Of a stretch of 64,000 nt of DNA, positions 1 through 64,000 are shown piece after piece. The position numbers and the translations under genes were made by a program. Below the pieces are notes generated by a model. The model worked only from the letters and a program-made list of their open reading frames with translations. It did not search any database and was not told the origin of the DNA. Source of the stretch: Desulfobacula sp. GTDB taxonomy: Bacteria; Desulfobacterota; Desulfobacteria; Desulfobacterales; Desulfobacteraceae. Where the stretch lies: contig JAMPXP010000004.1 of the NCBI GenBank assembly GCA_023701135.1, forward strand, positions 124,001 to 188,000. The letters are read 5' to 3'. Each line of letters opens with the position of its first letter. The stretch's first letter is position 1.

Positions 1-2248
1 CCAGAACCTGTTTTTCCATGGCAATGATATCTTCTTCATCATCCACCAGGAGAATTCTTTCCGTTCCGCCGGGTATGGGCTCCTGGATAAGGGCCTCCGG
101 GGGTTCAGCAGCCTTCCGGATCACCGGAAGATAAACATGGATTTGAGTCCCCCGGCCCGGATCACTGTAAACCTGGACGGCACCGTTCATATGTTTGATA
201 ATCCCATGGACCACGGACAACCCCAGCCCGGTTCCCTTGCCTTGCACCTTTGTGGTAAAAAACGGCTCAAACATCCGATCTATGATATCCCGGCTCATGC
301 CTTTTCCGGTATCCGCCACCGTCAGACAGGCATAGGAACCAGGCGCCATATCCGGATCAATCAGATCATATGCCCCGAGTTCTGCTTCTTTGAGCGTCAC
401 GGTCAGTTCTCCGCCGGTCTCTTCCATGGCATGAAAGGCATTGGTGGCCAGATTCATGATAATCTGATGAATCTGCGTTGGATCTCCAATGATCACCCCG
501 CAGTCGGGCCGGATGTCCTGACGAATGGCAATGGTGGCCGGAATCGTGGAACGGATCAGTTTCATGGCTTCTTTGATAATCGGCTGGATTTTTATCATTT
601 TCAATTCACTTTTCCCCTGACGGGAAAAGGTCAGGATCTGCTGCACCAGATCCCTGGCCCGCATTGCGCCGGAATAAATCTGATCCAGACTGTCACGGAA
701 CGGGCTTTCTTTGGGACAATCATCCATTAAAAGTTCCGTATGACCGATGATGGGAAAAAGGATATTGTTAAAATCATGGGCAATGCCTCCGGCAAGAGTG
801 CCGATGGATTCCATTTTCTGGGCCTGAGATAGTTTTTCTTCCGTTTCAATCTCATGGCTGATGTCCCGGAAGACCAGGACCACACCAATGAGACGGCCGT
901 CGCTATCCTTTATAGCAGCGGCAGAATCGGAAATCCGATATTCCTTTCCGTCTTTTGAGACCAGAATGGTATGGTTGGCAAGCCCCACCGTCAACCCATC
1001 CCTTAAGACTCTTTCAACCGGATTGTCCACTCGCTCCCGGGTTTCTGCATTGATGATGCAAAAGACCTCTTCCAGGGGTTTTCCCAGAGATTCATCCTGT
1101 TGCCGGCCGGTGAGGGATTCCGCCACCGGGTTCATGAGCGTGACAAAACCCTTGGCATCCGTTGAGATAACGGCGTCGCCAATGGCTTTTAAGGTTGTGC
1201 TGTGGCTCTCCAGGGCCTGCCTCAGGACGGATTCGGATTGATAGAGTTTTTGAAATTCAACCTTTTTTTCCCGTTGCCGGATCACCAGGCCCACCGCACC
1301 GATGAGAAGGGTCAGGCCGATGATCAGCAACACAAGAAGAAGAGAACGGAAATGCCATTCGGAAAAGGCTTCTTTCCTGTCGATCTTGGCAATCATGAAC
1401 CAGGGAGAATCCGGTATGGGCAGGATGACGGCTGAAACGTCCATCCCCCGATAGTCTTTGCCATCTACATATCCTTGTTTTCCCAGGGCCGCCATAACAG
1501 AAACAGCATCTTTCCGGGTCAGAGGAATCCGCAGGTTTAAGGCGGCGTCCGCTTGATAGCGAAGATCGTTCAAAAAAAGCACATGGTCATTGTCGCTTCG
1601 GACAAGAAGGGTCTCGGCAGTTTTTTCAGCCGTGGGCCAGGACTGGATCAGGGGAGACAGAAACCTTGTTATATCGGTGATAAGCACAAGCGCACCGATG
1701 GCCGGGGATTCCGGACCTTCGTCTTCAAAAAGCGGTGCAACAACGGTACTGTGAATGGATGGATCCTTGGGCTCTCTGTGCAGATCCAGGAAAACAGATT
1801 TTCTTTCGCCCAGCACTGTTTCCAGAACAGGCAGGTATCCTTTGTGGGCATCCAGGGTTCCGGAAAGGCTTAAAAGCTCTTTGCCTTCCAGGGATACCAG
1901 GATGATATCATCATAATCATGCTGGTCGGCAATGCTCCGGAACCGAAAAAGATTATCCTTGCGGTTCTCTTCACTGGGATCTGCCAGAAACCGGGGTACG
2001 CTGAGCCGTAAAAAAGCGGAAAAAAGTCCGGCATCCTTCAGATTATCCCTGCGCCAGTCCGTGATCTGATCCGACTTGAGCCTGGCAATGACGGTCAGTT
2101 TCTTTTCCACCTCCCTATGCATGGCCTTTTCCTGGGATTGATAAAGAAAGATCCCGCCGGATAAAAGAAGTATCAGTGTCAAGACGAGAAAGAATCGTGC
2201 ATGGGAATCGAGAAATGATATCATTCCACTGATATTTTTAATTTTCAT
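1..2248 (-). CDS. hybrid histidine kinase (N-terminal TM/extracytoplasmic sensor, PAS, HisKA, HATPase, start of receiver); C-terminus cut by the window edge
   Basis: Not in the ORF track because it runs off the left edge. Reverse translation reads [32 protein letters not shown]..., a PAS-like segment, [18 protein letters not shown] (H-box), HATPase motifs and ILLVDDEE at the edge; AAAAGGA RBS upstream of 2248. Confidence 0.85.
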
Positions 2249-2278
2249 TTTATATTGGTTTTCCTTTTTCAACCGTTG

Positions 2279-4537
2279 TCAACTGCCCAGCAACATCACA
2301 AGCGCTTCTGCCAATTCATTTTTCGTTACCGGTTTCATGAGGATTTTATCCGGCTTTGTGCCTGTCGCCTTTTGATTCAAGATCGTTTCATTAAACCCTG
2401 AACATAAAATCACCGGGATCTCCGGTCTGATTTTTTTGATCCCGGAGATGAGTTTATCCCCTGTCAGATCCGGCATGGTCAAATCGGTGATGACCAGATC
2501 AAAGCGTTTGGGATCTGATTTAACGAGCTCCAGGGCCTTTACGCTGCTGTTCTGACAGGTTACCCTGCACCCCATGCGGGACAGAGACCGGTCCAGCATG
2601 TTCAGCACGGCATCTTCATCATCCACCACCAGAATATGTTCATTCCTGGAAGCTGGAATTGCGGCCACGGCCTTGACCTCGGCATCCTCACCCCTGGGCA
2701 TGATCCGCGGCAGGTAAATGGAAAATTCACTTCCCCGGCCCATCCCGGTCTTCACACCGATTTCACCCCCCAGCTTTTTGACGATGCCGTGCACCACGGC
2801 CAGGCCAAGGCCGGTCCCCTTTCCTCGGACCTTGGTGGTGAAATAGGGCTCAAAAATTCTTTTCCGGGTCTTTTCGTCCATGCCGGAACCGGTATCGGCA
2901 ATTTTTAGGCAGACATAGGACCCCGGTTCTATTCCAAGGTCATGAACGCCCTCATTTTCCAACTCCATTTCCGATAGGTCCACCCTTAATTCACCCCCGG
3001 TTTCCTCCATAGCATGAAGGGCATTGGTCATAAGATTCATGGCCACCTGGTGGATCTGGGTGGGATCAGCCATAACCAGCCCGATATTGTCGGGGATATG
3101 ACTCATGATTTTGATGGTGGACGGCAAAGTGGCTTTGGCCAGCTTCAAGACTTCTTTTAAAATCAACTGGATTTTCAAGGGATGAACCTCCTGCTCCGTC
3201 TCCCGGCTGAACATCAGAATCTGCTGCACCAGGTCCCTGGCCCTGAAGGCCCCGCTTAAAACCGATTTCATCGATTCCCGGAGAGGACTGTCTTTGGGCA
3301 AATCCTCCAGGACCATCTCGGAAAAACCGATAATCGGAAACAGGATATTGTTAAAATCGTGGGCAATGCCGCCGGCAAGGGTTCCGACAGATTCCATCTT
3401 CTGGGACTGACGGAGCCGGGATTCCATTTGCCTTTGCGTTTCTTCAAGCTTTATCCGTTTCTCCAGCTCTTCTTTCATCCCTTCAAACAATCTCGCATTA
3501 TCAATGGCGATGGTGGCCAGTTCTGCAAACTGCTCCAGAATGGAAAGGGTTTCCGGAATAACGGGAATGCCGGGATCATGGTTGCCTAATCCAAGGGTGC
3601 CTTCAATTTTTGATCCCGAGGTCAAAGGCACGCTGATGGCAGAGGTGACAAAACCAAATTCGGGATTGTCGCTTTTTTCATCCCAGGCCTGGCAATCCTC
3701 GATCAGAAGGGATTCCCCGGTTTCCCAGACCTTTCCGGACAAGCCTTCTCCGGGTTTCACCCGGACACCGGTGAGCCCGGTGAATTTTCCACAGGCGGCC
3801 TTCATTTCCAAATCCCGGCAGCTTGGGTCATAGAGGTAAATAAAGCCGTTGGGGATGCCGGTGAGATTGGAGGCCCGGAGGATGATGGAATCCAGAACCC
3901 TCGTCAGGTCAAGGCGGGTAAACATGCCCAGGGAGGTATCGTGGAGGGCGGCCAGATATTCGTTTTTCCTGGCCAGGTCCGCAATCATCCGGTTTTTCAT
4001 GGTTCTTTGAAACGCCTGGTCCGACAATTGGTTGGCGATCAGAAACAGGGTTTTTGCAATATTTTTAAACTGATCCAAAGGCATGGCCTTGACTTCTTCC
4101 AGGGCCTCGGCAAATGCATCCCGGTTCGAACCGATGGTATGGGCATATTCTTTCATTACTTCCATATCCATTTCCGGGGTGCGGACCTGACCGACGAGCC
4201 AGTTGGCAATATGCTTTCCACCGACATGGATGCTGACGCCGGCATCCCAGAGTCCGCCGCTGAGGCAGGGCTGAATCACCGGACCCTGTTCATGATACCG
4301 GCCGATGATGCGGTCTGACTGCATGCAATTGAAAAGCCCTTTTTCGGTTTTGCGGATAATATCCATGCAAAGCCTGCAAAAATTACTGGGCTTTGTGATG
4401 GGCAGGCCCTCGACATCGGTGATGATGGAGGCGACGCCGGTAGCCGCAGCAAAAGAATCCTGAATTTCCTGGATCTCCTCCAGGTCAAAAAGGGAATCAA
4501 AGGAGGGGATATCCGGGTTTAAATGTGTTGGTGTCAT
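2279..4537 (-). CDS. hybrid histidine kinase with N-terminal PocR-type sensor, GAF, HisKA/HATPase and C-terminal receiver
   Basis: PocR-like [72 protein letters not shown]...LVITDLTMPD. Confidence 0.9.
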   Translation of the reverse strand: MTPTHLNPDIPSFDSLFDLEEIQEIQDSFAAATGVASIITDVEGLPITKPSNFCRLCMDIIRKTEKGLFNCMQSDRIIGRYHEQGPVIQPCLSGGLWDAGVSIHVGGKHIANWLVGQVRTPEMDMEVMKEYAHTIGSNRDAFAEALEEVKAMPLDQFKNIAKTLFLIANQLSDQAFQRTMKNRMIADLARKNEYLAALHDTSLGMFTRLDLTRVLDSIILRASNLTGIPNGFIYLYDPSCRDLEMKAACGKFTGLTGVRVKPGEGLSGKVWETGESLLIEDCQAWDEKSDNPEFGFVTSAISVPLTSGSKIEGTLGLGNHDPGIPVIPETLSILEQFAELATIAIDNARLFEGMKEELEKRIKLEETQRQMESRLRQSQKMESVGTLAGGIAHDFNNILFPIIGFSEMVLEDLPKDSPLRESMKSVLSGAFRARDLVQQILMFSRETEQEVHPLKIQLILKEVLKLAKATLPSTIKIMSHIPDNIGLVMADPTQIHQVAMNLMTNALHAMEETGGELRVDLSEMELENEGVHDLGIEPGSYVCLKIADTGSGMDEKTRKRIFEPYFTTKVRGKGTGLGLAVVHGIVKKLGGEIGVKTGMGRGSEFSIYLPRIMPRGEDAEVKAVAAIPASRNEHILVVDDEDAVLNMLDRSLSRMGCRVTCQNSSVKALELVKSDPKRFDLVITDLTMPDLTGDKLISGIKKIRPEIPVILCSGFNETILNQKATGTKPDKILMKPVTKNELAEALVMLLGS

Positions 4538-4554
4538 ATGGTTTTCCCTTCTGC

Positions 4555-5340
4555 CTATTCTTTCTTTTGATACCCGCTGGGCAAAATGGTGGTCAGGGAG
4601 TGAACAAGCCCGTTAAGGCTTTCGGAAAGGCCTACAAAAAAATACCCCCCTGGTTTTAAGGCCCTGCAAAGACGGTCCACAACCCTTTGCCGGGTCTGAG
4701 CATCAAAATAGATCATCACGTTTCTGCAAAAAATAATATCAAAGGTGTCCTGCGGCGTGTCCGACAAAAGATTGAACTTGGCAAAGCTCACCCGTTGCCG
4801 GACCTCCGGCTTGATCCTTACGTAATCCTTCCATTGGTCCTGGCCCTTTTGGAAATAGGTGCGAAGCATGGAAGGGGGAACCTGTTTCACCCGGTCCCCC
4901 GGATAAACGGCCCTGCGGCCGAGATCCAGCATGGAATCGGAGACATCCGAGGCAAAGATGCTGAAGGAGAACCCGGCGGCCATGAGTTGAACCGCAATGG
5001 AATAGGCTTCCTCTCCGCTGGATGAGGCCGCGCTCCAAATCTTCAGGGGTTTGGTTTTCTCCAGAGTCCTGATGAGGTATTCGCAATGCTTGTTTTCCCG
5101 GAAAAAAAAAGTATGATTGGTGGTGACGGCATCGATAAATTCATTGAATTCATCCGGGTCCGCCGATATGAGATCCATATAGCCGGAAACAGAGGAAATG
5201 CCCTTGATCCGCATTCTTTTGGAAAGCCTGGCCACCAGAAGACTGTATTTTTTTTCACTGAGAACAATACCGGTTTCCTGATAAACGATTTTGGCCAGTT
5301 TCTGATGCTGTTCACGGCTCAGTCGGGTCTCAGCATTCAT
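4555..5340 (-). CDS. cheR: chemotaxis protein methyltransferase CheR
   Basis: KIWSAASSSGEEAYSIAV, FDIIFCRNVMIYFD, LKPGGYFFVGLSESL. Confidence 0.95.
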   Translation of the reverse strand: MNAETRLSREQHQKLAKIVYQETGIVLSEKKYSLLVARLSKRMRIKGISSVSGYMDLISADPDEFNEFIDAVTTNHTFFFRENKHCEYLIRTLEKTKPLKIWSAASSSGEEAYSIAVQLMAAGFSFSIFASDVSDSMLDLGRRAVYPGDRVKQVPPSMLRTYFQKGQDQWKDYVRIKPEVRQRVSFAKFNLLSDTPQDTFDIIFCRNVMIYFDAQTRQRVVDRLCRALKPGGYFFVGLSESLNGLVHSLTTILPSGYQKKE

Positions 5341-5359
5341 AAACGAATCCGCTTTTCAT

Positions 5360-6412
<1,053 letters not shown>

Positions 6413-6431
6413 CTACCTCTTTATATTTCCG

Positions 6432-6881
6432 TCACCCCAGAGTGATGTGGACGGCCATTTCCGGCCCCGTGGTGTTAATGATCAGGGTTCCTTCATTCTC
6501 AGGAAATTCGGTTCCGGGAACCAGCTTTGGAATACTCAGTTCAAAGGGGACCTTGGTCTTTATCTTTCTCAAGGCATTGCCGGCCATCATGTTCACGGCT
6601 TCCGCCAGGGTGCCATCCAGAAGATCCTCTTTCATAGATTCGCCCGATTCCCCCATGAAATTTTCCGCCATTTCCATAAGGAGCTGCCTTGGCGTCAGAA
6701 GGATAACACTGCCGGAACAGTCCCCTGAAAAATCAAGCCGGCAGGCTTTGCCCTTTTTGCCTTTTAAGGCCTTTATCTGCTTAAGCGCCGGTTCATCCAC
6801 AAATTCAACCGGCAGAAAAAACATGGTCTCCATGACCTCAGAAATCGAGGTTTTCATTGCCGTCATGATCGTCTTCATCAT
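6432..6881 (-). CDS. CheX-like chemotaxis phosphatase-family protein
   Basis: 149 aa protein in che gene context, CheX/CheC-like fold motifs (DGTLAEAVNMMAGNALRKI). Confidence 0.7.
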   Translation of the reverse strand: MMKTIMTAMKTSISEVMETMFFLPVEFVDEPALKQIKALKGKKGKACRLDFSGDCSGSVILLTPRQLLMEMAENFMGESGESMKEDLLDGTLAEAVNMMAGNALRKIKTKVPFELSIPKLVPGTEFPENEGTLIINTTGPEMAVHITLG

Positions 6882-7263
6882 AGCTCGCCTCCCCGAGAAA
6901 TTTCACGATTAAATCCCTGATGGCCTCTGCCGTAAAGGGTTTTGCAAGATAGCCGGCAGCGCCGCCTTCCATAAAGTCCCTGATCCTGGATTCATTTCCC
7001 TCCGTTGATATCACCACCATGGGAATAGTGTTTAAAAGATCGTCGGCCTTTACGGCCCGGATCAATTCAAGCCCGTTCATGACCGGCATATTATGGTCGG
7101 TCAGGACCATATCCACCCAGTTGTTTTTCAGCAGGGTCAGGGCTTCCTTCCCATTGGCCGCTTCCATAAATTCAGATTTTCCATAGCCGGCCGCCCGGAT
7201 GGTTTTTTTAATCACGGACCGCATGGGCAAAGAATCATCAACAATCAGTATTGAATATGACAT
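6838..7263 (-). CDS. cheY: CheY-type single-domain response regulator
   Basis: SILIVDDSLPMRSVIKKTI, MVLTDHNMPVMNGLELI, STEGNESRI, GYLAKPFTAE. Confidence 0.93.
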   Translation of the reverse strand: MSYSILIVDDSLPMRSVIKKTIRAAGYGKSEFMEAANGKEALTLLKNNWVDMVLTDHNMPVMNGLELIRAVKADDLLNTIPMVVISTEGNESRIRDFMEGGAAGYLAKPFTAEAIRDLIVKFLGEASYDEDDHDGNENLDF

Positions 7264-7280
7264 GTGTTTTTTCCCCGGTT

Positions 7281-8129
7281 TTAGACCATATGTAATAAAT
7301 TTTCAATTTTCTGCATATTCTCACCATACGCTGCAATGATCAGGGCCATATCATCGGCGCCAAAGCCCAGCTCCCGGAGGGACTGATCCCTGAACCGGTA
7401 GGCCAACCCGTCGTCGCCGACACCGACACCGATCATCATGCAGATGCAGTCGGCCAGATATACGACCGCCACCTCTTTGTCCTTGATCATGGTTTCATCG
7501 GCCAGGTGATGGTGCCGGATGATTTTGACCATTTTGGGGCTGAATTTCCAGGTTTTGGCAATCATGGCCCCAAGCTCGGCATGGTCGATTCCCAGGACTT
7601 TTTTTTCAGCTTCCCGGAAGCTTAAATTTTCTTTTTCCACCAGATCCAGGATTTTATGCCTGGACCTGGCCACATATTTTTCCAGGATGATTTTACCGAT
7701 ATCCTTGACCAGGGATGCGGTAAAAATCGTATTTTTATTGGCCAGACCTATCTTTGCGGCCATCTGTTTGGCGATCACGGCCGAAGACACGGAATAGCGC
7801 CACATCTCCCCTTCTTCCAGGCCATAGCCCCCCTGGCTGCCGGAAAAGCTGGCAGCGCCGGATTTAAGCAACACCAGTTCAATGACCTGGTCCGTCCCCA
7901 GCATATTGACGGCATCCTTGATGGACTCTGCCGGATGTTTCAACCCGAAATAGGCTGAATTACAGGCTCGCAGTACATTTGCCGTCATGACCGGATCATA
8001 CTGGATGACATTGGCCATGTCTTCCATGGAACTGCCGGGATTGTCCACAACTGCCAGAAGCTGGTGGGCCACGGCAGGAATGGGCTTTAAATTCTGAATC
8101 TCGGCCAGAAGATACTGAAGGGAGCTCAT
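7281..8129 (-). CDS. HDOD domain protein
   Basis: PIPAVAHQLLAVVDNPGSSMEDMANVIQYDPVMTANVLRACNSAYFG; HAELGAMIAKTWKF. Confidence 0.92.
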   Translation of the reverse strand: MSSLQYLLAEIQNLKPIPAVAHQLLAVVDNPGSSMEDMANVIQYDPVMTANVLRACNSAYFGLKHPAESIKDAVNMLGTDQVIELVLLKSGAASFSGSQGGYGLEEGEMWRYSVSSAVIAKQMAAKIGLANKNTIFTASLVKDIGKIILEKYVARSRHKILDLVEKENLSFREAEKKVLGIDHAELGAMIAKTWKFSPKMVKIIRHHHLADETMIKDKEVAVVYLADCICMMIGVGVGDDGLAYRFRDQSLRELGFGADDMALIIAAYGENMQKIENLLHMV

Positions 8130-8605
8130 ATTTTGACCTCCTGGGCCCCGGAGGTTTTGATATAAATATCCCCTGTTCCGATCTCAAGCCTGACGGTCCG
8201 GTTAATGTTTCCGCCCACATCCTGCTTATGGATGATGACATTGTTTTTAAAAAACATCTTCTTCAAGGCCATATAATTTCTCTTGCCGATATTAAAAAAC
8301 CCTTTCTGGTCTAGAATTTCCGCCCCGCCGGCCACATAGATCCGGATTCTTGATTTGACGGCCCCCAATTGGTAGGCCGTCTTGAACAGAATGGGAATCC
8401 CGGTATCGGCAAACATGAAGGGCCTTGCCGCGGCCTTTTCCCGGTCTATGGAAGATTCGGGCAGCATATAGTGGAGCATACCCCCCACCCTCACCGCCGG
8501 ATCATAGACCACCAGCCCGATGCAGGACCCCAGAGAATAGGTGATCACCGATTCCGCCGGGTTATTGCTCACCTTCATGTCTGCTACGCCAACAATCTGT
8601 TTCAT
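8126..8605 (-). CDS. cheD: chemoreceptor glutamine deamidase CheD
   Basis: YSLGSCIGLVVYDPAVRVGGMLHYMLPES, IYVAGGAEIL, IGKRNY. Confidence 0.94.
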   Translation of the reverse strand: MKQIVGVADMKVSNNPAESVITYSLGSCIGLVVYDPAVRVGGMLHYMLPESSIDREKAAARPFMFADTGIPILFKTAYQLGAVKSRIRIYVAGGAEILDQKGFFNIGKRNYMALKKMFFKNNVIIHKQDVGGNINRTVRLEIGTGDIYIKTSGAQEVKI

Positions 8606-8664
8606 TGGTCCTTCCTTTTATCCGCTCTGTCTTTTCGTCAACATGAATGGTTCTATTTTAAACA

Positions 8665-11178
8665 TCAGCCCTCCTGGGCAATGGAAAATATACCGTGGAT
8701 ATCCAGAATCAGCCCCACCCGGCCGTCGGACAGGATGGCGCCCCCGGCAATCCCCTTAATGGTTTCAAGACCGGTGCCGAGGCTTTTAATGACATATTCG
8801 TCCTTGCCCAGCAATTCATCAATCAGAAGGGCTCTTTTTTCATCCTTTGATTCCACCACCACCACCAGACAGTCCTGAACCGGTTTCTTCCCCTTGCCGC
8901 TCTTAAAGATCTCGCTGAGCCGGATCAGGGGAATCAGATTGCCCCTGTCTTTTACCATTTCGCCCTTGCCCTCCACGGTAAAATAATCGTTTGGTCCGGG
9001 TTTAAAGGCTTTCTGCACGGCAGTGGTGGGGATAACGTATTTTTCCGTTTCCACCCGGATCAACATGCCGTCGATGATGGCCAGGGTCAAGGGAAGGCTG
9101 ATGGTGAATTTAGTTCCTCTATCCTTTTGGGAGGCAATGTTCAAATGACCCCGGAATTTTTCAATGCCGGATTTGACCACATCCATGCCCACGCCCCGGC
9201 CCGACACATCGGTGATCTTTTCCGCCGTTGAAAACCCGGGTTCAAGAATGAGGTCATAAATCCGGGCATCGGTCATCTGTTCGTGGCCCGTGATAAGTCC
9301 CGTGCTCACCGCCTTTTTTAGGATTCTCTCCTTATCCAGGCCCTTGCCGTCATCTTCGATTTCAATGATGATATGACCGCCCTTGTGATAGGCCCGAAGG
9401 TGGATATTGCCTTGAAGGGCTTTGCCTTTTGCCTTGCGTTCCCCCGACGGTTCAATGCCGTGATCCAGAGAATTGCGGATCATGTGGACCATGGGTTCAT
9501 ACAGGGCATCCACCACATTCCGGTCGATCTCCGTATCTTCTCCGGACATGGAAAGATTCACATCCTTTCCGACTTTCCGGGACAGGTCCCGGACCAGGCG
9601 GATCATTTTCATGAAGGTGGCCTTGATGGGGATCATCCGCATGGACATGGCAATGTTCTGCATATTGGTGACAATCTGGCCGAGATGGGCCACACTCTGG
9701 TTCAATGCCGGGTCATGGGCGGTTTGCTGACGCAGCATGGCCTGGGCAATGACCAGTTCCCCTGCATAATCCACCAGATCATCCAGTTTCTGGGTACTGA
9801 CCTTGACCTGGATTTCGGGTTTGTTCCGGACGGCATTCTGTTCCGCCAGAGCGGACACCACCTGCCCCGGATCCAGTCGTCTGCCTTCCACCAGGATTTC
9901 CCCCAGTTTCTTGCCCGGGCAGGCTCTCTGGGTTTCAAGGGCGTCTTCAACCGTCTCCTGGTCCACGGCGTTTTTCCGGATCAGGATTTGGCCCAGGGGC
10001 TCTTTTTCGCCCTGGGTCATGGCCGCCTGGATGCGCTGGAGTTTATGTCTCAGGATTTCCGTATCAATATCCTCATCCGGCTGCCAAAACCCGGTCTCAA
10101 TACCTTTTTTGACCCTTCCAATGAGGGCCTTCAGGGTATCCACAGACTCAAGAACGGCATCCGTGGCCTGCTGGTCAATGACAAATTCTCCGCTCCGGGC
10201 GCTGTCCAGGAGATTTTCCGTGGCATGGGCCAGCTTATTGATCCGGGTCAGGGACAGGAACCCGGAAACCCCCTTGATGGTATGAAAGGGCCGGAAGATA
10301 TCATTGATAATATCCTTGTTGGATGGGTCCTGCTCAAGGTCGATGAGTTTGATTTCTATGGTTTCAAGATTTTCAAAGGCCTCGGCGACAAAATCGGCAA
10401 GGATCTCCATGTCGTCGGTGGAAATTCGCTCAGGACCGGCCGGGGGAAAGGGTTCCGGTATATTTTCCTCAGAGTCGACGGATTTTTTTGTCTTGGCCGT
10501 CTCAAAGCTTGCATTCAAGAGGTCCAGGACATCGGAATAATCAAAGATAAAGGCCTTTCCCCTTTTTCGATGGCTGAGGATGGATTTTAAGAGCAGGGCG
10601 CCTTCTTCTATGGGCCTTGTATGACATATATTTTCCAGGGTGATGCTTTCCACATAGTGTTTGCAGGCCAGGGCAACCTCATGGAAGATGGGCGGATCAT
10701 CATTTTTGGACCCCTCGATCAAATCATCCAGGATATGGTGCAGGGCTCCGAGGTCCGGAATTTCCTCGGGACAGAAGGAATGAATGAGACCGTCAAATGT
10801 CTCGAGGCCTGCCTCAATTGTTTCAAGATCGGAACACTGGGGGGCCGGGTCTTCTGAAAAGTCTTCCGTTACAGGCGCTTTTGCTGCCCCTCCCGTTTCT
10901 TCCAGTTCCCGCAGAGAAAAAGACAGGGCAGTGATCAAATCCCCAAGGGCCGTCATCCGTGTTTCTGCTTCTCCGGGGTCACTCACCAGGGCATTGATCA
11001 TTTTTCTGGCTTTTTGAATGCTTTCAGCCTCGGTTTTGAGCCTCAATTTTCTGCATCGGTCATGGATCTGCTTTAATACCGGCAACAAACCGGATAGGGT
11101 TTCGGGTTCTTCCGGGTTTGCCATCATAAAATCACAGGCCAGCTTTTCCGTTAAGCCTTGAATCTCTTGAGAAACCAT
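8665..11178 (-). CDS. cheA: chemotaxis histidine kinase CheA with an extra MshEN-like tandem motif upstream of the dimerisation domain
   Basis: FHTIKGVSGFL HPt; MRMIPIKATFMKMIRLVRDLSRKVGK; NSLDHGIE N-box; GRGVGMDVVKS; CheW-like C-terminus. Confidence 0.95.
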   Translation of the reverse strand: MVSQEIQGLTEKLACDFMMANPEEPETLSGLLPVLKQIHDRCRKLRLKTEAESIQKARKMINALVSDPGEAETRMTALGDLITALSFSLRELEETGGAAKAPVTEDFSEDPAPQCSDLETIEAGLETFDGLIHSFCPEEIPDLGALHHILDDLIEGSKNDDPPIFHEVALACKHYVESITLENICHTRPIEEGALLLKSILSHRKRGKAFIFDYSDVLDLLNASFETAKTKKSVDSEENIPEPFPPAGPERISTDDMEILADFVAEAFENLETIEIKLIDLEQDPSNKDIINDIFRPFHTIKGVSGFLSLTRINKLAHATENLLDSARSGEFVIDQQATDAVLESVDTLKALIGRVKKGIETGFWQPDEDIDTEILRHKLQRIQAAMTQGEKEPLGQILIRKNAVDQETVEDALETQRACPGKKLGEILVEGRRLDPGQVVSALAEQNAVRNKPEIQVKVSTQKLDDLVDYAGELVIAQAMLRQQTAHDPALNQSVAHLGQIVTNMQNIAMSMRMIPIKATFMKMIRLVRDLSRKVGKDVNLSMSGEDTEIDRNVVDALYEPMVHMIRNSLDHGIEPSGERKAKGKALQGNIHLRAYHKGGHIIIEIEDDGKGLDKERILKKAVSTGLITGHEQMTDARIYDLILEPGFSTAEKITDVSGRGVGMDVVKSGIEKFRGHLNIASQKDRGTKFTISLPLTLAIIDGMLIRVETEKYVIPTTAVQKAFKPGPNDYFTVEGKGEMVKDRGNLIPLIRLSEIFKSGKGKKPVQDCLVVVVESKDEKRALLIDELLGKDEYVIKSLGTGLETIKGIAGGAILSDGRVGLILDIHGIFSIAQEG

Positions 11179-11229
11179 AATTGTGTCCTTGTTCTGTTAC
11201 AATCATTCATATTCAGGTGAACGCCCATT

Positions 11230-14094
11230 CTAACTGATTTTGATTAAATCCGCTATCTTTGGTTTTGCAAACCCGGTTGCCTCATTTTTTCCCCCGGTTA
11301 TAAGAACCACCAATTCACTCACATATTCTTTTAACTGTTCGGCCTGGGTGCTCATTTCTTCGGCGGCCGAGGCGGATTCTTCGGCATTGGATGCATTCTG
11401 CTGGACCACCTGGTCCATCTGGGTGATGGCCAGGGTTATTTGTTCAATGCCGTTGGTCTGCTCTTTGGAAGCGCCTGAAATCTCCGAAATCAGTGCGCCG
11501 ACCCTGGCCGCATTTTCCGCCACTTTTACAAAGGCCTCATTGGTGGAAGCCACAAGGGCTGATCCGTCACTGACCTTTTTCACCGTGCCTTCAATGAGCT
11601 GGGCCGTGTCTTTGGCAGCGGTGGCGGCCCGTATGGCCAGATTTCTGACCTCATCGGCCACAACTGCAAAACCGGCCCCGGCTTCTCCGGCTCTGGCTGC
11701 TTCAACAGCGGCGTTCAAAGCCAACAGGTTGGTCTGAAATGCGATTTCATCAATCGTTTTGATGATCTTGGAGGTTTCTTCGCTGGCATTTGAAATTTCC
11801 CGCATGGATTGAGTCAACTGTCCCATGGACGCATTGGCGGTCTGTACCACCTGGTTGGCGTCCTTCATGAGACTGTCTGCGTTCAAGGCATTTTCTGCAT
11901 TGCGCTTGGTCATGGAGGACATTTCTTCCATGGAGGAAGAGGTTTCTTCAATGGAGGCGGCCTGCTGGGATGCCCCTTCGGCCATGGACTGGCTGGCGGA
12001 AGACACCTGGCCCGAGGCCGAAGCGACCTGGGCAGAACCCTCGTTCAGGCCTTTTATGATCCCATGAATGGGGTTTGAAATCCCCCGTGAAATAAAGAAA
12101 GACAAAAGGCTTCCACTGATGATGGAGATGAGGATCAAGGCCATCAGGGCCATATCCGCTTCTTTCATCATGCTGTCGGCCAGAAGTTCGGCATTATGGG
12201 ACAGGCCTGCGCCGATGGAAGCGACCTCCTGAAGCAGGGCTGAGGTTTCCGAGGTCAGTTTTGAGACTTCCGCCTCATCTTTAATGACTCTTGACAGCAA
12301 TGCCTGATAATCTTTCAGGCCCTGTTCCAGGGTTATCAGGAGTTTCTTTTCCTTTTCGCTTTCAAGCTCCGGGGCAATGATCTTCAGCACTTCTTTTAAT
12401 CGGCTTAGATAGCCTGCCATGGCCTCAACCCGATCCGCATGTTTATCCAGCAGGAATTCGGTTTCTGCCTGGGATAATTTCAATGCAACCACTTCCGCTT
12501 CACTGAGATATCTTATAAGAGATGCCTGCCGTTTGACGGCAGCTTTATCCGTGCCTTTTTTTTCAAGGGCGGAAAGCTCGGATTCATGATGGAGGATCAT
12601 TTCTTCCAGGGCTTTGTCAAATTTTTCACTAATTTCATCAACCTTTTCTTTGCCTTCTTCGATTTCATGATAGGCAGACACCATTTTTTCAAATTCTTTT
12701 GTATAAAGGGAAACCTTGGACTCCATGTCTGCTATCATTTTAAGCTGATCTGCATCCAGACGGCCTTGGGTATTCAGAACCACAAAATCCGTTTTGAATT
12801 CTTCCAGCAATTTTTTGATTTCCTGGACCTGTTTCTCCCCATAGGCTTTATTCTCAATCCCGTGGAGGAGGAAACCGGCTTGAAACGCTTCTGTTTCACT
12901 CGCCATCATATCCAGATCCAGAAAGGCTGCTTCCTGGTGGGCAGCCATACTTGTCCGGTCCAGATAAAGATATCCCCCCAGGCCCAGAATAACGGCCAGC
13001 GCTACGAGGACGCCATAGCTGGTGTATAATTTCATGTTCAGACCGAACCGGGTAAATATGCCGCTGACAAATACAAACGCAACAATGCAGGCCGAAACCG
13101 AAAGAAGGATAACAAAGGTCCAGAAAAGGCTTGAAAGCCCGGGTGTGATTTTATGAAACTCGGTTTCAGCCTTATGGCTGAGCCAGTCGGTTTTCAACAA
13201 GGTCAGGGTATCGCTATCAATAAGAGAGAGGGGCACTTCCTTACCGGAACCGATTTCAGCTTTATGACCCTCCATTGACCCCTGGGAATCTGCATTTCCA
13301 TGAGCCCCTTCTTCCCCGTGGCCACCACCGGCCATGGCCTGCATCTCACGGTCGGGATTTTTTTCTACCCGGCTTAAAATCTCAGCCACCGGCGCTTCCG
13401 GCATCCATTCCAACTTTCCGGTTCCCACATCATAAATGGCGCCTAGAATTTTTGCCTTTTTCTGGTGGACAATATCCCGGACTGCCGGACTTTTCATGAA
13501 CAGGTCTTCAATGCCCTGCCAGACGTTCTCTTCAATGGCATGGGGAATAATATCATCCCCTTGAACAGATGGATAAAGCAACGCAGCCCGCTGAACCGCC
13601 GGAATGATATTGTCCACCAGGGGCGGGATATTGATTTCCAGGGCGTGGCCTTTGCCGTGAAGGGCATGGGTCACTGCGGTGACGGCCCCGCACTGGGTAT
13701 GCCCCAGCACCACCAGCACAGGGGTATTGACATGAGCCAGGCCATATTCAATAGACCCGGCTTCATCCGTATCCACCACATTGCCGGCCACACGGACAAT
13801 AAACAGATCCATGACACCGGCATCAAATATCGTTTCCACCGGCACCCGTGAATCAGAGCAGGAGATGATGGTGGCATAGGCATGGTCGCCCTGGTTTTCC
13901 TTCCCGGCCTGGTTCAGGCGGCCGATATCCGAATGGGGATGAAGTGATTTCCCTTGTATAAACCTGGCGTTGCCCTCGGTGAGAAGTTGAATGACCTGAT
14001 CCGGTGACGGCTTTTGGGCAGCATCTGAATTCAACACTGTGCACAGGCAGCTTAAAAGCACCATGATCATGATCAGAACGCTTTTTTGTTTCAT
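11230..14094 (-). CDS. beta-carbonic anhydrase / methyl-accepting chemotaxis protein fusion
   Basis: Signal peptide [41 protein letters not shown]...VRVAGNVVD...[11 protein letters not shown] (beta-CA zinc/active-site motifs); several TM segments; MCP signalling tip [38 protein letters not shown]. Start moved from 14127 to 14094 because AGGAGA precedes that ATG. Confidence 0.92.
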
Positions 14095-14123
14095 CTTCAG
14101 TCTCCTAAAAATTTTCGAAATTT

Positions 14124-15977
14124 TCATTCTCCCAAAAGGAGAACCCCTGATCCTGCTTTGTTTTTTTGTCCCGTCACCATGACCACAAGCTCATCCACAT
14201 ATTCTTTCAACTGTTCGGCCTGGGCGCTCATTTCTTCGGCGGCCGAGGCGGATTCTTCGGCATTGGCCGCATTCTGCTGGACCACCTGATCCATTTCCGT
14301 AATGGCAAGGTTCACCTGTTCAATGCCCTTGGACTGTTCCGTGGAGGCCTGGGCGATTTCCGCCACCAGGGCGCCCACCTTGCCCGCGCTTTCCGCCACC
14401 TTCATAAAGGCCTCGTTGGTGGAAGCCACAAGGACTGATCCGTCACTGACCTTTTTCACCGTGCCTTCGATGAGCCGGGCCGTGTCTTTGGCGGCCGTGG
14501 CAGCCCGTATGGCCAGGTTTCTGACCTCATCGGCCACCACGGCAAAACCGGCTCCGGCTTCTCCGGCCCGGGCTGCTTCAACGGCAGCGTTCAAGGCCAG
14601 CAGGTTGGTCTGAAAGGCGATTTCATCTATGGTTTTAATAATTTTGGACGTTTCTTCACTGGCTTTGGAGATTTCCTGCATGGATCGGGTCAACTGACCC
14701 ATGGATGTGTTGGCGGTCTGTACCACCTGGTTGGCGTCCTTCATGAGGCTGTCTGCGTTCAAGGCATTTTCTGCATTGCGTTTGGTCATGGAGGACATTT
14801 CTTCCATGGAGGAAGAGGTTTCTTCAATGGAGGCGGCCTGCTGGGATGCCCCTTCGGCCATGGACTGGCCGGCCGAAGACACTTGACTTGAGGCCGAAGC
14901 CACCTGGTCGGCCCCTTCGCTCATGCCCGAAGAGATCCGGGTCAGGGTTTGGCTGATGCCCCGGGCAATAAAAAAACCCAGGGTCATGGCCAGCACCACC
15001 CCGGCAATGGCGGCAACAGCGGAAAAAAGCTCTAGAAAAACGGCCTGGGAATGGGCCGCCGTGACTTCCTCCGCCGCTGCCGCCTGGTTGATCTCCACAA
15101 TCTTGTCCAACAATTCATTGGCTTTTCTCTGGGTCTGGGTCACCGGCCCCAGGAGCTGGTCCCGGGCCTGTTCCGAAAGAACAATCGCCTCATCAACAAT
15201 CCGGGCCATGGTTTCAAAGGACCGGAACACCTCCTGCATGGCCGGCGCCATCTCCCGGGTATAAATACCGATCTCTTCTCCGGTGCCCTTTTCCCAGGCG
15301 TCTTTAATCTTTTTAACCGATCCGTGGAATCTCTGGTGGGGGTCCTGCATGGCCTTGATGGCAGCGGCCAGGTCCGGATTATCGGTTTTAAAATCAATCA
15401 TCCACTTTCCTGCATTACAGACGGTATGGTCTTCACCCCCTTCAAACATCTTATTCATATTCATCAGGGTCAAGACCCTTTCAAGAATCCGGTAATGATC
15501 CTTGGTAAAGGATTCCACCCTTCGGCCCAGGGCCGTGGGATCACTCATGCCGAGGTCTTCCCATTGCTTCATGAGTTCCATGAATTTATTGTTTTCCGCT
15601 CTCCAGGCAACCCAGGCCGGAACAAAGGCTTTCCACACCACTGCCTCTTCCGGGGTCTGGGGAAGCGGTTCATAGACCTTCCAGGCCGCTTCATAAATCT
15701 GCCTGGATTCGGCCAGGTTCCTGCGCTGACGTTCTCTGACGTCACCGGAAAGCCCCGGGATGGCCAGGGTCCTCATGGTTCCCCGGATGGCTTCAGCCTC
15801 CCCCTTGATCACGAGGAGGCTGTCAATGCTGGGCAGGCGGACTGCCCCGATCTCCTGCACGGCTTTTTCTCCCTTGACTGCCCCGTAATATCCGATGACT
15901 CCCAGTACCAGGGTGATCAAGGCCACCGACAAAAATCCCAGAAATAATTTGGTTCCCAGTTTCATATTACGGAACAT
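14124..15977 (-). CDS. methyl-accepting chemotaxis protein with CZB-like H...CxxGKW...HxxFH zinc motif in the extracytoplasmic sensor
   Basis: TM-sensor-TM then MCP signalling domain; AAAGGAG RBS; sensor contains DHYRILE...[20 protein letters not shown]...DPHQRFH. Confidence 0.94.
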
Positions 15978-15988
15978 GGTCTTCTCCT

Positions 15989-17983
15989 TTAAAAGTCCTT
16001 GAAACTCTCATCATCATCAAAGGGGATGACCTGATCAGGCCGGACTTCATTGGCTTTGTGGGCCAGCAGCGGCTTTTTCGCCTTTGAGACGGCCTTGGGT
16101 TTTGATGATATCGTCTTCATGGGGTGGTGGATAGTGTGAACCGCCTTGGAATGGCCGGCTTCATTTTTCTTGCCCGTCACCAGAACCACCAGTTCATCCA
16201 CATATTCTTTCAACTGCTCGGCCTGGGCGCTCATTTCTTCGGCCGCAGAAGCAGATTCTTCGGCATTGGCCGCATTCTGCTGAACCACCTTGTCCATTTC
16301 CGTGATGGCGATATTCACCTGATCAATGCCGTTGGACTGTTCCTTGGAAGCCTGGGCGATTTCCGCCACCAGGGTCCCCACCTTGCCCGAGCTTTCCGCG
16401 ACTTTGGTAAAGGCCTCGTTGGTGGTGGATACCAGATGGGACCCGTCATTGACCTTTTTCACGGTGCCTTCGATGAGCTGGGCCGTATCTTTGGCAGCAG
16501 TGGCAGCCCTCATGGCCAGGTTTCTGACCTCATCGGCCACCACAGCAAACCCTGCCCCGGCTTCCCCGGCCCGGGCTGCTTCAACGGCGGCATTCAGGGC
16601 CAGCAGATTGGTCTGGAAGGCGATTTCATCAATGGTTTTGATGATCTTGGAGGTTTCCTCGCTGGCCTTGGAAATTTCCTGCATGGATTGGGTCAACTGG
16701 CCCATGGAAGTGTTGGCCGTGGTCACCACATGGTTGGCATCCTTCATGAGGCCGTCGGCATTGCCGGCGTTTTCAGCATTGCGTTTGGTCATGGAGGACA
16801 TTTCTTCCATGGAGGACGAGGTTTCCTCAATGGAGGCGGCCTGCTGGGAAGCGCCCTCGGCCATGGACTGGCTGGAGGAAGACACCTGGCCAGAGGCCGA
16901 GGCCACCTGGCCCGCCCCTTCGTTCAAGCCGGCGATGATGCGATTGATGGGAACGGTAATGCTGCGGGTGATAAAGAAGGCCAGCACAATACCAATGATG
17001 AGGGCGGCAATGAGCCCGATGATCATGATGAAGGAAGCAGTGGAGAGGGCGGACACGGCGGCCTTGGCAATCCGGTCGGCGGCCTCGGCGCCGGCTTCGG
17101 CGGTTTCCTTGCAGGCCTCAATGACCTCCTGGCCAGTCTGGGTTCTCTTGACTGCAATGGCCTGGTTTTCCAGCCAGAAGTTTAAAAAATCCGTCATCCC
17201 TTGTTTATAGGCAGCGCCGGCGGCCCGGATGTCCTCAATCTGTTTCAGGTTGGCGGCGGCCCGGGTGGTTTTCTGGAGTTCATTCAGTGTTTCTTCTATC
17301 TTTGGGAAGACCAACATGGCTGTCTTCATGACCTCCGGGTCTCTCGTGGCCTGGGACCTGAAATTGCCGATGCGGGCCTCATTACCGAAATCAATGACCT
17401 CATTGACCAGGTTGATCTTGTTCAGCCGCTCGATGAGCATGGCTTCCTTTTTACCGGCATCCTCGTTGGCGCCAACTTCTCGTTTAAAGGCCTCATTCTG
17501 GCTCACCAGAAAATCATTACAATTTTTCATGTATTTGCCGGCCATTTCATTCATGCGTTTTCTTTCTTCAGCCAATTTTCCAATGATATCTTTGGTCTGC
17601 TCGGAAATGGACTTGTATTCGGTATAGGCCTTGGTGGCCTTTTCAAGCTGGCCCTTCAGAGCCTTCAGATTGGGGGAGGCGGCTTCCAGTTTTTTTGCCT
17701 TTTCAAGGGCTGCTTCCACGGCCGCCATTTCCGTTAAAGCTTTCTTGTGAAAATCTTCATCTTCTGTAAAGGCATATCCCCGCATTTCATACATGACCCG
17801 GTTGGATGCGCCCCGCAGCTCGTTGGCCACCTCCACCTCAGGCACATATTCATGGGCCAGCATGGCACTCTGGGTCTCCACCCCGCCCATTTTGACAATG
17901 GCCATGAGGCCCAGCGCACAGGCAATAATGATAAGACAGGCAAACCCCAAAGAAATTTTCATTCCCAGACTTAAACTTTTCAT
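15989..17983 (-). CDS. methyl-accepting chemotaxis protein with C-terminal flexible tail ending ESFKDF
   Basis: MCP signalling domain nearly identical to the two downstream neighbours; start moved to [13 protein letters not shown] (TAGGAGA RBS). Confidence 0.94.
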
Positions 17984-18016
17984 TTTTTCTCCTATATTCA
18001 TAAAAATTTAAAGATA

Positions 18017-18529
18017 TTATGACACTTGCTCGATTTCCGTTATTTCTTCACCGGACAAGACCCGGTCGATATTGAGAAGGATCTTGACCCCGCCGTCCCG
18101 TTTGGCCATGCCCAGGATATAATCGTGTTTCAACTGGGTTCCGAATTTGGGGGTCTCTTCAATCTCTTCTTCCCTGATATTCAGGACTTCGGACACGGAA
18201 TCCACCACTATGCCCAGAAGAATGGTGGCGGCATCGGAATCGATTTCCACCACAATGATGCAGGTCCTTTCCGTATAGGCAATGGCCTCCATCTCAAATT
18301 TGGTCCTCAGGTCCAGCACCGGGATGACCTTGCCCCTGAGGTTCACCACCCCTTTTACAAAAGCCGGGGTCCTTGGAACCGATGTGATGGGCATCATGCC
18401 GATGATTTCCTTGACCTTGAGGATACCGATGCCGTATTCTTCCTTTTCCAGCGAAAAGGTCAGATACTTGCCGGTTTTGATGGTCGTGGCCTTGATGGCC
18501 TGATCCATGGTTGTCCTTTCGTCTGCCAT
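18017..18529 (-). CDS. cheW: chemotaxis coupling protein CheW
   Basis: KYLTFSLEKEEYGIGILKVKEIIGMMPITSVPRTPAFVKGVVNLRGKVIPVLDLRTKF. Confidence 0.96.
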   Translation of the reverse strand: MADERTTMDQAIKATTIKTGKYLTFSLEKEEYGIGILKVKEIIGMMPITSVPRTPAFVKGVVNLRGKVIPVLDLRTKFEMEAIAYTERTCIIVVEIDSDAATILLGIVVDSVSEVLNIREEEIEETPKFGTQLKHDYILGMAKRDGGVKILLNIDRVLSGEEITEIEQVS

Positions 18530-18550
18530 TTTTGTTTCCTCCTTGATGAA

Positions 18551-18976
18551 TTATGGGTGGGGTTTTTTCTCACCCTCTGTCTGTCTGTATATCTTTTTGA
18601 CCATTTTTTTCAGAACCAAAAAAACATCCTTCAGATCGTTCCGGACATAATCAATATATCGTGGGTAAAGGGATAGGGCCCGATTCATGGTGTCTGTTTC
18701 CGAGTTCGGCAAAATCAATATCACGGGCCGGTTTACCAGCAGGTCCCGGAAGGGCAGAATCCGGGCCAGATCGCTGGAAGAGGCGGCCAGGATCAGGATG
18801 ATCCGCTGATCAAATCCCGGCTCCACAACAGCCTTGGAAAATTCCTTTGCCTTTGAATGGATGCTGATCTCGGAAGGATGGAACAATCGCTCCGCAAAGC
18901 CGAGGATCTCCTCATGCTTTTTCCCCTTTTGCGTTGAAAAGAATATAAACCTGACCGGATGTATATTTTTCATCAT
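18551..18976 (-). CDS. uncharacterised receiver-like protein
   Basis: ORF after cheW context; probable start MKNIHPVRFIFFSTQKG; alpha/beta alternation (IILILAASSSDLARILPFRDLLVNRPVILILPN) but no receiver acidic cluster seen. Start is approximate. Confidence 0.5.
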   Translation of the reverse strand: MMKNIHPVRFIFFSTQKGKKHEEILGFAERLFHPSEISIHSKAKEFSKAVVEPGFDQRIILILAASSSDLARILPFRDLLVNRPVILILPNSETDTMNRALSLYPRYIDYVRNDLKDVFLVLKKMVKKIYRQTEGEKKPHP

Positions 18977-19213
18977 GTTTTGACCCGTAACGTGCAATGC
19001 TGGAATGCTGTTCAGACAGGGCAATACAATTTGCGTGCCCAAGGCGAAAAGGAGGCGAAGTGATAAAATTTAATTTATAAGATCAATATGTTATCTTCTA
19101 AATTCAAGAAAACTGCAAAACAAAATTGAATAATCTTATCTCGAAAATGATACGGCATTCGTATCGTTTTCGAGACAAATCTCACATCCGATACACCGGG
19201 CCGGGCCAAGCTC

Positions 19214-20617
19214 TCAAGAAGTCTGAAGGGTCTTTAATTTCCGGTAGAGAACCGCCCTGGAGATCCCGGATATCCGGCACATGGCTTCGATATCTCCGCC
19301 GGCCCGTGAATAAAGGGTTTCCATATATTCCTGTTCCGTCCTGGCAATGGCCTCCCGAAAGGAAGGCAGGGGCTGCCGGGGATCGGATATGGGGGTTAGG
19401 ATTTCTTTTCCCGGCGTATTTTTTGTAAACGCGGCCCGGGTAACCCTGGACCGGATCTTTGAAGGCAGGTGATAGGCAAAGAGGATTCGTTCCGACGGGG
19501 TGGAGGCGATGCAGGTTTCCATGGTATTGACCAGTTCCCGGACATTTCCGGGCCAGTCATATTTTTCAAGGGTTTCCAGAAAATCATCGGACAATTCTTT
19601 TAATTCAGTATTCTGCTGCCGGCAGAAAATGTCCGTATAATGGAATGCGATTTCCCGGATATCCGAACGCCTGTGCCGAAGGGGCGGCAGTTCCAGGGAA
19701 AAGGATTTCAGCCGGTACAAAAGGTCATTCCTGAATTTTTTTTCCGCGGCCATCTGTTCAATATTTTTATTGGTTGCGGAAATGACCCGGAAATCGCTGT
19801 GGATTTCCTCTTCACTGCCCACGGGCCTGAATTTTTTTTCCTGGAGCACCCTTAAAAAAGACCCCTGGATGGATTCGGGCAATTCCCCCACCTCATCCAG
19901 GAAGAGGGTTCCCCCGTGGGCCAGGAGGGCCAGCCCGTTTCTTTTCCGGTCAGCCCCGGTGAAAGCGCCTTTTTCATGGCCGAAAAGCACGCTTTCTATA
20001 AAATTTTCCGACAATATGCTGCAATCCACCACAATGAAGGCGCCCTTGGCCCTGGCGCTGTTTTCATGGATGGCTTTGGCAAAAAGCTCTTTTCCCGTTC
20101 CCGTTTCCCCGGTCAACAGCACATGGGCGTCGGTCCTGGCTATCCTGGATACCTTTTTCAGGCAGTCCTGCAAGGCTCTGCCGGACCCGATGATGGCATG
20201 GGCGTGAAGCGACAGGAGGGGTTCGGACCGCTGTTTCTGCTTCCGGTATTCCAGGGCCCTCAGGATCTGAAGTTTAATGGCCTTGGAAGAAGCGGGTTTC
20301 TGAATATAGTCCCAGGCCCCGTTTTCAATGGCCAGTTCAGCCCCGTCAGGGTCGGAAAAAGCCGTCAGGATAATAATCTGGGGGGGGTCAGGAATTCCGG
20401 AAATATATTCTATGGCGTCAAGACCACTGCCGTCGGGAAGGTTCACATCCAAAAGAACCAGATCCACATCCAGGGTATTGATTTTTTCCATTCCCCGGGT
20501 CAGGGTCAGGGCATGGTCTGCTTCAAGGCCGAGGCTTTCAATGATCCGGGTAAGGGTGATGACCACCCCTTCATCATCATCAATGATCAGTATTCTTGCT
20601 TTTGTCGGGTCTGCCAT
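19214..20617 (-). CDS. NtrC-family sigma-54-dependent response regulator
   Basis: ILIIDDDEGVVITLTRI receiver; GETGTGKELFAKAIH Walker A; GHEKGAFTGADRKRNGL (GAFTGA); C-terminal HTH IEAMCRISGISRAVLYRKLKTL. Confidence 0.95.
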   Translation of the reverse strand: MADPTKARILIIDDDEGVVITLTRIIESLGLEADHALTLTRGMEKINTLDVDLVLLDVNLPDGSGLDAIEYISGIPDPPQIIILTAFSDPDGAELAIENGAWDYIQKPASSKAIKLQILRALEYRKQKQRSEPLLSLHAHAIIGSGRALQDCLKKVSRIARTDAHVLLTGETGTGKELFAKAIHENSARAKGAFIVVDCSILSENFIESVLFGHEKGAFTGADRKRNGLALLAHGGTLFLDEVGELPESIQGSFLRVLQEKKFRPVGSEEEIHSDFRVISATNKNIEQMAAEKKFRNDLLYRLKSFSLELPPLRHRRSDIREIAFHYTDIFCRQQNTELKELSDDFLETLEKYDWPGNVRELVNTMETCIASTPSERILFAYHLPSKIRSRVTRAAFTKNTPGKEILTPISDPRQPLPSFREAIARTEQEYMETLYSRAGGDIEAMCRISGISRAVLYRKLKTLQTS

Positions 20618-20740
20618 GCGGTACTTAATTTATTATTTTATCCAAAGGGAAACCTGAAATTGGAAAGACTCTACAATATCCCGCCCGTCAAGGCAAATCT
20701 TTTTTTCTAACGGCCATGCCCTTGCGGGCACAACAAAATA

Positions 20741-20807
20741 TGAAAGTTATGAGTATTGAGAGTGGCATAAGTTCTCACAACTCAATACTCATAACGCACA
20801 CCTTTCA
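20741..20807. repeat. inverted repeat / long stem-loop in divergent intergenic region
   Basis: GTTATGAGTATTGAG (20746-20760) vs CTCAATACTCATAAC (20781-20795), perfect 15 bp; outer TGAAAG/CTTTCA also complementary. Confidence 0.7.
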
Positions 20808-20903
20808 CATAAAAATCCTATGGTATCCCCAGACCCGTGTCAAGGCGGATACCGGCTCTGCCGATCCTGCTAGAACCGAATCGCCTTTTTTCAAAATATG
20901 TTC

Positions 20904-20934
20904 TTGACACGATACAATTGTATACAGTATACAA
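20904..20934 (+). promoter_or_regulatory. promoter with overlapping GTATAC operator (site A)
   Basis: TTGACA at 20904-20909; TTGTATACAGTATACAA palindrome at 20918-20934; the half-site starting 18 bp after TTGACA overlaps the -10 (TATACA). Confidence 0.75.
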
Positions 20935-21023
20935 CAACTAAAAATCCGTCATGAAAACCTAATAAAATTCATTAGTTCATGACCCCATGAAAGCGCCGTT
21001 AATATGAGAATAAAGGATATATC

Positions 21024-22583
21024 ATGACCGTAAAAACACATGAAAAGGAGCTTGAACGGCTCAGGAGCCTTCAGGAAAAAGCTGCCCTGGGGGGCGGTGA
21101 AAAAGCCATGGCCCGCCACCGCTCCCAGGGGAAACTCTCGGCCGGGGAAAGGCTTGGCCTGCTCTTTGATCCGGGCAGTTTTGTTGAACTCAATGACCTT
21201 GCCGAAAGCCAGTGCGTGGATTTCGGCATGGAAAAGCGGAAGGTCACCGGAGACGGGGTGGTCATCGGTTACGGCACCGTCAGCGGCCGCATGGTCTTTG
21301 CCTATGCCCAGGATGTCACCGTTCTCGGCGGGTCCGTGGGCACCATCCATGGGCAGAAAATCAACCGGATCCAGGACGAGGCCCTCAAGGTCAAGGCCCC
21401 CATTGTGGGAATGTTTGATTCCGGCGGCGGCAGGCTCCACGAGGGCTTTTTCGCCTCCAAGGGCGTGGCCGGCATGTTTTACCGGAATACGGCCGCCTCC
21501 GGGGTCATCCCCCAGATTTCCTGCATCATGGGACCCTGCGCCGGGGTTTCCGTCTATTCCCCGGCCCTGACGGATTTCATCATCATGATTGAAAAACAGA
21601 GCCAGATGGTCATCACCGGCCCCAAGGTCATCCAGGATGTGACCGGGGAAACCGTGACCCTGGAAGAACTGGGCGGGGCCAAGGTTCACAGTGAGATCAC
21701 GGGCCAGGCCCATTTCGTCACCCAGACGGACCAGGAAAGCATTGAACTCATCCGCTACCTTTTGGGCTTCCTGCCGTCCAACCATGAAGAAGCCCCACCC
21801 TCTTTTCCCTGCCATGACCCCCTGGACCGGAAAAACCCTGTCCTCACCGACATTGTCCCGGCGGAATTCAAAAAAGCCTATGACATGCACCGGGTCATTG
21901 ACGAAATTGTGGACAATCATGAATTCCTCGAAGTCCTGCCGGTGTTCGCCCCCAATATCATCACGGGTCTGGCCCGCATGAACGGCTCCACCGTGGGCAT
22001 TGTCGGGAACCAGCCCTCGGTCAAGGCCGGGTGCCTGGACTATCATTCCGCAGACAAGGCCGCCCGGTTCATCCGGTTCTGCGACTGCTTCGGCATCCCC
22101 CTGGTGAATCTGGTGGATGTGCCCGGCTATTTTCCCGGCGTTCACCAGGAGCATGCCGGCATCATCCGGCACGGCGCCAAAATGCTCTATGCCTATGCCG
22201 AAGCCACGGTGCCCAAGATCACCCTGGCCCTGAGAAAAGAATACGGCGGGGCCGTCATGGCCATGTGCTGCGCCGGCATGGGCGTGGATCTCATGATGGC
22301 CTGGCCCGTGGCCCAGCTCGTGGTTCTGGATACCACCGCCGCCATCAATATCATCTACAGAAAAGAAATTGACGAGGCCGAGGACCCCAGGGCCTTCAAG
22401 TCTCAAAAAATCGAAGAATATGATTATAAATATTCCAATCCCTTTCATGCCGCTTCCAATATGCTGGTGGACCGGATCATCGAACCCTCCGAGACACGGA
22501 CGGAAATCATCCGGGCCCTGTCCATGCTGAAAAACAAGAAACGGCCCCAGCCTTTCCGGCTGCATGGCAATATTCCCATGTAA
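21024..22583 (+). CDS. acyl-CoA carboxylase/decarboxylase carboxyltransferase subunit (PccB/GcdA-like)
   Basis: ARHRSQGKLSAGERLGLLFDPGSFVEL, GDGVVIGYGTVSGR, FDSGGGRLHEG, IMGPCAGVSVYSPALTDFIIM, PGYFPGVHQEHAGIIRHGAKMLYAYAEATVPKITL. Confidence 0.92.
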   Translation: MTVKTHEKELERLRSLQEKAALGGGEKAMARHRSQGKLSAGERLGLLFDPGSFVELNDLAESQCVDFGMEKRKVTGDGVVIGYGTVSGRMVFAYAQDVTVLGGSVGTIHGQKINRIQDEALKVKAPIVGMFDSGGGRLHEGFFASKGVAGMFYRNTAASGVIPQISCIMGPCAGVSVYSPALTDFIIMIEKQSQMVITGPKVIQDVTGETVTLEELGGAKVHSEITGQAHFVTQTDQESIELIRYLLGFLPSNHEEAPPSFPCHDPLDRKNPVLTDIVPAEFKKAYDMHRVIDEIVDNHEFLEVLPVFAPNIITGLARMNGSTVGIVGNQPSVKAGCLDYHSADKAARFIRFCDCFGIPLVNLVDVPGYFPGVHQEHAGIIRHGAKMLYAYAEATVPKITLALRKEYGGAVMAMCCAGMGVDLMMAWPVAQLVVLDTTAAINIIYRKEIDEAEDPRAFKSQKIEEYDYKYSNPFHAASNMLVDRIIEPSETRTEIIRALSMLKNKKRPQPFRLHGNIPM

Positions 22584-22638
22584 GGATACGATACGGATAA
22601 GCCCATATTCACACTATTTTAAATAAGGAGACAGAGCC

Positions 22639-23784
22639 GTGGATTTTTTACTCTCAAAAGAACAGAAATCAATTCAAAAAGCAGCCCGGGAATTTGCCCG
22701 GGGGGAACTGGCCCCCATGGGCCGGGAACTGGATCTGACCCAGACCTACCCCGGCGATATCGTGAAAAAGGCAAGGGAACTGGGCCTCATCGGGCTTTTC
22801 GTGCCTGAAAAATTCGGAGGGCCGGGCCTGGGCTATCTGGAACAGGCCATTGTCCTGGAAGAATTCTGGAAGGTGGACCCCGGCATCAGCCAGCAGCTCT
22901 GCTCCCTGACCTTTGGCGCAGAAGAATTCATCCTCTTCGGCTCCGACGAACAGGGCAAGAAATTCCTGGACCCCATCTTCAACGGCGAAGGCGTCATGGG
23001 CTTTGCCATTACCGAACCCGATGCCGGGTCCGACACCCTTGCCGCCGCCACCATTGCCGTGAAAGACGGCAATGAATGGGTATTGAACGGCTCCAAGGTC
23101 ATGATCGGCAACGGCACCAAGGGCACGTTCATGCTCATCTTCTGCCTCACGGACCCGGACAATCCTTCCCGGTCCAAACGCCACAGCATCATTGCCGTGG
23201 AAACCAACCGGCCGGGGTATAAGGCCGAGCCCATGCACGGAAAAATGGGGCTTCGCTGTTCAGATACGGCCGCCATTTACCTGACCAATTGCAGGGTTCC
23301 GGAAGAAAATCTCATCGGCACCAGGGGTAACGGATTTCACCAGCTCATGGCCTTTTTTGACCGGAGCCGGGCCTATGTCTCGGCCCACGGCGTGGGCCTG
23401 GCCCAGGGGGCTCTCGACATGGCCATCAAGCATATCCGGGACCGGAAGCAGTTCGGCAAACCCATCGGCAGCTTCCAGGGAGTCCAGTTTAAAATTGCAG
23501 ACATGGCCGTCAAAGTGGAACTGGCCCGGAACATCATGTACAAGGCAGCCTGGCTCCTCGACAACGGCACACCCGACACCCATGTGACCGCCATGGCCAA
23601 GCTTTATGCCTCCCGCATCGCCGTCGAAGTGGTGGATGAGGCCCTCCAGCTCCACGGCGGCTACGGCTATTTTGACGATTACGATATCGAGCGCTTCTAC
23701 CGGGCCGCCAAGGTTCTTGAAATTTACGAAGGGGCCAAGGAAATCGAAAAAATGATCATCGGCCGGACCCTCATCGGCAAATAG
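22639..23784 (+). CDS. acyl-CoA dehydrogenase
   Basis: GFAITEPDAGSDTLA, GLAQGALDMAIKHIRDRKQFGKPIGSFQ, LHGGYGYFDDYDIERFYRAAKVLEIYEGAKEI (catalytic-type Glu). Confidence 0.94.
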   Translation: MDFLLSKEQKSIQKAAREFARGELAPMGRELDLTQTYPGDIVKKARELGLIGLFVPEKFGGPGLGYLEQAIVLEEFWKVDPGISQQLCSLTFGAEEFILFGSDEQGKKFLDPIFNGEGVMGFAITEPDAGSDTLAAATIAVKDGNEWVLNGSKVMIGNGTKGTFMLIFCLTDPDNPSRSKRHSIIAVETNRPGYKAEPMHGKMGLRCSDTAAIYLTNCRVPEENLIGTRGNGFHQLMAFFDRSRAYVSAHGVGLAQGALDMAIKHIRDRKQFGKPIGSFQGVQFKIADMAVKVELARNIMYKAAWLLDNGTPDTHVTAMAKLYASRIAVEVVDEALQLHGGYGYFDDYDIERFYRAAKVLEIYEGAKEIEKMIIGRTLIGK

Positions 23785-23805
23785 ACCGCCCCGTTCCATT
23801 CAAAG

Positions 23806-23848
23806 GGCAGGAGAAGACGAACTACAAATCCTTTTCCTGCCTTTTTTT
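23806..23848 (+). terminator. rho-independent terminator
   Basis: GGCAGGAGAAG ... CTTTTCCTGCC followed by a T-run just after the acyl-CoA dehydrogenase stop. Confidence 0.8.
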
Positions 23849-23867
23849 CATGATAGCCTGATCTTAA

Positions 23868-23896
23868 TTGACAATATATGGATCATAAAATATAAT
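23868..23896 (+). promoter_or_regulatory. consensus sigma-70 promoter for hipBA
   Basis: TTGACA - 17 bp - TATAAT, perfect consensus boxes upstream of hipB. Confidence 0.8.
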
Positions 23897-23933
23897 ATTT
23901 CCAGCTTATGAATACTATATTATCAATAAAATC

Positions 23934-24233
23934 ATGAGACCCTTGCTACATACCCCGGAAGACATGGCCCGGGAACTGGCATCGAAACTGAAGTCGTTGA
24001 GGCTTGCAAAAAAATGGAAGCGCTCCACCCTGGCCGAACGCTCCGGGGTGACGGAGGCCTCGCTGAGGCGGTTTGAGCAGACGGGTAAGGTTTCTCTCCA
24101 TCATTTCCTGAAATTGACCCATGCCCTGGGCCGCCTCTACGACGCCGCATCTCTCCTGAACCCGCCGGAAGCAGGGTCCTTGAAAGAACTGAAACAAAAA
24201 GAGAAAAAAATCTCCAAACGGGGGTCCATTTGA
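23934..24233 (+). CDS. hipB: HipB-like XRE antitoxin
   Basis: LASKLKSLRLAKKWKRSTLAERSGVTEASLRRFEQTGKVSLHHFLKLTHALGRL HTH; overlaps hipA. Confidence 0.85.
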   Translation: MRPLLHTPEDMARELASKLKSLRLAKKWKRSTLAERSGVTEASLRRFEQTGKVSLHHFLKLTHALGRLYDAASLLNPPEAGSLKELKQKEKKISKRGSI

Positions 24234-25456
24234 AAGAGCTGAATGTTTATCTGAATTTTTCAGAAACAGACAAAATCTTTGTCGGCACCCTGGCTGAATC
24301 GGGAAACAGGATTTTTTTCGAATACGATGCCTCCTTTCTGCTGGATCCCCTGTGGCTGTCTCCCTACAAACTGCCCCCGAAGCCCGGCCTGTTTGAACAC
24401 AAAGACAAAGATTTCGGCCCTGTCTTCGGCTTGTTTGACGATTCTCTGCCCGATGGGTGGGGGCTCCTGCTCATGGACCGGTTTTTGAGAAAACAGGGAG
24501 TTGATACGGACCGGCTCTCGGTTCTGGACAGGCTCGCCTTTCTGGGGAAACACACCATGGGAGCCCTCATTTATGAGCCCGCCGCAAAGCATGAAAAAAC
24601 AGATAAGCACCTTGACCTTGATGCCCTTGCCCAACAGTCCCGGCAGATTATGGAAGGCGAGGCCGTTGACGTCCTCCCGGCGCTCATGAAAGCCGGCGGC
24701 AGCCCAGGAGGGGCAAGGCCCAAGATTCTGGCCGGAGTCAAAGGCAACACGCTCCTTTCCGATGAACATGATCTTCCCCCGGGGTTTGAACCCTGGATGA
24801 TCAAATTCAATTCAACACAAGACTCGCCCGATGCCGGGGCCGTCGAATTTGCCTATTCCATGATGGCAAAGCAAGCCGGGATCATCATGCCGGAAACCCG
24901 CCTCTTTGAATCGGGTCCCCAAAGCAGATATTTCGGGATCAAACGGTTTGACAGAAAACATAACCGGCGGTTTCATGTGCACACCTTCGGCAACCTGATC
25001 CATTCCAATTTCCGGACCCCGGAATGTGATTATGAAACCTTTTTAAAAGTGGTGCTCGATCTTACAAAAAATCACAAGGACCTTGAAAAAGGATTTCGCC
25101 GGATGATTTTCAATGTCATGGCCAACAACCGGGACGATCATGTGAAAAATTTTGCCTTTATGCTGGATGCAAAAAAGGAATGGACCCTCACACCGGCCTA
25201 TGACCTGACCTTTTCAAAAGGCCCCGGCGGAGAGCACTCCATGTCGATTTCCGGAGAGAGCGGCACCCCGGGCAAAAAGGAAGTCCTCCGCCTGGGTGAA
25301 AAAACCGGTTTGTCTTTTCATAAAATCCGTGACATCATCGGAGAGGTAGCAGCATCCATTGAACGCTGGCCGGATTTTGCCAAAGCCGCCAATGTCGGTG
25401 AGCAAACCCGGAGCCAGATCTGGAAAAAAATCAAAACGAATCTGTCCTTTTTCTAA
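24230..25456 (+). CDS. hipA: HipA-family Ser/Thr kinase toxin (TTG start)
   Basis: GPVFGLFDDSLPDGWGLLLMDR; GGSPGGARPKIL; MANNRDDHVKNFAFML; ATP-kinase core; overlap with hipB. Confidence 0.92.
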   Translation: MKELNVYLNFSETDKIFVGTLAESGNRIFFEYDASFLLDPLWLSPYKLPPKPGLFEHKDKDFGPVFGLFDDSLPDGWGLLLMDRFLRKQGVDTDRLSVLDRLAFLGKHTMGALIYEPAAKHEKTDKHLDLDALAQQSRQIMEGEAVDVLPALMKAGGSPGGARPKILAGVKGNTLLSDEHDLPPGFEPWMIKFNSTQDSPDAGAVEFAYSMMAKQAGIIMPETRLFESGPQSRYFGIKRFDRKHNRRFHVHTFGNLIHSNFRTPECDYETFLKVVLDLTKNHKDLEKGFRRMIFNVMANNRDDHVKNFAFMLDAKKEWTLTPAYDLTFSKGPGGEHSMSISGESGTPGKKEVLRLGEKTGLSFHKIRDIIGEVAASIERWPDFAKAANVGEQTRSQIWKKIKTNLSFF

Positions 25457-25470
25457 AATCAGCCTTTTCT

Positions 25471-27144
25471 CTAATGATGCACCGTAAGCTGGGGAAAGGG
25501 GATTTCCCAGTTGTTGGCCGTGCAGGCATCCACGCACCACCTCTGGATGGCCCGGGACAGCTTGTAATACTGGGGCGCCATTTCGCCTTTGAATTCTGCA
25601 AGGATGGCCAGGTCCAGAGAAGAGCTGCCGGCCGCCAGGAAGTCCACCTGGACATTCACCAGCCCCTTATCATATCCCTCTTTTTCAATGGCTCCCCGGA
25701 TATGGGCCGACAGGATTTCCAGGACTTTCCCCGTGATATCTTTCTGGATATCGTAGCTGACGCCAAAGACCACCTTGAGGCTGAAGCCCAGGGAAATGTT
25801 CAACGGGGCCTGGCCGAGGAAATCCGAAGTCTGATAGGTTTTTTTTGCCCCTCCGGCCAGAACCAGTTGAACCATTTCATGGGACATACTGGTGACATGG
25901 CCCCAGGTGCCGTCGGAGAGGATGACCCAGTCGTTTCTCCTGCACGGGAACCAGGATTCGCTCTTGTGAAACGGACGCGAGGTCTTGCCCAGCAATTCTT
26001 CAATGGGCAGCCGGATGCTGACCTCCATGTCCGGATTTTCAAGGATGCAAAAAATATTGATGGTTTTCACCATCCAGGGCACGCCCTGGTAAATGATTCT
26101 TTCCCCTTCCCGGACAGCCCCGATATTGAGCATGAGCTGGCTCTGCTGCCAGAACCTGGGCAAGGTATGCTTGGCGGCCCATCCAATGCCGATGAACAGA
26201 ATAATGGACAGACTTAAAAGAACCCAGTCCTCAAAAATATAAAAGACCAGGACCAGGACGAACAATACGACAAACATGGCCGCCATTCTTGCCAGGATTT
26301 CAAAGAGCCGGATATGGAAAGGCTTGTATTTCAGATTATATCCGGGAATCAGTTTGATCAGGGACCTGGCGCCAAGTCTCAGCACCAGAATCGCACAAAT
26401 GCAGGAAATCAGGGCAATCATCAGATACAGGCCCCTGGTCCGGAAAAATTTTTTAATGGAAATACCTGAACTTTCGATCAGGGATTTTTCATCACTGCTC
26501 ATTTCCTTGAGCTGCATATTGGCGATCTGCAATTTGTTCTGTATCTGTTTTTCAATCCCCCTCCATTCCGGCAGAAGGGATTCAAGATCTTTTTTAACTT
26601 CCCTGTCCTCGGTCTTTGCGATCAATCCGGAAATATTCCGGACCGCATCCCGGGAAACGAAAACAAGATTTTCATAATAGGCCAGCTCGTCTTTGAGCTT
26701 GGTTTTATTTCTCGCGCTGACCGTCATCCGCTTTATTTCCTTGATACCGGGCTCAACCAGGGCCATGACCTCTTCTTTCCAGTCAAAGGACTCCTCCTTT
26801 TTTCCAAGGAACATCCCGATATCCACCCCCGTTGCAATCCGCTCAAAATCCGCCTGGGCATCGCTGAGCTGCTCGTCGAGCTTGGAAATCTCCGATTGAA
26901 GCCCTTCCTTTTCCGTTTCCGACGTGCTTTTCTCAAGCAGTGCTTTCTTCTCCTTTATCCGCTGGTTCAGATTTCGTTTCAGCTCGGAAATGGAAAACAG
27001 CATATTAATGGATGCCTCATCCTTTTCAGAAACGGCATTGGGCTTAAGCACCTCAAGCAGCTTGGTTTTCTGGCTTGCATAAACCGGACAGGGCCATACC
27101 CATAAAAGAACAAGAAAAAATAAAAAAATCCGATGCTTGATCAT
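25471..27144 (-). CDS. MscS-family mechanosensitive channel with signal peptide and long coiled-coil periplasmic region
   Basis: MIKHRIFLFFLVLLWVWPCPVYAS; coiled coil; TMs; MscS-like beta domain (GERIIYQGVPWMVKTINIFC...WVILSDGTWGHVTSM). Confidence 0.8.
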   Translation of the reverse strand: MIKHRIFLFFLVLLWVWPCPVYASQKTKLLEVLKPNAVSEKDEASINMLFSISELKRNLNQRIKEKKALLEKSTSETEKEGLQSEISKLDEQLSDAQADFERIATGVDIGMFLGKKEESFDWKEEVMALVEPGIKEIKRMTVSARNKTKLKDELAYYENLVFVSRDAVRNISGLIAKTEDREVKKDLESLLPEWRGIEKQIQNKLQIANMQLKEMSSDEKSLIESSGISIKKFFRTRGLYLMIALISCICAILVLRLGARSLIKLIPGYNLKYKPFHIRLFEILARMAAMFVVLFVLVLVFYIFEDWVLLSLSIILFIGIGWAAKHTLPRFWQQSQLMLNIGAVREGERIIYQGVPWMVKTINIFCILENPDMEVSIRLPIEELLGKTSRPFHKSESWFPCRRNDWVILSDGTWGHVTSMSHEMVQLVLAGGAKKTYQTSDFLGQAPLNISLGFSLKVVFGVSYDIQKDITGKVLEILSAHIRGAIEKEGYDKGLVNVQVDFLAAGSSSLDLAILAEFKGEMAPQYYKLSRAIQRWCVDACTANNWEIPFPQLTVHH

Positions 27145-27160
27145 ATTCACGGTCTCCTTT

Positions 27161-28210
27161 TTAAACAGCCTCGCTGGACCACTCGATAAGCTGGATATAA
27201 TCATGGATGCTCTTTCTGACGTCCTCCATGGTATCCAGGTGGAGAAATTGAACACCAACCGCCATCTCGCCTGATTTCCGGCTTGCGTTTTTAACCTCGC
27301 CCATAAAAACAGCCTCGCCTCCGGAACCCGGAAACCGGCACCGGAAGGCAACGGTATCCTTTAATAGGCCGTTCAAAAGCGTTTTATCCGAAGGAAAGGT
27401 TTCCATCACGCACCGGCATCCGCCTTTGCTGATATTTTCAATGACCCCTCCCCTTTCACTGCCGCCCACCCCGGCCTGGGCCACGATACTGCATTTAAAC
27501 CGCTTGTGGGAACGCAGCTCATGGTGTTCGATCCTCCCCGGAAACGCGATGAACATGAGTTTGGAAGGCTCGGAAATAAGGCCCAGCACCCTGGAGCGGA
27601 ACGCATAAATGGTCCCTTTGTACAAGGTCTTGATGGTCAGGCCGGTCCCGGTGGCCGGGCCCTGATCCTCACCCCCGAAGGGGTTTGGCGTCTTCAGCAA
27701 AAGGTATTTCCCGTGTTCGATGCCCACCAGGGCGCTCCGGAAGGTGACGCTGAGATCGTCAAAGTCAAGGAGGAGCCGGATGCCGATCTCCAGGCAGAAC
27801 TCCTTATTGTTAAGGATCTGAAGCGGAATATGCCTCAAGGGGTCGGAGGGGATTTCTTCAGGGTCTCCCGGCTCCTCCCTGTCTTTCTTTTCATCAAAAT
27901 AGCGGGCGCTTTCCATCAGAATATGCATCAAGGGCAACCGAATGATATCCTGTTTCCTCGACACATTTTTTTCCACCTCAATCACGATATTCTGCCAGGA
28001 AAGGATGGCGTATAATGCCTCAAGCTGATTCAGGCTCAGGGTATCGGCATCGATAAGGGTCCCCTTCAGAAAAAAAATCCGGCCCATGTCTTTTTTTGTG
28101 AAAATTTTAATGGTGCAGGTCTTCTGCTCCATCTCGATCATCTGCAAAAAAGAGGAAAGGTTCACCCCGGCAATCCTGCCGCTGATATCCCTGGTATTAT
28201 CCAACATCAT
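27161..28210 (-). CDS. DUF4388-like N-terminus + PilZ (c-di-GMP-binding) protein
   Basis: ISGRIAGVNLSSFLQMIEMEQKTCTIKI; RSHKR (RxxxR) and ENISKGG (NxSxxG) PilZ motifs. Confidence 0.82.
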   Translation of the reverse strand: MMLDNTRDISGRIAGVNLSSFLQMIEMEQKTCTIKIFTKKDMGRIFFLKGTLIDADTLSLNQLEALYAILSWQNIVIEVEKNVSRKQDIIRLPLMHILMESARYFDEKKDREEPGDPEEIPSDPLRHIPLQILNNKEFCLEIGIRLLLDFDDLSVTFRSALVGIEHGKYLLLKTPNPFGGEDQGPATGTGLTIKTLYKGTIYAFRSRVLGLISEPSKLMFIAFPGRIEHHELRSHKRFKCSIVAQAGVGGSERGGVIENISKGGCRCVMETFPSDKTLLNGLLKDTVAFRCRFPGSGGEAVFMGEVKNASRKSGEMAVGVQFLHLDTMEDVRKSIHDYIQLIEWSSEAV

Positions 28211-28408
28211 GAAAAATTTTCCTTATAAATGCTATCAAAATCAATTAATTTTCCTCGACCTTCTTTAACAGCCAGGCTCCGATTGAATTTTAAGATGTTA
28301 TCCCATGCTTTAAATCAAGTCAAAAATTTTGTCGGCTATGTGAATGAAAAAAACGAAACTCCCACAGGGGGGGGGGATTGGCACCTGCAGTTGGAAATAC
28401 GATTCCTG

Positions 28409-31400
28409 GTTTCAATCCACGCTCCGCAGGAGGAGCGACCCAGGCATTGGTTCAGCTTTACAATTTTGAGATGGTTTCAATCCACGCTCCCGCGGGGGGA
28501 GCGACTTGGGCAAAATCAATCAGTGTTTCAAGTCCTACAGTTTCAATCCACGCTCCCGCGGGGGGAGCGACATCAATCACCAGTAAGTCGCATTCAGCCA
28601 ACTCTTGTTTCAATCCACGCTCCCGCGGGGGGAGCGACGCGGTCCTCAACCGTTACCGGCCCGGCATACCCGGTTTCAATCCACGCTCCCGCGGGGGGAG
28701 CGACTAGGACCCGAGACAATGCCGAAGGCTTTCCGAAGGTTTCAATCCACGCTCCCGCGGGGGGAGCGACTCATAATCCGGATGGCTTTATCCTGGATCT
28801 CAAGTTTCAATCCACGCTCCCGCGGGGGGAGCGACATTAAAAAGGTGGGAGAGTTTTGACAGAACGTATCGTTTCAATCCACGCTCCCGCGGGGGGGGCG
28901 ACCAAAATGTTCGATCAGCAGATCAATGGCGGTATTGTTTCAATCCACGCTCCCGCGGGGGGAGCGACGGGATTGTCTGAGAGGTAGGCGATTTGGGATG
29001 CGGTTTCAATCCACGCTCCCGCGGGGGGAGCGACTCAGCCATGCATTATTTGTTATGAATTGCCATCCGTTTCAATCCACGCTCCCGCGGGGGGAGCGAC
29101 AATTTTATTAACGATATCAAAAGGATTTTTTTATGTTTCAATCCACGCTCCCGCGGGGGGAGCGACAAATGATAAATTTGAACCAGGCATATAAAAACGC
29201 TGTTTCAATCCACGCTCCCGCGGGGGGAGCGACGCATATGACATCCCCTTAAACGGGGGGCACGTTGTTTCAATCCACGCTCCCGCGGGGGGAGCGACTA
29301 ATTACACCAACAATCTTTCCGACATATCCCACGTTTCAATCCACGCTCCCGCGGGGGGAGCGACAAAAGCCGGTATTGTTGGCGCTGTTTTATTCCTTGT
29401 TTCAATCCACGCTCCCGCGGGGGGAGCGACATAAAACGGCAAAGGAGATGTAGTGCCTGCACCGTTTCAATCCACGCTCCCGCGGGGGGAGCGACATGAG
29501 TGTGCCGCCGTATTGGTCAGGGTTACAAGTTTCAATCCACGCTCCCGCGGGGGGAGCGACTCATGCCATTATTACCATCAATGACCGGATGGTCCAGTTT
29601 CAATCCACGCTCCCGCGGGGGGAGCGACACGCCGTTGTTTGGTAGCCTTCACTTTCCAAGTCAGTTTCAATCCACGCTCCCGCGGGGGGAGCGACCACGG
29701 CATCGGTAAGGCCTATCCAGGGCGCCATGTTTCAATCCACGCTCCCGCGGGGGGAGCGACCATGCCTGATGCAGAACCAGCCCCGACACTAAAAGTTTCA
29801 ATCCACGCTCCCGCGGGGGGAGCGACTCAATCATATCCGTGATTGACAATGCCATGACCGGTTTCAATCCACGCTCCCGCGGGGGGAGCGACGAAGCAAA
29901 GATGTGGCAAGAATATTGGGTATAAGGTTTCAATCCACGCTCCCGCGGGGGGAGCGACAATCGTCTGTCATTGGCACTCCTTGTTTTAATGTGTTTCAAT
30001 CCACGCTCCCGCGGGGGGAGCGACTGCCCTCTTAGGGGCGTCAACCCTGGCCCATTCTGTTTCAATCCACGCTCCCGCGGGGGGAGCGACTGAGTTTTTC
30101 GATATATGAGAAAACAGCTTCTTGGTTTCAATCCACGCTCCCGCGGGGGGAGCGACTTTCCTTTTCAAAATCAGCCTGGGTTGTCCCCTGTTTCAATCCA
30201 CGCTCCCGCGGGGGGAGCGACAAGACGGCCATCTTATCCTTGGAAATGGACAAAGTTTCAATCCACGCTCCCGCGGGGGGAGCGACAATATGCGCGGCTG
30301 TTGTTGCCTGGGAAAACGTGTTTCAATCCACGCTCCCGCGGGGGGAGCGACATTTCACCGAGATCGGGAACCATGCAGAGTTCTTGTTTCAATCCACGCT
30401 CCCGCGGGGGGAGCGACCACCGCTGTCAGCATTGTTTCCCGGCGCGGGGTAGTTTCAATCCACGCTCCCGCGGGGGGAGCGACGCTGAGTAAGATTTTTT
30501 TTCACCCATTTGACCATGTTTCAATCCACGCTCCCGCGGGGGGAGCGACAAGCCTATATCCTGGCAATGCTCTGACAAGGCTGTGTTTCAATCCACGCTC
30601 CCGCGGGGGGAGCGACCCTGATTATGTTGTCACAATGCGGAAACCAGGGGTTTCAATCCACGCTCCCGCGGGGGGAGCGACATCGTTCTCAGCCCGTTTG
30701 CCGGGATCGGATCGGTTTCAATCCACGCTCCCGCGGGGGGAGCGACGACGGCCTTGAGCCAGGATCTGTCTTGCCAGAGCGGTTTCAATCCACGCTCCCG
30801 CGGGGGGAGCGACGGACACCTGCAAGGCCTTTGACCTGCGCCGCAGGTTTCAATCCACGCTCCCGCGGGGGGAGCGACTGAAATGGCTGGCCTTGAAAAG
30901 ATATCAGAAGAGTTTCAATCCACGCTCCCGCGGGGGGAGCGACGCAAGAGCCTAAAGGGGCTTCTTATCTCCGGGTTGTTTCAATCCACGCTCCCGCGGG
31001 GGGAGCGACACCTTTGCAGATGTGGCAGGCCCGGAACACCGCTGTTTCAATCCACGCTCCCGCGGGGGGAGCGACCCGGCTCCTATGGGAAAGACATCAA
31101 GGGAACCGGTTTCAATCCACGCTCCCGCGGGGGGAGCGACTATCGTTCTCAGCCCGTTTGCCGGGATCGGATCGGTTTCAATCCACGCTCCCGCGGGGGG
31201 AGCGACGCCGGTGTCTAAAAACTCAGAATATGGGATGTTGTTTCAATCCACGCTCCCGCGGGGGGAGCGACCCGCACTGTTCTGAGCTTTTGACCCCTTG
31301 ACCGTGGTTTCAATCCACGCTCCCGCGGGGGGAGCGACCTCATCCCCGAGCCAGACGTGTACCGCCTCATTGCGTTTCAATCCACGCTCCCGCGGGGGGA

Positions 31401-32001
31401 GCGACGCAAACCCCATCGAAAGATTTTTTAAAGATTCTTGTTTCAATCCACGCTCCCGCGGGGGGAGCGACGTGAGATGTTCCGGGCCTGCTACATCTGC
31501 AAGGGGTTTCAATCCACGCTCCCGCGGGGGGAGCGACCGGTTCCCGGGGTCAATGGGATATTCGGTTACGGCGTTTCAATCCACGCTCCCGCGGGGGGAG
31601 CGACCGTTTCATTTTTATATATTCTCCTTCAAAAAATTGTTTCAATCCACGCTCCCGCGGGGGGAGCGACCCCCTACTTCACAGTCCCAGGAGATACGGG
31701 CCTGGTTTCAATCCACGCTCCCGCGGGGGGAGCGACTTCGGGCCTGTCTTGACCCATTCGTACCCAACCAGTTTCAATCCACGCTCCCGCGGGGGGAGCG
31801 ACCAGTTTCAAGCCGGTGCTTTTTCAGTCGTGCAAGGTTTCAATCCACGCTCCCGCGGGGGGAGCGACCGGATCTTCGGCGTACTCCCACGGATGGACTT
31901 AGGGTTTCAATCCACGCTCCCGCGGGGGGAGCGACGGCATCTTTTGTGGCTGCTGAATCTTGGGAGCCTGTTTCAATCCACGCTCCCGCGGGGGGAGCGA
32001 C
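28409..32001 (-). CRISPR. type I-C CRISPR array, 55 repeats / 54 spacers counted; repeat (crRNA sense) GTCGCTCCCCCCGCGGGAGCGTGGATTGAAAC, 32 bp
   Basis: Repeat GTTTCAATCCACGCTCCCGCGGGGGGAGCGAC every 65-67 bp on the plus strand. Leader/cas2 lie at the right end and the degenerate terminal repeat (28409-28439) at the left, so transcription is on minus. Confidence 0.99.
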
Positions 32002-32233
32002 TGTAATACACGTAAGCTTTTGATATCACATCTCTTTGACAACTCAAAGTGCGAACCCTATCGTTTTTTTTAAAAAGAACGTTCAGATTGTCAAAGAGCA
32101 ATACAACATATTTAATAATATTAATCGATTAACCCTGTTGCGAACCTGATGAACCTATTATCAATACAGACCAATCATATATACAGCATTGATCCGGTTT
32201 TGGATTAATGCCGGCTTCAGGTTCGCACATGGC
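32002..32233 (-). promoter_or_regulatory. CRISPR leader (AT-rich, with inverted repeats)
   Basis: Between cas2 stop and first repeat; CTCTTTGACAA/TTGTCAAAGAG and TGCGAACCTGA/TCAGGTTCGCA inverted pairs. Confidence 0.8.
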
Positions 32234-32536
32234 TTAAACGATCAAAGGCCCTTCCAGATCAACGGCTTTTTTAGCCCCAATATGTTCAATCCTGTTTTTC
32301 CAGTTTGAACCCAGAAAATAAAACCTCAAACTGTCTGTTCCGGGAATTATTTCATCAATCAACCGCTGCCTGAGCACTGTCCATTGGGCAGGGTCCACAT
32401 TGCATTCAAAAACCGAAAACTGAACCCGCTGTCCATAATCCTTACAGGCCCTGGCAACGCGCCGCAGCCTTTTCTTGCCGTTTTCATTTATGGCAACATC
32501 ATAACTGACCAGCACCATCATGGGCCTTACCTCCAA
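32234..32536 (-). CDS. cas2: CRISPR-associated endonuclease Cas2
   Basis: MVLVSYDVAINENGKKRLRRVARACKDYGQRVQFSVFECNVDPAQW. Confidence 0.97.
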   Translation of the reverse strand: MEVRPMMVLVSYDVAINENGKKRLRRVARACKDYGQRVQFSVFECNVDPAQWTVLRQRLIDEIIPGTDSLRFYFLGSNWKNRIEHIGAKKAVDLEGPLIV

Positions 32537-33558
32537 AAAAAAGACGGATACCCGTCCAGGTCATTCCGCATATACCGGTTCATCAAGAGGGCCTGAATAT
32601 AAAAAAGCTGCCCGATCATCACCTTTTCATCAATAAATGGATGCAGGATCTCATCCTGCTTTCTTTTCTGATAGGCCATCAAAACCTTTTTCCTGCCCTC
32701 GTCTTGCATATAGACGGCCATGGAATCCTTTCTAAAAAAATCCTTCCGGGTCACCTGGCCCAGATTGATCAGGGTCAGGGCCAGACGGTCCGCAAGAAAG
32801 GGCCGGAATTCCTCCATCATATCCAGGGCAAGGCCCGGCCGCCCCGGCCTGTCCCGGTGAAGGAATCCCACCGCCGGGTCAAGACCCACACATTCAAGCG
32901 CTGACCGGACATCATGCATAAGAATCGTATAGAGAAAGGACAACAGGCAATTGACCTCATCCAGCGGTGGCCGTCTGTTTCGGCCGTTGAATGAAAAATC
33001 CTCTTTCTGGGAGGTGATCAGATGATCAAAGACGCTGAAATAATTTGCCGCCGCATCCCCTTCAATCCCGCGGATCACGTTCAGCGGCAGGGTCTCTGAA
33101 ATCTCCTTCAGTGTCCGGCCCAACCTTTTCACAACCTGCTCCACAGGGTCGGCAGCAATTTTATCCCCATGGTCCCGGAGCGACCGCTGTAGTACCTTCC
33201 GGCAGTTTGATATTTTGGCCGACAGGATGGAAGCGGCTATTTCCGATGACATATCTTCCTGGTCCGCCCGCCGGTACTGTTCGCGGCGGACAAGGACATT
33301 CCCCGAAACCGGCCCCTTGATCCGCGCCAGAAACCGCCCATATTGGGTCAGAAAGCTCACGGCAACATCCTTTTCAGCGCAGAACCCCATGAGAAAAGGG
33401 CTCATCATCACATTGCCAAAACAAACGATCCCGGAAACGGTATGGATCGGAAGGCGGAGCTTCGCCTCCCTTTCCACCGAGACCACGATGGTTTCTCCTT
33501 CCTTGGAAAGATAGCTGCCCTGGGTGGTCACAAAGAGGGTGTTTAAAAGTTTTTTCAT
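32527..33558 (-). CDS. cas1: CRISPR-associated endonuclease Cas1 (type I-C)
   Basis: LLNTLFVTTQGSYLSKEGETIVV; NRRPPLDEVNCLLSFLYTIL; GFLHRDRPGRPGLALDMMEEFRP. Confidence 0.97.
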   Translation of the reverse strand: MKKLLNTLFVTTQGSYLSKEGETIVVSVEREAKLRLPIHTVSGIVCFGNVMMSPFLMGFCAEKDVAVSFLTQYGRFLARIKGPVSGNVLVRREQYRRADQEDMSSEIAASILSAKISNCRKVLQRSLRDHGDKIAADPVEQVVKRLGRTLKEISETLPLNVIRGIEGDAAANYFSVFDHLITSQKEDFSFNGRNRRPPLDEVNCLLSFLYTILMHDVRSALECVGLDPAVGFLHRDRPGRPGLALDMMEEFRPFLADRLALTLINLGQVTRKDFFRKDSMAVYMQDEGRKKVLMAYQKRKQDEILHPFIDEKVMIGQLFYIQALLMNRYMRNDLDGYPSFFWR

Positions 33559-34188
33559 TTATTCCATCATCTTTTTCAAATAGGTCTTCACCGACTTGCT
33601 CTGACAGACACGGGGCATGCAGAAATCCAGAAACGAACAGCTTTCACATTTTTTATCATAGACCGGTTCCGGCGTTATTCTGTCCCGGATCATGACTTGC
33701 AGCCGCCGGGCCGTATCCATGGTTTCCGCCCTGAGTTCAGGCGTCAATAAAACCTGCTGCCGCCTGCGTGTTTTTCCGTAAAACAAAGCCCCCTCCGGAA
33801 TCCGGGTGTGATACATTTCCTCAAGACACAGGGCCTGGGCGCAGAGCTGGACCTTATCACTATTGTCTTGCTTGGGTTTTCCCCGTTTATACTCCACCGG
33901 ATAAGGGGCCCATGTCCCGGCCGCCTTATCCGTCAGATGAAATTCCACCACATCGGCCTGGCCCACCAGCCCCAATTCATGACAGACAAGATGAAGCCCA
34001 TATTCGATCCGGACCGATCCCCGGTCCCGTTCACCACCCTTGTCCACCCGTTCATGCATCACCCTGCCCTCGGCCGTGAATTTATTTTCAAACCACTGCC
34101 GCTCCACATGGATGAGAGCGCACTGCCTGGGGCAGAAAAGGTAGTGCTGGAGGGCGGAGAGGGGGAGAAGATCAGGCTCCTCTATCAT
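33559..34188 (-). CDS. cas4: CRISPR-associated exonuclease Cas4
   Basis: LSALQHYLFCPRQCALIHVE; YPVEYKRGKPK; C-terminal CxxC...C cluster CESCSFLDFCMPRVC. Confidence 0.97.
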   Translation of the reverse strand: MIEEPDLLPLSALQHYLFCPRQCALIHVERQWFENKFTAEGRVMHERVDKGGERDRGSVRIEYGLHLVCHELGLVGQADVVEFHLTDKAAGTWAPYPVEYKRGKPKQDNSDKVQLCAQALCLEEMYHTRIPEGALFYGKTRRRQQVLLTPELRAETMDTARRLQVMIRDRITPEPVYDKKCESCSFLDFCMPRVCQSKSVKTYLKKMME

Positions 34189-34202
34189 GATATGTCATCC
34201 CA

Positions 34203-35297
34203 TTATTCTTTCTCAATGGAAATGCCCAAAGGCAATTTATCTTTATCGATATTAAACCAATAATCGCCAAAGCTTCGAGCCGGTTTGGTTTCATCTTTCC
34301 GTTTGATTGATATAAGGTCAAACAAGGAATGGGCAGATGCATTTCCAAGTGCAGAATCATGCTTAAAGACAACAAGTCTCTGGGTTGACATCAGCCCCCG
34401 TGCGGCAGACCGGTCATGCTCAAACATATTGGTCAATGAACTCCAAAGCAAGGAAAGATCATTTTCATTAAAACCTGTCTGGGCTGCCAGATGGGGAGAA
34501 ATGAACCCATAGGCAACATAAACGCCATAAGGCACGGTATTTTTCCGGCCCATGGTCCGGTTGTCGCCTTGCTGCTTTTCCGCTTCAGCCTCTGTGGCAA
34601 CAGCCATACGGGTAATGGAGTGTTCCAGGGTCACAACCGGCTCCACAGAGCGGCCAAAGGTCATCTGGACAGGACCACGGACTTGGCCGCAGTTTGGCGC
34701 TGATTTCAGCGAAAGAACCGCCCCGAATGTCCGTATATCAAAATATTTTTTGCACATTTTCTGACGGCCTTGAATAGTTTCATCAGAAGTTGGCTTGCGA
34801 GGCTTGGCGTCTTTCAATGCGGCACTAATAAGTTTAGAAGTTTCTTTACTGAGTTTTTCTTCTTTCACCCATTCTTTGATCATTTTTTTATCGGCATCTG
34901 CTGCGACAATAAGCACTCCGCCATCTTCATCTTCATTTTCAATATAAGAAAGCCCTTCGGGTAAAGTAAGTTCATTAAATATTTCCATCATGTTTTGCGG
35001 AATGAGTTTGCGAGATTCTTCGCCAGTATCAATTCCAAGCTCTTTAAAAACTTCAAAATGCGCCCGGCCAAGGACAGCTTTTTCCTTAATATAAATATCA
35101 TTATTTCCAACAGCCTCATTGGTTATTTGAACATAATTTCGAACTTTCCGTTTAAGGCAAACATCAGTAACCAGTCCATGCCCTGTCTCCGGATCAATAC
35201 GGGGAAGGTTGCCAGCATCTGGATCACCGTTTGGATTTCCATCTTTCACGTCAAAAACAAGTGCAAAATCATATCTATTGCTTATCGGGTTGTTCAT
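34203..35297 (-). CDS. cas7: type I-C Cas7 (Csd2)
   Basis: [50 protein letters not shown]. Confidence 0.97.
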
Positions 35298-35340
35298 GCT
35301 TGACTCCTTATATATTTATTATTCTGTTAATCTTTAAGTT

Positions 35341-37059
35341 TCAGGAAAAAAACTTTTGCATCTGGTGATAATAACCAACTGCAAAACGGCCTTGATCATC
35401 AATTGTTAAGTGTGAAGGAAATGATGTTTCTGCCTCTACTCCATCGATAATCTGCGATAATAGTTTTTCAAAGAAGATTTTACGTCCTTTATTATCAAGT
35501 TTTGAAAGATGATGATTTTTCAATCTCATCAAATTTCCGAATACTGTGCTTGGTGTTCCTGAGGCTGCCCCATAGAAACGGTCACGAATAGTAGCGTTGA
35601 TTCCAGGGTTGGCCTCCTGCTGGATTTTCTCAAGCGTGGCAAAAAGCCTCCCCAGCCTATACCCTATGTTTGTATTATTTTCATCCAAACTCATATTAAG
35701 TTCCTCCTTGATTTGTTGGTTTTTAAACCGGGTTGATCTGTTTATACAAGCTTTGATCAAGGCTGCGCGAGGATATGTGACTTCATGCTCTGCCCGGATA
35801 CGTCGAATAGTTGCCTGTAATAATGTGTTTGGGTATGGCAAGCCTTGAAGAATCGCTCGTATAGTTTCACCTGCAAGATTTGGAGGGATGTTATCTGCTT
35901 TTCCCTGAACCGCTATGGAAACCAAAAGCCGAAAAAGAGATAGAACATTCTTATCCCTTGGACTATGAACAATGCTTACGTCTTTAAAATGTTGGCTGAT
36001 CTTTTGGGATATACCAGACACAGTATCAATGATCCAAAAACGGATTGATATCCTTGAGGAATTTGGAGAAAGACCAAGAACATAAAACTTTTTTTTATCA
36101 TTGTTATTGTTCAGATATGTTCCATTTTCAATCGACTTGAAAAGGCTTTCAACAGCTTTAACACCTTGGTCAGGGTCATCTTCTGGCGGCTCTCCAAATA
36201 TATCAGGGAGTTGCTTTTCAAGTTCACAGTCTTTTTCACTCCAAAATACCATAGTTGCGTCTCCGGCCAGCATCCGTTGAGTAGAGTCTATTGAAAGAAG
36301 ATGATTCAAGGCTGTGGTGTATGCGAAAGCTGCTAAGCGCCCAATTGGAGAATTATAATTTTTCTCTTTCCCATATGATCGAAATGATTCTAAATTGAAC
36401 GCTACGAGAGAACGTTCGGCTTTTTGGTCATTTCCATATATTCCTTTGATGGGAGCTTCTAATCTAACAATCTCATCGTTGTTACCTGTAACCAGGCATG
36501 TTCCATTAACAGAATCGGGACGCTTTTTTGTGTTGATTATTTCGCGTATTTCAGGATCGTTGGTAATAGGGCCAACACCTTGAAATGATATGAGAAGGTT
36601 TTTATTAATTGATAACGCCTCTTTCCAAACCACATCTTTCTTTAAACTTTCACGGTGATCTGTCTTGGCAAATTTTAATGCTGCCATAATTTTTTTATGT
36701 TCTTGCCCGAGTTTTGATATTTGTTGTTGAAAAGCTAAATGCTGTTCATGTACCCTTTCAGGGTCTGGGTTCGGTTTGCTTTTAGTTGGGACCGGGATTC
36801 CAAATACATACTCGATATTTTCCCAGAAAAGATTAGATTTAATTCCATTACCCTTCTTTTCACCAAGTGAAGGCACAAGATACATATGCCCTCGCTTTGA
36901 CTTTCCCTCCCTTGTGTCTTGGATCGAGCAAAAATTACCATTTTCAGAAATTATTACAAGAAAGGGGATTTCTTTCCATTCCCAACCGTAAGGAGCAATT
37001 CCAGATTTAGGATCAGCCGTTTTTCGATGATAGTATTCCTCGAGTGATTGAAGTATCAT
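35341..37059 (-). CDS. cas8c: type I-C Cas8c (Csd1)
   Basis: LQSLEEYYHRK...IAPYGWEWKEIPFLVII; position between cas5 and cas7; SFQGVGPITNDP; YRLGRLFATLEKIQQEANPGINATIRDRFYGAASGTPSTVFGNLMRL. Confidence 0.96.
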   Translation of the reverse strand: MILQSLEEYYHRKTADPKSGIAPYGWEWKEIPFLVIISENGNFCSIQDTREGKSKRGHMYLVPSLGEKKGNGIKSNLFWENIEYVFGIPVPTKSKPNPDPERVHEQHLAFQQQISKLGQEHKKIMAALKFAKTDHRESLKKDVVWKEALSINKNLLISFQGVGPITNDPEIREIINTKKRPDSVNGTCLVTGNNDEIVRLEAPIKGIYGNDQKAERSLVAFNLESFRSYGKEKNYNSPIGRLAAFAYTTALNHLLSIDSTQRMLAGDATMVFWSEKDCELEKQLPDIFGEPPEDDPDQGVKAVESLFKSIENGTYLNNNNDKKKFYVLGLSPNSSRISIRFWIIDTVSGISQKISQHFKDVSIVHSPRDKNVLSLFRLLVSIAVQGKADNIPPNLAGETIRAILQGLPYPNTLLQATIRRIRAEHEVTYPRAALIKACINRSTRFKNQQIKEELNMSLDENNTNIGYRLGRLFATLEKIQQEANPGINATIRDRFYGAASGTPSTVFGNLMRLKNHHLSKLDNKGRKIFFEKLLSQIIDGVEAETSFPSHLTIDDQGRFAVGYYHQMQKFFS

Positions 37060-37754
37060 CCCCTCACCTCCCCAGTATTAGTTCGATCCGGCACATAGAT
37101 CACACCGCTTTTTAACTCCGGCCTGAAAAACATGGGTTTGATATCCTCTAGGTCGGAAAAATCCATATCATAGAGCATCCAGCCAAGATCCCGGTTTTCA
37201 TTGATGGGGGTTGCCGGTTCAATTTGAGGATTTACCAAACGGAAATGAGCAGAAAATTCCCGGCAGCCCAGGTAGGGCTGATTGAAACACTGGCCTTTCT
37301 TTGCCCGCCGTTCAAACATGGCTGCGTATTTGGCCTGGGTTTCATCTTCCCGAATCTTTTCTTCTTCGTTATTCTCCAGATATTCCGGTACAGGATTAAA
37401 AACCTTGCTACGCATTTCAAGCGGAATGAATTCAAATTCGGCAAAAAGCCTGTACTTAACATCACGCAAAAAAAGCCCGGCCCTTTGCTGCCTGTCATCT
37501 TCAATAAAAATTTGTTTTTTCCCTATTGATGCTTTTGAATGAACTTCATTCCGCCTTACAGAAATCCATCGAATGGGCGAAAGCACTTCGATTCGTTTTA
37601 TTTGCCAGAAGATGGCAGGTTTCCAAAGGATGGCATCGAAAATGGCGCGGGCGGCTGATGGGGTTATCACATCATAGCTGACCCGCTCCACCTTCATTTC
37701 CGGTCGGGTGAAGCAGGCATAGGGCCCGCTCACCTCCAAGCAAAATCCTTTCAT
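37056..37754 (-). CDS. cas5: type I-C Cas5 (Cas5d)
   Basis: FCLEVSGPYACFTRPEMKVERVSYDVITPSAARAIFDAILWKPAIFW. Confidence 0.96.
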   Translation of the reverse strand: MKGFCLEVSGPYACFTRPEMKVERVSYDVITPSAARAIFDAILWKPAIFWQIKRIEVLSPIRWISVRRNEVHSKASIGKKQIFIEDDRQQRAGLFLRDVKYRLFAEFEFIPLEMRSKVFNPVPEYLENNEEEKIREDETQAKYAAMFERRAKKGQCFNQPYLGCREFSAHFRLVNPQIEPATPINENRDLGWMLYDMDFSDLEDIKPMFFRPELKSGVIYVPDRTNTGEVRG

Positions 37755-37775
37755 GGTTCACCTCTCTTTGTTTTA

Positions 37776-39962
37776 TCAAATAAATAAATCTTCAGGCATC
37801 CATCCAAGACCAAACAGGTCAAGCCCGAAGTCGGGGCTATAGGGGCCGAGCCAGGCCCAGAAGCCGGACCATAATTCTTCCACCATTCCTTCCCTTTGCA
37901 TTTTTTCAAAATCTCTTTTGGAAACATTGACCGAATACCGCTGAAGTTTTCGCATATTATGGCGTGTCGGGCCGATTCGCCTTAACTCATCCATCCATGT
38001 TTGACTTCCTTTGAATTTTACAAAAAGCGGCTGGGTAGAATTTTCGATCAGGTTAAATGACGTTGCAGCAGTACGAAAATGGATATGAACCTGAGTTGCA
38101 TCTTTTTCCAGCCAGTCTTTGAACCGATGCCCTGTATCGTTGACTCTGCTGTAAAACAAGGAAAAATAACGACTGAAGGCTTCCGGATGTTGAGGATTGA
38201 ATCCGGGCAAACTCATTAATTCTATCGTTGTATCTTCCCCTTTTCGCAACAATCCTCCGGGAGCCGGTTTTGGCGGCACAAAAACATGGATCGCACCCAA
38301 TTTTCCGGTTTTGTTGAGCTTTCCTTCCCGGTTGCATCGTCCTCCTGCCTGGGCGATTGAGTCCAGTCCGGCAAGAGCACGATATACAACCGGAAAATCA
38401 ATATCAACCCCTGCTTCAACCAATTGAGTGCTGATGACGCGAATGGGTGAGCCTTTTTCAAGAGTTTCTTTGATTGCCCGGATGACCTCTGACCGGTGAT
38501 CCCCGCACATGAGGGCGGAAAGATGAATCGTTCCTTCCGGCATAAGTCTGAACAAATCATAGCAATCACGCCGGGTATTGACCACACAAAGGGCCTGATC
38601 ATTTTCCTTCAGCTTTTCAGCAATATCCTCCCATGTGTTCCGAATTTTCAAATCTTGAGGAAAACAAGTTTCTGTCCGCTTCAGTTGGTCATAAAGTTCA
38701 AAACGGTTGGCTATGATTTCATGGGGCGTATCAAGATTTGGAAGGGCTGGTTGTGTAGCAGTAGCAAGAACCATAGTGACCCCGTAGTGCCGGGTAAGGT
38801 GGTTGATGACGTTGACGCACGGGTCGAGAAGCCCCGGCGGGAGAAGCTGGGCCTCATCAAGGATAACCACACTGTTGACAATGTTATGGAGTTTCCGGCA
38901 ACGGCCCGGCCTTGCTGCATACAATGACTCGAAAAACTGTACGTTGGTGGTAACGATAACAGGGGCGTCCCAATTTTCCGAGGCAAGGCGGGTACGCTGG
39001 GTTTCCTTATCCGGATCAAGGTTGCTGTGATGTTCTACGACATTTTCAGCTCCGAAAATATCCGATAGAATTTTTGCGGTTTGTTCAATAATGCTGGTAT
39101 AGGGAATCACATAGATAATCCGGTCTTTTCCGTGCTTCACGGCATGGTCAAGTGCGAAAGCCATGCCTGAAAGCGTTTTCCCGCCGCCAGTGGGAACACT
39201 GAGGGAAAAAAGACCTGAATCCTCATTTGCAGCCTTCCGGCAGGCAGATAAAATATGGTTTCGAATTTTATTGATATCGTTCTCAGGGCCTTTCTTTTTC
39301 ATGGATTCCATATGGGAATCGAATAGTTCTTTTAGTTCGGATAAACCAGGATATCCTTTTCTGATTTCGGAATTGGCCGGGGTCATAAAGCTTTCCGTAT
39401 CCAAGAAATCCGCATCCACCAGACATGAAAAAAGCATTCTTATCCAGATATGAAAATGGTCTTTCTTTACAAAGGGAGGAAGATTGACCCCCTGCCTGAT
39501 ATTTTTTTCAAATTCATTTACGACAGCGCGAATCCGGGCAAGGTTTATTCTCCCTTCCTCTAATCGAAACTCAAGCGCGGCCCGCCCCGTATCGGAGGGA
39601 TAGAAATCCGGTAATCCGGCATGGTGCCCGGCTGAAAGATAAGCATAGATCAGACCCAACTGAGGCCCCAGGCAATCCGTGGCATAGGCGGCCCCGGCGC
39701 TTGAGTGATTTATTCTACCAAGCCCGGTTCCGTCATATTCAGAATCATCAAGTCTATTTTCCCGGAGAAGATAAACCTGAAACTCGTCCGCCGCTTTACC
39801 AAAATCATGAAGCCAACCCGCATTCCAGGCCCATTTAGAAGATAGAAATTTATCTGCAAAGGCAGATGCCATTTCGGCAACGTTTTTTAAGTGGTCCTCA
39901 AGCCGCTGCCATTCTGAACGAGGTTTGCCGTCCTTGCTGTGGGCGTAATAGTCTTTTATCAT
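37776..39962 (-). CDS. cas3: Cas3 HD nuclease-helicase
   Basis: HLKNVAEMASAFADKF...GWLHDFGKAADEF (HD); SVPTGGGKTLSGMAFALDHA; SVVILDEAQLLPP. Start moved to MIKDYYAHSK at 39962 (AAGGAGG RBS). Confidence 0.96.
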   Translation of the reverse strand: MIKDYYAHSKDGKPRSEWQRLEDHLKNVAEMASAFADKFLSSKWAWNAGWLHDFGKAADEFQVYLLRENRLDDSEYDGTGLGRINHSSAGAAYATDCLGPQLGLIYAYLSAGHHAGLPDFYPSDTGRAALEFRLEEGRINLARIRAVVNEFEKNIRQGVNLPPFVKKDHFHIWIRMLFSCLVDADFLDTESFMTPANSEIRKGYPGLSELKELFDSHMESMKKKGPENDINKIRNHILSACRKAANEDSGLFSLSVPTGGGKTLSGMAFALDHAVKHGKDRIIYVIPYTSIIEQTAKILSDIFGAENVVEHHSNLDPDKETQRTRLASENWDAPVIVTTNVQFFESLYAARPGRCRKLHNIVNSVVILDEAQLLPPGLLDPCVNVINHLTRHYGVTMVLATATQPALPNLDTPHEIIANRFELYDQLKRTETCFPQDLKIRNTWEDIAEKLKENDQALCVVNTRRDCYDLFRLMPEGTIHLSALMCGDHRSEVIRAIKETLEKGSPIRVISTQLVEAGVDIDFPVVYRALAGLDSIAQAGGRCNREGKLNKTGKLGAIHVFVPPKPAPGGLLRKGEDTTIELMSLPGFNPQHPEAFSRYFSLFYSRVNDTGHRFKDWLEKDATQVHIHFRTAATSFNLIENSTQPLFVKFKGSQTWMDELRRIGPTRHNMRKLQRYSVNVSKRDFEKMQREGMVEELWSGFWAWLGPYSPDFGLDLFGLGWMPEDLFI

Positions 39963-40029
39963 ATGAGATACCTCCTTGAAATTATCCCTATTATAAAACC
40001 CACCTGGGACAAAACCGGTCCCATTTGAA

Positions 40030-41040
40030 TCATTTTTTTTCATAATTTTTTATAGCCTCCAGACTTTTTTCCAGATCGGCCCAGATCTCCTGTTTCAGGT
40101 CATCGGGCGAAAGGAGCAGGGCGTCTTTGCCAAAGGACAGGACCCAGGATTTGATGTCGCGGCGGCCCGAGGAGGTCATGGTCAGGATGAGGGAACCGTC
40201 CGGGTGTTCGATGAGGATCTGGTCCCCGGCCCAGGTTTTCTCTTTGATGTACCGGGCCACGGCCGGGCTGAACCGGATTTTTACGGAGACGGGATCTCCA
40301 TGGGTCAGGTCAAAGGCGGAATCCAGGGTTTCTTCCGGGTCAAAGCCCGGAGGGTAAGTGGTGCTGCGGTTCAGGGGCCGGATACGGCGGATGCGCTCGA
40401 CGGCATAGCTCCGGACCTGGCGATTCTTGAGCTTGACGGCAAAGAGGTAGAGGCCGCCCCGGTTTTCGTAGAAATGCAGGGGGCCGATGTCTTCTTCGGT
40501 GATTTCATCCTTATAAAAGGCGTGATAGGTGATGCGGCAGGCTGTGCGGTTCAGGATGGATTCCGTAAGGGTCCGGATGGTGTCTTCTTTTCCCCCATAG
40601 GTTTTGGAGCCCATGGTTTTGCAGATGAAGATGCGCTTCAGGGCCGACAGCTCGGTTTGGGTGTCTTCGGGCAGAAAAAGCATGAGCTTGGCAATGGCGG
40701 CGGCGATGTGGCCGCTGATGTCCGTTCCCCTGAAAATCACGGATTCGCCGGCCAGCATGGAAAGGGAAATGATTTCGGGAAGGGACAGGGCGATTTTCGG
40801 GAGGTCCAGGTTGGGCATGCGGGAAAGGTAAGCGGAATCGATGCGCCAGTGTTTTTCCCTTTCAGGACCGTCGCGGTCGTCATAGACCGGGATGGCCAGG
40901 TCTTCAACAACCTGTATGGCCCTGGACACGGAGCGGATGGAAATGCCCAGTTCCAGGGACAGTTCTTTTCTCGTGACGCCCTGGGGCCGGGATAAAAGGC
41001 CCAGGGTGCGGATCAACTGGACAAGATTTTTTCCCCTCAT
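40030..41040 (-). CDS. WYL-domain HTH transcriptional regulator adjacent to cas3
   Basis: LIRTLGLLSRPQGVTRKELSLELGISIRSVSRAIQVVEDL winged HTH; WYL-like central region (ITYHAFYKDEITEEDIGPLHFYENRGGLYLFAVKLKNRQVRSYAVERIRRI). Confidence 0.85.
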   Translation of the reverse strand: MRGKNLVQLIRTLGLLSRPQGVTRKELSLELGISIRSVSRAIQVVEDLAIPVYDDRDGPEREKHWRIDSAYLSRMPNLDLPKIALSLPEIISLSMLAGESVIFRGTDISGHIAAAIAKLMLFLPEDTQTELSALKRIFICKTMGSKTYGGKEDTIRTLTESILNRTACRITYHAFYKDEITEEDIGPLHFYENRGGLYLFAVKLKNRQVRSYAVERIRRIRPLNRSTTYPPGFDPEETLDSAFDLTHGDPVSVKIRFSPAVARYIKEKTWAGDQILIEHPDGSLILTMTSSGRRDIKSWVLSFGKDALLLSPDDLKQEIWADLEKSLEAIKNYEKK

Positions 41041-41252
41041 GGATGCTCTCCTTTTTGACTTCACACTTATCCTATTCAGTGCTCCGTCGCAATCGGGGAA
41101 TCCCTTATTTTTTAAAAAAATTTTCAGGACCGGCATTCCCTCAATATATTGCATTTCTTTTTACCCTCCTGATTTTCCTTGCATCGCCGGAAAACAAAGG
41201 ATATGCATTGAAACCGGGGATAAGACAAATTTGGATGAATGATGGGAGAAAA

Positions 41253-41963
41253 ATGCCTGTAACATACGCCGGGCTAAGTTCGGCAGGAAAAAGAAAACGA
41301 AACGAAGACTGTTTTCTCATTAAAGTCCTTGGTCCGGACAGGGTATTGTTTGCCGTTGCGGACGGGCTGGGCGGCCAGCCATCAGGCCATATCGCATCCC
41401 TGACCGCCATCCGGGCCATAGAAACCCTTTTCCCCGGCGCCGGGCTATCTGAAACGGAAATGGCCGGGATGGTCCTAAAGGTGGACGATGCCGTTAAGGA
41501 ATCGGCAAAAACCGACCCGGCCCTGGAATACATGGGCACGACCCTGACGGTTGCCCTGTTTGACAAGGGCAGAGTGATCTGGGCCCACGTCGGCGACGCA
41601 AGGCTTTATCATTTAAGGCAACGCAGGCTTTCACAGATCACAACGGATCAAACCATGGCCCAGTTCCTGGTTGAAGAAGGCGAGATCACCCGGAAAGAAG
41701 CCCTGACCCATCCCATGCAGCATTTTCTGGCCCAGAGCCTTGGCGGCGGGGGGTGCGAGCCCGAATCCGGGTCCTTTAACATTCTACCCGGAGAAATCGT
41801 CCTGCTGTGTTCCGATGGTCTGTATTCCGAAATAGACGAAGATCGGATCATCGCCCTCCTGTCTTCACAGCATGGGATAGAGGAAAAAGTCCGCCTTCTG
41901 GTCAAGGCCGCAGAAGATTCCGGCGGCCTTGACAATATCACTGGGGTTTGCCTGGAATTTTAA
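41253..41963 (+). CDS. PP2C-family protein phosphatase
   Basis: AGLSSAGKRKRNEDCFLI, LFAVADGLGGQPSGHIAS, VIWAHVGDARLYHLR, VLLCSDGLYSEIDE, DNITGVCL. Start is approximate. Confidence 0.93.
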   Translation: MPVTYAGLSSAGKRKRNEDCFLIKVLGPDRVLFAVADGLGGQPSGHIASLTAIRAIETLFPGAGLSETEMAGMVLKVDDAVKESAKTDPALEYMGTTLTVALFDKGRVIWAHVGDARLYHLRQRRLSQITTDQTMAQFLVEEGEITRKEALTHPMQHFLAQSLGGGGCEPESGSFNILPGEIVLLCSDGLYSEIDEDRIIALLSSQHGIEEKVRLLVKAAEDSGGLDNITGVCLEF

Positions 41964-42046
41964 CCGGCCCATATTTTTCTTGACAACACACAAAATAGTA
42001 TTTTACAGGTTTCCGAGAACGTACATCAACCCTGATTAAAGACAAT

Positions 42047-43825
42047 ATGCCAATGGAAAATTTCCGGATCGAACGACGGACATCAGAACGGAAGAAACTG
42101 GATCCCATGGGCATCGGTATCGCCCATATTGAACATGTGAAAAGCATAGACGATTCCCATGACGAATTCAGAAAGCCGGCCCGCTATATCGACATTGTGG
42201 ACAGGAGCTGCGACGGCCTCTGCCTGAGAGTAACCGGGGCGGAGGAGATCAGCAGCCCCTTTGTCCTTGAAATCTGCAGCCATGACCGGCAGGCCTGGGA
42301 AACGGCCCTGTGTGAACACAGGTGGGTGATCCGAGACGGCAAGCACGATGATTTCTCGATCATGGGCTGCTGTTTCCGGAAAATGGACATGGCTCCGGAG
42401 GACAAGCCCAAAGCCCTTTATATCCCCCGGTCCGAGGATTATGGGTTTATCCGGTCAACCCGAATTTTTCAGGCCATTGATCGCAGCGGGGTGTGTCCCT
42501 TTTTAAATATCTTGAATTTCAGGGTCGTCAAATCCGGCGAACTGATCATGAAACAGGGGGAAAAAGGCGATGCCTGTTTTCTGATTCAAAAGGGCACCGG
42601 TATTGTTTTCATTGAAAAAGATCAAAAAACGCACCGGGTTGCAAGAGTAAAAAAGGGTGACCTTATTGGAGAAATGGCCATTTTAACCGGTGAAGTCCGA
42701 AATGCAGGTGTTATGGCAGAAACCGATATGGAACTGTGGTCCCTTGAAAAAGACAAATTTGACCGGTTGATGGAAAAATACCCGGATATCAGAGGCTTTT
42801 TAACGGAACTGATAACAGAACGATTTGTTTCCAGAACAAAAATTGCCGACCGGAAAATAGGTAAATATCTAATCCAGCACAAAATAGGGACAGGCGGCTA
42901 TGCAATTGTATATGGCGGCAAACATGAATTGTTGAATATGCCGGTGGCCATCAAGATGATGAAGCATGATATGGCCATGGAAAAAACCTTTCTCCATAAT
43001 TTCCGGAATGAAGCCAGGATGATTGCCCAGTTTAATCATGAAAATATCGTAAAGGTTTATGATATCGAGGAAAGGTACCGGACCGTCTTCATTATCATGG
43101 AGCTGCTGGAAGGAGCCTCCCTTGAGGAAATCCTGGAGAATAAAACCCGCCTGCCTTATGCCAAGGGAATCGATTACCTGATCCAGATCTGTTCGGGACT
43201 GCAGTACGCCCATGCCAAGGGAATTGTTCACCAGGACATCAAGCCGGCCAATATCTTTATAACCCATGAAGATACTGTGAAAATCCTTGACTTCGGGCTT
43301 GCCTGCCCTTCCGCCACTGAAAACACCGATACGCCCGGCACACCCTTTTACATGTCTCCGGAGCAGATCGAAATGGATTCCGTCGATGAACGCTCGGATA
43401 TCTATGCCCTAGGAATCATGACCTATGAAATGATTCTCGGTCAACGGCCCTATCCCGAAAATGATCTGCTGAAACTGATGGATCTCCACGTCGAGGCCGA
43501 TATCCCGGACCCCTGGGCGACAGATCCCGGCATTCCCGGGGAATTGAGGGATTTTATTTTAAAAGCATGCAGCCGGAACAGATCGGACCGATACAAAAAT
43601 ATAGGGGAAATCCTGTCTTTTTTAAAGCCGCTTAAGGACGGGGCCAGTCAGGGCGACACACTGGCGATATCGGAAAAGAGAAAAATGACCTCTTTGTTTT
43701 TGTTTTCCAGTGAAAGCCGGCAACTGGAATTGAACAAGCTGCTGGAAGAATTTGCTTTAAAGGCCCAACAGCTTGGGATAACCATTAAGGCTGCGGATTT
43801 TAAAAATATTCACATCAGTTCTTGA
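42047..43825 (+). CDS. PilZ-like + cyclic-nucleotide-binding + Ser/Thr protein kinase fusion
   Basis: RRTSER...DRSCDG (PilZ-type RxxxR/DxSxxG); ELIMKQGEKGDACFLIQKGTGIVFIE...GDLIGEMAILTGEVRNAGVMAETD (cNMP); KIGTGGYAIVYGG...VAIKMM...GIVHQDIKPANIFI...ILDFGLA...GTPFYMSPEQ (kinase). Confidence 0.9.
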   Translation: MPMENFRIERRTSERKKLDPMGIGIAHIEHVKSIDDSHDEFRKPARYIDIVDRSCDGLCLRVTGAEEISSPFVLEICSHDRQAWETALCEHRWVIRDGKHDDFSIMGCCFRKMDMAPEDKPKALYIPRSEDYGFIRSTRIFQAIDRSGVCPFLNILNFRVVKSGELIMKQGEKGDACFLIQKGTGIVFIEKDQKTHRVARVKKGDLIGEMAILTGEVRNAGVMAETDMELWSLEKDKFDRLMEKYPDIRGFLTELITERFVSRTKIADRKIGKYLIQHKIGTGGYAIVYGGKHELLNMPVAIKMMKHDMAMEKTFLHNFRNEARMIAQFNHENIVKVYDIEERYRTVFIIMELLEGASLEEILENKTRLPYAKGIDYLIQICSGLQYAHAKGIVHQDIKPANIFITHEDTVKILDFGLACPSATENTDTPGTPFYMSPEQIEMDSVDERSDIYALGIMTYEMILGQRPYPENDLLKLMDLHVEADIPDPWATDPGIPGELRDFILKACSRNRSDRYKNIGEILSFLKPLKDGASQGDTLAISEKRKMTSLFLFSSESRQLELNKLLEEFALKAQQLGITIKAADFKNIHISS

Positions 43826-43878
43826 TCATCCCGGCCGTATTTTGTTTTTTTGACTACTCTGTTTAAAGGAAATTTCAA

Positions 43879-46800
43879 ATGGAATGCCCGATATGCAGAT
43901 CCATCAATCCTTCGGAATTTAAATTCTGCGGCCGGTGTGGGTCGGAAATCAACCAAAGCTCTGGATCAGGGGAAAAGCCTTCGGAGCATAAAAGTGAACG
44001 CAAGCATGTGACCGTCTTGTTTTCGGACCTGTCAGGGTATACGGCCATGACCGAGCGTCTTGATCCGGAAGAGGTCCGGGCGATTTTAAACAAAGTGTTT
44101 AAAACCGTTTCAAATATCATTGAAAAATTCGACGGATTTATTGAACGATACATCGGCGACTCGGTCATGGCGGTCTTCGGAATCCCCAAAGCCCATGAGG
44201 ATGACCCTTCAAGGGCCGTCCATGCCGCCTTTGAAATCCATGCGGCCGTAAAATCAATGAATTCCTGGATCCGGGAAAAAACCGGGCAGCCCGTTTCCAT
44301 GCATACGGGCATCAATACAGGACTGGTCGTTACCGGAGAGGTGAATGCGGAAACCGGCTCCCATGGCTTAACCGGATTAACCATCAATATTGCCTCCCGT
44401 CTTGAAGGCCTTTCCAAAGATGAGGAAATTTTAGTCGGGCCGGAAACCCATAAACTGACGGAACATCTTTTCGATTTTCAGGCCCTCAAACCCGTTCAGG
44501 TGAAAGGCAAATCGGAATTATTACCGGTCTATAAAGCCCTGTCAAAAAAACAGAAGACCTTTTCTGAACCGCCAAAAACATCTTTTTCAGGCAGAACGGA
44601 AGAACTTGCTCTGCTGACTGAATTGTCGGATCAAATCCTCCGCACCGGCACCGGCCATATTGTGTTTATCATCGGAGATCCCGGCATCGGAAAATCCCGG
44701 CTGGTCGAAGAGTATAAAAAGCAATTGTCCCATGACGGACTATTATGGCTGGAGGGACGGTCCTCTTCATATCTTCAGGAAACAAGCTATGGCACTTTTT
44801 TAAATATTTTAAAAAAATATGCCGGCATCAAGGATGCTGACGACGATATAAACGGATGGAATAAACTTGAAGAAAAATTAACCCGTTTGTTTCCGGAGGA
44901 GGTTCCCGATACCCTGCCCTACCTGGCAACCCTGCTGTCATTAAAAATAAAGGGAAATTTATTGAACAAGGTACTGTTTCTGGATGGAGAGGCCTTCAAG
45001 AATCAGATCTTCAGGGCCTTTTACCTTTTCCTGAAACGGTTGACAGAGGATCGGCCCGTGGTGCTTGAATTTGAAGATTACCACTGGGCCGATCAGTCGA
45101 CTGTTGATTTATTGGGGCATCTCATCCCCATGGTGTGTGACGTTCCTCTATTATTATTGTTTGTCAGCAGGGATACAAAAAACCTGCCGGCGGCAGAAAC
45201 AAGAACCTTGCTGCAAAGCGAATACAGCGACCACTATTCCGAAATCATCTTAGAGCCCCTTTCCAGGGAGACCATTCTTGAACTGGCCTGCAAAAAATTG
45301 AATTCTGAGCCCATCTCTTCGGAATTAAGCGGATTGATTCATCGAAAATGCGAAGGGAATCCCCTTTACCTGGAAGAGCTTTTCCGAACCCTGAACCACG
45401 GCAATCTAATCGAAAAAAATGAAGCCACCGGACAGTACACCATAACCCCGTTGGCCGGCAAAGTCCCTATTCCGGATACGCTGAGAGGGATCGTTGAATC
45501 AAGCATTGACCGGCTGGATGAAGATATCAAGGAACTCTTAAAATCAGCTTCCGTCATTGGAAGGAATTTTTTTTACCGCTTGTTGGAGGCGGTTGAAAAG
45601 AGCAATGAACATTTAGATTCCGAGTTGTCTGTTTTAATGCGAGAAAACCTGATCAGAAAAAACACCCAAAATCCTGAACCCGAGTATTTTTTTTATCATG
45701 ATTTGATTAGAGACGCCGCCTATGAAACCATCCTGCTGACGCACCGGGAAAAACTGCACCGCAAGGTGGGGGAAGCCATTGAAAATATTTTTAATGACCA
45801 GATCGAAAAATTTTATGGCCTGCTCTCCTATCATTTTGCAAAGGCCTCCCAATGGGGCAAGGCCCAGAAATATCTGATCAAAGCCGGGGACCAGGCCAGC
45901 CGGATCGCCGGGGATTCGGAAGCCCTGGCATACTACAAAAAAGCCCTGGCCGCCCATGAACAATCGTTTGGAAACAAGCTGGATGATTTTGAAAAAGCGG
46001 TTTATCAAAGAAAATTGGGGGAAATCTATTTCAGGCGGGGCGAACACGACAAAGCCTTGATCTCTCTTCGGCAAGCCTTTCATCTATTGGGGATAACCTA
46101 TCCCTTCGGCAAATGGCGGATAAGGGCTGCGATTTTAAATCAAGGCATCCGGCAGATCATCAAAAGAATATGCCGGATTTTTCATTCGCCAAGGATGAAC
46201 AGCCAATTGAGCCGAACCGAAGAAGAAGTCTGTAATATCTTTGAAACCATGATCTGGATTGATTTTTTTATCAACCAGGAGCGCCTTGCCTTTGATCTGA
46301 TTGCGGCATTGAATTATGCAGAAAGAATCGAATCACGGCCAAGGATGGTCCAGGGATATGCAGGGATGGGACTCCTGTCTGACACCCTGGGGCTTCCGTC
46401 CATTGCACGAAAATATCATGATTTGTCCATGCGGCAGATTCAAACGATTGAAGAAGGATTGATAACAGCAACCGTCTATCTTTGCCTGGGGTATCATTAT
46501 GGTTTTCAGGGCAGATGGAAGGATGCCCTGGAATCCTATGAAAAATCAGCAGATCAATTTAAAACGATCGGCCATTTAAAAAAATGGGGAAATGCAAAGC
46601 TCATGTCGGGTCATATCTTTTTATTTCAAGGCCAATTTGCCCGGAGTCTTGAAATCAGCATGGACATCGCCCAGGCCGGCTTGGAAACCGGAGACCATCA
46701 GTTAAGAGGCCACGGCCTCAGCAGCATGGGCGCTAATCAGATTTATACCGATTCTGTGGATGAGGCCATGTCAAACCTGAAACAAGCCGTGAAACTCCTG

Positions 46801-47367
46801 GAGTCCATTCCGGATTATTATGCCTTAGGCGCTGCAAATACCGACCTTGCAAGGTGTTATCTGACTAAGGGAGATGTGAAGGCGGCCCATGCCATCTTAA
46901 AGAACAATGAAAAAATGATCACACAAAAAGGACTTCACGGTTTCATCGTCAGTCTGTTCTATAATACTCTGGCGGAAGCCTGGTTAAATATATTTGAAAC
47001 ATCGATTGACGTCGGTGAAAAAATCAGTTTGGGGAAATTAAAACATTATATTTCAAAGGCAACCCGGCATGCCCGCCATTTTGCATGCGGCCGGCCCAGG
47101 GCCTTAAGATTAAAAGCCCTGTTTTTCTGGTTGGCGGGAGACCCCCGGAAGGCGCGCAAATTCTGGGAAAAAGGTCTTGGCCTGTGTCAAGAACTCAATT
47201 TCCGCCATGAAGAGGGACTGATATATTCGGATATGGGAAACCGGCTTCACGATTCAGCCTGTTTGAAAAAGGCCCGGGAAATTTTCATGGAAACAGGCGC
47301 GAACCTGAATTTGATCGCTGTAAAAAAATCCATTGAAGCCCAGGAGGCGAGCCGGGATGAAAAGTAA
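43879..47367 (+). CDS. zinc-ribbon + class III nucleotide cyclase + AAA ATPase + TPR protein
   Basis: MECPICRSINPSEFKFCGRCGSEI; HVTVLFSDLSGYTAMTERL...RYIGDSVMAVFG...INIASRLEG; IIGDPGIGKSRLVEEY; TPR-like repeats. Confidence 0.93.
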   Translation: MECPICRSINPSEFKFCGRCGSEINQSSGSGEKPSEHKSERKHVTVLFSDLSGYTAMTERLDPEEVRAILNKVFKTVSNIIEKFDGFIERYIGDSVMAVFGIPKAHEDDPSRAVHAAFEIHAAVKSMNSWIREKTGQPVSMHTGINTGLVVTGEVNAETGSHGLTGLTINIASRLEGLSKDEEILVGPETHKLTEHLFDFQALKPVQVKGKSELLPVYKALSKKQKTFSEPPKTSFSGRTEELALLTELSDQILRTGTGHIVFIIGDPGIGKSRLVEEYKKQLSHDGLLWLEGRSSSYLQETSYGTFLNILKKYAGIKDADDDINGWNKLEEKLTRLFPEEVPDTLPYLATLLSLKIKGNLLNKVLFLDGEAFKNQIFRAFYLFLKRLTEDRPVVLEFEDYHWADQSTVDLLGHLIPMVCDVPLLLLFVSRDTKNLPAAETRTLLQSEYSDHYSEIILEPLSRETILELACKKLNSEPISSELSGLIHRKCEGNPLYLEELFRTLNHGNLIEKNEATGQYTITPLAGKVPIPDTLRGIVESSIDRLDEDIKELLKSASVIGRNFFYRLLEAVEKSNEHLDSELSVLMRENLIRKNTQNPEPEYFFYHDLIRDAAYETILLTHREKLHRKVGEAIENIFNDQIEKFYGLLSYHFAKASQWGKAQKYLIKAGDQASRIAGDSEALAYYKKALAAHEQSFGNKLDDFEKAVYQRKLGEIYFRRGEHDKALISLRQAFHLLGITYPFGKWRIRAAILNQGIRQIIKRICRIFHSPRMNSQLSRTEEEVCNIFETMIWIDFFINQERLAFDLIAALNYAERIESRPRMVQGYAGMGLLSDTLGLPSIARKYHDLSMRQIQTIEEGLITATVYLCLGYHYGFQGRWKDALESYEKSADQFKTIGHLKKWGNAKLMSGHIFLFQGQFARSLEISMDIAQAGLETGDHQLRGHGLSSMGANQIYTDSVDEAMSNLKQAVKLLESIPDYYALGAANTDLARCYLTKGDVKAAHAILKNNEKMITQKGLHGFIVSLFYNTLAEAWLNIFETSIDVGEKISLGKLKHYISKATRHARHFACGRPRALRLKALFFWLAGDPRKARKFWEKGLGLCQELNFRHEEGLIYSDMGNRLHDSACLKKAREIFMETGANLNLIAVKKSIEAQEASRDEK

Positions 47368-47416
47368 AAATTCACCCGGTTTTTCATAAAACCGTTCGGT
47401 GCTCCAGGGGTCAGGA

Positions 47417-47671
47417 TTAATAATGGTATCTGAGCTGGGCGATCAGGACAGCATCATTTTCAATTTTATAAATGATCCGGTGCTCGTGGCTGATTCTTCT
47501 AGACCAGTATCCGGCAAGATTGTGTTTGAGGGGTTCGGGTTTCCCGAGGCCTTCATATTTGTTTCGCAGGATGTCTTTGATAAGGGTATTAATCCGGTTC
47601 AGAGTTCTTTTATCCGTGTTCTGCCAGTACAAATAGTCTTCCCAGGCATGTTCGGAGAATATCAGCTTCAT
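47417..47671 (-). CDS. yoeB: YoeB mRNA interferase toxin
   Basis: MKLIFSEHAWEDYLYWQNTDKRTLNRINTLIKDILRNKYEGLGKPEPLKHNLAGYWSRRISHEHRIIYKI. Confidence 0.97.
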   Translation of the reverse strand: MKLIFSEHAWEDYLYWQNTDKRTLNRINTLIKDILRNKYEGLGKPEPLKHNLAGYWSRRISHEHRIIYKIENDAVLIAQLRYHY

Positions 47672-47919
47672 TCAGCCAGTTCTCTTTCTTTTCCCCGGCC
47701 CTTTGTCAGTTCTTCTATGGATTCCATCAGTCTTTTTGCGTTCTTCGGGCTCTGCAATAAATATGCGGTTTCATTCAGTGCTTCATAATCCTGGAGAGAC
47801 AGCAAGACCACAGCTTCATTATTTTTGCGGGTGATGATGATCGGATCATGATCGTCGCAGACTTGTTTTATGGTGCCGGCAAGATTATTCCTTGCCGTTG
47901 TATACGTGATGGCTCTCAT
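47668..47919 (-). CDS. yefM: YefM antitoxin
   Basis: MRAITYTTARNNLAGTIKQVCDDHDPIIITRKNNEAVVLLSLQDYEALNETAYLL; overlaps yoeB. Confidence 0.96.
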   Translation of the reverse strand: MRAITYTTARNNLAGTIKQVCDDHDPIIITRKNNEAVVLLSLQDYEALNETAYLLQSPKNAKRLMESIEELTKGRGKERELAE

Positions 47920-47950
47920 TTATTTCCTCCGGAAAGATGCTCATTATAGA

Positions 47951-47968
47951 TGTACAATATATTGCACA
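47951..47968 (-). promoter_or_regulatory. candidate YefM-YoeB operator
   Basis: TGTACAATATATTGCACA imperfect palindrome just upstream of yefM with a TGTACA core. Confidence 0.55.
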
Positions 47969-48003
47969 TGTAACCCCCGGATGTCAATGCCGGAAAATAA
48001 TTC

Positions 48004-48040
48004 TTGACACTGAATTGCTGTACACCGTATACCGTATACG
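48004..48040 (+). promoter_or_regulatory. promoter with GTATAC operator (site B)
   Basis: TTGACA 48004-48009; GTACACC GTATACC GTATACG tandem half-sites at 48020/48027/48034; the 48027 half-site starts 18 bp after TTGACA, as at sites A and C. Confidence 0.75.
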
Positions 48041-48087
48041 AGTCGGCGGCACCATATTGGAATCAATCAAAACGTAAGGATCTGAAA

Positions 48088-49959
48088 ATGAAAGAGGAAT
48101 TTTTGTTAGGAAACGGCGCCATGGCCATCGGACTTCTGGAAGCAGGCTGCCAGATTATGACCTCGTATCCGGGAACCCCGTCCAGTGAAATCCTTCCCGA
48201 GGTGGTCCGGTTTTCCAGGATGAGCAAACTGAACACCAGCATTGAATGGTCGATCAATGAGAAGGTCGCCTTTGACAATGCCTTTGCAGCAGCCATCTCC
48301 GGCAAGCGGGCTGCCTGCTGCATGAAAATGGTAGGCCTGAATGTGGCTGCGGATTCGTTCATGTCTGCGGCCTATATCGGTAATATCGGCGGGCTTGTCA
48401 TTATTTCCTGCGATGATCCGGGACCCCATTCGTCCCAGACCGAACAGGATTCCAGGCTCATGGCAAGGCTGGCCAAGGTGCCGGTGCTGGACCCGGGCAG
48501 CCCGGAAGAGGCCAGGGAAATGATCAAATTCGCCTTTGACCTGTCCGAGGAATTCCAGGTGCCGGTGCTGGTGAGGCCGGCCATCCGGGTCTGCCATGCC
48601 CGCCAGAACATCAAATACAAGACCCTGAAAAACAACCTGACCAAGGCCGATTTTAAAAAAGAACCCACCCGCTGGGCATCCACCCCGAAATTCCGGTTTT
48701 TGCAGCACAAAGCCCTGAATGAAAAGCATGTCAACATCAGCGAAAAATTCAATACCCTCAAGGCCTTTAACCAGCACACCCTTAAAAAGGGAAAGACCTA
48801 TCCCTTTGGGGTAATTACCGGCGGGGTCCCGTCCAGCGTGGTCAAGGATCTGTTTGAAGAATACAGCAGAAAGGATATCCCCATGCTGAAACTCGGGGCG
48901 CCCTATCCTTTCCCGGAAAAACTGGCCGGCGAATTCCTGGCCGCCTGCGACAAGGTCCTGGTCATTGAAGAGACGGACACGGTCATTGAATATATGCTCA
49001 GGGACAAGCATAAAACCCTGGGACGGTTTTCCGGCCATGTGCCCATGGAAGGCGAGCTGGTTCCAGAAAAAATAGAAACGATCCTGAACAAGGCCCTGGC
49101 CGACTGCCGGCAAAAACCCCTGTCGGATTTTGACGGCGGACGAGCGGCCTTCGGCCTGGTGGCTGAACTGGGCCTTCCCCTCCGGAAACCCACCCTCTGT
49201 CCGGGCTGCCCCCACCGGGCATCCTTTTATTCCATCCGCAAGGCCATGCCCAAAGCCATTTTTCCATCGGACATCGGGTGCTATACCCTGGGCTCCAACC
49301 TTGGCGTGGTGGACACGGTGCTGGACATGGGGGCCGGGATTACCATGGCCTCGGGCTTTTATAACGCCTATATCCAGGACGGGGTGCAAAAACCCATTGT
49401 GGCGACCCTGGGCGATTCCACCTTTTTCCATTCCGGCATCACCGGGCTCATCAATGCGGTTTACAATGATTCCCGGTTTATCCTGGTCATCCTTGACAAC
49501 GGCATCACGGCCATGACCGGCATGCAGCCTGCCATTACCCAGGGGCTTCGGGTGGACGGCCGGAAAGGCAATGCCGTTTCCCTTGAAGGCGTGGTCCAGG
49601 GCTGCGGGGTCAAATACCTGAAAGTGGTGGACCCCTTTGATACCAAGAACATGATCAAGACCATCAAGAAGGCGGCCGACTATGTCACTGATCCGGAAGG
49701 CGGCATTGCCGTCATCATCTCCCGCCATCCCTGTGTCATCGGGTTCAAGGATGCAGCCATCCCGGAAAAGATATCCGTCCGCGTATCCGACGAATGCAAT
49801 GACTGCGGGTTCTGCCGGGACCGGTTTGAATGCCCGGCCCTGTTCCGGAACCCGGAAACGGAAAAAACCGAAATCAATACAGTGCTTTGTGCCGAGTGTG
49901 GGGTCTGTCTTCAGGTCTGCCCGCGAAAAGCCATAACAAAGTGTGATCATCAATTTTGA
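48088..49959 (+). CDS. iorA: indolepyruvate:ferredoxin oxidoreductase alpha subunit-like (TPP and ferredoxin domains)
   Basis: EFLLGNGAMAIGLLEAGCQIMTSYPGTPSSEI; PTLCPGCPHRASFY; GDSTFFHSGITGLINAVYN; CxxC clusters CNDCGFCRDRFEC and CAECGVCLQVCP. ORF-track start 48004 lies in the promoter; 48088 follows a TAAGGA RBS. Confidence 0.92.
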   Translation: MKEEFLLGNGAMAIGLLEAGCQIMTSYPGTPSSEILPEVVRFSRMSKLNTSIEWSINEKVAFDNAFAAAISGKRAACCMKMVGLNVAADSFMSAAYIGNIGGLVIISCDDPGPHSSQTEQDSRLMARLAKVPVLDPGSPEEAREMIKFAFDLSEEFQVPVLVRPAIRVCHARQNIKYKTLKNNLTKADFKKEPTRWASTPKFRFLQHKALNEKHVNISEKFNTLKAFNQHTLKKGKTYPFGVITGGVPSSVVKDLFEEYSRKDIPMLKLGAPYPFPEKLAGEFLAACDKVLVIEETDTVIEYMLRDKHKTLGRFSGHVPMEGELVPEKIETILNKALADCRQKPLSDFDGGRAAFGLVAELGLPLRKPTLCPGCPHRASFYSIRKAMPKAIFPSDIGCYTLGSNLGVVDTVLDMGAGITMASGFYNAYIQDGVQKPIVATLGDSTFFHSGITGLINAVYNDSRFILVILDNGITAMTGMQPAITQGLRVDGRKGNAVSLEGVVQGCGVKYLKVVDPFDTKNMIKTIKKAADYVTDPEGGIAVIISRHPCVIGFKDAAIPEKISVRVSDECNDCGFCRDRFECPALFRNPETEKTEINTVLCAECGVCLQVCPRKAITKCDHQF

Positions 49960-49982
49960 TACTCAACAGGGAGACAAATAAT

Positions 49983-50555
49983 ATGAAAACCATCAATTAT
50001 GTATTAAGCGGTCTCGGCGGCCAGGGCATCCTTTTCATGACCAAGGTGTTTGCCGCCACGGCATTGGAAAAGGGCTATAATGTCCTGGGGGCGGAAACCC
50101 ACGGCATGGCCCAGCGCGGCGGGTCCGTCGTGTCCCACCTCAGGGTGGGGGAAGCCCGGTCCAGCCTGGTCCGGGCCGGAGCGGCAGACTTTCTCATTTC
50201 CATGGATGAATCCGAAGCCTACCGGTACCTGCCCTATCTGAAAAAAGGCGGGACCTTATTTGCCAACGCCCCTTCCAAATCCTTTCCGGACAAACGGGTG
50301 GCTGCTTATTTAAAGCAGCATAAAATTAAGGCCTTTGCCATGGAAGCATCGAAAAAAGCCATGGACCTGGGTTCCCCCAAATCCACCAACCTGGCCATGG
50401 TGGCCTTTTACTCGGCCTTCGGCCTTGGGCCTTTGAATGCCGAAGACCTGAGAGGCACCGTGGAAAAAATGAGCCCGGCCAAGGTCAGGGAAACCAATCT
50501 GAAGATCTTTGATGCCTGCCATGATGCAGGCAAAAAAATCGCAGCGGCAGGGTGA
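49983..50555 (+). CDS. iorB: indolepyruvate:ferredoxin oxidoreductase beta subunit-like
   Basis: YVLSGLGGQGILFMTKVFAATALEKGYNVLGAETHGMAQRGGSVVSHLRVG. Confidence 0.92.
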   Translation: MKTINYVLSGLGGQGILFMTKVFAATALEKGYNVLGAETHGMAQRGGSVVSHLRVGEARSSLVRAGAADFLISMDESEAYRYLPYLKKGGTLFANAPSKSFPDKRVAAYLKQHKIKAFAMEASKKAMDLGSPKSTNLAMVAFYSAFGLGPLNAEDLRGTVEKMSPAKVRETNLKIFDACHDAGKKIAAAG

Positions 50556-50586
50556 GAAAATTACCGCCGGCCGGTAGGAATTTTTC

Positions 50587-50630
50587 TTGACAGGGATCAA
50601 GTGTATACAGTATACCGTATACACTTGATC
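50587..50630 (+). promoter_or_regulatory. promoter with GTATAC operator (site C), 36-bp near-perfect palindrome
   Basis: TTGACA 50587-50592; GATCAAGTGTATAC A GTATAC C GTATACACTTGATC at 50595-50630; three half-sites 7 bp apart. Confidence 0.8.
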
Positions 50631-50677
50631 TATGAATTAGCGTTAACGCTATCGATTATTAATATATGGGAGCCTCT

Positions 50678-51868
50678 ATGGAACTTTTTAAAAATCTCAC
50701 CGTATTATCGCTGGAGCAGGCAACTGTCGCACCTTATCTGACCTTTCGGCTGGCCCAGGACGGGATGAATGTCATCCGCCTGGAACACCCGGTATTCGGT
50801 GATCCCAACCGGTTCATCGGCGGCAACGTGCTCAACGAAGAACGGATGAATGCCTATTTTCTGTGCATCAATTCCGGCAAAAAGGCCCTGACCCTGAACA
50901 TGGCAGACCCCAAGGGCCGGGAAATCTTTTACGAACTGTTGGAAAAGCTCAAGGTGGATATCTTTGTCACCAACCAGTTGCCCAAAAATTATGAAAAGCT
51001 GGGCTGCGCCTATGACCTGATGAAAAAAATCAAACCCGATATCATCTGGCTGGGCCTCACCGGGTTTGGTCCGGATTCCAATGAAGGGGCCTATGACCCC
51101 ATTCTCCAGGCCCGGTCCGGCCTCATGGAATTGACGGGTGAAGCAGGCGGTGATCCCCAGGTTTTGGGCATTCCCCTGCCGGACATGGGCACCAGCGAAC
51201 ACGGGTACGGGCTGTTGATGAAAGCCCTCTTTAAACGGGCCGTCACCGGTGAAGGGACGCGCATCGACCTTTCCATGTTTGAATCCACGGTATCCTGGCT
51301 CACGGTTCCCATCGCCCTGACCAAGAGTTTCGGCGCCAAAATATCCCGCCGGGGCAATACCCATGAATTTTTCTGTCCCGTGTCCGTATACAAAACCAAA
51401 GATGGATTTGTCTATCTTGCCGTCGGCAATGACCGCCAGTGGGAATCCATGACGGCTTTAGACATGTTCAAATCCCTGGCCAAGGAAGAATACAAGAAAA
51501 ACAAGGGCCGCATCGCCGATGTCCACAACCTGAACAAGCGCATCACCGCCATTACGGAACAGCATACCTCGGAAGACCTCATCAAACTGTTTACCTCCAT
51601 TACCGTGCCCATCTCCGGTATCAAAAATGTGGAGCAGGTTATCGAGGACCCCCTGGTGGCCAAACGGATTCTGTCCTCCACCGACCCGAAAACCGGGACA
51701 ACGGTGACCCTGGCTCCGCCGCCGAACATGACGCCCTTTCTTGAGGCCTCGGACCGCAAACTGTCTTTCCCGCCCCGGTTCGGACAAGAGAACAAGGCCG
51801 TCTACGGGGATATCCTGGGATACAGCGACACCGCTCTGGCGGAATTTAAGGAAAAAGGGATCATTTAA
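50678..51868 (+). CDS. family III CoA-transferase (IaaL-like by context)
   Basis: LFKNLTVLSLEQATVAPYLTFRLAQDGMNVIRLEHP; KALTLNMADPKGREIFYELLEKLKVDIFVTNQLP; GGGAG-type RBS before 50678. Confidence 0.9.
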   Translation: MELFKNLTVLSLEQATVAPYLTFRLAQDGMNVIRLEHPVFGDPNRFIGGNVLNEERMNAYFLCINSGKKALTLNMADPKGREIFYELLEKLKVDIFVTNQLPKNYEKLGCAYDLMKKIKPDIIWLGLTGFGPDSNEGAYDPILQARSGLMELTGEAGGDPQVLGIPLPDMGTSEHGYGLLMKALFKRAVTGEGTRIDLSMFESTVSWLTVPIALTKSFGAKISRRGNTHEFFCPVSVYKTKDGFVYLAVGNDRQWESMTALDMFKSLAKEEYKKNKGRIADVHNLNKRITAITEQHTSEDLIKLFTSITVPISGIKNVEQVIEDPLVAKRILSSTDPKTGTTVTLAPPPNMTPFLEASDRKLSFPPRFGQENKAVYGDILGYSDTALAEFKEKGII

Positions 51869-52554
51869 TGAAACTGAACACCAGTTTTAAGGAACGAAAA
51901 TCTCTGGGCCAGGATGTGTTTGACTATCTGAAAAACGCCATCATCGACCAGACCATTGAACCGGGTTCAAGACTTGTGGAAAGCAAACTGGCAGAAATGC
52001 TGGGCATCAGCCGGACCCCTCTGCGGGAAGCCCTGCACAAGCTGGAACGGGAGGAATGGATTGAAAAAACCCCCTCCGGCGGATTCCAGGTCGTCAGCCT
52101 GACCCGGCACGACATTGAAGAAACCTTCGGCATCCGGAGTGTTCTTGAAGCCTATGCGGCCCGGCTGGCTGCTGAAAACTACCAGGAAAAAGACCTCTTC
52201 CCCCTGGAAAAAAAGATGCTGGAATACCAGAAATGCCTGGAAAAAAAAGCCAATGACAAGCTCCAGAAAATCAATACCGAATTCCATGATCTTTTGTATG
52301 CCCTCTCCCGGAACCCCAAACTCATCAAGATGATCAACCAGCTCAGGGCTCAAATCGCACGGTTCCGGCAGATCATCCTGAAGCAGGATGAATATGCCGT
52401 GGAAAGCAATGAAGATCATTTCAAAATGCTGGAAGCCATTAAAAACCGGGACGGCGATGCCGTTGAAAAACTGGTCCGGGACCATATCCTCAAGGGGAAA
52501 AAGGCGGTTTTAAACCAATTGGTGGAAGAAGGAAAAGAGCAGAAGAGTGCTTGA
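51868..52554 (+). CDS. GntR-family (FCD) transcriptional regulator
   Basis: LKNAIIDQTIEPGSRLVESKLAEMLGISRTPLREALHKLEREEWIEKTPSGGFQV; all-alpha FCD-like C-terminus. Confidence 0.94.
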   Translation: MKLNTSFKERKSLGQDVFDYLKNAIIDQTIEPGSRLVESKLAEMLGISRTPLREALHKLEREEWIEKTPSGGFQVVSLTRHDIEETFGIRSVLEAYAARLAAENYQEKDLFPLEKKMLEYQKCLEKKANDKLQKINTEFHDLLYALSRNPKLIKMINQLRAQIARFRQIILKQDEYAVESNEDHFKMLEAIKNRDGDAVEKLVRDHILKGKKAVLNQLVEEGKEQKSA

Positions 52555-53515
52555 TATAAAAGACATACTGGCCGGAAACCAGAACGCCGGGGCCGGGATG
52601 ATCCGTCTCGTTGAAGACCGGGACCCGTTGGCCCATGAGCTTTTGAAGCGACTCTACCCCCATGCCGGCCGTGCCTTTATCATCGGCATCACCGGATCTC
52701 CGGGCGTGGGCAAATCCTCCCTCATTGACGGGCTTATAGCCGAATTCCGCGGGCTGAACAAACGGGTGGCCGTCATTGCCTGCGACCCGTCCAGCCCGGT
52801 TACGGGAGGCGCCATTCTGGGGGACCGGCTGCGCATGCAACGCCATGCCGCCGATGAAGGCGTATTCATCCGTTCCATGGCATCCAGGGGGGAAAAAGGC
52901 GGACTTTCACGGGCTGCCAAAGATGCTGTCCTTGTCCTGGATGCCATGGGCTATCCCATCATTATCATTGAAACCGCCGGGGCCGGACAGACCGAGGTGG
53001 ATGTGGCCGACATCGCCCACTCGGTGGGCATTGTCACCATCCCCGGCACCGGGGACGGCATCCAGGCCATCAAGGCCGGTATTCTGGAAACCGGGGATGT
53101 GTTCATCGTCAACAAAAGCGACCGGCCCGACAGCGAGGCGGCCGTGTTTGAGTTGAATATGATGCTGGGCCTGCGGCCGCCCTCAAAGGACGTGTGGAAA
53201 CCCCTTGTCCTTCAAACCCAAGCCCTGGACGGCACAGGAGTAAGAGAGCTGGCCCGGGTCTTTTTATCCCATTTTGATTTTTTAAGGCAGGAAGGCCGCC
53301 TGGAAAAAAAACAAATAAAAATGGAAAGCCGATATTTTCAATCCCTTGTAAGGGACCTGGCCCTGGAAAAAATCATGGCGGCCCTGGAAACCTCAAAGGG
53401 ATATCAGGACGCCTTTAAAAAAATCAGACTCAGGGGAACAGACCCGGTAACAGCGGCGGAAAGCGTGATGGATACCATACGGGTTTTAAATAACGATACA
53501 AAATATCATTGCTGA
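52547..53515 (+). CDS. MeaB/ArgK-type G-protein chaperone of a B12-dependent mutase
   Basis: IGITGSPGVGKSSLIDGLIAEF; ETAGAGQTEVDVADIAHSVGIVTIPGTGDGIQAIKAGILE; NKSDR. Confidence 0.95.
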   Translation: MLDIKDILAGNQNAGAGMIRLVEDRDPLAHELLKRLYPHAGRAFIIGITGSPGVGKSSLIDGLIAEFRGLNKRVAVIACDPSSPVTGGAILGDRLRMQRHAADEGVFIRSMASRGEKGGLSRAAKDAVLVLDAMGYPIIIIETAGAGQTEVDVADIAHSVGIVTIPGTGDGIQAIKAGILETGDVFIVNKSDRPDSEAAVFELNMMLGLRPPSKDVWKPLVLQTQALDGTGVRELARVFLSHFDFLRQEGRLEKKQIKMESRYFQSLVRDLALEKIMAALETSKGYQDAFKKIRLRGTDPVTAAESVMDTIRVLNNDTKYHC

Positions 53516-53528
53516 TAAAGGAAAAAAA

Positions 53529-53927
53529 ATGGAAACAAAAAGCAAAATTCGGATACTGATCGCAAAACCCGGGCTGGACGGCCATGACAAGGGCGCCAAG
53601 GTCGTGGCCCTTGCCCTCAGGGATGCCGGTATGGAAGTGATCTATTCAGGGCTTCACCAGACCCTGGACCAGATTATTCAGAGCGCCGTCCAGGAGTCGG
53701 TGGATGTCATCGGTCTGTCCATCATGTCCGGGGCCCATCTGCCCATCTGCCAAAAACTCATGGCCATGATGCGGGAAAAGGGGCTCGCCCATGCAAAGCT
53801 CACCGTGGGCGGGGTCATTCCCCACCAGGACATCCCCAAACTCAAAGAAATCGGGGTGGCGGCCGTGTTTCCCGGCGGAACTTCCTTTGAGGACATCATC
53901 AACGGCATAAACCGCCTGTTTGAATAA
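53529..53927 (+). CDS. acyl-CoA mutase small subunit, B12-binding
   Basis: IAKPGLDGHDKGAKVVALALRDAGMEVIYSG (DxHxxG). Confidence 0.95.
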   Translation: METKSKIRILIAKPGLDGHDKGAKVVALALRDAGMEVIYSGLHQTLDQIIQSAVQESVDVIGLSIMSGAHLPICQKLMAMMREKGLAHAKLTVGGVIPHQDIPKLKEIGVAAVFPGGTSFEDIINGINRLFE

Positions 53928-53957
53928 TATCGTTGCCAAAGAATGGAGAAATAAACC

Positions 53958-55610
53958 ATGGGTGTTGCAAAATACATAAAAAACGAAAAAGATGCCATTA
54001 AAGAGGTGATCTACCAGTCCGGCATCACGGTGAAACCTTCCTACGGCCCGGAAGACCTTGAACGGGCAGGCTTTTCATATGAAAAGGACCTGGGCGCGCC
54101 GGGAGAATATCCCTTTACCCGCAGTATCCACCCCCAGAGCTACCGGAGCCGCGCCTGGACCACCCGTCAGTATACGGGCTTCGGCACGCCGGAAGAAACC
54201 AACGAACGGTTCAAGCTCATGATTGCCAACGGCCAGAACGGCCTTAACGTGGCCTTTGACCTGCCCACCCAGATGGGCTATGACTCGGATCATCCCCTGG
54301 CCGAAGGCGAAGTGGGACGGGTGGGCATGGCCATTGATTCCCTCAGGGATTTTGAAGCCGCCTTTAAAGGCATCCCCCTGGACCGCATCGGGTCAGGGCT
54401 CACCATCAACGCCGTGGCCACCATCATGATGGCCATGTACCAGGCCGTGGCGGAAAAATTCGGGTATTCCAAAAACCAGATCTCCACCACTCCCCAGAAT
54501 GATATTTTAAAAGAAATGATCGGCCGGGGCGCCTGGATTTTTCCGGTGGAACACGGGGTCCGTCTCGTGGGCGACTCCATTGAATATGCCGTAAAAGAAC
54601 TGCCCAAATCCAACCCGGTCTCCATCTGCGGCTACCATATCCGGGAATCCGGGGCCACCCCGGCCCAGGAAATCGCCTATGCCTTTGAGATTGCCAAGGC
54701 CTATATTGAAAATGTGACCCAACGCGGGATCAAACCCGAGGATTTTGTGGGACGGTTCTCCTTTAACCTGAATGTCTACGGCAACCTCTGGGAACAGATC
54801 GCCAAATTCAGGGCTGCGAGAAAACTCTGGGCCAAAATGCTGAAAGAAGACTACGGGGTCAAAGACAATAAAAACCTGTTCCTCCGGGGCCTTTTCGGCG
54901 GCGGCGGGTCGGGCCTCACCAAGGAACAGCCGGAAAACAATATCATGAGAGGGGCCTATTACGCCCTGGGGGCCGCCCTGTCCGGTGCCCAGACCACGGC
55001 CCTCTGCTCCTTTGACGAAGCCTATACCATTCCGACCCCGCGTTCGGCTCTCTTGTCTTTGCGAACCCTTGAAATCCTCATGGATGAAGTGGGCCTCCGG
55101 GATACCGTGGACCCCCTGGCCGGGTCCTATTTCGTCGAGACCCTGACCCTTGAAATGGAAAAGAAAATCCTTGAGGAAATGAAGGAAGTGGAAAAATGGG
55201 GCGGCATGGTCAAAAGCATTTCCAACGGCTTTGTCCAGAGAAAGGTGTCCCGACAAGCCTATGAATTTGAAAAAGGGCTCCAGTCCGGCGAATACCGGAA
55301 GGTGGGCGTGGTGCCGGTGTCTGAAAAAGGCACGGCCAAGGACCCGGGAACCGAAGCCGCTGCTGTGGAACTCCACGAATACAACGAAGCCTGGGCTGAA
55401 AAATCCAAGGCCAATTTAAAAGAGCTGAGAAGGACCCGGAACGGCAAGGATGTGGCCGAAACGCTGAAGGGTCTTGAAAAAGCGGCGAAAACCAGTGAAA
55501 ACGTCATGCCCCATCTGGTCAAATGCTGTCATGCCTATGCCACGGTGGGAGAAATGGCCGGGGTGTTCCGGCAGGTATTCGGCGAATGGAAAGAGCCTGA
55601 TTTTTATTAA
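53958..55610 (+). CDS. acyl-CoA mutase large subunit (methylmalonyl-CoA mutase superfamily; (aminophenyl/phenyl)succinyl-CoA mutase by context)
   Basis: YPFTRSIHPQSYRSRAWTTRQYTGFGTPEETNERF; NVAFDLPTQMGYDSDHP; PQNDILKEMI; SICGYHIRESGATPAQEIAYA. Confidence 0.92.
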   Translation: MGVAKYIKNEKDAIKEVIYQSGITVKPSYGPEDLERAGFSYEKDLGAPGEYPFTRSIHPQSYRSRAWTTRQYTGFGTPEETNERFKLMIANGQNGLNVAFDLPTQMGYDSDHPLAEGEVGRVGMAIDSLRDFEAAFKGIPLDRIGSGLTINAVATIMMAMYQAVAEKFGYSKNQISTTPQNDILKEMIGRGAWIFPVEHGVRLVGDSIEYAVKELPKSNPVSICGYHIRESGATPAQEIAYAFEIAKAYIENVTQRGIKPEDFVGRFSFNLNVYGNLWEQIAKFRAARKLWAKMLKEDYGVKDNKNLFLRGLFGGGGSGLTKEQPENNIMRGAYYALGAALSGAQTTALCSFDEAYTIPTPRSALLSLRTLEILMDEVGLRDTVDPLAGSYFVETLTLEMEKKILEEMKEVEKWGGMVKSISNGFVQRKVSRQAYEFEKGLQSGEYRKVGVVPVSEKGTAKDPGTEAAAVELHEYNEAWAEKSKANLKELRRTRNGKDVAETLKGLEKAAKTSENVMPHLVKCCHAYATVGEMAGVFRQVFGEWKEPDFY

Positions 55611-55624
55611 AACGGAGGTGACCT

Positions 55625-57727
55625 TTGAAAAAAGAGTCCTATCGATTGGGGTGTGATATCGGCGGCACGTTTACGGATTTTGTGCTGGTCAACAATACCA
55701 CCGGCGAATTTCACACCAATAAATGCCTGACCACGCCTTCGGACCCGTCGGACGCCATTGAACAGGGCATAAGGGAACTGGATGAAAAACTGCCGGGATT
55801 TCTGGACCAGGTGGAAGAAATCATCCACGGCACCACCCTGGTCATCAATGCCATCATTGAAAGAAAAGGGGCCCGGACGGCCCTCATCACCACCAAGGGA
55901 TTCCGGGATGTCCTGGAACTGGGCCGGGAAAAACGCTATGATGCCTATGATATTTTCAGCGAATACCCGGAACCCATTGTGCCCCGGCCGGACCGGGTGG
56001 AAATCGATGAGCGGATCATGGCCGACGGCAGGGTGCTCAAGGCGGTCGACGAAAAGGAAGCCATGGCTGTCCTGGAAAAATTAAAAAAAGACGGCATCCA
56101 GTCCATTGCCGTCTGCTTTATCAATTCCTATGAAAACCCGGCCAATGAACGCAGGATGAAAGAGATCATCGAACGGGAAGCCGCAGATCTGTTTTTGTCC
56201 ACCTCCATTGAGGTGCTGCCGGAAATAAAAGAATACGAACGGTCCTGCACCACGGCGGTGAATGCCTATGTCAAACCCATCACCTACTGGTATCTGAACA
56301 AGCTCATTAACCGTCTTGGCTCCATCGGGTTTGCGGGCAAACTCTTCATCATGCTCTCTTCCGGCGGCATCACCTCCGTTGAAACGGCCAAGGAATTTCC
56401 CGTCCGGATCATTGAATCCGGGCCCACGGCAGCGGTCATCGCCTCCCAGCACTACGGCAAAATGTTTAATATCAAGGACATGTTCTGCTTTGACATGGGC
56501 GGCACCACAGCCAAATCCTGTCTGATCCAGAACGGCCATGCCGGGCTGGTTTCCACCTTTGAGGTCGGACGGGTCCAGCGGTTCCAGAAAGGCTCGGGCC
56601 TTCCCATTCAGGTGCCGGTGGTGGACCTCATGGAAATCGGCGCCGGCGGCGGGTCCATTGCCAAGATCAGCAATATGGGACTTTTGCAGGTGGGTCCGGA
56701 AAGTTCGGGCGCTGATCCCGGTCCGGCCTGTTACGGTCAGGGCGGAGATAATCCCACGGTCACGGATTCGGACCTGGTCCTGGGCTATCTGGACCCGGAC
56801 TTTTTCCTGGGCGGCACCATGAAGCTGGACATTGAACGGTCCAAAAAGGCCATCGAGGAAAAGATCGCCAAGCCTCTCGGCACCACCATGGTGGAAGCCG
56901 CCTTCGGCATCCACGACCTCATCAACGAGACCATGGCCTCGGCCGCCAAAACCCATATTGCGGAAAAGGGCGGCAACCCCAATATCGTCACCGTCACGGC
57001 CTTCGGCGGCGCAGGCCCGGTTCATACCTACGGCCTGGCCAAAAAAATCGGGGCCCGCACCATTCTGATTCCGCCCCTGGCCGGGGTCGGCTCGGCCCTG
57101 GGCTTCTTTACCGCACCCGTGGCCTTTGACATGTCCCGGAGCCATCGCAAGGTCCTGGATGATGCGGATTTCAAAGAGATCGAAGCCCTGTTCGGCGAGC
57201 TTGAAACCGAAAGCGCCAAAATCCTGGAAGGGGCCCAGAAAGGGGATGCCATTATTTACAACCGGACCCTGCTCATGCGGTTTGTGGGCCAGGGGGCGGA
57301 AATTGATCTGAATATTGAAAACGTCGACTTTCAGACCTTTTCAAAACAGGACATCCGGACCCTGTTTGACACGGAGTACAAACGGCTTTACGGCAGAACC
57401 GCCGAGGAATCCCCGGTGGAATTTGTCACCTTCAAGGTCAGGGCCAGCCTGCCGAAAAAACCCTTTACCATATCCAAACTGGCCACGACGAACCGGGATA
57501 TCAATGCCTGTATCAAAGGACAGAGAAAGGCTTTTTCCATCGCCAAAAAAGATTATATCCCCTATACTGTGTATGACCGGTCCAAACTGTTCCCCGAGGC
57601 CGTCTTTACGGGCCCGGCCATTATTGAGGAACGGGAGTCCACCATTGTTCTGGGTGAAGATGCCCGGGTGCGGGTGGATGATTTCGGGTTTATCTGGGTT
57701 CAACTCATTCAGGGGGAGGAAAAATAA
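55625..57727 (+). CDS. hydantoinase A (HyuA)/oxoprolinase-family subunit
   Basis: GCDIGGTFTDFVLVNNTTGEFHTNKCLTTPSDP; VDEKEAMAVLEKLKKDGIQSIAVCFINSYENPANERR; FDMGGTTAKSCLI; ADPGPACYGQGGDNPTVTDSDLVLGYL. Confidence 0.94.
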   Translation: MKKESYRLGCDIGGTFTDFVLVNNTTGEFHTNKCLTTPSDPSDAIEQGIRELDEKLPGFLDQVEEIIHGTTLVINAIIERKGARTALITTKGFRDVLELGREKRYDAYDIFSEYPEPIVPRPDRVEIDERIMADGRVLKAVDEKEAMAVLEKLKKDGIQSIAVCFINSYENPANERRMKEIIEREAADLFLSTSIEVLPEIKEYERSCTTAVNAYVKPITYWYLNKLINRLGSIGFAGKLFIMLSSGGITSVETAKEFPVRIIESGPTAAVIASQHYGKMFNIKDMFCFDMGGTTAKSCLIQNGHAGLVSTFEVGRVQRFQKGSGLPIQVPVVDLMEIGAGGGSIAKISNMGLLQVGPESSGADPGPACYGQGGDNPTVTDSDLVLGYLDPDFFLGGTMKLDIERSKKAIEEKIAKPLGTTMVEAAFGIHDLINETMASAAKTHIAEKGGNPNIVTVTAFGGAGPVHTYGLAKKIGARTILIPPLAGVGSALGFFTAPVAFDMSRSHRKVLDDADFKEIEALFGELETESAKILEGAQKGDAIIYNRTLLMRFVGQGAEIDLNIENVDFQTFSKQDIRTLFDTEYKRLYGRTAEESPVEFVTFKVRASLPKKPFTISKLATTNRDINACIKGQRKAFSIAKKDYIPYTVYDRSKLFPEAVFTGPAIIEERESTIVLGEDARVRVDDFGFIWVQLIQGEEK

Positions 57728-59451
57728 TGACATCCATGAAACGCAAATTCGACCCCATCACCTTGGAAATTCTCTGGAAACGTCTGGTTTCCATTGTGGA
57801 CGAATCCGATGCCTCGGTCATCAGAACCGCTTTCTCCAGCTTGCTGAGGGACGCCCACGATTATACCTGTATGTTTACGGACAGCCGGGGCCAGGAACTG
57901 GTCCAGGGAACCCTGTGCACACCGGGCATGGCCGGAGCCATGGCCCTGGGCATGAAAAAGCTGGTCCAGTCCATCCCCAAGGAAAGCCTTAAAGACGGTG
58001 ACGTATTCATCATCAATGATCCCTGGGCCCTGGCCGGTCACCTGAACGATGTCTGCGTCTTTTCTCCCATCTTTTTCAAGGGAAAGGTCGTGGCCTTTAC
58101 AGCCTGCATCTTTCACCACACGGATATCGGCGGAAGACCGGCTTCCGACAACCGGGACGTCTATGCCGAAGGGCTTTTCATTCCCCTGACCAAACTCTAT
58201 GATGCCGGAAAACTCAATCCGGATATCGTCAGCATGATCCGGGCCAATGTCCGGACCCCCAAAGAATTCGACGGAGACATCCGGTCCCAGGTGGCGGCCA
58301 ATCATGTGTGCTCACAGAAAATCATCGAGATGATGGAGGATGAAGACCTGGACACCCTGGATGACCTGGCCGACGAAATCATTGACCGGACGGAAAAGAG
58401 TATGCGGGCCGCCATCCAAAAAATTCCCGACGGCGTCTATGCCCACACGGGCATTATCGAAGGGGCCGGGAACAAACCCGATATTCCCATCCAGTTGACG
58501 GTGAATGTCTCCGGGTCCACCATCCATGTGGATTTTACGGGCTCTTCCAAACAGGTGCCCTGGGGCGTGAATGTGGTCTATAATTTCACCTATGCCTATG
58601 TGTTCATGGCCATCAAATCCGCCTTTGACCCGGGTGTGCCCATCAATGAAGGAGCCTGCCGCCCCATCACCATGTCGGCGCCCGAGGGTTCCATCGTCAA
58701 CTGCACCTTCCCAGCCGCCGTGGCCGCCCGGATGGTAGTGGGCCATTTCATGACGGAAATGGTGTTCAATGCCCTGGCCAAGGCAGCTCCGGACAATATC
58801 ATTGCCGGGTCCGGCGGAACCCCGGCCCAGACCAATATCTTCCACGGGACCTTTGCCAACGGCAAAGCCTGGCACACCATGATCATCCGCGGCGGCGGCA
58901 TGGGCGCATCCTCCCGGTTCGACGGCCATCACTGCGCCATCTTTCCGGCCAACGGAGCCAATACCCCGGTGGAGATTCTGGAGAGCGATACCTCCATGAT
59001 GGTGGAATCCAGGGGTCTGGTTCAGGATTCAGGGGGACCGGGCAAACAGCGCGGCGGGCTGGGCAGACAGATGATCATCTGCTCTCCGGAGGAAGGGGAC
59101 GCTTCCCCCGGCACCATCTCCATCGCGGTCCAGGCCGGCCGGTATATTTATCCGCCCAAGGGCATGTTCGGCGGGAAAGATGCGTCCCTGGCCAAATTCC
59201 AGAAAAACGGAGAAAATGCAGACCCCAGCACCCTGACCTTCTGTGATCCCGGCGACCGGATTTCCTTTATCAGCGCCGGCGGCGGCGGCTACGGCGACCC
59301 CTTTGAACGGGACCCCAAGGCCGTGGAAAGGGACGTGAGATATGAATATGTCAGTATTGAAAAGGCAAGACAGGAGTATGGAGTTGCCATCGACCCTGAA
59401 ACCCTTACCGTCAACCTTGCGGAAACCCGCAAACTTCGTGAAAAAAGATAA
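57727..59451 (+). CDS. hydantoinase B (HyuB)-family subunit
   Basis: DPITLEILWKRLVSIVDESDASVIRTAFSSLLRDAHDYTCMFTD; HHTDIGGRPASDNRDVYAEGLFIP; GGGGYGDPFERDPKAVERDV. Confidence 0.94.
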   Translation: MTSMKRKFDPITLEILWKRLVSIVDESDASVIRTAFSSLLRDAHDYTCMFTDSRGQELVQGTLCTPGMAGAMALGMKKLVQSIPKESLKDGDVFIINDPWALAGHLNDVCVFSPIFFKGKVVAFTACIFHHTDIGGRPASDNRDVYAEGLFIPLTKLYDAGKLNPDIVSMIRANVRTPKEFDGDIRSQVAANHVCSQKIIEMMEDEDLDTLDDLADEIIDRTEKSMRAAIQKIPDGVYAHTGIIEGAGNKPDIPIQLTVNVSGSTIHVDFTGSSKQVPWGVNVVYNFTYAYVFMAIKSAFDPGVPINEGACRPITMSAPEGSIVNCTFPAAVAARMVVGHFMTEMVFNALAKAAPDNIIAGSGGTPAQTNIFHGTFANGKAWHTMIIRGGGMGASSRFDGHHCAIFPANGANTPVEILESDTSMMVESRGLVQDSGGPGKQRGGLGRQMIICSPEEGDASPGTISIAVQAGRYIYPPKGMFGGKDASLAKFQKNGENADPSTLTFCDPGDRISFISAGGGGYGDPFERDPKAVERDVRYEYVSIEKARQEYGVAIDPETLTVNLAETRKLREKR

Positions 59452-59461
59452 GGATGATACG

Positions 59462-60754
59462 ATGAAAAAAACCTTTATGCCGCCCTTCAAAACCGCTGAA
59501 GCGCTTTTTGACCACCAGCTCTCCGGCCTGAAATGGACCGTGGGCCATGCCTACAGCGGTTCCGCCTTTTACCGAAAACAGTTTGAAAAGGCCGGGGTCA
59601 TGCCGGGGGACGTCAAAACCCTGGACGACATCGCCCGCCTTCCCTTTACCACGGGCAATGATTTAAAAGAAGGCTATCCCTTCCCCCTTTTGTCCGTCCC
59701 GGAAAAAGACGTGGTCAGAATCCACGCCTCCTCCGGCACCACGGGCAAACGCAAGGTCCTGACCTATACCCAGAAGGATCTGGACACCTGGTTCGACATG
59801 TTTGCCCGGTGCTATGAAATGGCCGGCGTCACTCCGGAAGACCGGGTGCAGATCGCCGTGGGCTACGGGGTCTGGACCGCGGGCATGGGGTTCCAGATGG
59901 GATGTGAACGTCTCGGCGCCATGGCCGTTCCCGTGGGGCCCGGCAATATCGACATGCAATGCCAATTTCTCGAAGACCTAGGGTCCACGGTCTTCTGCTG
60001 CACCGCCTCCATGGCCCTGCTCATGGCCGAAGAGGTCCACAAAAGAGGAATCAGGGATAAAATCAAACTTAAAAAAATCATCCTGGGCTCCGAGCGCAGC
60101 AGCGCCTCCATGCGGGCCAAGATAAAGGACCTCCTGGGTCTGGAAGACATGTTTGACATCACGGGCATGACGGAACTCTACGGTCCGGGCACGGGCCTGG
60201 ACTGCCCCAGGCATGAAGGGATTCATTACTGGGCCGATAAATATATCCTGGAAATCCTGGACCCGGACACCCTTGAACCGGTGGCTGACGGGGATGTGGG
60301 GGAGATGGTGGTGACCACCCTGGAAAAAGAGGCCTCGCCCCTCATCCGGTACCGGACCCGGGACCTGACCCGGAAAATCGCCAAACCCTGCTCCTGCGGA
60401 AACATCCTTTTCATGCACGACAGGATCATGGGCCGGTCCGATGATATGATCGTGCTCCGGGGCGTCAACATCTATCCGGGACAGATCGACGAGGTTTTGT
60501 CCTCCATTCCCGAAGCCGGCAGCGAATACCAGGTCCACCTGGAAAGAAAGGAAGACGGCAAGGATTATATGGTCATCAAGGCCGAAGCAAGGCAGGGCAT
60601 TGATCCGTCGGCCACGGCCCAGATCAGAGATAAGATAAAGAAAACCGTACACTCAAAGATCCTGGTGAGCTGTGACGCCGAAGTCTGCGCCCACGGCGGC
60701 CTGCCCCGGTATGAAGGCAAGGCCAAGAGAATCTTTGACAACAGAGGGCTATGA
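59462..60754 (+). CDS. phenylacetate-CoA ligase family protein (indoleacetate-CoA ligase IaaB-like by context)
   Basis: RIHASSGTTGKRKVLTYTQKDLDTW; FDITGMTELYGPGTGLDCPRHEGIHYWADKYILEI; GRSDDMIVLRGVNIYPGQIDEVL. Confidence 0.93.
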   Translation: MKKTFMPPFKTAEALFDHQLSGLKWTVGHAYSGSAFYRKQFEKAGVMPGDVKTLDDIARLPFTTGNDLKEGYPFPLLSVPEKDVVRIHASSGTTGKRKVLTYTQKDLDTWFDMFARCYEMAGVTPEDRVQIAVGYGVWTAGMGFQMGCERLGAMAVPVGPGNIDMQCQFLEDLGSTVFCCTASMALLMAEEVHKRGIRDKIKLKKIILGSERSSASMRAKIKDLLGLEDMFDITGMTELYGPGTGLDCPRHEGIHYWADKYILEILDPDTLEPVADGDVGEMVVTTLEKEASPLIRYRTRDLTRKIAKPCSCGNILFMHDRIMGRSDDMIVLRGVNIYPGQIDEVLSSIPEAGSEYQVHLERKEDGKDYMVIKAEARQGIDPSATAQIRDKIKKTVHSKILVSCDAEVCAHGGLPRYEGKAKRIFDNRGL

Positions 60755-60764
60755 AAGGAAAGCT

Positions 60765-61646
60765 ATGAAAGAATTTACGTATTTAACCCCCACCACGGTT
60801 GAAGAGGCCGTCTCCCTTTATGGCCAACACAGCGAGACAGCCAAATACATGGCCGGGGGGACCGATGTCATTGTAAAGCTCAAAGAGGGATGGATGGAGC
60901 CGGATTATCTCATCTCCCTGAAAAAAATCGAGGAACTTTCGGAACTCAGAAAAAACGATGCCACCGGCGATTTGACCATCGGGGCCACGGTCACCCATGC
61001 GGTTCTTGAAAAATCCATCATGATTCAAAAAGAATATCCCATTATCCATGATGCCGTCTCCAATATCGGGTCCCTCCAGGTCCGGAACGTGGGCACCATC
61101 GGGGGAAACCTGATCAATGCCGTGCCTTCCGCCGACGGCGCCATCCCCATGATCGCCCTGGACGGGATCTCCCTGATCCAGGGGCCGGCCGGGGAACGCT
61201 CCGTGGCAGTCAAGGACCTTTTTATCGAACCCTATAAAACCGTTCTGAAACCCGGGGAAATCCTGAAAAAAATCACCATCCCGGCCCAGGCTCCCAGGAC
61301 CGGCAGCGCCTATATCAAATTCGGCCGGCGGGCGGCCATGGAACTGCCCCTCATCGGCATCGGGGTGCTGCTGAGCCTGGAAGAAGATCTTGAAACCTGC
61401 GCCAAGGCAAGGATTGTCCTGGGTGTGGCCGGACCCACGCCCATGAGGGCCTATGAAGCGGAAAAACTGCTGGCAGGCCAACGGATCACGGAAGATATCT
61501 TAAGGCAGGCCGGGGAAAAAGCGGCCGATGAATCCAAAGTCCGGGACAGCGTCCGGGGATCGGCCTGGCACCGGAAGGAAATGATCCGGGTCCAGGTCCG
61601 GCGCATGGGCCTTAAATGTATGGACATCATACGAAATAACCGTTAG
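60765..61646 (+). CDS. molybdenum hydroxylase (xanthine dehydrogenase family) FAD-binding subunit
   Basis: MKEFTYLTPTTVEEAVSLYGQHSETAKYMAGGTDVIVKLKEG; VRNVGTIGGNLINAVPSADGAIPMIAL. Start moved from 60672 to 60765. Confidence 0.94.
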   Translation: MKEFTYLTPTTVEEAVSLYGQHSETAKYMAGGTDVIVKLKEGWMEPDYLISLKKIEELSELRKNDATGDLTIGATVTHAVLEKSIMIQKEYPIIHDAVSNIGSLQVRNVGTIGGNLINAVPSADGAIPMIALDGISLIQGPAGERSVAVKDLFIEPYKTVLKPGEILKKITIPAQAPRTGSAYIKFGRRAAMELPLIGIGVLLSLEEDLETCAKARIVLGVAGPTPMRAYEAEKLLAGQRITEDILRQAGEKAADESKVRDSVRGSAWHRKEMIRVQVRRMGLKCMDIIRNNR

Positions 61647-61654
61647 GAGAAACC

Positions 61655-62140
61655 ATGACAACAACGATATCTTTTATATTAAACGGGGACCGGATCTCAT
61701 ACGAGATCAAGGACCACTGGACCCTGCTCCATCTGCTTCGGGAAGAAATGGGACTCATCGGCACAAAGGAAGGGTGTGGCAATGGGGAATGCGGGGCCTG
61801 TACCGTGATTGTGGACAAGCTGGCCGTCAATTCCTGTCTGTACCTGGCTGTTGATGCAGACGGCAAAACCGTAGACACCATTGAGGGCCTTGCCTCCACC
61901 GACGGGACCCTGCACCCTCTGCAGCAGTCTTTTGTGGACAACGGCGGCATCCAGTGCGGGTTCTGCTCACCGGGCATGATCATGAGTTCCAAGGCCCTTC
62001 TGGATTCAAACCCCAATGCCACAGAAGATGAGGTCAAGCATGCCCTGGCGGGAAACATCTGCCGCTGCACAGGCTATGTGCAGATCCTGGAATCTGTGGA
62101 AGCCGCTAAAAAACACATGTCAGGGGGAGGTCAATCATGA
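61655..62140 (+). CDS. molybdenum hydroxylase [2Fe-2S] subunit
   Basis: EGCGNGECGACTVIVDKLAVNSCL; GGIQCGFCSPGMIMSSKALL; ICRCTGYVQI. Confidence 0.97.
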   Translation: MTTTISFILNGDRISYEIKDHWTLLHLLREEMGLIGTKEGCGNGECGACTVIVDKLAVNSCLYLAVDADGKTVDTIEGLASTDGTLHPLQQSFVDNGGIQCGFCSPGMIMSSKALLDSNPNATEDEVKHALAGNICRCTGYVQILESVEAAKKHMSGGGQS

Positions 62141-64000
62141 ATTTAAAAGAACTCAATGTGGTGGGAAAACGGATTCCCAAGCTCGATGCGGCCAAAAAGG
62201 CCATGGGAAGAGCCGAATATATTCAGGACATCAAACTGCCGGGCATGGTTTACGGAAAAATCCTTTACAGCAGATATGCCCATGCCAATATCGTCAAAAT
62301 GGACACCTCCAGGGCCAGGGCCCTTCCCGGTGTTCTCTGCGTGCTGACCGGGGATGATGTGCCGAAAAAAATGCGAATGGGGTTTTACAAAGACAACCCG
62401 CCCCTCAAAAAAGGCAAGGTCTGTTCCTTCAGGGATGAAGTCGCGGCCGTGGCCGCCATCAGCCCCGAGATCGCCAAAACGGCCCTGGACATGATCGAAA
62501 TCCAGTACGAGGAGCTGCCCGGCATTTTTGACCCGGAAAAGGCCATGGAACCGGATTCACCCCTGGTTCACGACTATCACAAGACCAATGTGCTGAACCT
62601 TCCCTGGAAACTGCATTACGGGGATGTGGAAAAGGCTGAAAAAGAATCGGCCTTTGTGGTGGAAGAACGGTTCACCACCCAATGGGTTTCCCATTGCTGC
62701 CTGGGCACCAGCGGCGCAATCGCGCTCTTTGATTCCAGCAACAATCTGACCATTTACACCAATACCCAGATTCCCTCCCTGGCCCAGAAGGATTTTTTAG
62801 AATCCCTCAAGGCCATGGGTCTTGAAAATAAAAGGGCCAGGGTGATTAAACCCATCATCGGCGGCGGGTTCGGCTCCAAGCTCGATACCTATGCCTATGA
62901 ACACATTGCCATTCTCCTGGCCCATGCCTGCCGCCGGCCCGTGAAAATCCTCTTTGACCGGGTCGAGGAATTCAAGGCCATCTCCACCCGCCAGCCCACG
63001 GTCATTTATATCAAACAGGGCTGCGACAAAAACGGAAAACTCACCTTCCGGGACATGCGAATGGTCCTGGACAACGGGGCTTACACCTCCTGGGGCGCCA
63101 CCACGCCCTCGGTCATGATGATGCCCATCACCTCCCTTTACCGGGTGGAAAACGTCCGGTACGAGGCCAAATGCGTCTATACCAACAATACCTATTCCCA
63201 GGCCATGAGGGGTTACGGCAATCCCCAGGCCACCTTTGCCATTGAATCCACCATTGATATGCTGGCACAAAAGGCCGGGATCGATAGGGTAGAGATGCGG
63301 CGTATCAATAGGAACCAGCCCGGCGACCTTACGCCCCAGGGATTTAAAATCTCCAGTTGCGGGCTGTCCGAATGCATTGACGCCGTTGAAAAGGAAATGG
63401 ACATCAAGGGCCCCAGGGAAAAAGGCGTGGGCTTTGGCATCGCCTCCCTCATCCATGTGGGCGGCGGGGCCAGGATTTATAAATCCGACGGCTGCGGCGC
63501 CATCCTGAAAATGGATGACTATGGCAAGGTGGATATCTTCACCGGCGGCACCGACATGGGCCAGGGCCTTGACAATATTACGGCCCAGATCGTGGCCGAG
63601 GAACTGGGCCTCCTGGTGGAAGACATCAATGTGGTGCATTCCGACACCGATGTCTGCCCCTGGGATGTGGGCGCCCATGCCAGCCGGTCCACCTTTGTGG
63701 CCGGCAATGCAGCCCTGGGCGCGGCAAAGAAAGTCAAGGCCGTCATCCTTGAAGAAGCCGCCAAAACCTTTGGGGTTTCCCCGGACCAGATCGTCATGAA
63801 AGCCAGGAACATTTTTGTCCCCGGCGATGCCGAAAAAACCATGCCCATTGACAAGCTCCTGCGAAAAGTCCATTTCTCGCCCCAGGGTAAAATGCTCATG
63901 GCCGACTATTTTTATGACCCGGACAATGAAAACATGGGTAAGGACATGAAAGGCAATATGTCCGTCACCTATGCCTTCGGGGCCCACGGGGTCAAGGTCA
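62137..64000 (+). CDS. molybdenum hydroxylase catalytic (molybdopterin) subunit, 3' truncated by window
   Basis: Not in the ORF track because it is open at the right edge: MNLKELNVVGKRIPKLDAAKKAMGRAEYIQDIKLPGMVYGKILYSRYAHANI...IGGGFGSKLDTYAYEHIAILLAHACRRPVKI...MRGYGNPQATFAIESTID. Confidence 0.94.
   Translation, partial: MNLKELNVVGKRIPKLDAAKKAMGRAEYIQDIKLPGMVYGKILYSRYAHANIVKMDTSRARALPGVLCVLTGDDVPKKMRMGFYKDNPPLKKGKVCSFRDEVAAVAAISPEIAKTALDMIEIQYEELPGIFDPEKAMEPDSPLVHDYHKTNVLNLPWKLHYGDVEKAEKESAFVVEERFTTQWVSHCCLGTSGAIALFDSSNNLTIYTNTQIPSLAQKDFLESLKAMGLENKRARVIKPIIGGGFGSKLDTYAYEHIAILLAHACRRPVKILFDRVEEFKAISTRQPTVIYIKQGCDKNGKLTFRDMRMVLDNGAYTSWGATTPSVMMMPITSLYRVENVRYEAKCVYTNNTYSQAMRGYGNPQATFAIESTIDMLAQKAGIDRVEMRRINRNQPGDLTPQGFKISSCGLSECIDAVEKEMDIKGPREKGVGFGIASLIHVGGGARIYKSDGCGAILKMDDYGKVDIFTGGTDMGQGLDNITAQIVAEELGLLVEDINVVHSDTDVCPWDVGAHASRSTFVAGNAALGAAKKVKAVILEEAAKTFGVSPDQIVMKARNIFVPGDAEKTMPIDKLLRKVHFSPQGKMLMADYFYDPDNENMGKDMKGNMSVTYAFGAHGVKV

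Follow-up and report, generated by a model that had tools for sequence, protein, structure and literature searches.

Several described systems combine some of the parts found here. Eukaryotic cGMP-dependent protein kinase (PKG) carries two tandem cNMP-binding domains directly N-terminal to a Ser/Thr kinase domain in one chain, and Pkn1 of Myxococcus xanthus joins a Ser/Thr kinase to a PilZ domain that is predicted not to bind c-di-GMP, with no cNMP domain reported (PMC8316039). In Xanthomonas, a class III cyclase gene is linked to that of a cNMP-domain effector (XC_0250/XC_0249) joining cGMP and c-di-GMP signalling, the effector being a diguanylate cyclase of the GGDEF type, which produces c-di-GMP (PMC3770947), whereas Bd1971 of Bdellovibrio, which has a cNMP domain with a Glu and Arg cradle and is likewise tied to c-di-GMP signalling, has an EAL phosphodiesterase as its output (PMC6717892). 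Fusions of kinase and cyclase in one chain also exist, as indicated by the TOMM system model (TIGR03903), which comprises a Ser/Thr kinase, a class III cyclase and a large C-terminal region, and which aligns to both the kinase (1.7e-30) and the cyclase (1.1e-76) described below, at 105.6 and 258.7 bits, far below its cut-off of 705.75. The open-access literature searched yielded no account of a bacterial kinase that carries both PilZ and cNMP domains.

Such a kinase is encoded in the window, the whole stretch of 64,000 nucleotides of Desulfobacula sp. DNA that was analysed, as the second of three consecutive genes on the + strand, between those of a PP2C phosphatase and a class III cyclase (Table 1); ORF and Pfam evidence confirm this arrangement, which had been proposed from the bare sequence. 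The genes are separated by 83 and 53 nt, and neither gap contains a + strand terminator-like site. Profile searches of the 4.8 Mb genome counted only seven class III cyclases and two PP2C_2 matches, and the grouping is therefore not attributable to chance. The host is a sulfate-reducer-type bacterium. The window kinase has a single cNMP domain and an extra PilZ domain compared with PKG, and its kinase domain scores best with a bacterial PknB-type model; its PilZ motifs, unlike those of Pkn1, are complete; as a kinase, it may sense c-di-GMP, in contrast to the Xanthomonas effector, which makes it, and to the phosphodiesterase output of Bdellovibrio Bd1971; and in contrast to the TOMM fusion, the genes are separate and the PilZ and cNMP domains are added. 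Domain composition, key residues, fold and the recurrence of linkage were all tested here, and in the best explanation, given a probability of about 0.62, the cassette is a phospho-signalling unit built on a bacterial PKG-like kinase with its own cyclase, a c-di-GMP input and a PP2C reset. If so, cAMP or cGMP and c-di-GMP signals would feed directly into bacterial Ser/Thr phosphorylation, as cyclic nucleotides do through PKA and PKG in eukaryotes, from a compact operon with an exchangeable sensor part, unlike the eukaryotic PKA/PKG arrangement.

Table 1. Genes and domains of the three-gene cassette (positions within the window).
Feature	Coordinates	Strand	Evidence
PP2C-type Ser/Thr phosphatase, 236 aa from ATG at 41253	41253..41963	+	Pfam, NCBIfam, RBS
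PilZ-cNMP-Ser/Thr kinase, 592 aa	42047..43825	+	ORF, Pfam, family alignment
Predicted PilZ domain, residues 1-126; ERRTSER (42071-42091), DRSCDG (42200-42217)	42047..42424	+	Family alignment, relatives' Pfam PilZ, AF2 model + Foldseek
cNMP-binding domain, residues 159-245; phosphate-binding cassette GEMAILTGEVRNAGV, Glu209 and Arg218 kept	42521..42781	+	Pfam 1.3e-19
Protein kinase domain, residues 276-517; Lys303, HQD Asp397, DFG Asp415 intact; non-RD	42872..43597	+	Pfam 4.4e-56, alignment
Family-specific C-terminal tail (RKMTSLFLF...KAADFKNI), partly helical in model	43685..43822	+	Alignment, model
Class III nucleotidyl cyclase, 1162 aa, with fused AAA ATPase and TPRs	43879..47367	+	ORF, Pfam
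Zinc ribbon CxxC...CxxC, DZR-like	43885..43953	+	DZR 0.002, sub-threshold
Class III cyclase domain retaining the two metal Asp and the transition-state Asn and Arg; Arg..Gly at the purine site	43996..44520	+	Pfam Guanylate_cyc 3.6e-27, alignment
AAA_16 / STAND-type ATPase	44584..45153	+	Pfam 1.7e-23
TPR region	45919..47300	+	TPR_12 3.4e-19

The phosphatase gene product matches Pfam PP2C_2 (3.7e-14) and NCBIfam Stp1_PP2C_phos (7.7e-55; 185.9 bits, below the equivalog cut-off of 230) and contains the PP2C motifs RNED, ADGLGG, GDAR, SDG and DN; the longest ORF begins at 41043, and a ribosome-binding site, GGGAGA, at 41244-41249 backs the start in Table 1. In the second protein, the cNMP_binding (PF00027, 70.4 bits against a cut-off of 27.5) and Pkinase matches lie well above threshold, and the VAIK Lys, HxD Asp and DFG Asp of Hanks-type kinases are all present, as are the Glu and Arg of the cNMP cassette, whose equivalents in CRP hold the ribose and phosphate (PMC6717892). 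Pfam alone is silent on a PilZ domain in the window protein, so that this call rests on the family alignment and the fold: Pfam PilZ scores in five of 15 family members (best 4.6e-6), the RxxxR and D/NxSxxG motifs are present as ERRxxxR and DxSxxG and are kept in most relatives, and the N-terminal AF2 model is a PilZ beta-barrel whose top Foldseek matches in the PDB are the PilZ domains of BcsA, MrkH, YcgR and Alg44. The top PDB match spanning both the cNMP and kinase parts of the model is PKG. The original prediction of PP2C, PilZ, cNMP and kinase domains is thus borne out, and the window kinase, with its key residues in all three domains intact, looks active, with predicted pockets for a cyclic nucleotide and c-di-GMP.

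The circuit originally proposed is plausible and agrees with these intact ligand and catalytic residues. In the version favoured here, the AAA-TPR cyclase, under the control of a protein or of ATP status, would make a cyclic mononucleotide that binds the cNMP domain of the kinase and releases or repositions the adjacent kinase domain. Binding of c-di-GMP from the roughly 20 GGDEF proteins of the cell to the N-terminal PilZ domain may set a second condition, and the PP2C would strip the phosphates; we infer the identity of the nucleotide, the direction in which each input acts, the substrate of the kinase and the pairing of PP2C with kinase. The cassette had been called self-contained, which overstates the case because the c-di-GMP enzymes lie elsewhere, the 20 GGDEF matches of the genome all being outside it.

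A search of genome contigs with the full-length kinase alignment, the PilZ-cNMP part alone being too little conserved to serve as a query, showed that PilZ-cNMP-kinases form a family across Desulfobacterota and Nitrospirota metagenome-assembled genomes; the combination is unusual, as first suggested, but not unique. Of the relatives, 20 unique ones have 1.5 kb or more of flank on both sides; in seven of these a class III cyclase is encoded on the same strand no more than 1.5 kb from the kinase (~0.08 expected), and in five a PP2C (~0.02 expected). The expected counts derive from the gene density of the window's genome, and in the enrichment P values related loci count as independent. The order PP2C-kinase-cyclase recurs in three loci (L067, L069 and L128), L072 has kinase-PP2C-cyclase, and in seven further loci the kinase adjoins a cyclase. 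In another genus, orthologues of kinase and cyclase lie on one strand ~5 kb apart (L144), with no PP2C seen nearby. Co-conservation, whose absence had been named at the outset as grounds for refutation, thus largely holds but is not universal: the full triad is missing from most relatives, many PilZ-cNMP-kinases stand alone, and in L059, a relative with 70% identity, no cyclase follows directly downstream on the strand of the kinase. Homologues within the genus were rejected as a test of conservation since they represent different paralogs, in some of which the catalytic loop is broken. On the kinase tree, cyclase linkage switches state at least eight times, and the linked cyclases of a single 11-row clade are of CHASE2, CHAT or AAA-TPR type. 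Four different architectures occur among the linked cyclases, and therefore cyclase activity, rather than one particular sensor, seems to be what is retained. Since related bacteria have the same grouping with other sensors attached, the cassette probably represents a genuine signalling circuit, and we take it for a new and modular form of kinase signalling in bacteria, controlled by a cyclic nucleotide and probably by c-di-GMP.

The cyclase may instead be a mere neighbour of a functional pair of cNMP-kinase and PP2C, the kinase reading the general cAMP pool of the cell; the genome encodes six other class III cyclases. PP2C linkage is common even in PilZ-less relatives (14 of 35), where cyclase linkage is rarer (one of 35), and within 1.5 kb of 29 other AAA-TPR cyclases neither a kinase nor a PP2C was detected. 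This explanation is nevertheless unlikely, as cyclase linkage recurs with several cyclase architectures and the orthologous pair remains close together in another genus. An intact cNMP cassette accompanies cyclase linkage (14 of 15 against 34 of 78; naive Fisher 4e-4), but the phylogenetically independent pairs of linkage and cNMP-site integrity were too few for a corrected test (sign test p = 1).

Loss of ligand sites in some members would suit regulatory domains that are structural remnants, with the kinase under the control of protein partners rather than nucleotides. Three loci (L064, L066 and L095) keep the architecture with broken PilZ motifs, so that PilZ is not always a c-di-GMP site; a pseudokinase branch (L041, L043, L045 and L046) lacks the cassette Arg and the HxD Asp; and Asn follows the cassette Arg in the window instead of the usual Ser or Thr. 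The key residues are nonetheless intact in the window, as in nearly all cyclase-linked relatives, which makes this quite improbable. A type I-C CRISPR-Cas locus and a WYL regulator adjoin the cassette, and PADLOC models of PycC (up to 63 bits) and the PD-T4-6 kinase match it, as might be expected of a Pycsar-like anti-phage system in which infection leads the cyclase to make its nucleotide and the cNMP-kinase acts as effector. These matches span only the generic cyclase and kinase domains, however, and the generic Guanylate_cyc model gives a higher score (95.6 bits); in relatives, the scan of neighbouring genes turned up ECF sigma, anti-sigma, GAF-SpoIIE phosphatase and envelope-type genes rather than defence genes; and a resetting PP2C better matches reversible signalling. 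A defence or CRISPR-linked function was weighed, found weak and considered very improbable.

The signalling unit favoured here leaves a choice of nucleotide. The cyclase, AAA and TPR parts of the third protein agree with the original prediction, whereas its zinc ribbon is sub-threshold, although stronger in a relative of the same architecture (L071, 6.4e-6). The best PDB sequence match of the cyclase domain (5.6e-27) is the Synechocystis guanylyl cyclase Cya2 (2W01; PMC4215837, PMC5995499), which has a CHASE2 domain in place of the AAA-TPR arm and shares its architecture and Glu..Gly pair with most CHASE2-linked cassette cyclases. The non-canonical Arg..Gly pair of the window cyclase matches neither the Lys and Asp/Thr of adenylyl cyclases nor the Glu that Cya2-like guanylyl cyclases have at the first position, and is a conservative variant of Lys..Gly, the pair common in AAA-TPR cyclases; the first position is also Arg in L144, and Glu in most CHASE2/CHAT-linked cyclases. 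A guanylyl assignment was dropped for the window cyclase because of this Arg, though most CHASE2/CHAT sisters look guanylyl. Ser or Thr after the cassette Arg is typical of cGMP sites, and the window Asn differs from the PKG-like Arg-Thr of CHASE2/CHAT-linked kinases (all except L072). Judged from these residues, cAMP is slightly favoured over cGMP in the window, and cGMP is the likely messenger of the CHASE2 and CHAT sister cassettes. A more speculative possibility, on balance doubtful, is that a PKG-like kinase evolved in bacteria independently of eukaryotes, that it detects the coincidence of c-di-GMP with a cyclic mononucleotide (cGMP in most cassette types), and that it is encoded together with a dedicated phosphatase and a dedicated cyclase whose sensor is interchangeable. 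Relatives differ at matched positions in cyclase and kinase, and these differences offer a direct test of the nucleotide used.

The PP2C phosphatase, PilZ-cNMP-kinase and class III cyclase genes of the window are a real, recurrent and modular signalling cassette, the mechanism of which we infer; it is a variation on already known kinds of system, but is itself new. The genes are separated by 83 nt (PP2C-kinase) and 53 nt (kinase-cyclase), with no terminator-like site on the + strand in either gap when both were scanned. The genome (4.8 Mb, 42 contigs) contains seven matches to class III cyclases, two to PP2C_2, eight to PilZ and 20 to GGDEF.

Features of the window and of loci of relatives (L-numbers)
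Feature	Position	Strand	Remarks
PP2C phosphatase gene	41253-41963	+	first of three consecutive genes; longest ORF starts at 41043; a good ribosome-binding site precedes the ATG at 41253
Kinase gene, 592 aa	42047-43825	+	second of three consecutive genes
Class III cyclase gene, 1162 aa	43879-47367	+	third of three consecutive genes
YefM/YoeB-type toxin-antitoxin pair	47417-47919	-	convergent with cyclase gene
Type I-C CRISPR-Cas	28408-41154	- (cas genes)	cas1, cas4, cas7, csd1/cas8c, cas5, cas3; ~54 repeats (GTTTCAATCCACGCTCCCGCGGGGGGAGCGAC)
WYL-type regulator	within 28408-41154		divergent from PP2C gene
YcgR-type protein	27161-28210	-	DUF4388 + PilZNR + PilZ
Tandem cNMP-kinases	L039:436-3952; L040:850-4273		PilZ-less, then directly PilZ-containing
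Kinase with CHAT-TPR cyclase	L068:4071-13212; L049		PilZ-cNMP-kinase
Pseudokinase branch	L041:8655-14777; L043:373-5021; L046:2-4875; L045 (partly)		HxD Asp and cNMP Arg lost, PilZ motifs kept

Pfam PilZ gave no score in the window kinase even at E = 1, and scored in five of 15 close family members (best 4.6e-6). In the family alignment the N-terminus carries the classical motifs ERRxxxR and D/NxSxxG, with GVEF as its last strand, and an AlphaFold2 model of residues 1-131, built from 34 sequences, found the PilZ domains of BcsA, MrkH, YcgR, Alg44 and MapZ as its top PDB matches, each with a modest score (best E 3e-4, TM ~0.5). Because motif, family profile and fold agree, the PilZ domain is convincing, and the original prediction was right to place one there. 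The best PDB matches of the full kinase model were structures of PKG, the eukaryotic cGMP-dependent kinase, aligned across the cNMP and kinase domains together; bacterial PknB, PknA and Stk1 followed as lower-ranked, kinase-only matches. By its modelled architecture the kinase appears to work like PKG, but it has one cNMP domain rather than two and its kinase domain sequence scores best with a bacterial PknB-type model, which places it outside the PKG family.

When the whole genomes of 243 members of the order were searched, full-length PilZ-cNMP-kinase relatives came up in about a dozen of them; the remaining matches within the genus are different paralogs. A GTDB contig scan found 284 relatives of the full kinase, the best 80 of which were kept. 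After duplicate removal the comparison covered 92 cNMP-kinases of MAGs from Desulfobacterota and Nitrospirota, and in about 37 of these the family profile recognised a PilZ domain. Closest to the window kinase come L059 (70% identity; a Desulfotignum sp. MAG), whose contig starts inside the kinase, and L144 (same family), where kinase and cyclase orthologues lie ~5 kb apart with mobile-element-like genes between.

As one rival to this reading, the cyclase may just happen to lie next to the kinase. The PP2C-kinase-cyclase order recurs in L067, L069 and L128, with kinase-PP2C-cyclase in L072, PP2C-kinase at the contig end in L074, and kinase adjoining cyclase in L049, L065, L068, L071, L080, L083 and L090. 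Among 20 relatives whose sequence extends far enough to either side, a cyclase was linked (same strand, within 1.5 kb) in seven and PP2C in five, as against ~0.08 and ~0.02 expected from gene density, although P values for these counts are too optimistic since the tested loci are partly related. Cyclase linkage requires at least eight changes on the kinase tree; PilZ-less cNMP-kinases retain PP2C in 14 of 35 cases and a cyclase in one of 35.

The regulatory domains of the kinase may instead be remnants, for which the pseudokinase branch (L041, L043, L045, L046) is a precedent; the window protein keeps its key residues intact, both in the cNMP pocket (Glu209, Arg218) and in the kinase domain (Lys303, Asp397, Asp415). 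The branch adjoins a gene of 911-913 aa, which in L041 and L043 resembles pyruvate phosphate dikinase and in L046 was assigned by length only; this may be a pseudokinase that reads c-di-GMP and has a PEP enzyme as its partner. As a third rival, the cassette may be a defence system beside CRISPR, but PADLOC matched only generic domains, and the scanned neighbours of relatives, such as an ECF sigma factor with a zinc-finger anti-sigma or a GAF-SpoIIE phosphatase, look unlike defence genes.

The kinase-linked cyclases fall into four groups: zinc ribbon-cyclase-AAA-TPR (window, L071), CHASE2-cyclase (L067, L069, L072, L083, L128), cyclase-CHAT-TPR (L049, L068) and, in L044/L065, a short cyclase on the edge of the contig; those of L080 and L090 were placed on length and sequence similarity only. 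Kinase and cyclase of L068 are preceded by genes for an ECF sigma factor and a zinc-finger anti-sigma; after them come a gene resembling asparagine synthase/QueC and one for a YcaO-TPR protein. The upstream ORFs of L049 are of similar size (size comparison only).

The purine site of adenylyl cyclases is Lys with Asp/Thr, guanylyl cyclases have Glu in place of Lys, and Cya2 of Synechocystis has Glu..Gly (PMC4215837, PMC7384201). Glu..Gly is found in the PilZ-kinase-linked cyclases of the CHASE2 group, except L072 (Asp..Thr), and of the CHAT group; L044 has Glu..Ala, L071 Asn..Gly, and the window and L144 Arg..Gly. Unlinked cyclases of the same loci and the others of the window genome are mostly Lys..Thr, Asp..Thr or degenerate; the exception is L051, where a CHASE2 cyclase with Glu..Gly is encoded near the kinase but on the other strand. 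Since Lys..Gly (10) and Arg..Gly (5, including the window) are commonest among 30 AAA-TPR cyclases, the window Arg looks like a conservative substitute for Lys. In the phosphate-binding cassette of the cNMP domain, the residue following the Arg is Thr in L071 and in kinases linked to Glu..Gly cyclases, and Asn in the window kinase; Ser/Thr there is frequent in cGMP-specific kinases and Ala in cAMP-specific ones (PMC6717892). This co-variation, resting mostly on one kinase clade, suggests cGMP as the messenger of the sister cassettes, and for the window cassette it leans only slightly towards cAMP. The YcgR-type protein near the CRISPR array is a candidate further c-di-GMP receptor.
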